DNA of 64,000 bases from Morinoia aosen (taxonomy: Eukaryota; Arthropoda; Malacostraca; Amphipoda; Talitridae), in assembly GCA_030386875.1 (NCBI GenBank), contig CM059575.1, positions 18,562,293-18,626,292 on the forward strand, given 5' to 3'. The translations under genes and the position numbers were made by a program. Each line of letters opens with the position of its first letter. The stretch's first letter is position 1. The notes under the pieces are model-generated. The model made no database searches. It worked only from the letters and a program-made list of their open reading frames with translations, and was not told the DNA's origin. This document shows positions 1 to 64,000 of this stretch, piece after piece.

Positions 1-3000
1 GCTGGTCGTCCGTCTCCGGAATGCCTCCCAAAAGACGGAGTTTTCTTCATAACTTTAAAATAGCGCCCAAAATTGAGCTTTGGCTTCCTCATGGGCCTCA
101 CCAGGCGGCGCGCTTCAAAATCTTTCGATTTTAAGTATTTAAAAAAGCGAGTCCCACGGCTCCGCAGTGTCTTCATTTCAGATATTCAGAAAAAACGGCG
201 GCAGTAAACTTCAAAAACCTAGATTTTAGCTTGCTGAACGGTGGGTGACTCGCAGTGAACTTACGCATTTAAGGAAGACTCACATAATTTTAGATTTGAA
301 TTTCAGATAAAACATGAATGAACATTTTTAACGTCTGTAAATCCACACACTGTGCAACAGAGCATTTTTAAAATATTATATTTTGTCATTTTTTATCACC
401 GCTATTTTCGCTTGCACATTGTTTTCTCAATTTATGGGATGCCAATTTAAATGGCAACACCGACATTTTCTGAAACACCGAAAAAGTTTGTTTCGTACCT
501 GTAACACTCGTCCATACACGCAGTATCAATGCTGTATGTAATGTTTTTGAGACGAGAAAGTGAACTCAGACACAGAACGGCCGTCGTTGCCGGGCACCGA
601 CCTGGGACAGTGCGCTGATAACCTAATGGCGCGGCTATTATGAGGGCTGATGAACACAAGAAGAGCACAGCCAGGCCGTCCGTACATTAAGCTGTTCGCA
701 CTCCTTCGCAAGCTATGGGACTAGATGGAAGACTCACAAAATTACCCGTATCACATGAATTGGTTGGCGCTGCGCTTACTTATTAATGCTCAGTCCATGA
801 ACGATGATGTGTTGGATGTAAACTAGAGTGCGCTATCGATGTCAGTTTTCACTGAAAAGCTAAACGCAATTGTATTACGATTTGAGAGTAATTGAATCCG
901 TCGGCGAGTGATTACCTTGAATCCTGAAGTAGCGCATGCGCATTTGTGTCTCTTTCACAGCCTACATAAATTTAATTTACTAAATTTGTTTGTAAGAAGC
1001 ATATGAGAAGCTTGCGTTTATTCAGCTGACTATTTTATATTGTACGGAGATCGTTCAATGTTTTCTGGGGCAGAGCTCCTCGCCGCAACGCGGACGACGG
1101 CTGTAACACACTCACACTCACATTTGACAACCCGGCTCCGCTATCGTAGCACTATAGAGATGTGTCCTAACAGCGACGGGCGTCGGGCGCTTGTGTGTGC
1201 CTCGGGACACGCGAGTGTTTCATTAGCACAAATTTTAGTTCCAAATTGCTGGGGCCAACTCTGCACTGATGAACCAAAGGCGGCTGGGCGGGAGCAGAGA
1301 TGTGAGAGGTCGGGAGCAGGGGGCTGAGGCTCCTACCTCGAGTCGAACTGCGGGTCTTGCGCGTCTCTCCTGTTCTTGTGGCACTCGCGCAGTTAGGCGA
1401 CATGGTGCTCGCTCAACTGGTCTCACGCTGCTCGCCAAACTGAGTTTCACAATCTTATCACATTAATCGCCCATTTCCAGACGTGTAAATTGGTCGTATC
1501 TGTTCAGGACGCAGGCCACCTGCGCTGCAGAGAAATGAGGCGTGGGACTCAACTGTTGCGTGGGGGTTCGCGCTTTGTGTTACAGTGAGACTATGCTCAA
1601 TCCTTTGTAACTGATTTCAGGAGCCCGGATGGATGCTTACAAACGGGTATAATAAATTCTGGACTAAGTTGGTTTATCTTGCATTTAACTTCCATTTCTT
1701 TTTCCTAAGTTGTTCATTCCTACATGGTGAGCGTTTTATGAACAGGGAATAATGTTAAAGACACAAATCGAGAAGGGCTCCGACCCTTCGCTGCGTAAGT
1801 GCAGTGCAAGATGTGCGCTGAGCTGCAGGTAATTTAGTTACTTCTCTGAACGTCGGGTGTTATCGAGAGCTCTGCACTACCCTTGCAATGCTCTTGCCAT
1901 TTGTGGTGGAGGATATTTCCGATTGCGCAAGCAGTGCAAGGACGCATCGAAGTCTGCAGCAATTAATGGCTTCAATTTGAAATCACTTTGAGCCAAAATC
2001 GTTTGCCTAGAAATAGAATGAAGTACGAGTTCTGATCTGCTATTTCAGACTGTGACTAACGCTAACAGGGATGCCTATTACGGTTCACGACAATGCGATA
2101 GCTTCCTTCTGATATTGGCGACGAGATATCGCTAGTGACGTCAACAGAATAAACTTTCCGTTTAATAGCTCTGAGTACAATATTTATGGGTCTAAGCAGC
2201 TTTAAGTTTTTGTAGATCTGAGTGGTGCAGGAAACAGGATGATACGCTGAAAATTTCTCACACGATTTGAACGTTCACCAACATTGCCTTCAAAGGCTTC
2301 AAGAAACTGAACGAATTTTGACATTTTCTTAAAGTAAACCGAGCATTATATCGCAGAGTTATATGTCACTCAGAAAAACTAGAGTGTATTTAATTTAATT
2401 CCAATTTAAGAACAACGACTGAAATACTTTGATGATAGTAAGGGGGAATTTTCCTGAAGAATAATAAACGTGCTCTCGTAAAACCGTGTGGCGATGATGG
2501 TTACGAATAATGTTATGTATACGTTGTTGTAATGACATTATTAAATGAAAAACTGTAATATTCGATCTGGTTATGCTTCAGCAAGAAAATTCTTACAAAT
2601 TATCTGGATGCTTTTCCGTAAAATGATGTTTGTGTGACTAACCCAGGCTATCGGGCAGGGCCGTTTACATGTCACATTAATTGAGAAAACAATACAGGAA
2701 AAAATAGGTTTCTGTGACGAAATTGGTAGGGAAAATTGGAGGTACTTGTAAAAACCCCCTTCCTTGTTGGGGTGCTCCAAGACAGAACATAAGAGAAAGA
2801 GGCTCACCATTGGCTAAATTGATAGCAGGTCACCTTCGGGAGGAGGAAAGAGGACAAGCTTAAGAATTTTTTCACAAACGAAGAGAGTTTCAGCACAACA
2901 ACTGGAAAACGTGGAGACTGAAGAGGGATGGAATTCTCTTGAAAATTGAACTCTCTGGGAAAAAAATATTTTGAGCAGACTGGGTTTGCTGTGAAGGAGA

Positions 3001-3014
3001 AAAATTTTACCCAA
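1..3014. other. anonymous intergenic sequence
   Basis: I see no gene, tandem repeat or recognised mobile element here. The longest open frames are under 100 codons and overlap each other on both strands around 1040-1460, a locally GC-richer patch. No splice-site-flanked open block stands out. Decayed element sequence too old to recognise could be present. Confidence 0.4.
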
Positions 3015-3339
3015 TTAATTTTATACGGTCTAGTAAGTTCATAATTTTTGGTAAAAATATTATGCGTTTTGTCGGTAGAAGAGAATGAAACCCTTTCATT
3101 GGGTTTGAAATAGAGTTTTGACCCTTCGAAATTGAACTACCGCTCTGATATGTTGTCTTTCAAACGTTCATTCTTGCATCTGTCCTATAGAAGTGTGTCT
3201 TAAAGAACAGTTGATTTGCAATTTTTCTTCTCGCTTTTGAAAAAAATCGCTTTCTATTCATTTTACTCATTCTCATCGAACATGTCTCTGAATCAAAAGA
3301 CGTACATGTATAATTGTTTTTAAATTTTAAAAATCTGTC

Positions 3340-4300
3340 GACAGATAAAATTCTAGTTTTAAATAAACTGGGTAAAGATAATGGTGTAGCGTTTTTAGAT
3401 AGACACATTTATGTTGATAAGATGATGCAATTTGTGGGAGATTAGTCAAAATATGTTCTTTGCGACTGTGTCTGGGTTAAGTTAGTTTTTAAAAAAGGAA
3501 CAGAATAGACTATTTTATCATAAGTTTATGCGAAAGTGGGGTGCTTAACGAGCATATAAAAACAAATGGATCCAAATTCGTTTCTACTGCAAGTACGAGT
3601 TACCTAAGGTTCTTAAGAGCCGGATTCAAGCTGCACTAATTTATTCAGCTGTTAGCTCGTTCAATTATAACTATCAACATCCAAAGCACTTTGGAGACTT
3701 GCTTTCAGACCATGTAAGTAATATGTATTTCGTCAAAGGTTCTTTCCTTCTGCATGTGAGATATGAAACTTACAAAATGACAATTACTTTATAGCGAGCT
3801 TCGATGTTAAGACATTATTCACCGATATACCTGTATCTGACACAATCAAAAAAATTTCATTAAGACTATTCGATAACGACTTTGACAAATGCAGGGAGCT
3901 TTATTCAAAACGTTGTTGGATTTCGTGCAAGGGAAAACACGTTGTAGCTTCAATGGCCAAATAATCAGGAAATGCATGACACCTCTGAGGGAGATGGGAG
4001 AGTGTGTCTCACCAACACTTGAGGATAAAGTTCTTTATGTCACGAGATTAATTGGGTAAACAACTGCAAATAGAATTCAAGCCCATCGTAGAGTGCCGTC
4101 ATGTAGAAGATTACGTAACTTCATATTTCTAAATTATCTCAACGCTCAACACCATTCCATGTACATTATGCTTGGAGTCGTGAAAATTTCTTCTTATTTT
4201 TGGATGTTTAAATCACAAAACACAAAAACTTTTTCTCTACTTGTACAGGTGTTGTACTCAAATTTCTCGGGCAATCTCATTTGGGACTCAAATTAATTAG
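3340..4300 (+). pseudogene. Penelope-like reverse transcriptase, degenerate
   Basis: The clearest block is ASFDVKTLFTDIPV, read from 3794. It matches the RT motif A region of Penelope-like elements, typically 'SFDVxSLFTxIPV', and is preceded in frame by an NLQNDN-like stretch. From 3910, in another frame, comes LLDFVQGKTRCSFNGQ and then a CVSPTLED-like echo of the 'MGSPLSP' motif. The catalytic YVDD box appears decayed as HVED at about 4100-4111. It is followed by NYLNAQHHSM near 4133-4165 and a 'FLDV'-like segment near 4195-4240. The upstream 'LDRHIYVDKMMQF' block at 3395-3433 belongs to the N-terminal part of the same protein. Frameshifts, stops and the altered YVDD show that no active enzyme is encoded. 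A LINE-type RT fits worse, because the downstream nuclease is of GIY-YIG rather than APE type. Confidence 0.75.
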
Positions 4301-4588
4301 GTAAACTATTTGTTCATAAGAACATTTAACAATTTTTTTGGAACTATTTTTCTTTTACTAGAGAGTTAGACTTCCTAGACAGTTGTTTTCATTGTTATGG
4401 GTATTAGAAAAAGTATTAGGAGCTTACGGAAAAATATTCGTGCTGTGTTTTCTGCTCGTAAATAATGAATTATTTTTTTGCCTTCTCCATCTTAGTCTGA
4501 AACCCAATGGCAAAATAAAAATTCAGTTTTCACGGGTCATCAATAAATGGTACTCTAAATCCGATGTAAGCGTTTTCTTTCGTTAGAA

Positions 4589-4858
4589 TTGCAATACGTA
4601 AAGCCTGTTTGCAGTGAAGTACGAGGTTCCTTATATGATGCTCAGCAATGTAGAGTATTGGTAGAGTACAGCCGGTGTAAGGGTACCTGTTGTGGAGAAA
4701 CGCGTCATATCTGCACGCGTATCGCAAAGCATCGGGACGTGTCCTCCCGCACTAACAAGCCCGTCCCAGGTCCTCTTCATGGTAACATCAGGCATCGCGC
4801 CAATAGCTCCGACCGCCCTCTGCACCGAACCGATTTCAAAATTGTAGCTCGGTGAAAC
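4589..4858 (+). pseudogene. GIY-YIG endonuclease domain remnant of the PLE
   Basis: This is an open segment of 88 codons whose second half follows the Penelope GIY-YIG domain. CGETRHICTRIAKHRDV at about 4690-4740 corresponds to the family's 'YIGQTGRxxxTRxKEHxxDV'. Spaced histidines and a terminal DFKIVAR at about 4830-4852 correspond to 'xFxxxxILAR'. The tyrosine of the second 'YIG' half appears replaced by cysteine. In this family the domain nicks DNA for target-primed reverse transcription. Its position roughly 350 bp after the last RT motif fits the usual linker. The fragment is probably inactive. Confidence 0.65.
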
Positions 4859-4860
4859 TC

Positions 4861-7800
4861 TTGCGATTTAAATTCGTCTGAAAGTATGTTAATTACCCTT
4901 ACAAAAACCTACTCTCAATTACTGGGGAATATTTAGTGCATGGTAGAGACATATATTTGTCTCTAATTCTAAGTATTCCAAGTTAGGTTTGTTGCTGTAT
5001 TATCCTGTTCTATCTGTTCATTCCGGTCACAATTTGAATTCAACTTTTTGCCTATTTATCATCAGACACTCTTTCTACGCAGCCTTTTAATGATAAAATG
5101 ATTCGCTCCTTGATTTAGGAACGAATTGTACACATAGTTCTTGGCTGATCCTTTTGGTCTGTGCTCTTGTGTAGATATTTCCTAGACATGAGGCTACATG
5201 GAGTTAGGGATTATTACGCATTTACTCCTCATAAGTTACCGCACCAACAATTCAGAACGGATATTCGAAATGACCTTTCGTTTCATTTCGCATTTCAATG
5301 AACGGGACGTTTTTGCGAATGAATGTGCGTGCAAACGCACTTGCTATGCATTGGACCGTATCTGTTCACATAATTCATTGTACATTGATTTTTGGTGATA
5401 GGAGCTCGTAAGCTTTTGGAAGAACACGTAGGCCAATAATTTATATGATTTCCAAATTTCTCTCATTATTTGGAATGAATAGTGTCTATTAGATTTACCC
5501 TAAATTTCTCTGGCTGAAGTTAAATTTTATTGGCCTGAAATTTCAATTCTTTCCGCTGCTCAAAACATATAAGCACGAGTTTACAACCTATAGGTAAACT
5601 AAGCCTACGAAATCATTTTTCTACTGGAGGGCTTTTGCGATGTTTCTGTATTTCAAGGAATTTTTCGAATGAGTTGAAATATCCGAAGGTGACTTTTGAA
5701 TTTACATGTATCTGCAAGTGGATCTCTATTTCATTCTTTTACTCAACGTATACTCTGATAACCATGAGTCAGTAATGGAAGTTACGCGATACCAGGTTCC
5801 GTTTCTCCTTAATAAGATTAATGCCTAAACGAGCTCTCACTCAAGGAGGAAATTAGGACAAAACTCGTAGTCCGGAAATAGAGGCACGAACAGCGATTAA
5901 AAACGGGCCCTGGAATGGCCGATGGGAGGGCGAGGGAACTGAGATAGCAGGGGAGCATTTCCGTCCCTAAAAAGAGGGAAGAGCGGAATTAAGATCATCA
6001 GTCAAAGTTAACGGGCCGCTGAAAGGATACCGGTCTTCAAGGGGCTTTGCAGTTGCCCTGCACGCCAAAAATCGCTACGAATCCCGCACAAAAACGGCAT
6101 TGGCAGCCCAAGTTGGGCATTTACCACGAACTTGGCCAATTCCATTGCCATGTTGAGCCTGTTTGTGTGTTTCCGTAAGCATCGGCGGGTCAATACGTTC
6201 GATGATTTGATGTGTTGTGCATTGTGCGCTGCGCGGCCCGCAAGGCAGGCAAAGAAGTTTGGAATGAGGCCTAGACATGTTACGACACCAGTTTATACCA
6301 ACGCAATGTTACGGGCGATTCGCTTCCGTAATGGAAACTACGAAACTCGTAACAAAAAAAAATTGTGTTGAAGATTTCAGTTTTTATATTTTGCGAGAGT
6401 TTTTGCGTATCACATATACTGACATCAGTGCGACATAAAAATCGTCAAGAATGGACGGGTTAGGTAGCTGGGACTCGGGATTTAAACGTCACATTTCATA
6501 GAAAGGTGTGCCTTGACTGCTAGCATCATGGGGTTCAGTGCTTTCAACTTTCACTAAGAAATCTTTGTTCATCGTGTGAAGCTGTGTCGCAAATAATGTC
6601 TTAATTGAGTTCACTTGCTGATTCTCAATTGTGAAAAGTGTTCTTTGTGAATCCCAAAAATCAAGGGACCTAGCATTTCTGGTGAATAAACCTAAAAAAA
6701 CTCCCAAAATATTAATTTTATTCATCAAAGTGTATCAGATTTGTTTCATGCAAGTACTTTTCCAAAGCGTGATAATCATGCAGAAGAAATGAAACAGAGC
6801 GCTGTAAGAGTATAACAGCACAGTATTTGATAAAGTTATCTCGGCTTCCGTCACATTCCGGCCTTCACGAGAGCGTCAATTTGGCCAAAGCCATTACGAG
6901 AGCTTGTGTAGTTCGTGTGGGCCCATGATTGCGCTGTGCATGTGAGGGCCTTTGCATCCGCGCTGCAGCGGCGCCCTCAGCTCCACACTTCTGGGGCCAG
7001 CAGCTGCAGCACCCGAACTAGTCTGCTCTTGTCACTGGGTACATTTTTTGGGATGTATGTAATTCTTCCATTTATACTTCTTTCTGAGTGGGGTGCTCTA
7101 AAGAGGACCGTGTTGTGGGGAACCTTTGTCACGATACATATCTGGCATAGAATTTACATTAGAAGTACGACAGTAATTGGTCGAATTATTATTAGAAATG
7201 AACTTCAATATTGATCTATTAGAAACAGAAGTGTTTAATTTCAATGATAAATTATAGAGAAATTAAACATTTCTCAGAGGGCATGAGCAGGAAGTTAAAT
7301 TCTTTCTTCAGAAAAGTTAGGAGAAATGACAACGCTGGATATTGCTACGCGCAGGAAAAGAAAGAGTAGGACTGTGTGGCTCCGCCGGCAAATTCCATGA
7401 ATTCAGACGGAAAATCCTTGTTAATAAGTCACTTGAGCTGAATACAGAAAAACTAAAACTATTTCAGCAATCATGTACATATACAGCAGATGCACACAAA
7501 ACAGACATTCATGGAAAATATACACTCGAATGGTGAGGAACTTGTAGGGAAGCTTCAGAGTATCCTAAATTAAAAGGGCCACGGAGCCTACTGATACGGT
7601 CTCTTAGAATAATAGGTCTTTTTGCGTGGATGCTCAACCAGCACGTATAGGTGCGAGAGAACTGTGATCTAAAGATCTTCACAATGTTGTTATTACGGAA
7701 CGAATTGGAAATGGGAGGTATGTAACAATCGTAATATGATGTTACAGCATAGCGGAATGCATTTTCAGTACATGATTGGTATAAGTATGTTTCTTATAGG

Positions 7801-10800
7801 CTATCACCATCGCTTCGTTGTATCCATCTTGAAACGCTTCGTTGTATCCATCTTGGATCAAATTAAAAAAATGCTCCATCTTGAATCAAATTCAAACGTC
7901 AAGGCCTTTGTCTAAACTTTCAGCAGGAATTTAAATAATCATGTCTAGCTAAGTATTTACACAGTACCGACAAAGAGTTTCTCATTTTTATGCACAATTA
8001 AGTTTGCCTCCGAAAATACAAACAGTGAGTTAAAGCATTCAGATGCTGCTCAAGAAATAAGTAAAATCAAAGTCTCTCAAATTTAATTGTTTTAGCAGCG
8101 TCATGATTACATCTCGTGCATTTGCGGTTCATCTAAATTATAATTCCCGAACTTGGCCACGAATGAATGACCGATTAATTAATTTTAAAATTTTATTAAT
8201 TAGCTAGATTACTTTGTATGAACGCTGAATTATGTGAATGGGAAGGAATGTTAATGAGTAGTTCATGACGATAAAACTTCGCCCTCAAGGAGGCGGAAGA
8301 TAGGGAGAGGTCTCTACTCTAAAGTCCGAGAAAATGTCGATTACAAACAAGAGGACGCAAGCAATTCGGGGCATTTCACTCTCGACTTCCTATGTTGCAC
8401 ACTTGCAGGCTTCTGTCTTCTCGCTCAGCGGCGCGCTGTCGCACTTCAAACCATGTCAATTTTATTTATAATCGCACATTGCGTTAGACATGTTAAGCAG
8501 GCATTCTACATATGGGGAGTTACCGGTGTTGAAGCTTACGTAACGGCAGTCGCAAACGAGTACGATTTCTTTTACCTCATCAGTGAAGCGACCTAAATAG
8601 CCTACTGAAAGAAACCGTAACCAAAATTCTCCGATAAGGTTAGTAATTGTTTTAGTGGAGTGAATTCAGGCGTTTATTTTACATGTAAAAATGCCAGGTT
8701 AATTGTGCAGCAAGAAACTACTTTATAGAAAGTGGTGCCAAATTGAAGATCTATCCAGAAAATATACAAGAAAATATAATTGACAAATTGTTCAAATTTT
8801 TTGCGAGGAATTGGCAGTGCTGTGTTCTAGAACTTTTTTTTCATGCGTATCATTTGAAGGTTTTCACTCATGAGATGTGTTTTTTCTTACATGATTAATA
8901 GCTATAAATAGTTTAAATGCATTACGATTCATGATTTTGGCAATTACTTTCAAATTTTATTCGTGTTCTTCCTCATTATTTTGTACTAACACACGTTGTA
9001 CTAGGTTTATCTTACTATTACCTTATTGATTAAATTTATTAATAGGGTCACATACGAATTATGTGATATATTCTCCAGGTCAAGAGCACCGCCAGTCCAG
9101 CCACACTCACGTACATGTGCGGCTCTGACGCGCACTGCAGCAGCGATGCAAACAGCTGCTAAAACATGCAAATGGCCGCTGCTATATAGCTGTTACAGCA
9201 GCACTCGGGAAATTGCAAATAAATGCAATGCAACACGAGCCTAAATACGTGTGCCAGCGGAATGAAAGCTAAAAATCCCCACTAACTCACTATATTGTGT
9301 ATTTATGTTTAGTCATCCTAATTCTGTGACTATTATATTATACAATATAATTATACCATTTAGTAAATATTTTTATTTGGTTGGATTGTTGCGCACAATT
9401 ATACTAGCATGCATAACTCAAGTGCTTGCTTGAAATAAAGTAATTTAATCTTTTACTTCGTCATTAATGTCCTAATGTTGATTAAACTTATTCTGCGTTG
9501 GACTTAAACTCTACCTATCATTTCTATTTTTGCGTATATCTTTTTTCTCTAATACTTTCTAATCTCTTTTACTATATTTATCGCGTGCTCACGCCCCTCT
9601 TTAATCCTTCACAGCGTAAGGAGGGTCGCCCCTTTCTTTCCAAGGCACCTTCACACGCTGTCATCTATGCACTAGTGGAAACGAACATTTTTACATTCAC
9701 TCTTATAACGTAGCCAGGGGGCGAATTTAATTTCAGGGAATGAACTTATGCTCTGAACGTGGTACATTAAGCGTAATGTAAAACGAGACGACACTTTAGA
9801 TGGAGGATATTCTTCCAAGTTTCTGATATGAGCGCATGGTCATTGTTGAAGGCCATTCGTATGGAAGTTAAAGTTTGTCAGAAATTGGCATATGGAAAAG
9901 TAAAGCGCATATAACAATGTCATTCAGCAATGCTTCAATACCTTCATGTCACTTTTCATTAAAAAAGTGTATTGAACGTGTGATAACCCAAGATCATTGA
10001 GCATAATGGTGATGCTTCCAAGTTCTCTCGCTACTTGCCTTCAAATGTAACACGAAAAATTATGCTTCCAAGCATGCGATGTTTTCTTTTTTTATCGTTT
10101 GTCGTTTCTCCCAGGTGAATTTACCTTGTTTATTTACTGATGTGCTCAAAATTATCGTTCTATTAATGCTTAAAAATTCAAGCTTGAGCTTCTACCCCTG
10201 GTGTTCTGTTGGGGGGAGGCTGTCACTGTACGACACAGTGTAGTACCAGGAAGGGCGAAAACGTTCCAAGGCTATACAGTCTGATGTAGCCAGAAGATCG
10301 TTGAGGATGCAGTATAACGTGATGGGTAGAGAGTAGAGCGTCGAGAGTAGAGAAGGTCTGTGCGCGGAAACTGGGCGAGTTCATCCTTCAAAAGACTATT
10401 TCTGGAACGTTTCATATAATCTGAAAAAAAAAATCTTTATCAAGCTTGTGTATGTGATAATTCCCTCGATTTTCTATCGTACAACTTTGTGTTCTCATGC
10501 TTGCTTACCAGCCCTGTCCTAATCCTGCCGACGTCCTCATTCTCTCTGTGATAATCTTGTCTTCCTGATGCCGTCTTTACCCTGAGAGCGAAGTTGGTGC
10601 ATGAAGCAGGTGCTTGTAAGATTGCTCCAGTAATCTAAGGGATCTGCTCGTCCCATTGGGGCCGCTCAGCGGTCTGATGATCATAATCCCAGCAGCTGGC
10701 ATCCTGCGTGCGGTCGTATGCAGCAGCATCATTTCAAACATTATTTCTTCGAAAAGTAGACTCGGTGGACGAGCGAACTTTGGGACAGGAAGTGTTGTTA

Positions 10801-13429
10801 GCTCGGCGCTCGTAGTAATAACACATCGCGTAAGTTTGTTTGTCTTTTCAGTCTACTTTGCGAACGAATAATTCAAAGCAACGTGCCTGAAGTACTGCTT
10901 CTGCACGGCTCAGAGGCGCGAGAGGTATGAATGAGTTAATGCGTTCTCTCACAAATCACATAAATACCACAACGTAGTTCAGAGTGGGAACCAACTGCAA
11001 CTTTTTTTTTACGGCGTGGCTATTCGCTAAAATAAAATCCGCTTCACCATTTTTTCAAACTCCATTTTTATGCGAGCTCTACTTTGAATTTTGTTCAATC
11101 AATACTTGTTTTATCAAATGTCAGCTCTAAGTAAGTTTGGCTTACTGTAGAACGTTAGTGTCACAGCTCTCACGGGGAATCGAAAACTCCGGTACCATAT
11201 TAAACAAATTTTGAAGGTACTGCCAAACGAAGTTATTTCAGTGATCACTGAGAAAATGAGCGAAAAAACCTGCATTCCAGATACTTGAAAGTTGAAACAC
11301 GAGCACACTATTGAGGACATTCCTTCTGAAGAATACAAAATTTTTTGTGTGTGTGCTTAAGGGCAATATGTGCAATAGAAATTACAGGATAATTTAAAAT
11401 CCCAAACTTTTGCCATTGTTCAGAGGACAACTATCCCATTTACTCGTCAGCAAAAGCGTGTTTCAATACCTGGCGGAGGGGCGAGTCTAAGACGTGATTG
11501 TGAGAGTTTGTTGAAAATTGTTGTCGAATTGTGAAATTCATCAACAGTAGCATTATGATCAGAATAGATATTACTGCGCTGTTTCAATGCATACGTGAAT
11601 CGGAAAACTGAATTTTTCTGCCTTGGTTTCCCATAAATTCCTACCCGCATTTTACGACAACACGCTCCCGACGTCATGAAGGAATTCAGCGTATTTTCTG
11701 TACGTCACTACGACTTAGTTTTGAGTTATACAGTATGAAGAGTGCACAACTCCCCTTAGAAGGTGAGCTTTAGTAATCTAATTTTGTGTTACACTTCAGG
11801 GGAAGCACTTTGCCTCAAGAATAGCAATGCTGGAGGTAGAATTACTCCACAGCAATTACTGTCACTGGTCAGCACTAGTGAGCTGGTCCTAACCGTGTGC
11901 TGGAGCTTACCAGCGTTCCATCCTCGTGGTAGCTGTTGGGTTCAGTTATACAGTGACTGCCGTGAGTTCGACTTCCAGCTGCGCTTAGATTGTTGCACTA
12001 TTGTTCTAAGGGTGCAGTGATAAATGTGTGTGGCCTACGGCACAGTGGAGAGCTCAGAGCTACTTCTATCCCGTCTATGGCTGTACTGCTGAGAGACAAA
12101 TGTAGCATCTGTTGTAATGCTGAGGATGCCACTTTATAATAATAATTTCTTAGTTAGGCCACTGACGAGAAGAGTAAGTGACCTGCTCCGTGCAACGTTG
12201 TGTACTGTTGCCTCCTCAGACCTCGACAACAAGAGCGCATAGACATGTGCATCTTGTCGAAGTTCGCTCTGAGGGTTCAGGACCGGCCTAATAAGATTTA
12301 CAAGCTTGAATTTGCCTGCAGTACCGACCATGTTCTCCTCATGTCAGATGGTCACAACATATATTAAGCAAAATGTGATGGTCACTGCTACTGATCTGAG
12401 AAGTGCTCAAAGCTTGAATGGGTATCAATGTCCGTTGAGTTTCAAATTTCTCACACATCGGCTGCGTGTATAGCATTATATTACTTAATGCAATGAATGA
12501 GATTCTCACTACCTCACCGCCACCTGAAAATCCCCTCATAAGAAGAGGTCATCAACCGTAGAAAACTATTCTTGTGAGTCATTAGCTTGAGTTGTTAAAA
12601 GAAAAGTATTCCCCCGTAAACAGGTGTCTTGATTTTTATTTAGGTTCAGTCCTACCGCGACTTGAACGTCAATTGACCATTTATTCAAGATAAAACGCAG
12701 TCTCTCCGCGACCGAAATGAATATCACTTTTACACTAATCTTTCCTCGTGAATGTAGTCTCTTGCAACGTCGCTATAAAATAATTAACAACTCATTTGTT
12801 ATGCAGCACAGGTGTAGAAGTTTTGACTAAGTTTTCCATTCTCGCTCTGTCGCACGAGACATGTTCAAGTTTGTGTTGAATGATCTTCAAAAAAAGTTTT
12901 CCTCGAACCTCTTCTAAAGACTCGAAAATAATCGATACTCAAATGCATAAATTTGTCTTCAATAACTGATAAGTTTTTGATTACGATTCGTACGATTTTC
13001 AGAAGGACATGATTTCTAGTTGTAATCGATGTATAAATTTATCTTATCAAACGTTCTCTTCAATTTGTGAAAATCCCTACGTTGATAAATTAAGAGGTTA
13101 TACTCAACAGGTTAGTGACTATTCAAGTCTATTACAAAGCACACTTCACACGATACCCGATGTCGACTAGGTGGAATCCTACGCAAGTAGGAAAATAGGC
13201 ACAACGCTCGTCGTAAGTCTCGATAATTCGGACGTAAGGATTCTAGGCCCCACTATTTGATTTATTAGAATTAAGGACTGAATTGAAGCAAATTTGATGC
13301 TAAAACAGTGTTTAAAGGAACTTTCTTTAGAACAAAGCTGATATGAGACAGTCAGTTTACTTTTTTGACTATAAGTTTGCCCGAAATAGAATTTCTCACT
13401 GCCATATAATATCAAGCTTTAAGCTTAAG
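4861..13429. other. anonymous intergenic sequence
   Basis: I see no supported gene in this 8.6-kb stretch. Open frames are 60-99 codons and none shows a recognisable domain. A 23-bp segment is tandemly doubled at about 7810-7856 (two 'cgcttcgttgtatccatctt' copies). A few short AT-rich tracts occur. Nothing else stands out. Confidence 0.4.
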
Positions 13430-13690
13430 TCAATGTCACCTTGGTTAAAGGTAAGTCTGAGGGATTTTTATCTTATAAGCTTTTTTGCGTCTTTCCGTCT
13501 CCGTGCTTCTTCACGATATTTTCTTGGTCAATCCTACTTTCTTCTTAACTTGCTATTTTGCTGGGCCGGGTATCCTATGTGGGAACGCACCTTGTGCTTA
13601 AATTCTAAAATTTCAACGATCCGTAATAAATGGTCCCTTCTTTTCGCTCTCTTGAGATTACCTTCGTTGTGACTAGGGAGCTTATAAACA
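13430..13690 (+). repeat. dispersed repeat family R1, copy A
   Basis: This segment aligns end to end, with many substitutions and small gaps, with 28575-28880 (opposite strand) and 49600-49885. Shared landmarks in order are a TTCTTCTTAACTT-like tract, a 'TATGTGGGAACGCACC' block shared with the copy at 28.6 kb, an AAATGGTCCCTTC block shared with the copy at 49.8 kb, and a 3' block ending in GGGAGCTTATAAAC. No common open frame is kept. It could be a SINE, a MITE or the tail of a longer retroelement; the sequence does not decide. Confidence 0.5.
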
Positions 13691-16600
13691 ATGAAATAAA
13701 AGCCAATTTCATTGCATCAGATTGAAGGCAGTCACGTAAGAAACTAAGAGAGCTTTTTCTTCAAAGACTAAGTCTTCTGGGATAATAATGCCTTCCCAAG
13801 ATCTCATCTTCTAGGGTGATTTCCCTCATAAGCCCTTAAAAAATAATTACGCAAGTTCCAACAAAGGTTTCCGTGGTCAAGTGAGCTGAGTTATCGAGTT
13901 GAACGTTTCACATTTGAAATCGAATTCCTACTTATTTAACACAAATCAAAGCATTCGCTCTCCTACTAATGTGAAATTCATTTACTAAACATGAGCATAA
14001 TCCTAGCGTTTAAATAGAAATTTGTTTGCAAAACGTGGACATAATCGTTGCGTCTATGTTAATACTAGAAGTTAATTCAGAAAAGAAGTCGTCCTAATCA
14101 CGAACAGTAGCCCGCAGGTTGAGGCGTGAGGGTTATGTACATTTCGCAGACGTCCGCTACGCTAACTTCGAGGTTTCATTTTTTTACAGAACTCCATTTG
14201 AAATAATGGTTCAACCATTACTTCAATTTCACGTTTAATGTTTTGTCGTTGGGCAGTCACACGGTCTTCATCAGGACATCGACGCGTCCACACCGGATGA
14301 CCGCTCAACTCCTTTATTATTTATCATGAAGTTCGTGCTGAATCTTGAACTAATTCTCTGATTCAATTACACAGACAAAAGACTGGTAAAACTATGAAAC
14401 TATTTAAATTGAATAAATTTATATATTTTTTTAAAACATGAATTCGGATAACATAAAACGAAGACAATGGGAGCGTTGAGTAAATTAAATCAATATTATC
14501 CTGATTTATATATTTTATTAGTTCGTTTTGTTAGGCATAAACTAAACAGATACGTTTAGTCTTTTCCACCGGTAAAATATTTTACAACTTGGTCGTTAGT
14601 GGTGTACGTAAATAAAATTTAAAATTGATTGGATGTGAGAAGTCTCGAGCAAAAACATACTACCTGTGTTTTATTCTTGGCATGCGTCCTCTATGGCCGT
14701 AATGCGTCCTCTATGGTCATAATTCCAGGAACATCAATGTCTGCACATCTACATTCGCTAACTCGAGAAAACCAGGAAGTGAGCAGGCTGTACTGTAGTG
14801 CTGCAGAGTCTTATTCACGGTGAATTGCTAGCTAATTTTAGGATTTCTTTCTTGTCAAGTGCAGTGCTGATTCCTCTTCTGTGTTTTTGCGTCCACTTAG
14901 CAACTTCCACTTTGGAGGCGTAACTTCGAGGCACAGTGAGCGCCCTAGCAATGTTACCCTTAATGAGACCGAAAACATGGCCTCGCAGCGTCTTGATCAA
15001 CAGCGCCGGTGCTCATCACAAGCTTCGGTAATTAATAAAGTTGTTTCTCGCACGACTCGCTCGCTGAGCGTGCAGCCCTGTGGGACTTTTTCTTACGTGT
15101 CCTTTGAGACTTGTCGTCACAATTGTTCGCTTTGTGATGCGCGGACGCTCGAGGCACAAGCCTACAGCTCATATGTGCGTTCGCCAACTTTCATGCATTT
15201 GTGTGTGTTCAAGTGAGCGCCTCCTATGTCTTCTAGAACTCATTGAGGCTCTAAAATTGATTTGATTACATGCATAAAATTCACCAATGCCAAAATTGAA
15301 CTTAGTTTTTCATTACTCAAATCGCGATCATGAAACTCATAATATCTAATGTTAATATAATAGTTGGAAATCAAAACGTGAAAGGCTTAAAAGAAAGCTT
15401 CAACGGAAAACGTGGATTTCGTCAGCTGCTCATCACAAGGGGTGGATAGATTGGAGCCTTTGAGGACTTCGTGTGTCGACAGAGGAGTATGCAGTACGTA
15501 CTCACAAGATATTTCAGATAGTTTTGCAAGTTTTGAACAAATATTTACTTTTTTAAATTCCGGCTTCAGCTAGGAATGCGACTTTTAAGAACATTCATGT
15601 TCATGTTACGTGCATTTTTCGTAATTTTCATTTTACACACACATTTCATTTCCAGAAGGGTTGGCTGTTTCACGGGTGATGATTTACAAAACTTTACACC
15701 AAAAGAGTCCACTCTATCATAATGACGATTTAAAAGATTTCATGCGAACTTTTCTGCATGGATACGTAAAGCAACTATCTATAAATATGGATGGGCAGGC
15801 TATCCTCACGTGACGAAGGTGTTCCTGGTGGGAAAACTAGTTGCGAAGAGGGAGTATCTGTCAGTGTTTAATCGCTATATTCTCCGCCGTGCTGACCTCC
15901 GACTCACACTCCCTGTCCTGACTAGCAGCGTGCTGTCTGTGCAGGCTGGCAATGCTGTCTCTGAACTAGCTACCGCAAAGGGGATGCAGAAAAAGAATAG
16001 AAATTTGCTCTTTCATCAACGGCATTATAGTCATAGGTTTTAATAGATACGACTTACGCAAAAATTAGGGCAACATCTTAGACGCTGGCCAACTGGAGGG
16101 GACAGTGTAGGTTAATGAATTGCACTTGTTATTTTTACCTAAAGCCCCCGCTTTCTTTCATCCTGTGTATCGTAAGATTGAAACTCTGGGCAAAATACAC
16201 TCGATTCCTGGAGAGAATGGAAAAAACTAACAAATGTTGAAGTGTTCATCTTCATGTTTTCATTTCAACATACAAACATACATTATAAGGAGATCATTGC
16301 AAATTGCTATTATAGTATTTTAAAAATGTAACACACATCTGAAAGCTTGACAGGCGACACAAGTTAAATTCAATTATGAAGAGTAGACGTAATCTAATTC
16401 CGCCTGGAGGTCCAATGCTGCCAAAATTTAGTCCTCGACGAATAGAGCACTGGAGCGTCCACGTCGCCTCCTCAACTCCTGCGAAGTTGAACTTGAACTA
16501 CATAAATTTCCTCAACATATATGCATGGTAAAAGCTTGGTAAATATAATATGTATAATAGTTCCATTTTCTTCTCGAATAGTTTTTTATGTTACAAATTC

Positions 16601-17989
16601 TTTTCCATCAGAGTGTTCCTTTTCATCGCTTCCGCTAGTTTATAAAATAATGCAGAATCCCTAAAAGTAGCAACCGAGATTCCCGGTCCGTCTATTTTGG
16701 CCTTTACTAGAGAAGACCTGCTGTCTCAAGTGCATTCCAGCAGTGCACCTCAGAGGACGCCAACAGTAGGTGGCGCCTCGCATGTCACAGATGACGGTAC
16801 ATGCCGACGAGGCCCTTCAACCTTGCTGTCGCCTCTGCACAGAGAGAAGCGAGGACTTCACTTTGTCGCTCGCTCTACTTCGAGAATGGGAGTGCTGCGA
16901 CTTTACACGCTCAGCACAGCGCGTTCACTGGTGGATGTCGCTCGCGTTGTATCACTGCACCAATACTTTTTACGAAACTTGACGCGTGGTTAGTCGATGA
17001 GCGAAAAATACGGTCACGCAAAACAGTCGACTTGTATTTTGTTAGCTGGTAATTCTTCCAGACAAAAATAATTCTCGTATAAGCCATAAAATGGAGTGTC
17101 TCGTCATTTCAATATCCTTTGGGCTTTCTGTCAACATGCATTATATTATTTATGATCGAAAAATAAAAAGAGGAGTGTTCATCGGGAGATAATTTAAGAC
17201 TGAGATTGTATAACAGTTGCTGCATAATCCTCCTGTAATCAACAGGCAGCGGCTGAAAATTGACAGACAGCAACTCAGTAGCTGCTGAATCACGAATCAG
17301 GGAAATTCGGGAACAAAAATTTCGACAACTGAAATACCAGTCACATTGGAGCCAGTTTCTTGCTGTTGGAAGACAGCTTTGGTCCAGCGTAGAGCAGAGT
17401 AGACTGGGGGCGAGAGAGGGGAGCAATTTGTGACTGACTGATAGTTCAGGATATATTTTGAGTGCAACAGTGTTACTCGTTACTCCGTTATAACTAACTA
17501 TTGCTTGAACAACATCCATTCATTTGCACGATATTCGTGAATCAGTTTTTATCGTGCGTTAAAAAAATAACTGTTTGTCTTTATTATTTGTACGTTCAGT
17601 ACTGACGTCAATGCAAATAGAGTGCGCTCATTATAAGCGTTAGCGAGGGAGTGAGCTCTTTGTTTCCGCGCAGTGATGTTAAACTCCAAGTTTTTCTTCG
17701 TTTACTCACCTGAACACGACGCCCAGACTTATTTTGGTTGTGGCTTGTTTTGATACGAGTCTTGTTCGCATGTGAACAGAAATGAAGCGAAACGGAATAT
17801 ACAGAAATATACACACGTACTAGGAAAGAATAATACTTTATTTATTCTGTACTCCCTCCCCTTCATTCCCCTGACCCAGGTCCAGCCTCTCCCACTCCGC
17901 CTCCCTCCTCACAGCCGCCCGGCCCTCACGCTCCCCAGGGTGCGCTGGTGCGCAAATCCTGCGTTAAGACATTAGTCTCGGGGTCACGG
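13691..17989. other. anonymous intergenic sequence
   Basis: No supported gene. The longest open frame, 136 codons on the minus strand at 17109-17519, has no domain I recognise and no coding-like neighbour. At 14220-14290 the minus strand carries a 'CCTGATGAAGACCGTGTGACTG' style segment like those near the 3' ends of some retroelements, but nothing coding adjoins it. Bases 17840-17940 are strongly C/T-rich and lead into the tandem array that follows. Confidence 0.4.
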
Positions 17990-18500
17990 CACTGCTGCGC
18001 CTCTTATTTCTCGTGCTTTTGTTGCTGCTCCTTTTTTTCTCGTGCTTTTCTTGCTGCTCCTTTTATTTCTCGTGCTTTTGTTGCTGCTCCTTTTTTTCTC
18101 GTGCTTTTGTTGCTGCTCCTTTTTTTCTCGTGCTTTTGTTGCTGCTCCTTTTATTTCTCGTGCTTTTGTTGCTGCTCCTTTTATTTCTCGTGCTTTTGTT
18201 GCTGCTCCTTTTATTTCTCGTGCTTTTGTTGCTGCTCCTTTTATTTCTCGTGCTTTTGTTGCTGCTCCTTTTATTTCTCGTGCTTTTGTTGCTGCTCCTT
18301 TTTTTCTCGTGCTTTTGTTGCTGCTCCTTTTATTTCTCGTGCTTTTGTTGCTGCTCCTTTTATTTCTCGTGCTTTTGTTGCTGCTCCTTTCATTTCTCGT
18401 GCTTTTGTTGCTGCTCCTTTTATTTCTCGTGCTTTTGTTGCTGCTCCTTTTATTTCTCGTGCTTTTGTTGCTGCTCCTTTCATTTCTCGTGCTTTTGTTG
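17990..18500 (+). repeat. 30-bp minisatellite, homogeneous core
   Basis: About 17 head-to-tail copies of a 30-bp unit (29 bp where the A of 'TTTTATTT' is missing). Each contains CTCGTGCTTTTG followed by TTGCTGCTCC and a T-rich end. Copies are nearly identical; the main variation is TTTTATTT / TTTTTTT / TTTCATTT. Because 30 is divisible by three and the unit lacks stop codons, frames stay open for 185-295 codons on both strands. Reading all frames open in parallel argues against protein coding. Confidence 0.95.
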
Positions 18501-18845
18501 TTTAAAAGCTACTCATATTTCTTGTTTTTGTTTGCTGCGTCTCTTATTCCTCGTGATTTTGTGGTTGCTGCTGTCATTTCCCGTGCTTTTATTTTTGCTG
18601 CTTCCATTTTTTGTGTTTCTGTTCATATTGCTGCTCTAATTTCTTGTGCTTCTGTTGCTGTTGTTGTTCTTTCTTTCTGTGCTTCTGTTGCTGTCCTTTC
18701 CGTTTCTTGTGTTTACGTTGCTGCTGTTTTTATTTCCTGCTTTTCGTTGTTACTTCAGCTGTTATTTCTTTCTGTGCTTCTGTTATTGGTGCTTTTCGTT
18801 TTTCTTATGCTCTTTCTGCTGTTACTTTTTTTAGTTTTGATGCTT
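18501..18845 (+). repeat. degenerate continuation of the 30-bp minisatellite
   Basis: After 18500 the same motif continues at about 30-bp spacing with many substitutions: 'TTGTGCTTCTGTTGCTG', 'TTTCTGTGCTTCTGTTGCTG', 'TTTCGTTTTTCTTATGC'. The gradient from nearly identical core to decayed flank is what unequal exchange produces when only the centre keeps being homogenised. A further diverged patch lies at about 19826-19890. Confidence 0.75.
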
Positions 18846-20448
18846 CGGGAGCACTTTGACTCATCTTTCAGGATGGTATTTATTGAGAACACCACACTTA
18901 TAATTTTTTTCAATATTATTCAGAAGTGAAATGTATACACGCTCTCAAATTCATGTTCATTTCCTTCAAAAACTTCAGCCCACCTTAGATAATATTTAGT
19001 AAGTGTTTGTTTAAAAGAGCGTAAAAGCAAAAATATTGAAAGTAAACTTCCGAAACATGTTTCCGAATGAAACTACCAATGCTCCCGATAGAAAGAGAGA
19101 ACACTAGAATGACGACAGTCGACTGCAGGGTGACACTGGCTTCTCCTAAGAACAACCGATGCAAAATAAGGCTCTTATTGTAATTTAAATTAATATGAAG
19201 TTCGGTAATTTAATTTTATGGCCTCAGCGACATGCAGGTCGATTACATTGCTGAAAGAATGAACGATTTTAAATTGTTTTGATGGCATCAAAGTTGGAAC
19301 GTTCATACAATTTACCCCGCTCTAATGCTGGTGGATGCTGCCTGAAGTATTTTCATGTTGCTCACATCTCTTAGGGAGCGTATTCGTCGTGAACGGGTAG
19401 CGGAACCATGAAATAAACTTGAAGTATAATGAGAGCTTTAGTTTGCTTCAGTTTTTCTGAGATGTAATGCAGTCTTATCTTTCAGTAGGCAGTCACTCAT
19501 TCTTATATTGCATTTCTGTTGAGGCAGTGTACTCGCAACGACATTCGGAAAACATTTCTAGCAAACGTCTTACTTCCTCTTAATGTTTTTGCTCATAAGT
19601 TCTATGAAGTGAAATCTTTCAAATAAATATCCTGATGATGACTGTTGTTTCGAGATGAAACCTTATAGAAAATGAATATTTATCCAGAAGCGTTTGTGCT
19701 TTTTATTCACAAATTGTGCTGAAAAATCTAGTTGTAATGTTCTCAGTAGTTACCTTCTACTCTAGAAATTAGTGAAACTTCCTTAAAAACTAAGTGCTGA
19801 ATTACCTATCTTACATTCACATGCGTTTGCTGCTGCTGCTTTTACTTTTTGTGCTTCCGTTGGATCTGTTTTTACTCATTGAGCTTTTGCAGCTACTGCA
19901 GCATTTCTGACGCTGTTCATGCCTTGACTCGTCCCACCACATCATTAACATAATTCAGCGATGCTGCTCTAATTTTAATGTTACTCGTGCGCTTAGAGCC
20001 GTTTATTTTTCTTGCCTGCTAATTATTTCCAAAGTTTACCGATGTTAATGCTCCCGTGGATGTCTTTGTCATCACACCCCTCGGAGATGTGCATTCTGCC
20101 GCTTCTCGCTTCACTTGCAGCCTGCCGTTTTTCAAGGCTGTCTGTCATTGATGGTCCAAATGTTTTCAAGAATTTAATTTATCAGTTATGAGTCCAGCAA
20201 CTCCGGGTTGTTTTGAAATGTGAACCTGTCCTGTACACCCGTTCTGATGGTGGAATGTGCATCACCGAGCTGATGTTCACACCATCAGTTGTCAACAAAT
20301 GAAGCGGTTGATGCTCACATACATCAACTCTTATCATCATGTATAATATTGATCCCGTTTTTGAGATCATTAGACTTACAATTATTCTGATTCGAGTCTT
20401 TATTGAAGTTATTGATTTGAATTTGTATGAATGCAACCCACGTTCTAA
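18846..20448. other. anonymous intergenic sequence
   Basis: No gene is visible. A short CTG/TTT-rich patch at 19826-19890 resembles very decayed units of the 30-bp array about 1 kb upstream. A second, weaker echo lies near 19960-20020. The rest is AT-rich sequence with no recognised element. Confidence 0.4.
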
Positions 20449-20677
20449 TTAACACTTTGACTGCGACGTGCGCCACCGGTGGTACACGGAGGTAATTTTC
20501 ATAATGCTGCTGACCGACCAGTAGTGGCAAATTCAATTTTCATAAATATCTAATCAAAGCTAAATGAAAGCATGATCCAGTTTATGTTTGGTATTTTCAA
20601 AATAGTTTACAATACTTGACTTTAAATTTGAGTTTGGCATTGAACTTAATATTTAGTAGTCGCAGTCAAAGCGTTAA
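20449..20677. mobile_element. 221-bp MITE with TTAA target duplication (piggyBac type)
   Basis: TTAA at 20449-20452 is followed by CACTTTGACTGCGAC. The other end is GTCGCAGTCAAAGCG followed by TTAA at 20674-20677. The terminal inverted repeats match at 14 of 15 positions and the element between the TTAA copies is 221 bp. A TTAA duplication with ends of the form C.CTTTGACTGC is typical of piggyBac-type transposons. The inside has no open frame of note and cannot encode a transposase, so it would have been mobilised in trans by a piggyBac-family enzyme (inference). Confidence 0.8.
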
Positions 20678-21105
20678 GGATACTTGTCGTTCTTCGTATT
20701 TCATTCCAGGAATTCTAAATACGCGTGTGGAGACGCTCCTCCCAGACTCAGCGCAGCGGGTGTCGTTGCATTTTGTTCTCAGCAGCTAACTGAATTTTTA
20801 GCTTTCTCCGTGTGTTTACAAACACTATTGTGGTCATGCTCTTATTGTGCATCGCGTTCATTTAACATCACGTAATAGCAGTCATTCTCATGTTTTGGCA
20901 CTTACCTGCATTGCCTCTACAGAATGTGCCACACGCTCGCTCGGGCGTTTTAAAACAAGAAGGGCAAGACTGAACGAGTGAAAAGTCATTATAATAAAAG
21001 GCGGGTCTCGAGCTGGTGTGCTGGTGCGTGTGGTGGGTCAGGCAGTGCTTCCGACGTGAAGGTTGTGAGGCAGGCGCGGTGCCCTGCGGTGACTTGGGTG
21101 GGGCT
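20678..21105. other. spacer between MITE and minisatellite cluster
   Basis: No gene or repeat is visible. The minus-strand open frames that enter here from the neighbouring array run on only because the array lacks stops. Confidence 0.4.
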
Positions 21106-22085
21106 CGCCATGCTGTGCTCCTGGCCGCCTCGTGCTGTGCTCCTGGCCGGGCGCCTCGTGCTGTGCTCCTGACCGGGCGTCTCGTGCTGTGCTCCTGACC
21201 GAACGCCTCGTGCTGTGCTCCTGGCCGGGCGCCTCGTGCTGTGCTCCTGGCCGGGCGCCTCGTGCTGTGCTCCTGACCGGGCGCCTCGTGCTGTGCTCCT
21301 GGCCGCCTCGTGCTGTGCTCCTGGCCGGGCGCCTCGTGCTGTGCTCCTGGCCGGGCGCCTCGTGCTGTGCTCCTGACCGGGCGTCTCGTGCTGTGCTCCT
21401 GACCGGGCGCCTCGTGCTGTGCTCCTGGCCGGGCGCCTCGTGCTGTGCTCCTGGCCGCCTCGTGCTGTGCTCCTGGCCGGGCGCCTCGTGCTGTGCTCCT
21501 GGCCGCCTCGTGCTGTGCTCCTGGCCGGGCGCCTCGTGCTGTGCTCCTGGCCGAGCGCCTCGTGCTGTGCTCCTGACCGGGCGCCTCGTGCTGTGTTCCT
21601 GGCCGGGCGCCTCGTGCTGTGCTCCTGGCCGGGCGCCTCGTGCTGTGCTCCTGACCGGGTGCCTCGTGCTGTGCTCCTGGCCGGGCGCCTCGTGCTGTGC
21701 TCCTGGCCGGGCGCCTCGTGCTGTGCTCCTGACCGGGCGCCTCGTGCTGTGCTCCTGGCCGCCTCGTGCTGTGCTCCTGACCGGGCGCCTCGTGCTGTGC
21801 TCCTGGCCGGGCGCCTCGTGCTGTGCTCCTGGCCACCTCGTGCTGTGCTCCTGGCCGGGCGCCTCGTGCTGTGCTCCTGGCCGGGCGCCTCGTGCTGTGC
21901 TCCTGGCCGGGCGCCTCGTGCTGTGCTCCTGGCCGGGCGCCGTGCTGTGCTCCTGGCCGCCTCGTGCTGTGTTCCTGGCCGCCTCGTGCTGTGCTCCTGG
22001 CCGGGCGCCTCGTGCTGTGCTCCTGGCCACCTCGTGCTGTGCTCCTGGCCGCCTCGTGCTGTACTCTTGGCCGCCTCGTGCTGCC
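21106..22085 (+). repeat. GC-rich 26/22-bp minisatellite
   Basis: About 39 copies of a unit built on CTCGTGCTGTGCTCCTG. Two length classes are mixed. The 26-bp unit ends GGCCGGGCGC; the 22-bp unit lacks four bases there, giving GGCCGC. A G/A change makes CTGGCCG or CTGACCG. Neither length is a multiple of three and no frame contains stops, which produces overlapping open frames of 250-390 codons on both strands. These are artefacts of the repeat. Edge units at both ends are more diverged than the middle. Confidence 0.95.
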
Positions 22086-22196
22086 GTCGTCCTGCCGTCC
22101 ACTCCAACTTATTGATTGATTCTGCGCATCGATTCGGGATTTGGGAGGCTGAGACTGTCATGTGGGCTGCTGTATCTCATTGACGTCTTGTGATGG

Positions 22197-23195
22197 GAGA
22201 CTAGGCCTGAGCCACCAGCACTGGGGACTAGCGCTGGGCCAACAGCACTAGGGGACTAGCGCTGGGCCAACAGCACTAGGGGACTAGCGCTGGGCCAACA
22301 GCACTAGGGGACTAGCGCTGGGCCAACAGCACTAGGGGGTAGCGCTGGGCCAACAGCACTAGGGGGTAGCGCTGGGCCAACAGCACTAGGGGACTAGCGC
22401 TGGGCCAACAGCACTAGGGGACTAGCGCTGGGCCAACAGCACTAGGGGACTAGCGCTGGGCCAACAGCACTAGGGGACTAGCGCTGGGCCAACAGCACTA
22501 GGGGACTAGCGCTGGGCCAACAGCACTAGGGGGTAGCGCTGGGCCAACAGCACTAGGGGACTAGCGCTGGGCCAACAGCACTAGGGGACTAGCGCTGGGC
22601 CAACAGCACTAGGGGACTAGCGCTGGGCCAACAGCACTAGGGGACTAGCGCTGGGCCAACAGCACTAGGGGACTAGCGCTGGGCCAACAGCACTAGGGGA
22701 CTAGCGCTGGGCCAACAGCACTAGGGGGTAGCGCTGGGCCAACAGCAGTAGGGGACTAGCGCTGGGCCAAGAGCACTAGGGGGTAGCTCTGGGCCAACAG
22801 CAGTAGGGGACTAGCGCTGGGCCAACAGCACTAGGGGGTAGCGCTGGGCCAACAGCACTAGGGGGTAGCGCTGGGCCAACAGCACTAGGGGACTAGCGCT
22901 GGGCCAACAGCACTAGGGGACTAGCGCTGGGCCAACAGCACTAGGGGACTAGCGCTGGGCCAACAGCACTAGGGGACTAGCGCTGGGCCAACAGCCCTCG
23001 GGGGGTAGCGCTGGGCCAACAGCACTAGGGGGTAGCGCTGGGCCAACAGCACTAGGGGACTAGCGCTGGGCCAAGAGCACTAGGGGACTAGCGCTGGGCC
23101 AACAGCACTAGGGGGTAGCGCTGGGCCAACAGCACTAGGGGACTAGCGCTGGGCCAAGAGCACTAGGGGACTAGCGCTGGGCTACCAGCAATGGG
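22197..23195 (+). repeat. 28/27-bp minisatellite
   Basis: About 36 copies of a unit containing ACTAGCGCTGGGCCAACAG and CACTAGGGG. A 27-bp variant reads GGGGGTAGCGC where the 28-bp unit reads GGGGACTAGCGC. Each unit carries the palindrome AGCGCT. The first and last units are the most diverged, with GCCACCAGCACTGG and GGCTACCAGCAATGG respectively. No long open frame crosses it. Confidence 0.95.
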
Positions 23196-23362
23196 TAAAA
23201 CTTATCGGAGGCGCCCGCAGAAAGTTGCTGCCATAAATGATTTTTGAAAGCTTCTGTGAAAAATTGATGATAGCGATGAGACGTGCAATGTAACGCAAGG
23301 CGTAGTGACCGCCGTCTCTGTTGCTTGGGGGCGCCGCTTGTGGGTAGCTACACGTGTGTTGC

Positions 23363-24069
23363 ATATGGGGGGTGTGTTGTGTGTCGTGTGCATCGCATAG
23401 AAGTGTGCTGCTGGAATGCCAGCGCGGAGGTGTGCTTGTGCACTCGTGTGCAGATGTGTTTGTGAGGTGATGTGCCGATGTGTTCTTGAGAGCTGATTGG
23501 CTGGTGTGCTGGTGTGTTCTGGTGTGCTGATGTGCTAGTGTGCTGGTGGACTTGTGGGCTGGTGTGCTAGTGTGCTGGTGGACTTGTGGTCTGTTGTGCT
23601 GGTGGGCTGGTGTGCTGGTGTGTTCTGGTGTTCTGGTTTGCTGGTGTGCTGGTGCGCTGGTGGACTTGTGGGCTGGTGTGCTAGTGTGCTGGTGGACTTG
23701 TGGTCTGTTGTGTTGGTGGGCTGATGTGCTGGTGCGCTGGTGGGCTGGTGTTCTGGTTTGCTGATGTGTTCTGGTGTTCTGGTGTGCTGGTGTGCTGGTG
23801 GACTTGTGGGCTAGTGTGCTGGTGGGCTGGTGGACTTGTTGTGTGTTGTGCTGGTGGGCTTGTGTGCTGGTGTGCTGGTGGTCTGGTGTGCTGGTGTGTT
23901 GGTATGCTGGTGTGCTGATGGGCTGGTATGCTTGTGGGCTGGTGGGCTGTTGTACTGGTGGGCTGGTGTGCAGGTGTGCTGGTGGGCTGGTGGGCTGGTG
24001 TGCTAGTGTGCTGGTGTGCTAGTGGTCTGTTGTCCTGGTGGGCTGGTGGGCTGGTGGGCTGGTGTGCTG
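23363..24069 (+). repeat. GT-rich array of about 8-bp units with higher-order copies
   Basis: The core from 23497 consists of GCTGGTGT / GCTGGTGG octamers with GACTTGTGG, TTCTGGTGT and TCTGTTGT variants. A longer block beginning GGACTTGTGGGCTGG at 23548 recurs at 23662, so a 114-bp higher-order copy is present. Bases 23363-23496 are a more decayed GT-rich lead-in. The + strand has almost no C outside the CTG steps and many GGG/GG runs, especially GGTGGGCTGGTGGGCTGG near 24040-24062. Confidence 0.9.
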
Positions 24070-24121
24070 AAGCATCTCGCACTTGTCACAAAAGTCTGCA
24101 ATTTTGCGCCAAGTTGAAAGC

Positions 24122-25450
24122 CGTTGTGGGAGTGTCGTGGTGTTGTGGGAGTATAGTGGTGTTGTGGGAGTATAGTGGTGTTGTGGGAGTGTCGTGGTGT
24201 TGTGGGAGTGTCGTGGTGTTGTGGGAGTGTCGTGGTGTTGTGGGAGTGTCGTGGTGTTGTGGGAGTGTCGTGGTGTTGTGGGAGTGTCGTGGTGTTGTGG
24301 GAGTATAGTGGTGTTGTGGGAGTGTCGTGGTGTTGTGACAGTGTCGTGGTGTTGTGGGAGTGTCGTGGTGTTGTGAGAGTGTCGTGGTGTTGTGAGAGTG
24401 TCGTGGTGTTGTGGGAGTGTCGTGGTGTTGTGGGAGTATAGTGGTGTTGTGGGAGTTTCGCGGTGTTGTGGGAGTGTCGTGGTGTTGTGGGAGTGTCGTG
24501 GTGTTGTGACAGTGCCGTGGTGTTGTGGGAGTGTCGTGGTGTTGTGGGAGTATAGTGGTGTTGTGGGAGTGTCGTGGTGTTGCGGGAGTATAGTGGTGTT
24601 GTGGGAGTGTCGTGGTGTTGTGGGAGTATAGTGGTGTTGTGGGAGTTTCGCGGTGTTGTGGGAGTGTCGTGGTGTTGAGGGAGTGTCGTGGTGTTGTGGG
24701 AGTATAGTGGTGTTGTGGGAGTGTAGTGGTGTTGTGAGAGGGTCGTGGTGTTGAGGGAGTGTCGTGGTGCTGTGGGAGTGTCGTGGTGTTGTGAGAGTGT
24801 CGTGGTGTTGTGGGAGTGTCGTGGTGTTGTGAGAGTGTCATGGTGTTGTGGGAGTGTCGTGGTGTTGTGGGAGTGTCGTGGTGTTGCGGGAGTGTCGTGG
24901 TGTTGTGGGAGTGTCGTGGTGTTGTTGGAGTGTCGTAGTGTTGTGGGAGTGTCGTGGTGTTGTGAGAGTGTCGTGGTGTTGTGAGAGTGTCGTGGTGTTG
25001 TGGGAGTGTCGTGGTGTTGTGAGAGGGTCGTGGTGTTGTGAGAGTGTCGAGGTGTTGTGAGAGTGTCGTGGTGTTGTGGGAGTGTCGTGGTGTTGTTAGA
25101 GTGTCGTAGTGTTGTGGGAGTGTCGTGGTGTTGTGAGAGTGTCGTGGTGTTGTGAGAGTGTCGTGGTGTTGTGAGAGTGTCGTGGTGTTGTGGGAGTGTC
25201 GTGGTGTTGTGAGAGTGTCGTGGTGTTGTGGGAGTGTCGTGGTGTTGTGAGAGTGTCGTGGTGTTGTGAGAGTGTCGTGGTGTTGTGAGAGTGTCGTGGT
25301 GTTGTGGGAGTGTCGTGGTGTTGTGGGAGTGTCGTGGTGTTGTGGGAGTGTCGTGGTGTTGTGGGAGTGTCGTGGTGTTGAGGGAGTGTCGTGGTGTTGT
25401 GGGAGTGTCGTGGTGTTTTGGGAGTGCCGTGGTGTTGTAGGAGTGACGTA
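24122..25450 (+). repeat. 19-bp minisatellite
   Basis: About 70 copies of a 19-bp unit, GTGTCGTGGTGTTGTGGGA in one register. Common variants are GAGAG for GGGAG and AGTATAGTGG for AGTGTCGTGG. The GTATAG variant is concentrated in the first half (24150-24720) and absent from the second, so the array has at least two subdomains. Nineteen is not a multiple of three, and the 513-codon minus-strand frame across it results from absence of stops in all registers, not from coding. Confidence 0.95.
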
Positions 25451-28400
25451 GGTCGTAGAAGTGTCGTGTAGGACTTATCACGTGAGAGAGTGAGAGAGGT
25501 ACAATGGCACAGAGTGGCATTTCGTTTCTTCTGAAGAGAGGCAATGGATTGAATGTTGAATTTAAGCAGCTAGCTATGACTGCCTTCGGATGCCCCTAAG
25601 ATGACCAAAAGCTCCACACCGCAGGCATTGCTGCAGTACTGCCGTGCTACGAGTGAGGTTTGTGCTTCATTAAATAGCCACAGAGCTAATTTGTGCGCCC
25701 AATCACTCAAGGATTGCAACGCAAGCAGCAACAACTATTGCACCACTGAAGCTCAATACTGCATCTTTCATCCCTCATCTTCTGCTCGCCCAATTCAATG
25801 AACGTTACTTCCACGCAACGCCAACGTGGCCTAAACTCCCCTCTGCCGCGCTATCACTTGACCTGGTCTGTCAAATTTTACTCTTTGTTCCCCTTCCCAT
25901 ACCCGTTCCCTGAACCAAATGAAGCCAAATGTTATTCCCTGCTCAGTCACCCTCCCAACTCGACTCTTCTCCCTTCCTCTGGTTTCCAGCAGTCAAATGA
26001 AGCCAAATCGGGGCCCAGAACGCCGCTCAGGCAGCGCTAGACGCATCCGTCGTAATCCCCAAGGATCGGGGGAGGGATTCATTTGCTCGCCAGTGTGCGA
26101 TGTGAGGGATTATTGCGTGTTCTCCTTAGCGTGGCGCTCCCTGCGACACGCTGCGCGAGGCGCTACAATGAGATGCTGGGGATTATTCTTCGCGCCTCTT
26201 AGTTGAGCGGAGAAAGGTTAATTGCGCCGTTAACTGGCGTGCAATGGAAGGGGCATATTTTTGTTTTGCTACAGTCCATACAAACGAGGTGAAGGTGAGC
26301 TACTCTGAGTTTAGAGGACTAACTTGTTATGCAGAAGTTGAAATTTGCCCTGCGCAATGCCAGTAAATCCAGCATGCTGTGCTGTGGTTTATGCTATATG
26401 ACCCATTTCAACACCTCAACTGTGCGTTAGCTCAAGCTCACCGCTCAAAAGGCACACCACCAAATGACGCCCATTGTACCAAACTGCATTCGCCGTCTCT
26501 AGCAAGACAACACAGAAGACTCGTCTTTATTATTCACGGCACGATCGTCTAACTGTCTAAACTTGCAGTCTCGTAGAGACCGTCTAATTCTCAGCACTTC
26601 ATAGTCAAGCGAAAGTTGCCAAAGTCTGCGGTGTTTTCCCTTAACATTTTGGTCGGCAGCTCCTCATGTCCAACTTGTTATACAACGACGGTCTTTTTTT
26701 GACGGCTTTTTGCCAAAGCATCTACGACTAAACTTATTGAAGACAGGCAGTTTATTAGTCCGCTCCAGACATAGCATTAAATTTGCGGGTAAATTTGAAG
26801 GAGTAATCATTTAGTTGTACTGAAGGAGACGGTCAGAATGTTGATTGAGGAGCCGAGTGCTCACCTTGACATCGTTGATCGAGCGATGTCAAGGTGGAAT
26901 CTCTTGCTAAACACTCAGCGTTACTTCTGCTTCTGACAAGCAAAATGAGAAATGCTATTACTGCGAAGGCCTTGCAGAGACATTCACATCTCATCTATTG
27001 TCGACAATGGAAATAATGTTTGTAGGGACATTTTTATGAGCAATTCGAATCTCATTAAGTTTATTTGGTGGTATACTCGGGAAAAAAAAGAAGTATTCGG
27101 AGGTCCATTGCGTCGAATATTTGCACATGAGTTCGTATAGTGATCACTGAAAGCCAATAGATGAGAAAGACACAAAAAATATGTTCATGAAACGTCAAAA
27201 ATTGTTATAGGGCCCGACCGGTGCAAACGTCAATCTTGGTTTTGATCATCGTAGGATGTGAAAAGTTTCTTACCGGACGTATGTGGGAGATATTTTTGTT
27301 TTAGTTAACTTGATTTCTCTGACCTTGAAACTGAATCTGTTATTTTGACTTCTGCGTTGCTAAAGCCTTTTTTCGTACGTAGGGGAATTCTTAATAATGG
27401 ATTCGATTAGCTCACTCCTGTAATTGGAATAAAAAGTTGTATCAACCCATTGAAGGTGAGGCGTTCATTCAACAAACAGAACATATAAGTGTAGGGACAG
27501 TTGCTCGAATGACTTGTGTAGGTTTGCCAGCCGTAAGCGTAGCCTGGACATCAGGTGCGGGTGCGCTGCCATCCGACAGCTGCGTTCCCTAACAACTCAC
27601 ACATATGGCGGTGTTAGGCCCTAATTAAAACTAATGCTCACAGCCTCTATTGTCTCAGTTAGTAGACTCTGCGTGACGTACGCATGCATACATTGGCCTT
27701 GTGTAATTTTGGTGCCTTGAATTGTACGACTGTGTGCTGAGCCTTGATAATCTTTGAGCTTCTCCAGTGCGAGGAGACGAACTGATAATTGTCCTCCAAC
27801 CATTAAATTCCTGATGTTTTGGAGCTGTGATGAAAGCCTAATCAAGCTGATCAAAGACAGCTCGTTCTCTGCTACGGATCAAAGGAGCTTAATTTTCATA
27901 TGAAAGCAACTGCTAGCCGTTGTAGTGTTCGCATGGGAAGGCAACAAAAATCGATGAAACTTATCTATTGAGAACAGTCAACTTCTTATGGCAACTATTT
28001 TAACACCCGTCCTAAACTCCGTTTTCAAATATTTATTTCTGTAGTCGGCGTTGTATAACATGGCTTTAAAACAAATCTTTTCACCTGTGTTGCACTCCCG
28101 CGTTGCACTGTTTGCGGTTGAGTAAGAAAGTGTTCTGTGTCCTAGCGATCAAGCTTCAGCCCGATTGAAAACAAAGGAAGGATGGTGCTGAAATCAGTTC
28201 ACTTGGGAGTTGAAATAGGATTTGTCAGTGCATTTCTTGCGAGCGCAGCATAGATTTTTATGATAATATCATGGTGTTAAACACATATTAAAGTGTTACA
28301 TGATTCTTTGTTAGTATATTGTGATAAAAGCCTTGCAGTGAAAAACGCACTCTGAAAAATTTCGACGCACTTACATATATGTCGTGGACGGTTATTCCCA

Positions 28401-28574
28401 GAATTTTTGAGGCATGTGGGTGTCTCATTTTTGCCCTCATGGTCATCTGATTAGGAAAGTTGGATGACATATTCACGTTGCATACGGCGAAAAATTTCTC
28501 ATTAAATTTGGTATTTGGTAATGAAATTTGTAAACAGAATGTAATTCTCTCCGTAAACCTTGAAATACTTGATG
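25451..28574. other. anonymous intergenic sequence
   Basis: No supported gene. At 25916 and 25996 the 14-mer AAATGAAGCCAAAT occurs twice, 80 bp apart, within a C/T-rich patch. A perfect 13-bp stem-loop at 26862-26896 is listed separately. The remaining open frames are short and unrecognised. Confidence 0.4.
26862..26896. repeat. 13-bp perfect inverted repeat (stem-loop)
   Basis: CACCTTGACATCG at 26862-26874 is the exact reverse complement of 26884-26896, with a 9-base loop TTGATCGAG. Outside the stem, GCCGAGTGCT on the left and AACACTCAGC on the right are partly complementary (8 of 10), with a bulge on the right. It could be a small hairpin or the centre of a decayed palindromic element. No function can be assigned. 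Confidence 0.6.
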
Positions 28575-28880
28575 TTTTTTTATTAAATAAGTTAGTTTAA
28601 GCCTCCCTAACCGAAACAAAGGCGTTCTAAAGAAAGGAAGGTATCATTAAGTATAAACTTAAGCGAAAGAGGAATTTATATACATGGTGTGTTCCCACAC
28701 AAGACCCCTTGCACGTAGGAATATTAAGTTAAGAACGAAGTTGATGAAACAAAGTAAAAGTTGAAGAAGAAAGCAGTAGCTGCTGAAAAACAGGACAGTA
28801 GTGAACCGAAAAAAAGATAGTCCGTAACAAAACAAAAACCTATTCGATTTCAACAAAAGGCCCACCTAAACTTCAGCTTG
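28575..28880 (-). repeat. dispersed repeat family R1, copy B
   Basis: The reverse complement shares long near-identical blocks with 49600-49885: 'GTTTTTGTTTTGTTACGGAC', then 'TTCGGTTCACTRCTGTCC', then TTTCTTCTTCAACTTTT, and the 3' GG-rich block before a TTAAACTAACTT-like end. It shares TGTGGGAACRCACC with the copy at 13.5 kb. No shared reading frame is intact. Identity is highest in the first half. Confidence 0.7.
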
Positions 28881-30059
28881 GAACTTCATATTTGCCTTTG
28901 AGAGTGCTAATTTCCATAGATACAATACTTGTATCCCCCTGAGGAGAACATCTGCTGTATTTATCAACAAATTTTTAGACATTTTTAGCTAATACGTGTT
29001 ATCATAGTCTCATAGATAAGTCTGTGAAAGTGAAAACATTTTGTGAAATAGAGCTGACATATACTAAGCAAGCCATAGTCGGAACACTTATGTCAGTCGT
29101 ATAAGCCAACAACTCACAAAAGTGTGATACAATGTCTTTATTATTGTTGTTTATTGATGACACAATTTTGTTCGTCGGTTTTGTGACAAGTTGACGTGGA
29201 AAACTGTATTCTTTTTGTGTAAAAAATTATTCTCAGTGTATCTGAACTGACTTTAACAATTCCTTTCAGAATTGCTCAAGTTGAATTGAGGCAGCGACGC
29301 ATTGCTTAGGTGACACGAAAAGATTTAACGCATTAGCGACACCTTTTGCAGAAGATTATTTCAAGTATTACATTGGAGACAATTCGTTTGTGTTCGGTTA
29401 TTCGGTGGTTAAACTTTTTGTTCTTAATTCTTCAGCAATACGTCGTCGGTTTTCGATGAAGGTAATCGAAATAAATGAGGAGGGGAATGTTGAAGCTCTA
29501 TTCAATGGCCGCAACAGTCGTGTCAGGAGCACAAGCACCCTCACGCAACTCGGCTCCCGCATCCTGCAGCGCTCTTTGCTCCCCAGTAATTATTGGCTGC
29601 ATAGTCGCACGTTATGGCGAGGTAGCGTACACTCATGAAAGTTTAAATGCAACTCTCGTGTGACTAATGATGTGCTTAGGGTTGCTGCAGCGCTGGAGGC
29701 ACGCAGTGACACCTAGAGCGGCACAGGGGCGCAATGGGACTCAAGAGAGTAGCCGCGCCCGGGCAGGCAGGGAGTGGGAGGCTCGCTATTGACAACACCC
29801 TCACACGTCTCGTAGCATTGTCCTTGATATTACTCTTTTGTTATTCATCATATGTCGCATTAACTGCTGAAGGCTTGTTCAAATTTTGTTCTTCAACCAC
29901 GGCGGAACTTTACTCATAGATTGAAAGCTAAGTGTGACTAGGACGCAGTGAAGCTCAAGGTGACCCTCCAAACAACAAACATCGGCATCTTTGGGATGCT
30001 TTATTTCCAATCAAGCCGGATACATATGATCTTAAGCATTGGTTTTTCAAATGTCTTAT
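28881..30059. other. anonymous intergenic sequence
   Basis: No gene is recognised. Short overlapping frames at 29390-29660 have no domain I can identify. The stretch borders the SINE that begins near 30060. Confidence 0.4.
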
Positions 30060-30335
30060 AACTAACCCTATATATAGGACACCATGACGGTTCCCCCGTA
30101 AAGCCGGTACCCATTTCCGACACCTGGGTTGAGTTGGGTATTGTGCTTGAGCTTTCCCTTATACCCAACGGGGAAAATCTCCGCGCCAGCGTCGGGATAC
30201 GAACCCTCGTCTCCAACAAACAAGGCTGATGCCTTAACCACTGTGCCACGGAGAGCACATGGCACAGTCCATGAACCACATGGATCCGTGGGGCTGGAGC
30301 CCCAATCAATGGGGCCTCTGCACACCACACGTAAC
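30060..30335 (-). mobile_element. tRNA-derived SINE
   Basis: On the minus strand, TGGCACAGTGGTTAAGGC (about 30255-30238) is a good match to the RNA polymerase III A box of tRNA genes. About 30 bases later, GGGTTCGTATCCCG (about 30207-30194) matches the B box and T arm. The stretch between does not fold into a full tRNA and no matching acceptor stem follows, so this is a SINE head rather than a gene. A non-tRNA body runs from about 30180 down to about 30060, rich in GGG/CCC motifs. Ends are approximate: I found no poly-A tail or clear target duplication. SINEs are transcribed by Pol III and moved by LINE machinery. Confidence 0.75.
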
Positions 30336-30508
30336 CCTCACTAGCTGAGATGAGATTTGTCAGCTGTGAACACAGATGGTGGTGTGAGAGTTAGTTTAAT
30401 TGCGAGCAGTTCCGTCACCCTGATGCTGTACTCGTGCCTAATTGTGCTATTCAGGCGCACGAGAGGCCCTCACCCTTCCGCCCCACAGCGACCATAAGTC
30501 TTCACGCT

Positions 30509-30688
30509 GGCCACACCATGACATGTGCCCAGGTTCATTTCAACTGTAATTCTCCACTAATCTTGATTGGCCACACCATGACATGCGCCCAGGTTCATTT
30601 CAACTGTAATTCTCCACTACTCTTGATTGGCCACACCATGACATTCGCCAAGGCTCTTTTCAACTGTAATTCTCCACTACTCTTGATT
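30509..30688 (+). repeat. 60-bp unit in three tandem copies
   Basis: Three adjacent 60-bp copies begin with GGCCACACCATGACAT at 30509, 30569 and 30629. The first two are almost identical; the third differs at several positions in its first half (ATTCGCCAAGGCTCTT for ATGTGCCCAGGTTCAT). Sixty bases keep frame, so a 114-codon frame crosses the copies, but it has no recognisable domain. Confidence 0.9.
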
Positions 30689-33600
30689 GTTTCTACAAGC
30701 ACCAATGAGCTCCTGCGCTTGTCTGGGTCTATGTTAGTGGGTCTATGGAAATCCGTATGGATTTCCAGTTGCTCCTAACTGGTGAATAAAGTTCTGAAAT
30801 AACGCAATTAGTATTGATATCTCGTTTCTTATAAGTTAATTCCTCATTTTCGAAATTTTATCCATTCATTTATACATCCTCCTCCCCCATGCATTGTCTG
30901 ACTTGAAGTATTTTTGTTTGCGATGTAAACATCTACAAAATAATACAATTTTTAGTGCGTACTCTTCATGGATCACGTGTGCTGACCCACGGTATTCAGA
31001 GGCTGACCCCTTCAGTTACTGATTTTTTCTTCACTCTCATACCTCTTTCTTGCTTGTCCAGTATTACAAGCGCACGTTTGTGTTTGACTTATAAATGAAC
31101 CAAAACATTTTCTCTATAAATTCTCTCATACGTGGGCGTTCAATTGATGATACGCCTCTGGCTAGCGCTGCCTCCAGAGTATATAACCTCTTTCTTTCGA
31201 AAGATTTCTTCCCTGTTTTATAGTCTTCAGGTGAACGGTTCATTTCTTCACGGTTAGTCAAGCTTCCCTCGCACACGTGCACTGTGACACTGATCTGTGC
31301 CGAACAGAGCAAAAATGTCAGTTTTGGCAAGGTGTGCTGCTCCTCTGATCTCTCAATCTTCCTGGGTTTCCCTCTGCAACGCACACACTCGTCCTGGGAA
31401 CGAAGGTTGGCAGCTATTATGTGGGCGCCGAGTGCTAATGGACATACGCCAACTAGACTGGCGTCGCTGCAGCCCTTCTGATCTACTTCTTGTTCAGTCT
31501 GGCTCGTAAACTAGACAGTGGAATTATCCACTTCAGACATGTCCGCTTTAATGTTCTATCAGCTTGTTCCTAATTTTTTTTTCTGCAGGAAAAGGGGATA
31601 TGATCACAAATTTCCAATTTGGCTGCAAACAAACCATCAATGAGTACAACATACATTGGTTAACAGGAAAATGAAGAAATTAGTATACCTGTCTATTATT
31701 AATTTGAAACGAAAATATGGCATTCCCATGGTTGCACGGAGATTGCTAGCAGAGCACGAATCAGGATGAGGGCTAATAAACATATGTGAGAAGCCATGTT
31801 CTCTCCATGGTTTTGTCTTTAATTTATAGGTATGGCATTTTGATGCTTCCGTAAATTCGTCGATTTTCATTTCTTCTTCCTAAGAATTTTTCTGCTTCTA
31901 TCTCTCTCTCTCGTCTTACCGATTTCTCAAGTGCAATTCCCTCCCTTCTTTAAATTTCTCATTGCCAGTTCCTTCTCCTGCTAAGTCCTAAACTGTCACT
32001 GAATTTCTCCGGCCCTGCTGAAATGAAGTTGAGCAGAGAGTGTGCAATGTAAGGTAACATCAGTACACTGCAATACCCCGGAGCAGTTAGAATATTATAG
32101 GAATAGAGTGGGCTCTAAGGCCTTTTTTGGCTATGGTGATTGTATCGTCATTTGCAATGAGCAAGTTCACGCTCTTCGTACCCGCATACTTTACTGCGAA
32201 TCATAATTTGTCATTTAAATCAATTTCCGTTTGGACTGTATTTCGCTTCATGAAGATCATCTGCAAAAAGGTGTTTGAAAGCAAATAGGGATTGAATATG
32301 AACAAGTTCATTTTCTAAGTTTGGCCTAACAATATTTAAGCTCGAGGGATCCAATGATAACCGGCTTTAGGGACAGATCAAAACGACTGTATCATAGAAG
32401 TTATTTGCTGCTCTACAACAAGACGAGAGAAAACCCGCATCAAGTAATTCATTTGTACAGTATTTATATCAATGATAATGGAGGTACGAGTTCACTTCTG
32501 TCTTTTGCTACCGCGAACCCTTGTACCCTCCTTGATGGTTATTCCCGCTTTTAACTCGCTACGATGAGTCTCATCGCTCGCATGGAAGTAATGCACTGAG
32601 TCATACCTAGAATACAAAGCAAATATCGTCATGCACAATGTGAGTGCAATCTTCCATGCCTCAACCAATCATTTTAACCCTCAGGCCTTGCTAGCTTTCA
32701 AACCACGTTCAATTCTTCTAGCTCAACTTTTTTGCCCGATGCATGAATGACAGAAATTCTTGAAGTCTCACCGCTAGTTTGAACTTTCCTGGAAGGAAAT
32801 TGGGCAAAATTGCTACTTGCGCAGGCAATTATGCAATTTGTGACTTACTGGGACTGCGTGAGCTGGCTTAGACTGGGCTGGGTGTACGTGCGTACTGTGG
32901 GATGTGCAAGCGAGTTAGAAAGTGGCTTTTTACGTACTCTAAGCAAGTAAGCAGCAACCTCTTCGTTATTTCTCTGTTAAACCGAAGCTGAACTGCGGAA
33001 CAATTTTGAAAAATGTTTTTATCCTTATCACAAATTTTCCCGGTCATGCGTTTCTTTAGCTTTTCTTATTATCGAAGTCATTTTTCTGGGACCATTACCC
33101 AGACAGTTACTGGAATGCCCGCTTTTATATTTTGCAGACCGCACTGAGCGCTGCTGATCTTACGTGCCGAGTTACCATGACAACGCTCCCTCGTTTTCCT
33201 CTCCCCACTCTTCTCCCAGGGAGGGATGAGGACAGCAGTGAAGCAGAGATGCCTACCATATATTATGCCTTTTGTGTCCTTGTCGAGGATGTTCTTATGC
33301 TCAATAGAATGCGATCATTTTCTTTTTCATTAGCTAAATTGCCTGCATATGTTAGTAGCAGGAGTGCAGCCACGTGCTTTACGAGTATGTGTGGCCTCTG
33401 TAGAAGCGCGTTTCTTGCTCTCGTGCAGTGCTCAGTGCTCACGTTAACGCCACCAATGCATGGAAGTTTGCGGCTATGAATTTTCTGTCGTTGAATGAGA
33501 CTACTCAACTACACGGCATGGCTTTTTTATCAGGTATGTTTACAATGATTTTTACTGACTTACTGCGTTCTATACAAACGACGTTTTTCCCCCTGAAATA

Positions 33601-36600
33601 GTAGTTAAGCACATTTAATTGCTGCGGCTTCAGTTTGGCTCCTGTGTTTAAATGACCTTAATCATCTATCTGTCGTGTTCTTCAGACCTGCTTTCTATAT
33701 TATATCTATTATCCCATTGTTAACTCATGTGGAATATCTGTGATGTTCGACTTACTTCTCAACTAATTTTCTACGCACGTAGAATGCTTTTAAATTACTT
33801 GACTTCGATTTCATCATGACACAATTGTCCTATCAGTTTTAAATTATTTTCTCAGCGCTTTCAAGTTTCTTCTAAATCTTTAACTGTCATTTCCCGGCCC
33901 ATTACCTCTTCAACTGTTATTTCGCTTTCACACTAAACCTTCTATTGTTGTTTCACACCTGAAATAAATTCTCAACGACCCTTTATCTTTTATGTAAGCC
34001 CTGCATCTAGAGCTTTGTGTTTGTCTACTGCCCACAAGCTGCTGAGGGCTCAAGGCCCTATACCTGCTGCGTTGTAGCTCGCCTCACACGGCTCTGCGTT
34101 CCCTTCCTCAGCGTGTACGAGTGTCCCCACTGTCCTGGGCAGCTCTCCTGCCAGGCCTCACCGCATGCAGCGCTGCAGCCGTCATTGTGAGCTTGTGTGC
34201 CCCCGAGCTCTAGCTCCTCATCCCGACTTGCGCCTACCTGCGCTGCCGCCCTTGTCCCGATTGTTGCTGCCCGCGTTATTAATATTCCTCGCTTTACTTA
34301 TGTTGGTGACGGGGATGGTGCTTTCACTGATGTTGCAAACGTCGTTGACATAGCCGATGGTACCGATGTTTTTCGAATTGCTATTGATGCTGTGTGGCCT
34401 CTACTGAAAGTTAGTCCTGACGACAGTACTATGACTGTCGGTACATGTAAATTTGATATAGCTAGGGTTTTCTTTATAATGTCCTTTGGTTTAGTTGGGT
34501 TATTAGTCGCAATGAAATATTAATGTATTTCGTGATCAAATATATTTCCTATTCACATTGAACAATGAGTTGTAGGGTACGTATGATGATTTTGAAACGT
34601 TAGTTTTGAGAAACCCTATTCGAAAGTAGCCATATGTTTCACGGTCTTTATGTACATAAGGTTGTCGAGAAGCGTGTGATACCTCGTTGGTTGAATTGAA
34701 ATATCGTGTTCATTTCTTGGGAAAAGAAATTAATTATACACCCTACTTCAAAAAGGTTTTCCGTTGCAGTGGAGCGCTCTTAATGAATGAATGACACTGA
34801 CGTGTAAAGAAATTGAATGTGTAAGTGGATTCACTATTGAAGTTATTAATATTTAATTATTACATCTTGTCATTTCTGGGGGCTCTTACATGGTATTATC
34901 AACTAATGCTGCAAAGGTACGTATTGAACTCCTGCTGATTTGACATGATTCTCATTGCAAGAAATTTTACAATTTTGGGGAAATTCAGTTTGCTTCCAAC
35001 TTAAATAGCGATCTTAATCTCCCCATCTGCATTGATAAAATCAGAGCGCCTCTACAGCGGCAAAGCTGCCTTTAATATCAACACAAACACGCCTGTGTGT
35101 GTGCGTGGGTTGCGATACGTCACTACTTTTCCAGAGTGGACCATTTAGGCTCTGTACAAGAACTATTTTTCGTTTTAATTTGGTGTGAAGTTCTTTTTGG
35201 TCTATGTGTTAGACGAACCTATCTCTCTCGCTGAGCGCAATTAACGAGGTTCTCCATTTGCTGTATTTTGTAACGTCGCGATGAAACGCTGCTCTTGCGT
35301 CCCTCGAGGCGCGCTGCGATCCTGCGTCTTGTGTGGGGACCGAGCCCTCCCTGTCTTTTGCCGAGCTCGACGTGGCGCAGTTAACCGCACGCTCGCTTTT
35401 CAGCGCCGCTAATGCTTGCCAAATATTTGCTTTTGTTCGTTGTATTTACGGCGTCATTCATTCAATCAAGCAAAACAAAAGCCAACAATGACTGCGCCCC
35501 TCCTCGATCTTGCCCCATCCTTTCTCTTTCTCTTTCTTGCTCTCGTATAAAGCACTCCGCAAATTTCTTTATTCTCGTTGCTTTTATAATCGCTTGGAGG
35601 ACCTTCACTCCTTTCAATATTCTTTTTTTGTGTTGTTTTCTAGTATCACAAATTGTTCCCGTTTTGCACTGTTTCCGTAGAATTCGGGCAGAGCTACATC
35701 AATTTCACGCTGCTTGTGCCAGCGTTGATGCAGTAGTACGTCATTTTCACTTTCAGTGTTTTTCTTAAACAACTGCTCACTCACTTCATAGCGTGACATG
35801 CGGCGATAGGGTCGGAAGACGCGTTGGATGCTTCCATTATAGGTATGATATAAGCAATTTATTGATTAGCATTCGCAAGGATTTGAATGACAGCGTAAAA
35901 AACTATAAGAAATGCTGAAAAGGCTGAAAGAAGTCTCAAAAAAGGCTTAAAATTAAAATTGAGTTTACTTGAGCTTCTGGCAACCAAAGGAAGATAATTA
36001 TGTATATATATATAATTAAAAAGCCTCGTAGGATTTGCCTCATCGTCCACGTATTAATTTATCTTCAGAACTAGATGCTCATGTCAAATTGCACGCACAG
36101 AGGAACATTAACTTTTTGGTGGTATCAGAAACTAAACATAGAATTGCGCTAAAAATTCAAATGTTTTCATTACTCACTGCGAGATGTGTCATAGCCGCTG
36201 TATGAACCTCATTTCATGCTTTAATCAAAGTGATTTGTTGAAAAATTCTTTCAAAGTGTTTCAGCATGAATCAGAGCCAGCGCTCAGTTTTTTGAAAGCT
36301 TCGTACAAACATGATCTCTGATTATTTTCCGCGCAAGATGTGCTTCTGTGAAAATTTATGTTTTTGTGCAGCCTGATTTCCATTAATATTAATGAGCAAA
36401 CACAGCTGGCCAGGACTGCACGCGAAGTAATTCAGTGGGTGTCTGCTCGCAGCGTGATGTAGTTATGCTTTAATATTAATTAACTTTAAATGTGCCCTGG
36501 CATTTTGTCATACCCGAGCTAGAGAGGCACCTTTCATGCAAGCCTATTACGCGACAGATGCACACTGGGCATATGAAAGCACACTCGCATACGATGTTTT

Positions 36601-37231
36601 TCAAGTTAATTCTTAAATTTGATGCAGTTGCTGTAGTATTCGCTGACGTTATAACCATTATTTGGAACGTGGATTTGAGAAGTGCTCTCTGTGAGATGTG
36701 AGACAGCTGCTAACACTTTAGACTTGTTCATAGGAGCCTCACACATTATGAGCCTTACTTATAATGAACCGCCCTTCACACTACCAACTTTCCTCTTGTG
36801 CCAATCAAGAGCAAACCTTGTGTGTGTGTGTGAGTGAGTGTGTGGACTGATGTGAAGATGTGAAAGTTAACATGCTGCTATTCTGATGCACATCTTTTGC
36901 TCACATTGAGCTTTGTCTGTCCTCATTGTTGTAGCTCATAGGAAATATTGTTGACAGTTTGATTAGAGCTAAATTTACAAATAGCGTGATAAAATCCATC
37001 GTTTCATTTGATGCACAGGGAACTTTAGACAAAATTTATCATAAATTATTCAACGTCAAAATGATGATTTCTACCACACACTTGATGTTGCGTTGCAATG
37101 TGGCGCAATTTTTGTATAGTTTTCAACAAATTCCACGAAGAAATTACTCGTAATTAATTTGACAACTACCGATGTCTAGCGGACATCATTTTATTTGTAG
37201 TTTGGCAAGTTACCATTTTGTATTGAACTAA
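30689..37231. other. anonymous intergenic sequence
   Basis: No supported gene in 6.5 kb. At 34255-34480 the sequence has a marked G-first triplet rhythm (GTT, GAT, GCT, GGT) with a 108-codon open frame at 34197-34523. It resembles a decayed GTT/GCT-type tandem repeat more than an exon, though this is uncertain. A (GT)n patch lies at 36818-36845. Other frames are short and unrecognised. Confidence 0.4.
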
Positions 37232-37263
37232 ACTTCATAGTATTAATGGCGATACAAGCAATC
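37232..37263 (+). repeat. dispersed repeat family R2, copy 1 core
   Basis: ACTTCATA, one differing base, then TATTAATGGCGATACAAGC and AATC recurs at 39517-39548 with 31 of 32 bases the same. Weaker similarity extends on both sides: an 'ATTAAACT/ATTGAACT' block upstream, and an 'AGCGC..CTGAA' then 'GTGCGCA' block downstream. The element may therefore be about 150-200 bp. No structure identifies its class. Confidence 0.6.
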
Positions 37264-37869
37264 GTTAAGTTTGCATCATGTGTAGCTGAAGAAGCATCAT
37301 GTGCCGTTGAGTATATCTGCATCATGTGCAGCTTCCACCGCGCCAGCGCGCCTTGAAGCATGCATTGCGCACAGACCACAGTACTGACAAAACGGAGGGA
37401 ACTTAGTCCTATTAATGTTTCTAAATTTTTGTGCATTGTGGCAACACAGCATATTTCAATGTTCCTGATAATTTCTATTTAACAACCTACAAGTTAGCAG
37501 AACATTTTCATTGATTGGTCGTGATCGAAAAATGATTGGTCATGTATTATTTCCGAGCTAATGTTTCCGTAAATCATACTTCGTATTAAAGTTTCAGTAA
37601 AATAAGAACCCACTCTGTTGTAGTAGCTCGCTACTCAGCCTGCTGACACGCAAATCCAGTACAGCTCTGCAGCAATGCATCCGCGTTTGTGCAAAAAAGA
37701 ACATCTTTGAAACTTTCGTGAAAAGGCACACCTACTTACAACTCTTCATCCCTGTGCTGGAAAGTGCTTACCTACAGTGGATCCCGGAGAGCTGAGCTGC
37801 TCTGTAGCTCCTGATGCTTCACGCAAGCCTGGCCCACCAACTCCTCGACTGTCCGTGTCTCACATCACC

Positions 37870-38220
37870 CTAACCTGACCCCGGCACCCCATGTCCAACA
37901 GCGCCATTTGCACCAAGCTCGCTGGTCAGCGCATCACACTCAACACTTGACTCTCTTCATCCTAGTCCCTCCACCCTATTTTCATCCCCCATCTTCGGTA
38001 CTTGACTCCCAACTCCCAACACTCTACCCTCATCCTAGCCTCCTCTCATCCCATCCACCTGCACTCACTCCCCCACCCCTTTCAAGTCACAATTAAAGTC
38101 CCCCAAGTTCAAGTCTCACGCACGAGTGCCCCCCAAGTTACTCAGACCAGGGGGCTAATCTCATCAGGCCCCTCATCCATCTCCCCCTGATCTTCAGTTC
38201 CCTCCCCTCAACACTCTCTC
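37870..38220 (+). other. C/T-rich tract
   Basis: About 350 bases strongly enriched in C and T on the + strand, with repeated CCCTCATCC, CTCCCAACTCCC and CCCCCACCCC words but no fixed period. No gene is visible. It may be a decayed pyrimidine repeat. Confidence 0.5.
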
Positions 38221-40949
38221 GCTCCTGATTTCTCTCATTTGACTCTAATTTTGTTCCTTCATTCAAATCAAGAGTTTCAATGCAACAGCGCATGAAAGCA
38301 CTCATTTTTTTGTCAGATCAAAGTTTTATTCTGAGACCAAGTTCGCAGCGTGAGGTATTAATTTATTCAATTATTCAATTCATCAACCGTTCTGGGAGGC
38401 CAGATTAGTTTTTATTCGATCGCCTTCCAATTTACGTATCCAACCGCAGTAATTCGTTACAGGAGTTGAATAAATTCTCTTAACATGTGTATTTTCTTCT
38501 ATCCTCTTTCTCAAGCTCTTTCTTATACAATTGGAAATAACGCGTTCGAATGCTTATAGTCTTTAGATCTTTTTGAATCCGATATTCTTCGTTATGTATC
38601 ACCAAACTTTTCTCTCTTATATCATGGAGAACATTTCTCTATCTCGCAGCTCATAACTAAAAAGCGCGTTTTGAACGCCATTAAAATATGTTACGCGAAC
38701 TCGTGAGTCATATTCGTTCTTCAAAGCGCGATTTGTAGCTATTGAATTGAATCTAGAAAATATAGGTGAAATTAAAAGCGTATGTTTCTCATTTCCCAGG
38801 TAAGAATTTTTCTATGCATGTACTTGTGACTACTCTTCACTCAAATAATGGAGTGCTAGTTGACATCAGCGATCGCGGGCTTATACTAGCTATGAATTAA
38901 CGGAGTATACGGTTATCATTTATATCTCCCTGAATTATAATGTAATTCTCTGGCGCCGTGGCTTGCAAGTTTTTGCTTAGATGCGTCTGGCTTAAACCCT
39001 CTGATCGTAGCTGAACCAAGCTTTGGCTTTCTGAACTGCTGCAAGGTCATCGAGAAAATCGAGGTAAATTTGCCATGGCACGCTTCGTGTGGGGAGCGCT
39101 TCAAAAATGAGATGAAAATTATTTATGACATCTAACACAATTAATAGTGAGACTCAAGCGAATATGAAGGGAAGATTCAAAGAATATGGCCTTGTAAACC
39201 GGCTACTTCTTCTGAAAAAATTGTGGGAAAGCTCATCTTATTATTGTTTTATATACTTTTTAGATATATTTGTAACTTAGACTTGACCAGAGAGTGTTGT
39301 TGAGAATTATTTTTCCCCATGATCATTCTAATAAGCTTACATAGCTTTGGTCGAAAATCTCAACCTAAAATAGGCATTAGTAGCTAGAGAGCCTTGTTCT
39401 GTTTTACATATTAAGACAAATTTCTAATCAAACAGAATACGAGTATATGATCAAATCTTGATTCTTTTTGATTTTCATTTCGAATTTTTCATTAAACTGA
39501 ACTTATTTTCCCGTTTACTTCATAATATTAATGGCGATACAAGCAATCAAGTTTACTAGTGTTATGATGAAGTAGTGATGTAAACACTGGCTTCTTTCTC
39601 TTCAGCGCCTGAACTGGGTGTGTGCGCAACGGTCGGCAAATGTATTAATCAAGGTTTCCGTAGCTGTTGAGGGACTTTAACGTAATTATTTTCCTTTTCC
39701 TGGGATTTCCAGAAATAAAACAAGGAACTCACAACATAAATGGTTTAAATTGTGACGTCGAAAATATGTGATCGCTCAGAGCAATGTTGGAGCTCTGGTT
39801 ATTGTAGTGTAAACAGAGTATAGAGTCCCACGTATACAAGCGCTAAAGTTGACTTTACTGGTGATTTATAGCAAAGTTCCATCATATTCAAGTAAGCTGG
39901 GAGCGGCGGCCGTGAAATGAACGTATTTTGTAATTGCGGCACAATCCAAACAAATAAAGTGAGCGCCGCACGCACGTACGTCCAGCCGCACAAATGAATA
40001 CCGTGGCGTTTGAGGGAGACAATGGGCTTAATTTGTTGCGCTGGTGTGCCCTGATGGCACGTCCAAAAGTCTGTCTTAATTAACCCTTACAAAGTTGGGG
40101 ACACTCTGCTCTGTATGCGCGGCGTTGTACCCTCGTATCGGGGAGCAGCATTTACGGCTGATGTTATGGTTCCAGCGAATTATTCTTTATTACTATACTA
40201 CATGCCCTGGAAATGGACGCCTTTGTATGCTAGAAGTCAAATGACTTCTGTTACTCCAAGCGAGCCCACTACTCATAACTCTGGTATCATTCCTGGTTTT
40301 TACTGAAGCACTTATACATTAAATACGTCTATTTTTTGGTAGATTGTACAGTTATTGACTAATATTATTTTCAATTCATAAAATACCCCATATTATGTTA
40401 AGCTCATAGGGTAATAATAGAGATGCAGGTTGGGATGCAGATGTTCAGAGTCCTAAGAATTTGCAAAGACAATTAATATGTACACGGGGTGAAATTATAG
40501 GTTTGAGAGTTTGACAGAAATTTCAGGTTTGTAATGTACATTCCCGTCATTTCAGCGACCCCCAGGAACAGGTATACGTACGAAGAGGAGGGGAAACAGC
40601 TCTCACTGAGAAGGACGTAGTCATTTGGATAAATATTGGTCTTAATAACTGAGGAAGTGCAAGTGCTTTTTGAAGACTCTTGATTTTCGTGTTCTGTTAT
40701 TCTCATAGACGAAATAAAACGTGGAACTACTTGATGGTTATATTAACTGGAGCGTAATTCACATTAATTGGAGTCTACAGTACATCAACATACTGTGTAG
40801 ATTTTGCTTTTTCTGCTTTTCGGAATTAATTTGTCTTTACTACAAATATGTTTCACACTGCTTTTGTCTTATTCATTCAACGGGAAACATTCGATGGACA
40901 CCATGTCATTTTTAAATGACTTTTCTCGCTGCCTGATGACACTCTTTAC
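38221..40949. other. anonymous intergenic sequence
   Basis: Apart from the R2 copy at 39517-39548 I see no gene or known repeat. TTAACCCTTACAAAG at about 40081 resembles an end of a TTAA-type transposon but has no partner end nearby. Confidence 0.4.
39517..39548 (+). repeat. dispersed repeat family R2, copy 2 core
   Basis: This is the partner of 37232-37263, lying 2.3 kb away in the same orientation, with one mismatch in the 32-bp core and decayed similarity around it. The strong core inside weak flanks suggests an old repeat with a short conserved part, or a partial copy. Confidence 0.6.
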
Positions 40950-40980
40950 CATCCCACTTGCGTTACGCACGCTCAGCGCT

Positions 40981-41075
40981 ACACTTCTGCTACACGACAG
41001 TGTGCGTCCTCACACTGCTCACGTTGCATGTTCTCATTCAGTTGCCACAGGTATGAAATTTTGTTGCTTCATTTG
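40981..41075 (+). pseudogene. possible mariner transposase fragment
   Basis: In one frame bases 40984-41022 read LLLHDSVRPHTAH. This resembles the catalytic 'LLHDNARPHTA' motif that carries the second aspartate of mariner-type transposases. The following residues, up to a GMKF, could echo the 'FGWE' segment, but the third catalytic block 'HPPYSPDLAPSD' is not found downstream. Only this one motif supports the call, so it may be chance. Confidence 0.3.
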
Positions 41076-41076
41076 A

Positions 41077-41878
41077 GTAGCCTTAGCATTTCTTCAGTGG
41101 ATTAGTGTTTGCAAGCTCTAAACAGCAAAAATCTATTTTTTATCCTTAGGCGGAAATCAAGAACAATTGTGCTGTTCGTTGTGCCATGCGATAAATGAAT
41201 AAAAATTTGTCGACTAGTTTAATGTAGTTACGCTGGACCATAATAATCCAGCTATAAAAAATGCAGCTGATTTTGCTCTTTAATGAAATCAGGTCGATAT
41301 ACACGTTACTGCCTGGCTCCTTTTAGTTTTCCATTTTATTTCGAGATTTTCATGCTTTGAATCTAGAGACGTTGTTTTTCTCAGGTGCAAAATATCGCTC
41401 AATGAAAAACGCTTTTGACGAAATGAAGTAAATCAATAAGTTACTGCCAAATTATGCTAAATAATGCAACCGTTCACTTTCTATGTGCATGTGACATTTT
41501 AATATTCAACTTTGAATTAGGGAATGTTGAGAAAACTGAACAAAAACATAATGCCTTTAGTTCTAGCGAGAATTACCTCCCGGGGTTATTGCAGCAATGG
41601 AATTTTGTATAATTTCGAAATCATTCAAAAATGATTTTAGTATTGTGTTCAGAAACCTATGATTAAAATAATAATTAGTGATAAATGCTTCTGCATACTG
41701 AGTACTTATAACTTATAATATTTATTTATACATGAAAACTGAGCGCACAATTCTCTAATTTAGCCTATTAAGCTTTAGTATAACGCCTCACCCTTAGCAC
41801 TTAGCCTTAGTAAATGTATGCTCTACACTCGTACGTACATCGGGCGCCGCTACAGCATAGTTAGGAGAGGATCATATC
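41077..41878. other. AT-rich flank of the satellite
   Basis: No gene or repeat is recognised. The last 30 bases, before 41879, lose resemblance to the 32-bp unit within about one unit. Confidence 0.4.
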
Positions 41879-44800
41879 CACGTGCTGCATAATGCAGGGC
41901 AGTACTGATCGAGTTGCTGCGTTATGCAGGGCAGTACTGATCGAGTTGCTGCGTTATGCAGGGCAGTACTGATCGCGTTGCTGCGCTATGTAGGGCAGTA
42001 CTGATCGCGTTGCTGCGTCATGCAGGGCAGTACTGATCGAATTGCTGCGTTATGCAGGGCAGTACTGATCGCGTTGCTGCGTCATGCAGGGCAGTACTGA
42101 TCGCGTTGCTGCATTATGCAGGGCAGTACTGATCGCGTTGCTGCGCTATGTAGGGCAGTACTGATCGCGTTGCTGCGTCATGCAGGGCAGTACTGATCGA
42201 ATTGCTGCGTTATGCAGGGCAGTACTGATCGAGTTGCTGCGTTATGCAGGGCAGTACTGATCGCGTTGCTGCGCTATGTAGGGCAGTACTGATCGCGTTG
42301 CTGCGTCATGCAGGGCAGTACTGATCGAGTTGCTGCGTTATGCAGGGCAGTACTGATCACGTTGCTGCGTCATGCAGGGCAGTACTGATCGCGTTGCTGC
42401 GTTATGCAGGGCAGTACTGATCGCGTTGCTGCGTTATGCAGGGCAGTACTGATCGAATTGCTGCGTCATGCAGGGCAGTACTGATCGAGTTGCTGCGTTA
42501 TGCAGGGCAGTACTGATCGAGTTGCTGCGTTATGCGAGGCAGTACTGATCGCGTTGCTGCGCTATGTAGGGCAGTACTGATCGAGTTGCTGCGTTATGCA
42601 GGGCAGTACTGATCGCGTTGCTGCGTTATGCAGGGCAGTACTGATCGCGTTGCTGCGTTATGCAGGGCAGTACTGATCGCGTTGCTGCGTTATGCAGGGC
42701 AGTACTGATCGCGTTGCTGCGCTATGTAGGGCAGTACTGATCGAGTTGCTGCGTTATGCAGGGCAGTACTGATCGCGTTCCTGCGTTATGCAGGGCAGTA
42801 CTGATCGAGTTGCTGCGTTATGCAGGGCAGTACTGATCGCGTTGCTGCGTTATGCAGGGCAGTACTGATCGCGTTGCTGCGTTATGCAGGGCAGTACTGA
42901 TCGCGTTGCTGCGTTATGCAGGGCAGTACTGATCGCGTTGCTGCGTTATGCAGGGCAGTACTGATCGAGTTGCTGCGTTATGCAGGGCAGTACTGATCGC
43001 GTTGCTGCGTTATGCAGGGCAGTACTGATCGCGTTGCTGCGTTATGCAGGGCAGTACTGATCGCGTTGCTGTGCTATGTAGGGCAGTACTGATCGAGTTG
43101 CTGCGTTATGCAGGGCAGTACTGATCGCGTTGCTGCGTTATGCAGGGCAGTACTGATCGCGTTGCTGCGTTATGCAGGGCAGTACTGATCGCGTTGCTGC
43201 GTCATGCAGGACAGTACTGATCGAGTTGCTGCGTTATGCAGGGCAGTACTGATCGCGTTGCTGCGTTATGCAGGGCAGTACTGATCGCGTTGCTGCGTTA
43301 TGCAGGGCAGTGCTGATCGAGTTGCTGCGCTATGTAGGGCAGTACTGATCGCGTTGCTGCGTTATGCAGGGCAGTACTGATCGAGTTGCTGCGTTATGCA
43401 GGGCAGTACTGATCGCGTTGCTGCGCTATGTAGGGCAGTACTGATCGCGTTGCTGCGTTATGCAGGGCAGTACTGATCGCGTTGCTGCGCTATGTAGGGC
43501 AGTACTGATCGAGTTGCTGCGTTATGCAGGGCAGTACTGATCGCGTTGCTGCGTTATGCAGGGCAGTACTGATCGCGTTGCTGCGTTATGCAGGGCAGTA
43601 CTGATCGAGTAGCTGCGTTATGCAGGGCAGTACTGATCGCGTTGCTGCGTTATGCAGGGCAGTACTGATCGCGTTGCTGCGTTATGTAGGGCAGTACTGA
43701 TCGCGTTGCTGCGCTATGTAGGGCAGTACTGATCGAGTTGCTGCGTTATGCAAGGCAGTACTGATCGCGTTGCTGCGTTATGCAGGGCAGTACTGATCGC
43801 GTTGCTGCGTTATGTAGGGCAGTACTGATCGCGTTGCTGCGTTATGCAAGGCAGTACTGATCGCGTTGCTGCGTTATGCAGGGCAGTACTGATCGCGTTG
43901 CTGCGTTATGTAGGGGAGTACTGATCGAGTTGCTGCGTTATGCAAGGCAGTACTGATCGCGTTGCTGCGTTATGCAGGGCAGTACTGATCGCGTTGCTGC
44001 GTTATGTAGGGCAGTACTGATCGAGTTGCTGCGTTATGCAAGGCAGTACTGATCGCGTTGCTGCGTTATGCAGGACAGTACTGATCGCGTTGCTGCGTCA
44101 TGCAGGGCAGTACTGATCGCGTTGCTGCGTTATGCAGGGCAGTACTGATCGCGTTGCTGCGCTATGTAGGGCAGTACTGATCGAGTTGCTGCGTTATGCA
44201 GGGCAGTACTGATCGCGTTGCTGCGTTATGCAGGGCAGTACTGATCGCGTTGCTGCGTTATGTAGGGCAGTACTGATCGCGTTGCTGCGTTATGTAGGGC
44301 AGTACTGATCGCGTTGCTGCGTTATGCAGGGCAGTACTGATCGCGTTGCTGCGTTATGCAGGGCAGTACTGATCGCGTTGCTGCGCTATGTAGGGCAGTA
44401 CTGATCGCGTTGCTGCGTTATGCAGGGCAGTACTGATCGCGTTGCTGCGTCATGCAGGGCAGTACTGATCGCGTTGCTGCGTTATGCAGGGCAGTACTGA
44501 TCGCGTTGCTGCGCTATGTAGGGCAGTACTGATCGAGTTGCTGCGTTATGCAGGGCAGTACTGATCGCGTTGCTGCGTTATGCTGCAGGGCAGTACTGAT
44601 CGCGTTGCTGCGTTATGTAGGGCAGTACTGATCGCGTTGCTGCGTTAGGCAGGGCAGTACTGATCGCGTTGCTGCGTTATGCAGGGCAGTACTGATCGCG
44701 TTGCTGCGGGATGTAGGGCAGTACTGATCGCGTTGCTGCGCTATGTAGGGCAGTACTGATCGAGTTGCTGCGTTATGCAGGGCAGTACTGATCGCGTTGC

Positions 44801-47062
44801 TGCGTTATGTAGGGCAGTACTGATCACGTTGCTGCGTTATGCAGGGCAGTACTGATCGCGTTGCTGCGTTATGTAGGGCAGTACTGATCGCGTTGCTGCG
44901 TTATGCAGGGCAGTACTGATCGCGTTGCTGCGTTATGCAGGGCAGTACTGATCGCGTTGCTGCGTTATGCAGGGCAGTATTGATCGCGTTGCTGCGTTAT
45001 GCAGGGCAGTACTGATCGCGTTGCTGCGTTATGCAGGGCAGTACTGATCGCGTTGCTGCGTTATGCAGGGCAGAACTGATCGCGTTGCTGCGTTATGCAG
45101 GGCAGTACTGATCGCGTTGCTGCGTTATGCAGGGCAGTACTGATCGCGTTGCTGCGTTATGTAGGGCAGTACTGATCGCGTTGCTGCGTTATGTAGGGCA
45201 GTACTGATCGAGTTGCTGCGTTATGCAGGGCAGTACTGATCGAGTTCCTGCGTTAGGCAGGGCAGTACTGATCGAGTTGTTGCGTTATGCAGGGCAGTAC
45301 TGATCGCGTTGCTGCGTTATGCAGGGCAGTACTGATCGCGTTGCTGCGCTATGCAGGGCAGTACTGATCGCGTTGCTGCGTTATGTAGGGCAGTACTGAT
45401 CGCGTTGCTGCGTTATGCAGGGCAGTACTGATCGAGTTTCTGCGTTATGCAGGGCAGTACTGATCGCGTTGCTGCGCTATGCAGGGCAGTACTGATCGCG
45501 TTGCTGCGTTATGCAGGGCAGTACTGATCGCGTTGCTGCGTTATGCAGGGCAGTACTGATCGAATTGCTGCGTTATGCAGGGCAGTACTGATCGCGTTGC
45601 TGCGCTATGTAGGGCAGTACTGATCGCGTTGCTGCGTTATGCAGGGCAGTACTGATCGCGTTGCTGCGTTATGCAGGGCAGTACTGATCGAATTGCTGCG
45701 TTATGCAGGGCAGTACTGATCGCGTTGCTGCGCTATGTAGGGCAGTACTGATCGCGTTGCTGCGCTATGTAGGGCAGTACTGATCGAATTGCTGCGTTAT
45801 GCAGGGCAGTACTGATCGCGTTGCTGCGCTATGTAGGGCAGTACTGATCGCGTTGCTGCGCTATGTAGGGCAGTACTGATCGAATTGCTGCGTTATGCAG
45901 GGCAGTACTGATCGCGTTGCTGCGCTATGTAGGGCAGTACTGATCGCGTTGCTGCGCTATGTAGGGCAGTACTGATCGAATTGCTGCGTTATGCAGGGCA
46001 GTACTGATCGCGTTGCTGCGCTATGTAGGGCAGTACTGATCGCGTTGCTGCGTTATGCAGGGCAGTACTGATCGCGTTGCTGCGTTATGCAGGGCAGTAC
46101 TGATCGAATTGCTGCGTTATGCAGGGCAGTACTGATCGAGTTGCTGCGTTATGCAGGGCAGTACTGATCGCGTTGCTGCGTTATGTAGGGCAGTACTGAT
46201 CGCGTTGCTGCGTTATGCAGGGCAGTACTGATCGCGTTGCTGCGTTATGCAGGGCAGTACTGATCGCGTTGCTGCGTTATGCAGGGCAGTACTGATCGCG
46301 TTGCTGCGTTATGCAGGGCAGTACTGATCGCGTTGCTGCGTTATGCAGGGCAGTACTGATCGCGTTGCTGCGTTATGTAGGGCAGTACTGATCGCGTTGC
46401 TGCGTTATGCAGGGCAGTACTGATCGCGTTGCTGCGTTATGCAGGGCAGTACTGATCGCGTTGCTGCGTTATGTAGGGCAGTACTGATCGCGTTGCTGCG
46501 TTATGCAGGGCAGAACTGATCGCGTTGCTGCGTTATGCAGGGCAGTACTGATCGCGTTGCTGCGTTATGCAGGGCAGTACTGATCGCGTTGCTGCGTTAT
46601 GTAGGGCAGTACTGATCGCGTTGCTGCGTTATGTAGGGCAATACTGATCGAGTTGCTGCGTTATGCAGGGCAGTACTGATCGAGTTCCTGCGTTATGCAG
46701 GGCAGTACTGATCGAGTTGCTGCGTTATGCAGGGCAGTACTGATCGCGTTGCTGCGCTATGTAGGGCAGTACTGATCGCAGCGCTGCGCTATGTAGGGCA
46801 GTACTGATCGCGTTGCTGCGTTATGTAGGGCAGTACTGATCGCGTTGCTGCGTTATGCAGGGCAGTACTGATCGCGTTGCTGCGTTATGCAGGGCAGTAC
46901 TGATCGCGTTGCTGCGTTATGCAGGGCAGTACTGATCGCGTTGCTGCGTTATGCAGGGCAGTACTGATCGCGTTGCTGCGTTATGCAGGGCAGTACTGAT
47001 CGCGTTGCTGCGTTATGCAGGGCAGTACTGATCGCGTTGCTGCGTTATGCAGGGCAGTACTG
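41879..47062 (+). repeat. 32-bp satellite, 162 units over 5.18 kb
   Basis: Head-to-tail units of 32 bp contain TTGCTGCG, then TTATGCAGGGCAGTACTG, then ATCGCG. Each typical unit carries CAGTACTG (an 8-bp palindrome, ScaI site) and GATC. Counting the GATC ends from 41910 to the last unit gives exactly 32-bp spacing throughout, except for one 3-bp TGC insertion near 44582. Variation is limited to a few positions: GCG/GAG/GAA after GAT-C, GTTA/GCTA/GTCA, and TGCAGG/TGTAGG. GCTA and TGTAGG occur together, defining a subtype. Because 32 is not a multiple of three and both strands contain stops, no open frame exists, so nothing is coded. No spacers separate the units, so it is not a CRISPR array. 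Confidence 0.97.
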
Positions 47063-47760
47063 CTGCAATGAAGACTCAAAGTCTTGTCAAGCACTAGTAC
47101 TCAAATTAAAAGAATGCCTTGTGTAATGATCAACTGAATACTGTTACCAACACAATACCACGTGAAGTTAAGAATTTGCGCATTTCACTTTATTATTGCT
47201 CACCTCTGAATTTGTTATTAAATCAATGTTTCCTCATTTCAAACATAGTTTCCCATGAGGCTTCCCACGTTCATTCATGTGCATCTTATTTTGCGCTTAT
47301 GCCGCCGTTAAATATATAATGCCAGTCTCCTAGCCTCTACGTAAATGAAATCGGTATTTACAAGTCAGTGTTATGTCGTCATAACAGTACATAAAAGCTG
47401 TCGGCAATTGTGGCTGCATCATTTATTGACGATTAATTTTATATCCTCTTCACATCATATTCCATTATCATTACTGGTAATGATTTGATAGAATTTTAAA
47501 CATTTATTCTCGTTTTGTTTCAGCTAGGTACACAAATTGTTTCGCTTCTCTGGCTGCTTCAAATTAGAGTTGCTAATTTTGTACCTGCTGTGACCACGTT
47601 CTATTTCACGCCAATTTATCGATCGTTTTAATTACCTGCACAAATTCAGCGCGTCCTCTTTTAAAGGAGTTCCATCGGAAACAGTTTGTGTCGTCCAATT
47701 TCCAGTCCGTCACCACGCAACATTTCGTTCCCGGTTTATTCCTATTTAATAGCAGAGCCA
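47063..47760. other. flank of the satellite
   Basis: Unique-looking AT-rich sequence with no gene recognised. The satellite stops abruptly at TACTG/CTGCAATG without a decayed tail, unlike the minisatellites in this window. Confidence 0.4.
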
Positions 47761-48240
47761 ATCCGAATCCTTCATCAGCTGTCGGCCGTGAGAGATTTGA
47801 TCAAGGCAGATGTTAGGGCTGTTGCAGCTGTTGGAGATATCGGTGCTGCTGCAGTTGTTGGAACTACAGGGGTTGTTATATATGTTGGAGTGGTTCCAGC
47901 TCTGGTGTCTGTTGTAGCCATGCCTTAACGTGAGGCAGGAGCGCATAGTGCAGTTGTTGCAATGGCTTCTGTTGGGGCAGATGAGGCTTAGAGTAGGAGG
48001 AAATTGCTTCATCTACTTGTTTTGCAGTATATGCTCTTATCGTGGTTTTGACAACTGTTTAAAGAGCTATACATAGCTATTTTCTTTGCCGAGTTGGAGC
48101 AACCTTGTTGTAACTGTTGCCACAGATGGGAGTGTATATAACTGTCCATGGAGTGTAAGTTCTCGCAGGAGTTACAGCCGCTGCAGCAGCTGTAGCTGTA
48201 CCGGTCACTGCAGTTACAACCTCACCAATTAATGCCCCCA
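47761..48240 (+). repeat. decayed GCT/GTT-type repeat
   Basis: Words such as GCTGTTGCAGCTGTTGGAG and GCTGCTGCAGTTGTTGG recur with a triplet rhythm, giving an Ala/Val-rich frame at 47686-47928. The same words (GTTGCAGCTGTTATTGGAGCT) form the orderly 36-bp array at 50.8-51.2 kb. This region is best read as an old, decayed member of that repeat, but an Ala/Val-rich exon cannot be excluded. Confidence 0.35.
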
Positions 48241-48827
48241 GCGATACCAGCCACGCCGCGCAGCTCCTGTCCGTGATAAGTTTATCGAGAGCGTTATTCG
48301 GATCGCCAGCGCTTGCGAGCTAACTCACGGTCTGATTTAAAGAGAGCGCAGCATTGCTAAAGGTGCACAGAAAATTACAGAACGGTCGCTTCAAATTTTA
48401 AAATGCTGGGGATAAATAAATTTTTTTTTTTTAAATTTGCTGGTTTGGTAAGAAGAAAATTGTGTGTACTGCAACAAAAGCCAGATCGTACTGCGACTGT
48501 GAACTGTGAGTACTATGTTGATTAATTCTCTAATAAGATACTGCGCTGAGCGACGCGACAACACTGTGCACATCAGCTAGCAAGACAGGCAACGCGTGTC
48601 ATGGTCTACGGTCGACTACGTCAGGTCAGAGGCCTCTTATCAAATTGCTATAAAATTTTGAGAAGCACCCGTAGCCTTGAGTAAGTTTAATGCATCAATA
48701 TTCTTATCCCGGACTACGACCTCGAACCTGCTAAAACTGATTTCCTTTTTGCGCTAATATCTCATGAGGAAACAGCTCCAGTTTATGGGAGGGTAAGACT
48801 AAATATGCGACCTACTTGGATGCTTCA
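48241..48827. other. anonymous sequence between repeats
   Basis: No gene is recognised. Minus-strand frames continuing from the short Gln/Leu-rich segment at 48828-48932 are interrupted by stops. Confidence 0.35.
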
Positions 48828-48932
48828 TCAAACTCTGACGCAGAAATACGGGCTCTGCAGCAGCAGTAAACTCCGCTGCAGCTGTTCATTCTGCTGCGCC
48901 AGTTTTTGCAGCTGCCCTTCGAACGTCTCCAT
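48828..48932 (-). other. short Gln/Leu-rich coiled-coil-like reading frame
   Basis: On the minus strand an ATG at 48932 opens a 34-codon frame beginning METFEGQLQKLAQQNEQLQ and ending at a stop at 48828. The heptad-like L/Q pattern resembles the start of Gag proteins in some Gypsy-type retrotransposons, but no matrix, capsid, zinc knuckle or pol sequence follows. It adjoins the 44-bp array, whose open minus-strand frame runs into it. It could be a tiny retrotransposon remnant or chance. Confidence 0.2.
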
Positions 48933-48965
48933 TTTTTCCAGCGTTGTAAGCAAGAAATAAATTGC

Positions 48966-49545
48966 TTCTGCTCCTCTGCCTCGGCAGGCGGTCGCCTCGC
49001 TCGTACTCGCCCTGCTCCTCTGCCTCGGCAGGCGGTCGCCTCGCTCGTACTCGCCCTGCTCCTCTGCCTTGGCAGGCGGTCGCCTCGCTCGTACTCGCCC
49101 TGCTCCTCTGCCTCGGCAGGCGGTCGCCTCGCTCGTACTCGCCCTGCTCCTCTGCCTTGGCAGGCGGTCGCCTCGCTCGTACTCGCCCTGCTCCTCTGCC
49201 TCGGCAGGCGGTCGCCTCGCTCGTACTCGCCCTGCTCCTCTGCCTCGGCAGGCGGTCGCCTCGCTCGTACTCGCCCTGCTCCTCTGCCTTGGCAGGCGGT
49301 CGCCTCGCTCGTACTCGCCCTGCTCCTCTGCCTTGGCAGGCGGTCGCCTCGCTCGTACTCGCCCTGCTCCTCTGCCTTGGCAGGCGGTCGCCTCGCTCGT
49401 ACTCGCCCTGCTCCTCTGCCTCGGCAGGCGGTCGCCTCGCTCGTACTCGCCCAGTTCCTCTGCCTCGGCAGGCGGTCGCCTCGCTCGTACTCGCCCTGTT
49501 CCTCTGCCTCGGCAGGCGGTCGCCTCGCTTCTACTCCCCTCAGGG
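48966..49545 (+). repeat. 44-bp minisatellite
   Basis: About 13 copies of a 44-bp unit containing CTGCTCCTCTGCC, then TCGGCAGGCGGTCGCC, then TCGCTCGTACTCGCC. The commonest variant is GCCTTGGC for GCCTCGGC. Forty-four is not a multiple of three and stops are absent, so three forward frames and one reverse frame stay open for 168-241 codons. That is a hallmark of a non-coding tandem array. The last unit ends TCTACTCCCCTCAG. Confidence 0.95.
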
Positions 49546-49599
49546 GGATACAACTATTGTTTCTATGGGAATTAGCGCTCCCATGGGAACCATGTGAGG

Positions 49600-49885
49600 G
49601 CCTAAGCTAATGGTTAGGTAGGCTTCTTTTTTGTTGTAATAAAATATGTTTTTGTTTTGTTACGGACCATTTTTTTCGGTTCACTGCTGTCCTGTTTTTC
49701 AGCACCTACTACTTTCTTCTTCAACTTTTTTCTTGTTTCATGAACTTCTTTCCTAGCTTACTGTTTCTGTGCACTTTGTGCATAGATTCCGCGTTCCCTC
49801 AACTCCATACTAAATGGTGCCTTCCTCTTTCCTCTCTTGGAAAATCTTTGTCGTGGTTAAGGGCGGCTAAAACTTTCTTACATAA
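49600..49885 (+). repeat. dispersed repeat family R1, copy C
   Basis: It matches the reverse complement of 28575-28880 over most of its length, with near-identical blocks around TTTTGTTTTGTTACGGAC and TTCTTCTTCAACTTTT, and matches 13430-13690 over its second half. It sits between the 44-bp array and a stray partial unit of that array at 49893-49916, as if it had inserted into, or been caught up in, the array. Confidence 0.7.
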
Positions 49886-49892
49886 TGATAAT

Positions 49893-49916
49893 AACTCGCT
49901 CGTACTCGCCCTGCTC
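49893..49916 (+). repeat. stray partial unit of the 44-bp minisatellite
   Basis: CTCGCTCGTACTCGCC followed by CTGCTCCTC reproduces the second half and start of the 44-bp unit, about 350 bp beyond the end of the main array. It directly precedes the 39-bp array and so links the two. Confidence 0.8.
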
Positions 49917-49951
49917 CTCAGCACGTTGGGCTGGTGGCGGCTCGGGGGGCA

Positions 49952-50795
49952 GTTGCTCCTGCTGCTGTTGTTGCGGCTACTGTTGCAGCTGTTCCTCCTG
50001 CTGCTGTTGTTGCGGCTACTGTTGCAGCTGTTTCTCCTGCTGCTGTTGTTGCGGCTAATGTTGCAGCTGTTTCTCCTGCTGCTGTTGTTGCGGTTACTGT
50101 TGCAGCTGTTGCTCCTGCTGCTGTTGTTGCGGTTACTGTTGCAGCTGTTGCTCCTGTTGCTGTTGTTGCGGCTACTGTTGCAGCTGTTGCTCCTGCTGCT
50201 GTTGTTGCGGTTACTGTTGCAGCTGTTGCTCCTGTTGCTGTTGTTGCGGCTACTGTTGCAGCTGTTGCTCCTGTTGCTGTTGCTTCGGCTACTGTTGCTG
50301 CTGTTGTTGCGGTTACTGTTGCAGCTGTTGCTCCTGTTGGTGTTGTTGCGGCTACTGTTGCAGCTGTTGCTCCTGCTGCTGTTGTTGCGGCTACTGTTGC
50401 AGCTGTTGCTCCTGCTGCTGTTGTTGCGGCTACTGTTGCAGCTGTTGCTCCTGCTGCTGTTGTTGCGGCTACTGTTGCAGCTGTTGCTCCTGTTGCTGTT
50501 GTTGTGGCTACTGTTGCAGCTGTTGCTCCTGCTGCTGTTGTTGCGGCTACTGTTGCTGCTGTTGTTGCGTTACTGTTGCAGCTGTTGCTCCTGTTGCTGT
50601 TGTTGCGGCTAATGTTGCAGCTGTTGCTCCTGCTGCTGTTGTTGCGGCTGCTGTTGCAGCTGTTGCTCCTGATGCTGTTGTTGCGGCTACTGTTGCAGCT
50701 GTTGCTCCTGCTGCTGTTGTTGCGGCTACTGTTGCAGCTGTTGCTCCTGCTGCTGTTGCTGCGGCTACTGTTGCAGCTGGTACTCCTGCTACTGT
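49952..50795 (+). repeat. 39-bp CTG/TTG-rich minisatellite
   Basis: About 21 copies of a 39-bp unit containing GTTGCTCCTGCTGCTG, then TTGTTGCGGCTACTG, then TTGCAGCT. A few units have internal deletions (near 50290 and 50555). Thirty-nine is a multiple of three, so frames reading poly-Leu/Arg, Ala/Val and, in antisense, Ala/Thr stay open for 290-313 codons. Several parallel open frames on both strands argue against a protein. Confidence 0.95.
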
Positions 50796-50810
50796 TATTG
50801 CAGTTACTGT

Positions 50811-51165
50811 TGTAACTACTGTTGCAACTCCTGTTAATTGGAGCTAATGTTGCAGCCACTGTTATTGGAGCTCATTTTGCAGCTACTGTTGCAGCTGTTA
50901 TGGAGCTCATACTGCAGCTACTGTTGCAGCTGTTATTGGAGCTTATACTGCAGCTACTGTTGCAACTGTTATTGAAGCTCATACTTCAGCTACTGTTGCA
51001 GCTGTTATTGAAGCTCATACTGCAGCTACTGTTGCAGCTGTTATTGGAGCTCATACTGCAGCTACTGTAGCAGCTGTTATTGAAGCTCATACTGCAGCTA
51101 CTGTAGCAGCTGTTATTGAAGCTCATACTGCAGCTACTGTTGCAGCTGTTATTGGATATCATGCT
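50811..51165 (+). repeat. 36-bp minisatellite related to the 39-bp array
   Basis: About 9-10 copies of a 36-bp unit: GTTATTGGAGCTCATACTG then CAGCTACTGTTGCAGCT. It shares CTACTGTTGCAGCTGTT with the 39-bp unit next door, so one array probably grew from an edge unit of the other. The first copies (50811-50890) are the most diverged. Confidence 0.9.
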
Positions 51166-52098
51166 ACTGCTGGTGCTGCAGTGATGCATACATATTCGAA
51201 TGCCAGATCTCATGAACACGAATGATGGACTGCTAACTGAAGCAATAGTCTTATTTTTTTCCAGTTTGTGTGACAATTACGTATACCGGTCTTGCTGGAA
51301 GTAAGAACGTTTGTTACAAACGAATTTGCTGTAATTATGCGTTAACATTACTTTAGTTAAATTAACTATTGCACAGGAAAGAATGCAAGCTGCGCAGGCG
51401 AGAATTCAAGCAATAGTAATGAATGTTGCAGCGCATGTAGCAAGAAAGCGGGAATTTCTTTCGTAGACTTCATTCGTATTCGCAACGGTACCAGTTGCAC
51501 AATTTTGTGTACGTTAGTTTTTGTAATTTTAATCCAATTTATGCGAAACTCGCATGAATATGTCATTATACCCCGTCTTCCTTATATTAATCAAAAACTG
51601 AACTATTCCATAAGTGCAGTCCTAAAAAGCACGAAAATGAACCCAGTGGAAGCTCTTGCAGTTGAAGAATGAGTCCAAACTGTGGGAACTGAAGTCATGC
51701 TGTAATACTTGTGTTGCTGCATATTTAATCAAACCCTGCTTGCGTAAGGTTGATCGTAAACCAAATTCAGCAGTCGTAATCACTGCATGATCTCCGTTGC
51801 CCAGCACAGTTTACATAGGTGCTGCAGAATCATCCACTAAGATGTAGAGTAGCAATGCGTCAGACGGTGTTACTGAGCCGTATACTCGTACAAGAGTTAC
51901 AGCAACACGCGCGGCCCAGGCAAGCAAGCAGTCGCGACGTGTGATATTCACTATTGTGGCGTAGCGCGAGTAACGTACGGCAAGGATGCCAGATATTAAT
52001 GCATGGGATGTGCGGGTCTCATAACTTGGCGGCGAGGTATGATCCGACCGTCTCAGCTCCAGTCTTGGTCGATCACGATAGCGCATCAAACATAGCTC
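51166..52098. other. anonymous intergenic sequence
   Basis: No gene is recognised. Short overlapping frames only. Confidence 0.4.
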
Positions 52099-52272
52099 TG
52101 ATGCCTTCGCTTGCTCACTCTGATGCCCTCACTTGCTCACTCTGATGCCTTCACTTGCCCTCTCAGATGCCTTTCTTTGCTCACTCTGATGCCCTCACTT
52201 GCCCACTCTGATGCCCTCACTTGCCCACTCTGATGCCCTCACTTGCTCACTCTGATGCCCTCAGCTGCTCGT
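52099..52272 (+). repeat. 22-bp minisatellite
   Basis: Eight units of exactly 22 bp begin TGATGCC and continue CTCACTTGCTCACTC. Variants are TTCGCTT, TTCACTT, CTTTCTT and GCCCACTC. The last unit breaks off at CTCAGCTGCTCG. Confidence 0.9.
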
Positions 52273-55200
52273 TTCAAGGCTCCCGTCTTTCCTTCCTCAT
52301 CCCGCCTGTTAACGGAAGCTTTGATGACTCGCTCCCTGCCTTCCTGTGTTCAACAAATTCACAGTGAGATTGTGCCACGGGAATAGCCTCCAATGATCGG
52401 GAATCAATGGCGTGGCGCGAGAATAGGCGGTGGAATACAAGGATGCGCTTGAATAGATAGGTGTGTCGTAGAACTGATGGACGTGCTGCAGTTGTTATCA
52501 ATGAGCATAATTGACTATGAGCACACGTGACCATTGAAACGACGAGGTAAGAATTGCGGTACAGAGGAGCACTGAAGAAAGTTGACCTCAAAAATATAGC
52601 AACAATGAACACTCAGTAAAATTGTGACGAAAGGCTGTAGTGTCAGTAAAATAGAAAATCTCAATCACTACTTGAAAGTAACTGAGCACAAATAGCAAAG
52701 GCTCGATTTGCAGGCGAGTCTCTGCTGTGAGCGAAAACTGCGTTATTTCACACAAGGATACTTGACACGGAAGTGAGGTATTTTGAGCATCCGTCTTGCT
52801 AACAACGCATAGTAGGTGATACTAAACTACTGGACATGCTTCTAATTTGCGTGTTCTTTGATTAAAGTTTATTTTATTTTTGACATTAATGGGAATGTTG
52901 TCATTAAGCAACATCATAAATTAGTTTAAGATGGGGTGATGATCAACAGTCTTTCTTATGGCTGTTCATAAAGTGCAAATCCCAGAACTAAGTTTGGACT
53001 TTTAAGCTAAACGTGGGTTCTTCATTTTTTACATTTTTGACCTCATTTTGTAATAAACGGCGATGTAAATTATGCAATGGTTTTATTTTTTTAGAATGGC
53101 CGATACTTTCCAGAACGATATTTCCCCTCCATATTCAACGAGTTTGCCTCGATAAAATCCGGTTAGTCGATCCTACTCATGACGTACGAATAAGTCACCA
53201 AGGTACCAGCGACATTACACCGGTGAAGAGCCGCACGTCTTTAGCTGCAAGTGTCACTGCCTCACAAAGTGCAACTCTCCAGCGCTGAATGCCGCAGTTC
53301 CTAGCACGAGAGTCAGGTCTTATGCTCCAGCTCAGGCATTGCTACCTCACTGTCTCTTATAAACTCCCCAGAGGACTATACGAACATCTTTCGAAAGAAG
53401 CCTTAATATATTGTATTTGTCGTCAAATTTGTGTTCTTTGAAGTTCACTGCCGAGTGGCAGCTTAATTCTTTCTCATTTGGGTATCGGAGACAACCTGAT
53501 GGCAGCGCCAGTCCAATGACGGTGGTTGTGATAACGGCAATCTGAGTACAAAAATGCAGGCGTTAAAGGGTTAATGCGGGTAACACTGCCATCCTCAAGT
53601 GTTGCCTGCTGATCCGCTAACAGTTATGTGCTCGGCTAAATTATTTTCCATCTCTTACTTTATAATTTATTTCTTCTACGAGTTTGTTTGCCATAGAAGC
53701 TTGTTACTTTGTCTGACCTATAATGTTGATAAAATTGGCTGCTGGATAATGAGTTCATTTTGTGTGAGTTACTTGCGACAAGGTTCATACTTGTGGAAAC
53801 AAATAGTTAAAATCTTTTAAACACTATGATTTAATTTAATCAAACATTCCACAACCTGCTCCTAGTTTCCTGCTTCACGAAACCCAATTTTATTTTCTGC
53901 AGCATATTTGTTGCAATCGATGACACGCTTATCTTCTCTGTAGCTTTCCTTCTGCCCTCTCTATCTCACTCTTCATCTCGATCCTGGCTGTCACCAGAGG
54001 CCTTCGCCGTGCTCTCCCTCCTACAGTCGGGCTGGTCGCCTACTCCACTTCCCGATCCTATGAATAAAATGAATACATCGAAGGTCTATTTGTTACTGAG
54101 CCACACTCACCCCTGGTGTTGAGCACAGAAGAAGCTCTGCCTCGTCCTGCTACCAGCAGGGCATCGTCGCTGCAACGCGCCTGCCGCACACTGCCTGCTT
54201 GGCGAGAGTAAACTCTACGCGTCTGCATTCACTTCAGGGTGGTGATTCCCACCTCGTGATTCATCAATGTTGCGTCAGGAAAGCCTATCTGCTGATTGAA
54301 GTTGTGATGTTGCCGCTAATGACGCAAAAATATTATTTTATGTTGTTGGATATGGTTATACCAAAATATCTGTTGCTTGTAGATGTATTATGTGTGCATC
54401 ATCCTCATGGAGATTCGTGCAATAATTACATTCGAGGCTGCGTTACTTTTTTAAAATGATAACATTCCATATCTTCTTCTGTTTAAATCAATGTGGACTT
54501 GCTATGCAAATATGCTCCGATGGACTGGCTTCATCTACGTGTGAAAACAAATGTAGAGATATTTATAATTGCAAATCTGTATAAATAAGTAGATTTAAAA
54601 TGAGCTACTCAGTGTGTATATCTACTCATGTAGCTATTAAATACGAGACAAGTAGAGCATCGGACTTTGAGTATCTAAAGATGTATGAAAATGCATGATA
54701 GGAAAAAGTGTTGCATGAAAAAAATACATTTTTCATAGTTTTAGTTACATTTACATACTTATGAATCAAATCTTCACATACGTGACAGCGAGCAGAGAAA
54801 GTCTAGTTCATGTAAGTGAGAAGGATGGCATCAAAACAAGTATCTTTTATAATTATTCAAACAAAATCTAATTTCATCGTGAGTTTGAGACCCTGCTTCA
54901 ACTCCGTGGGCTTTGAAAGTTAAAAATATACATCGAAAGCATTCGATTAATTGCATTTTCTTGATTAGTCGGTCACAAAACGTATTTCTGTAAGCTGCCT
55001 CGAGTCTCGGAGAGTTGCGCAGCGAGCAGATACAGCCAGTCAGAGCGGCGTGTCACGAGCGTGAATGCAGCGACTCAGGGAGGCAAACACCGTCTCAGTG
55101 AGCTGTATGATCACAATGAGCACATTAGAATTTTTTTTCAGACAGCTTAGTCATTTTAGTTACGTAGCGTCGTAGCTTATCTTTAATTGAGAGAGAAAGA

Positions 55201-57475
55201 TCAGTTTGTTCCATCTTGATCAATTAAATTTAAAAGCACTTTACCATCGTGAATAGAAGAAGGCTTGTAAAAAAATGCTGAAGCTCGGCGGTGAGAGAGT
55301 GAAAATTGGCGCAGTTCGGTCTACACCTCGCCTGACTGGTGAATGTCTGTGTGCCAAAAAGTATTTCAGTTCAGTATGCGAAGTCGCTCAAAGTAATTTC
55401 CTTGCACGGTTATTTTTGCATATCATGGCGCTTGATTAAGCTTGAGTATTGGATTCATATTCATCAATTTAATAGATAAATAATTATCTGTATATTTTTA
55501 GCCTAAAAATTATGTCAGGAATATAGAAACTTTCATTTTTTTACAAGCAGTGGTATAAGATTTTATTGAATGACAGATTTTAATTAAATATGAGCAGCAA
55601 TTTTTTCGTCTTATAACGCGGAGAAATTTCGAAAGAAGCGGAGAAATTTCGCAAGGCTGGAGAGTAACCATGCAGTTTGGCCAAATCATGGCCGCTGAAT
55701 AGAGAGGAAGCAATGAGCGTGGGTTCATGTGTAGTTCGCTCGAGACTAAAAGCGAGCGCTAAAACCTAATATACCTGCGTCCCAGGCAGCCTCTGCGCAC
55801 GGTGCCCAGCGCTGCCTCGGCCGCCATTCCAAGATTGGCGACAAATGGGAATCGCTGGCGGGAATCGAGGCGTGCCATTCCTCTGATGACGTTCCTAACC
55901 AAAGCTTCGACTACACACAGCATGTCGTAATTTGATGGAAAAATAAGTTTGGGCTCCCAAGGAGCGGCAGAAGAATTCTATCACACACTTCTAAATATAG
56001 ATAGGAGAAAAACGATTGTTAATTTCGTAAGATGGAGTAGCCCTACAATATTCAGAAATAGGCTTATCTACTTAAACACTTATATATAAATTAGGGGTGA
56101 GAAAGAAAAATTATTTGGAATAAACGTTATTCAACAATTCCGTATTGTTGGGAGAACTTTCGATATAAGCCTCTTCTGAAGAAGAGTTGTGAACTTTTAC
56201 CTCTTCCATCAGGAAACCGCCGAGTTGAGAAAATAACTGAATATGAAAACTGCTGGTATACGGAGGAAACGTTCTCTATCGATGATGCTTTCAGGGTATG
56301 CGTATTCAACGGGACGCTCGGCACATTGAGAGGAAATCCGGACGGTGCGGCCGTGAGAACAGGTCTCCCTGTACTGGACCTGTCTCCAGTCATGCGTTGC
56401 GTGACAAGCACCGCCCGGGTCCGCTATGTGTGCGCTGGTGTGACTGTTTGCTCACTTGTGATGCAAAAGCTCGCTCTTCAAAGCATACAATTTTGTTAAA
56501 TTCAAAAGATCAGTTACGCCTTACATTTTAGCACCTACGACGCGGCAGGTGTGCAGTGTTTTCAGTGTTTTCTATGCGTAATGTAGTCATTGGTAAGTAG
56601 TTGGTGCCTCAGTCAGTCCAGTTTGTAGTTCGCACTTCTGTCACTGTTCGCATTTTCAGCGCCGTCACCACAGGCTGCAGCAGTGCTATCTACCGTATGT
56701 AGATCTTTAGCTCCTTGCGCTACAGTCAGTAAAGACAGCGCTCGCCTGGCTGTTCCGACTGCAGTCAGCATTTGGCTTGCAGCTCTGCGTTCAGTCTGCA
56801 ACGCCCGCAGTCTGTGCTCACAGCTTCATGCCTCAAAAGCTGCATTCTCTGACGCAGGTTTTTAAGCTCTTTTGATGAACTGCTTCTAGTTTTTCCAGGC
56901 TTGGTCCCGGGCTTCTTTTATTTGAATTCTTTGCTCCCGTTTTTGCCGCTGCAGGCGCGCGCTGCGTCGGGTCTTCTTTCTTTGTTGGTTCCTTGCTCCT
57001 CTGGTGCCGTGCTTACACAGCTGCGCTGCCTTTTTTCTTGCTTGCTCTTGCTTATTCTTTTCTGCATGGTTTTAGGCTTTGAACTACGTGAGGCTTCTAC
57101 TTTTTCACGAAATGCCCATCAAGACTTCATAATTTGCAATTAACTTCAACAAAAGGAATGAGGTTCGAGTTAACAGACTTAAGAAACAATCTACTTATTG
57201 TTTGTGATAAATTATCGCTTGTGATAAATAAATTGTTTAAATTGTTGAAAAATTAAAATTCAAGGTTTTTGTGTGAGCTAAAAGATTATCAGTTGTACAA
57301 ACAATTCGCGAGTTGAGTGTGCCAATGTGTTTTGCTCATGCGCAACAGGGAATATTAAAGATATTTTAAAAAATAAAGGAAGTTACTTAAATCGTAAGAT
57401 GATCTTAGCCATGAACGTTTTGTGTGGACGTCGTGATGATGATGTGAGTAGAACAGCTGAGGAACAGATCCCCAG
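52273..57475. other. anonymous intergenic sequence
   Basis: No supported gene in 5.2 kb. A minus-strand frame of 112 codons at 52274-52612 has no recognisable domain. At 53552-53574 the minus strand reads TTAACCCTTTAACGCCTGC, like one end of a TTAA-type transposon, without a partner. At 56700-57110 the minus strand gives Lys/Arg/Gln/Ala-rich, coiled-coil-like stretches broken by stops. I could not identify them. Confidence 0.4.
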
Positions 57476-57573
57476 TCTAACTTTTTCGCCGAAGCATGCA
57501 TGTTTTTAGTCGCCTAAGCGATTTAATTACCGGGGCAGCGAAAAATAAGCATGCAGTTGGCGAAAAAGTTAGA
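57476..57573. repeat. 98-bp palindromic element (about 32-bp arms)
   Basis: TCTAACTTTTTCGCC at 57476-57490 is the exact reverse complement of 57559-57573. After two or three mismatched bases the arms pair again through GCATGC and a T-rich/A-rich end, giving roughly 32-bp arms around a 33-base centre. The centre has its own small CGC...GCG pairing. It may be a minimal foldback MITE or a hairpin precursor. No clear target duplication was found. Confidence 0.65.
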
Positions 57574-59628
57574 TTGAGCGAGTTGTGTCTCTAGCATAAT
57601 GTTTCACTAACTTTTTTAATTTCTCATTATGTACCGTTTTAAATATTCATTGATGCGCGTAAAGTCAAGTTTTTCATTGCACAAAAGCAAAGACATGAGA
57701 AAAAGTCCGTGAGTATTTTTAAATGTGTATCCACAACAATTTGTTCTCTGCGACTACACGGTCATTGCCGTTGCTAGCTTTATGACAGGTTGACGAATAA
57801 TATTGTTCGGTGGGAAAATCGAAGAAATTTCCTTCATGAACTACCGAAATCTACGATACTCGGTTTTTTCTAATTTTCTTTCTCGTTAAGAGCTACTCAA
57901 AACGGGATATCGTTCAGTACGTACTTATCAAAATGTCATCACAACTAAAATTCAGGTCTTTTTTAATACAACTTTAACATTGGACTTCATTTTGTCGGTG
58001 AACTTGTTTTCAGGTTGCGATGTGGGCTTTGGTGGTTTGCTGTTTGATTTTGAGTCGGGCTTATCACTGTAGGTAACTCTTTAAACTATGTAGCAATTTA
58101 TTGCAGTTTTCTTACGTCCTTTTCTCTGACTTTGCTTGTCCTTATTTCCTTGCAGTAAGGGCTTACTTCATTCACCGTGTCACGAGACCAAGGGTCTCTT
58201 TTATGAAAAGGATTAGAGTTTGGTCTCGAGTGAGGAATTTAAACATCCCAAGTGAGGACAGAAGAATAGTGAAGAGTAAATGAAAAGGGTAGAGTAAAGA
58301 GGAAATAAAAAAGGAAGAAGGCCAATAGACACAGTAATAGGTGTGAACGATATGGACATATAACGAAATCGTAAAGTATTTTTATTCTGAGGACAGAGCA
58401 TAGAAAACAACATTTGAAGCGAGCTAAAAAATGGCAAGAAGGCAAAGTGAAATACGCAGTGCAAATGTAAACGTAAAGTGTGATGAGTGGAAACATCGAA
58501 CGTCTATGAAGCAATAAGCTCGATGGGCAGCGAAACGTGAGAGTTTTAACCCTCTTAAAATCAAAGAAGCCCTCTACCCTAAATACTACTGGCGGAACTG
58601 TTCTTGATGTTGAGCTGCACCGAGGACCTATTATATGAGTTTACAGTTCTATTTCTGAGTCACTAATAATTAGCACGTCCACAGAGAAATGCATAGCGCA
58701 CAGATCTCAAAACAATTTTCATGCTCTTAGTATAAAAGTGGCGGATATTTGGATGTTATTTACAGCATCTGATATTCATGATAACACGTTGGTCTGCTCT
58801 TGAAGAAATTTTTGTCGTGATCCTCTTCTTTTCATCGTTGCGCATGTATATTTCGAAATGTAATTTATTTCTTTTATCTGTCGTGACGTTTGATTACGCC
58901 ACTTTAATATATTTTTCTTTAATAAAGACGTGACTTTAATGTCCTCGCCTTGATTTTAATTGATGGATAGTCTGCCACCACCCTGTATTAGGGAAAATTA
59001 TTTTATTATGAAATCAATGAATTAACATGATTTGGTAACGTTTACATGCCTTCTATGCCTTGTCTCATCTTTCCAGAACACAGGAGAATAATACACTCTT
59101 GTGAACTACATGGGTAAATTTACTTCCTAGGAATTAATTGAACGCGCAATACAAATATTGGAGAATTTACTATATAAACTTCATTTGCTATACCTAAATA
59201 TATAACAGTGTTCTACGTACTGAGGTAATGATTCGGATTGGTTTTACATATGTCCCGATTACTAAATGAACAACTCATCTTAATTAAAGGAGAGGTGGAG
59301 AGGTGTGCTGCTCGAATCGTTACGGCTGAGACGCCGATCTGGCGTACCGAAGGCGCTGAATATACGATGCTGGCTTTCATGAATTTAGGTTGAGCCTATC
59401 TAATGAACAGATATTGCTTCTCAATATTAGTAGGTGAAAGTTCATGGCACTGGCACTAGATTCTCGTAGTCTGACACTCGAACAAGGTATTAGGACGACA
59501 TTGAATGTTTTTCTCAATAAGCCTGCGCCCTAAGGCGAGGGCAGCGGCCTCCCAGATGTCTCTCAGATGGAGTCGCGTGGCTTACTGACTCCTGTCGCTC
59601 GCTAGCTTGAAGTTCTGAACCGCACTCC
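57574..59628. other. anonymous intergenic sequence
   Basis: No gene is recognised. The + strand at 58200-58600 is purine-rich with several short interrupted frames and no domain I know. Confidence 0.4.
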
Positions 59629-59631
59629 TTA

Positions 59632-60597
59632 AGGGCCGTTTACACTGGTCTACATTTTGCTGCAGGCTCACGTGTAGACGCCTCGTGTGGAGCTTCACAA
59701 GAGCCATGTTCGTTTAGACTAGACACCATTGGATCGAGCCATGGAGCGCGCGCTGCTCAACAGGGCTGCCACTCTAGATATTATATAGCTAGATCTAGAT
59801 GTTTTTGCTGAAGCCTAGATGTAAAATTTTGAACCTAGATATTAGCTATAAAATCTATATAGTTTTTCTGTATGCTAGAAATTTTCTTGCTAGAATTACA
59901 ATTAAGCTATGTACATGATAGATTACTGTAAATTCAAATTAAGAATTCACCCTAATGGTTGGTTACTACTTCATTCTTATTATATTTGTTAATTTACTTA
60001 AGCAAATTGTCTGAATAGTGAAGCAACCATATTCTGATCATGTTATGTTCAGATTATGAATGACACCAAGACGGCTATTTCACGGTTCATAAGCTCAAGC
60101 ACACTATCTCCAATTGCAAAAAATAGTGATTATAAAAAAAATCATAAAATAAAATGCACATACATTATCAAGAATGTATTGTGACCTCATTTTGACGAAA
60201 GAATGACCAATGATATTGGTAACAATGAGTTCAGTTTATTGTTGGATGGAAGCAATGATATTACTATCATGAAACTACATGGTGTATCAGTTATATACTA
60301 AAGTAATGCATCTAATAAAGTAGAATTAACCTACTTAGTAATTGCAAAATTATTAAAAATGATGAAGGTAGCGGTGTGAAAGCCTTAAAACAATTGTTGA
60401 TAAGTAGGAATCTGAGCATTGATAATATGCAATGCAATAGAAACTGACCTTTCTACTCGCAAAACGTGTGGAATTGAAGAATATTTGGATGCCAAGCTTT
60501 ATTAGGGTAAATATCAGGATACTAAATAATTTATTCAAAGATAAATTGCCTAATATAAAGCAATTTATGATATAAATATCCTTAGATGCTATTGTTC
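59632..60597 (+). repeat. left arm of the long inverted repeat
   Basis: The arm runs from the AGGGCCG terminus to GATGCTATTGTTC. The other arm at 61117-62082 reads the same on the opposite strand, beginning GAACAATAGCAT. Differences are scattered substitutions plus a few 1-2 bp gaps, with no large block missing. Confidence 0.9.
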
Positions 60598-60731
60598 AAC
60601 TAATTTATTATAGTAGATAATTAATTTATTTCTAGATAAATTTTTGGATGTTTTATTTTTAAATCTATATGTTTCTCGATATTTTTTGAGGTCACACTAG
60701 ATTTTTTGGTTAAACACAAGTGGCAGCCATG
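59761..60731 (+). mobile_element. 971-bp internally deleted hAT element (left copy)
   Basis: CAGGGCTGCCACT at 59761 and AGTGGCAGCCATG ending at 60731 are inverted repeats matching at 12 of 13 positions. The eight bases before (CTGCTCAA) and after (CAGCACAA) agree at 6 of 8, as expected for an old 8-bp target duplication. CAG-type ends with 8-bp duplications are diagnostic of hAT transposons. Inside lies a piece of hAT transposase, and the C-terminal half of that gene is missing. The copy extends about 134 bp beyond the left arm into the centre, so this copy is complete at both ends while the right one is not. Confidence 0.65.
60147..60440 (+). pseudogene. hAT transposase fragment (left arm)
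   Basis: One frame from 60147 gives KCTYIIKNVL, a stop, PHFDERMTNDIGNNEFSLLL, then DGSNDITIMK. This matches the region around the first catalytic aspartate of hAT-family transposases, typically 'FSLLLDESTDIS'. A second block near 60363-60440 reads GSGVKALKQLLISRNLSI then DNM, like the family's 'ALKxLLxxxNIxxxNxxG' segment. The stop at 60181-60183 and absence of the rest of the protein make it a relic. Confidence 0.65.
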
Positions 60732-61116
60732 CAGCACAAAACCAGTCAGTGTTGCCTGCTGCTTTGAAATATGGATTGTTGTAGACGAGCTTGTGTGAAT
60801 ATTGTTGCTGCATCGTAGCTACGCAATCTCTTTTTTATTTGCATGAGAGTAATGTTACTATATTCGTTCATTTTCATTAAAATATAATGGAAAGCAGCCT
60901 CCTTATATTCACAGCTTTTAGTCTGCCAAAGGCATTGATGGGCTTAGTACATTTCAATTAAAAGCAGTGTAGTTTCTCGCAGTAGTGTTGAGTCAGCCAT
61001 TACGGGTGAGCGAGAGGCGCTACCTCACTTGATGACTATCAACCGCACACTGACCGGTCTAGAGCAGCGCCGCTCACACGTGCAGCCGCTCCACGGATTC
61101 AAACAAAGCGAATCGG
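60598..61116. other. central segment of the inverted-repeat element
   Basis: The first 134 bp finish the left hAT copy; the remaining 377 bp (60740-61116) are unlike anything else in the window. A 99-codon frame starting at 61029 crosses from here into the right arm and reads the antisense of the hAT fragment, so it is not a gene. Confidence 0.6.
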
Positions 61117-62082
61117 GAACAATAGCATATAAGGATATTTATATCATAAATTGCTTTATATTAGGCAATTTATCTTTATATGAATTATCTAGTATCCTGG
61201 TATTTACCCTAATAAAGCTTGTATCCAAATATTCTTCAATTCCACACGTGTTGCGAGTAGAAAGGTCAGTCTCTATTGCATTGCAAATTATCAATGCTCA
61301 GATTCCTACTTATCAACAATTGTTTTAAGGCTTTCACACCGCTATCTTCATCACTTTTAATAATTTTGTAATTGCTAAGTAAGTTGATTCTACTTTATTA
61401 GATGCATTACTTTAGAATATAACTGATACACCAAGTAGTTTCATGATATAAATATCATTGCTTCACTCCAACAATAAACTGAACTCATTGTTATCAATAT
61501 CATTGGTCAGTCTTTCGTCAAAATGAGGCCACAATACATTCTTGATAATGTATGTGCATTTTATTCCATGATTTTTTGATATCATCGCTAGTTTTGCAAT
61601 TGGAGATAGTGTGCTTTACCTTATGAACCGTGAAATAGCCGTCTTTGTGTCGTTCATAATCTGAACATAACATGATCAGAATATGGTTGCATCACTATTG
61701 AGACAATTAGCTCAAGTAAATTAACAAATATAATAAGAATGAAGTAGTAACCAACCATTATGGTGAATTCTTAATTCGAATTTACAGTAATCTATCATAT
61801 ACTTAGCTTAATTATAATTCTAGCTAGAAAATTTCTAGCATGCTGAAAAAACTATATAGGTTTTATAGCTAATATCTAGGTTCGAAATTTTACATCTAGG
61901 CTTCAGCAAAAACATCTAGATCTAGCTATATAATATCTAGAGTGGCAGCCCTGTTGAGCAGCGCGCGCTCCATGGCTCGCTGCAATGGTTTCTAGTCTAA
62001 ACGCGCATGGCTCTTGTGAAGCTCCACACGAGGCGTCTACACGTGAGCCTGCAGCAAAATGTAGACCAGTGTAAACGGCCCT
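61117..62082 (-). repeat. right arm of the long inverted repeat
   Basis: This is the inverse copy of 59632-60597. The hAT part occupies 61117-61953 in minus orientation. It has the CAGGGCTGCC end and the same TTGAGCAG junction as the left arm, but lacks the opposite terminus, so the copy is cut at the arm boundary. The shared junction shows that the hAT insertion predates the inverted duplication. Confidence 0.9.
61284..61565 (-). pseudogene. hAT transposase fragment (right arm)
   Basis: The minus strand repeats the fragment seen at 60147-60440. Here the codon that is TGA in the left arm is TGG, while a TGA has arisen next to the catalytic-aspartate position (61438-61448). Each arm therefore carries a different disabling change and the two have drifted independently since duplication. 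Confidence 0.6.
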
Positions 62083-62085
62083 TTA

Positions 62086-64000
62086 GTGAGTTGCAGCGCC
62101 GCTCCCTCGCTTTCAGTGGACACCCACCAGTGCGAGCGGTATGGAACCCGTCCTCTTGCAGCTCAGTATCAATGATCACTGTACCAGCCACCTCGCGAGC
62201 ACACGGTTTGATGCCGCCATGACGTTATAAAAACCACTCTACCATACCACCGTCGTAATAAAAACAGTTTTTTCTATGGATCCTTTTAAAAATTTTTAGT
62301 GTATCTCCATATGTGAGTTTTTTTTACCACAATATATTACTCATTAGCTAACTTATTGATTTTGGAGGCATTGTATGGGTGGAGACATCACTTTCTTTGT
62401 CACAACGTGTTTGATATTGCAGTGCTCATTCGAAGGATATAATTAAAATTAATGAGTGTATTCGTTTTATTGAAACCTCCTGTTTTGTGATAAATATTTT
62501 CATTGGTAAAATAAACTGGAAGCCATTCACGGGCAATTCCCGCGATACAATGCTTGTTAAGACTGTTTCATAACCATTCCGACAGAAGTTTGTCGAGATG
62601 CAAACACCATTAAAAATTTTTACTTGAAAATAATCTGCAAGGGGTAAAGAATTAGTGCTACTGCTTGATTAAATTGATGTCAAAAGTGTACGAAAAGGAG
62701 TGGTAATTGCACGTAGCTATTTTTGCCAAGAACTATCGAAGAAAATATTTGGGCGGCGATATTTAAGAGCGCAAATGGGGCGTTGGGAGGGAGCGGCGGC
62801 CCTCGTTAGCCCGGAAATATGTTCAAATGTCTTCCTCGTTGCAGCGCTGCACCTCCTCGAAAATGTAAAATTTTATTTAGAGTCGCTTGCAGGGCCCGAA
62901 AGTATGCATTTCTTCCTAGCACGGGCTCGTGAACTTCAGGGCTGCGAATTTATTAACTTGCAAATTTTTGAACGAAGAAGGAGTCGGAATAAGAATAAAA
63001 AGCTTTTCGATCAATATAATAAAAGCTAAACATTGAACTAGGGAGTCAGTAAGAATTAAATTTAGGTCACTGATCCGCGCATGAGCTGTCACAAAATTGT
63101 TTTGAAAGCCTTGATTACTCAGTGGTTAACATTCAGTACCTATGATCCAGAGTTTGGTCAACAGAAAGCTCGCCCTGCTGCACTTTCTACGAGTCATTCT
63201 GCTCTGGCTTGGCGTTATCACCGAGTGTTTTTCATTCACAGCTTGGCCAGAACTTAAGAAGTTCATCCCACAATCTCAACATTGCAACTTCGAAGATGCA
63301 GTGACGGCGCTTGTGGCTCAATGTTATCAGCGCCTCCTGACGCTCTCCTGTAGCCTGACCCAAGTACTGAGGCTGCGTCTCGCGTGGAGGTCTATAGATT
63401 TTTGAAATGTGCAAGTCTAAGCCCTTTCCCTCCGTGTGCACATATGCATTTTAACTCCAACTGCAAATAACCAATCTCATATTATTGATACAAATTGCTC
63501 TCAAGAGTCATTAAATACCACTTAACACATTTTGAAATAGTTTGAAATTATTTTAATTTTAAATGCTCCCCATACATCAATGACTACATACCGTTTTTTT
63601 GAGACATTTTCAACAAGATTTCCTGCCATAAAGCATCTCGTAACGAGACGAGTAGAAATCGGTGCAGCAAGGAGGTGGAACTGAAAGACTGTTCCTGCAA
63701 CTGAACTTGTCAATACTGCCTACCGTGTTATTGCAGCACACGGTTTTCACCGTTCAGTTGTTTACTGCTCATTGTTATACGGTCGTGAAAGTCTCGGCTG
63801 TCTTGCTCTTTTTGCTCTGCTGAACAAAAAATTTAAGGGGTCTCTCACACTTTGTGTCCTCGATGTTGTCACGGTGCAAAAATCTGCGTTTTCGAGCCGG
63901 GGAATTTGGTGAGGACCATCTCACCCGGAGCTTTTAGGGGATATTTTACGAGGCGCGCTAGAGCAGCCATCGCGAGACTCCCTCATTTTTGATCACGACC
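62086..64000. other. anonymous intergenic sequence
   Basis: No gene is recognised. A 109-codon frame at 62700-63029 and an 87-codon frame at 63142-63405 have no domain I know. The last 150 bases are GC-richer but otherwise featureless. Confidence 0.4.

Follow-up and report, generated by a model that had tools for sequence, protein, structure and literature searches.

A palindrome of two inverted transposon parts in Morinoia aosen DNA, its probable origin as a deletion scar, and the composite family behind it

The palindromic locus and its flanks

The window, by which we mean the whole analysed stretch of 64,000 nucleotides of Morinoia aosen DNA, contains a long palindrome whose two arms (59632-60597 and 61117-62082, 966 bp each) are 94% identical in inverse orientation (Table 1). 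Alignment of positions 59624-60597 with 62091-61117 reversed gave 977 columns, 917 of them identical, with 55 mismatches and 5 gap columns, and the differences are spread evenly along the length, at 3-10 per 100 columns. An arm match of such length is far beyond chance, and the inverted arms reported in a preliminary description of this DNA are thus real. The same description had placed a hAT-like insert at one and the same junction in both arms, and indeed CTGCTCAA/CAGGGCTGCC is found in each of them, at 59753-59770 and, reversed, at 61944-61961. It was also right that, of the two copies of the insert, the left one alone possesses both termini (CAGGGCTGCCACT at 59761 and AGTGGCAGCCATG at 60719-60731), as the right arm terminates at the equivalent of position 60597.

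Table 1. Features of the palindromic locus and its flanks (positions in the window)
Feature	Positions	Strand	Basis or remark
Older repeat R, left part; resumes at 62085	58224-58807	+	R copies; 58747 to ~58807 by eye
Repeat LF, apparently inserted in R, cut at 59628 by element A	58808-59628	+	LF copies
TTA target site, left of element A	59629-59631	.	Sequence and family target-site comparison
Element A, member of the family, 5' end onward	59632-61120	+	Final ~100 bp of the standard ~1594-bp copy missing
5' end of element A, 129 bp	59632-59760	+	Starts with terminal inverted repeat AGGGCCGTTTACAC
Target-site duplication (8 bp) left of the hAT-like insert	59753-59760	+	Insert-free relatives
hAT-like insert, non-autonomous, complete in element A, 971 bp	59761-60731	+	Both ends present
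Broken reading frame within the insert (MNDTK...FSLLLDGSNDI...)	60056-60376	+	Pfam and PDB, without a hAT match
Right target-site duplication of the insert, 2 of 8 bases changed	60732-60739	+	Comparison with the left copy and relatives
Remnant of host element interior	60740-61116	+	Fetched loci
Weak MADF/Myb-SANT-like frame in the interior	60824-60961	-	PF10545, below the Pfam cut-off
GAAC microhomology, joint of elements A and B	61117-61120	.	Overlap of A-type and B-type matches
Element B, second family member, inverted	61117-62082	-	5' end to about position 966
TTA target site, outer side of element B	62083-62085	.	Sequence and family target-site comparison
Repeat R resumes	62085-62188	+	R copies

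The palindrome is bordered by two different repeats, which we call LF and R. LF lies on the left, and the part of it from 58805/58813 to 59420-59429 matches copies L079-L082 at 87-95%, while R is old, with 67-85% identity between copies; queries with LF and R gave 41 and 37 matches, respectively. In all six fetched LF copies (L059-L064) the repeat continues beyond the insertion point of the palindrome, and two of them (L059 and L064) have TTA exactly there; this continuation was not found in the window at an E threshold of 1e-3. R, in turn, appears on both sides. Positions 221-730 of its copy L068 correspond to window 58224-58747 (70%), and position 898 onward corresponds to 62085 onward (83%). 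The preceding part of R is collinear at window 58196-58747, that is, on the far side of LF, in L065, L068 and L070, three of the six copies fetched; on this left side L066 and L069 have shorter pieces and L067 has none. That the collinear match was seen in three of six copies slightly lowers our confidence in the two-insertion and deletion reading that is set out below. The stretch of R missing between its two parts amounts to 167 bp of L068 by BLAST ends, or to about 115 bp when R is followed by eye to ~58807. Most simply, LF would be nested in R and element A in LF, while element B would lie in R on the right-hand side of LF.

Elsewhere in the window there is a satellite array at 41883-47062 (32-bp unit, 161.8 copies, 94% matches), and dense minisatellite arrays, most with units of 8-44 bp, occupy 17993-18749, 21111-23190, 23500-25468 and 48968-51156. 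A Pfam search with ten window frames gave one weak match only. The frame at 17112-17519 on the minus strand weakly matches PF16506 (E 8.5e-4 at 20 bits, against a cut-off of 30), which stands for a putative insect-virus virion glycoprotein. Neither an Rfam search nor a search of viral contigs for the exact end pattern gave a useful result. The letters of the 5' end also occur at 2657-2669, but this candidate for a further copy was rejected, as no TWA precedes it and the 129-bp query matches 13 bases only.

The composite family and its hAT-like insert

We searched a genome of 1,990,973,590 bases in 29 contigs with the 129-bp 5' end of element A, as the preliminary description had suggested, and the best 40 of 1334 candidates all matched at 98-100% over the full 129 bp. 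Twenty loci (the window and 19 others, 6-7 kb each) were fetched from these 40, a sample which is biased towards insert carriers because it was drawn from the best matches. In all 20 of them the insert comes immediately after the 5' end, and the interior, whole or in part, comes next, several copies being interrupted or shortened. The junction of 5' end and insert is present at 754 places genome-wide when up to 3 mismatches are allowed, while a control pattern gave 0.

A standard copy reads, in order, TWA, the 129-bp 5' end, the 971-bp insert, the interior remnant, the 3' end and TWA again, its 3' terminus being TGTAAACACCCCT followed by TTA or TAA. Both ends are present in 18 copies (L010-L028), of which 15 measure 1565-1596 bp and the others 1892, 3391 and 3833 bp. 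Identical TTA or TAA stands at both sides in 14 of these 18; the target-site duplication is not identical in L019, L024, L025 and one copy in L021. The terminal inverted repeats (AGGGCCGTTTACACTGG versus AGGGGTGTTTACACTAG) extend imperfectly over about 50 bp in the one copy compared, L016.

Such a target site, together with the inverted ends, would fit a PIF/Harbinger element. According to PMC2836001, PIF/Harbinger elements make a 3-bp duplication, and their mobilisation depends on two proteins, the Myb-like ORF1 protein and the transposase. The minus-strand frame in the interior matches PF10545 (MADF) with E 0.0096 and 16.7 bits, below the Pfam cut-off of 22, and two unrelated Pfam families nearly equal it on the same frame (E 0.02 and 0.051); as a trace of a Myb-like ORF1 this frame is suggestive only. 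The family is like non-autonomous, Tourist-like PIF/Harbinger elements in its 3-bp TTA/TAA duplication, its terminal inverted repeats, its high copy number and its weak MADF/Myb-SANT-like trace, but differs from them in carrying a hAT-like passenger of 971 bp and in that the MADF match stays under the cut-off.

The ends of that passenger (CAGGGCTGCCAC...GTGGCAGCCATG) we take to resemble hAT ends, and its frame at 60056-60376 presumably resembles a hAT transposase. When this broken frame, from the window arms and three other copies, was compared with Pfam and PDB, no hAT family was found and only unrelated matches appeared, at E 0.18 or worse. The missing transposase match is weak evidence, the insert being short and decayed. 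We therefore file the insert as hAT-like, not as proven hAT, an assignment suggested by its ends, its target-site duplication and the corresponding empty site.

The last two points come from relatives of the family. A query joining the two flanks of the insert was spanned across the join, at 81-88%, by 39 of the best 40 of 1681 candidates, the remaining one being the window. Eight insert-free relatives (L071-L078) were fetched from these flank-join matches. Five of them have a simple empty site, L074, L076, L077 and L078 reading CTGCTCAAAACC and L075 reading CTGCTCAAAATC. Carriers show CTGCTCAA-insert-CAGCACAA at this place, while the 8-bp empty site is GCTGCTCAAAACC in the former four and GCTGCTCAAAATC in the latter; this comparison supports a duplicated 8-bp target site for the insert, two bases of the right copy having changed.

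The other three relatives, L071-L073, are the three best flank-join matches, and they share with copy L016 a CACC segment which is absent from L074-L078. L072 and L073 read CTGCTCATTGCACAA and L071 reads CTGCTTACTGAGCACAA, so that the right target-site copy's own letters are kept; in detail, L072 and L073 have CTGCTCAT/TGCACAA, and L071 terminates in GAGCACAA, a pattern read from three relatives only. With letters of both target-site copies present, these three look like hAT excision footprints. They would fit the pattern of Ac/Ds footprints (PMC5873905), in which bases beside the cut are turned to their complement, but an exact pattern for footprint-type copies occurs only once genome-wide. 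The three footprint-like relatives lie, in assembly G000, on C21 at 76923200-76924200 (L071), on C18 at 27672195-27673195 (L072) and on C16 at 16102570-16103570 (L073). Compared with non-autonomous hAT elements, the insert is alike in its 8-bp target-site duplication and in the matching empty site of relatives, three of which may also carry excision footprints; it is unlike them in that Pfam and PDB do not recognise its broken frame, and in that the copies studied sit within a host element.

Given the 754 junctions and the empty sites in relatives, the hAT-like insert was acquired once, in the ancestor of the whole family. The preliminary description thus correctly held that the hAT insertion came first and did not occur independently in each arm, but the event belongs to the history of the family, not to that of this locus.

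Origin of the palindrome

Both halves of the palindrome are members of the family described above, and we compared them over 964 columns with the consensus of 43 other copies. Element A departs from this consensus at 32 sites and element B at 23, and none of the 55 departures is common to both. Fifteen of those in A are each common to 9-19 other copies and none of these is present in B; six of those in B are common to 5-17 other copies, again with none in A. Among 44 copies ordered by likeness to A, B comes 26th, and in the corresponding order for B, A comes 42nd of 44; 103 of 990 copy pairs are less alike than A and B.

A query of positions 61077-61157, across the joint between the halves, was matched in full by the window alone among the best 40 of 1198 candidates; the other 39 scored joint matches cover either query positions 1-44 (15 matches, to A-type copies) or 40/41-81 (24 matches, to B-type copies). 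As these overlap at GAAC, the four bases are common to both sides. By calculation, about 1.6% of random joints would show a microhomology of at least 4 bases by chance. From the 3' side of element B about 630 bp are absent, and with them the right end of its insert.

We are thus highly confident that the locus is a one-off, the scar of a deletion that joined two tail-to-tail members of a PIF/Harbinger-like, hAT-carrying family. Two members of this high-copy, non-autonomous family, A and B, would have inserted independently, near each other and in opposite orientation, A landing at a TTA within LF and B at a TTA within R, about 115 bp past LF. A single deletion at the 4-bp GAAC microhomology, probably by microhomology-mediated end joining, would then have taken the last ~100 bp of A, the rest of LF, a stretch of R and the ~630 bp of B's 3' side, so that the remaining 5' parts of both now stand back to back and form a palindrome. 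The family membership of both halves, their separate marker sets, the two host repeats, the missing sequence between them and a microhomology joint which none of the other scored matches spans are all read directly from the locus and its copies. One microhomology-mediated deletion is favoured because it accounts for the joint and for the flanks together; a single event of loss, end joining as its cause, and the order of the two insertions are what we infer. The fused locus is the allele seen, and the pre-deletion allele is reconstructed from it. The arrangement expected before such a deletion does exist elsewhere: in locus L010 two complete copies stand tail to tail with 203 bp between them, which counts in favour of this model.

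What counts against two insertions is the direct TTA at both sides, which is also expected from a single one. The preliminary description had called these TTAs duplications, and although both are present where it placed them, the term is misleading, as on the evidence the two belong to different insertions. With either TTA or TAA as target (among 22 5' flanks, TAA is found in 13 and TTA in 9), they would be the same by chance about half the time.

On one hand, a single insertion might be saved by assuming that there was only element A, and that gap repair exchanged its 3' part for the 5' part of another member, copied from elsewhere in the genome. This would account for the differing marker sets of A and B as well as for TTA on both sides, and for P elements PMC4168063 describes defective copies that arise when gap repair is aborted or switches template. 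On the other hand, it leaves unexplained why the LF continuation and a stretch of R beside the element are lost and why the right flank is R, not LF, so that an extra, exactly placed deletion would be needed. We consider gap repair very improbable, although it survives better than any other alternative to the deletion scar.

In the model of the preliminary description, a hAT-like element would have entered a single element at one end, whereupon a reversed copy of this end arose on the other side. The insert is at the same base in both arms, which are 94% alike, and TTA stands on both sides. However, a copied arm must carry the departures of its source, and here 0 of the 32 + 23 departures are common; the 15 left-arm markers shared with other copies are absent from the right arm, the junction is family-wide (754 places), and flank sequence is missing. 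The marker test excludes the copying of one arm from the other, but this is all it does, as an absence of common departures is not rare (279 of 990 copy pairs), and it dates no insertion. We see next to no chance for an inverted duplication of one arm.

Nor is there much to be said for a new foldback family, in which the palindrome would be mobile as a unit by means of its two 5'-end copies. Two palindromes with identical spacing are indeed present on contig C6, among the first 100 of the 754 places, but this pair (L083 and L084) is 99.9% identical over all 5121 bp including the flanks, so that it represents one locus copied by inverted segmental duplication. Moreover, the joint of the window is spanned by no other of the best 40 of 1198 candidates. 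Copies that are without the palindrome inside their borders, as asked for in the preliminary description, do exist: in the 19 other regions fetched, the 3' end of 18 copies is an ordinary one and differs from that of the window. With its halves in two different repeats and the intervening sequence lost, the locus is not a single TTA-flanked foldback element, and we regard such a family as scarcely credible. A nesting of element B within element A, as in the C6 pair, was likewise rejected, as the right flank of B is R and not the 3' end of A. An assembly artefact, with one arm a false mirror of the other, is just as implausible: palindromes are a known source of misassembly, but a false mirror should be nearly identical, whereas these arms differ by 6%, evenly spread, which speaks against it, as do their different marker sets and flanking repeats.

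Clustered copies and the meaning of the composite family

A neighbouring family member was found in three of the 19 other fetched loci (within 6-7 kb), namely L010, L018 and L021. Such clustering is above expectation, with P of about 1e-4 if 1334 copies are assumed and 2e-5 with 754. The pair in L018 is head to head, about 180 bp apart, and the members in L021 are in tandem, 3-9 bp apart. In G000, the inverted segmental duplication on C6 extends over 5.1 kb at 209602-214722 (L083) and 8048302-8053422 (L084); its palindrome consists of one family member nested inside another, and that of the window is of a different kind. Further inverted pairs may occur beyond the first 100 of the 754 places.

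With its long inverted arms and short middle, the locus is like Foldback or long-inverted-repeat elements such as Galileo, but its arms are two insertions, and a standard member of the family is without long arms. It is also like clustered and nested MITEs, of which the DcSto elements of carrot, lying near or inside members of their own family, are an example reported in PMC3695323: here too the family has neighbours in three of 19 other loci, but in the window a deletion has, in addition, fused the pair. An element that convincingly looks like a "foldback" can thus arise without a transposition mechanism of its own, through clustering within a family and a deletion between tail-to-tail copies.

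The palindrome, which was the finding as first posed, is therefore ordinary. The more notable object is the composite family with its hAT-like passenger, which merits annotation; this composite of about 1.6 kb, PIF/Harbinger-like with a hAT-like passenger, is to be masked as one consensus, not as separate hits. From the relatives without the insert and the copies that resemble footprints, the history of the nested transposon can be read. One tentative reading, which we put forward as possible rather than probable, is that a PIF/Harbinger-like element took up a hAT-like one, reached at least 754 places together with it, and sometimes lost its passenger by hAT-type excision. If this is true, one element could be mobilised at each of two nested levels, the two transposases involved being unrelated.
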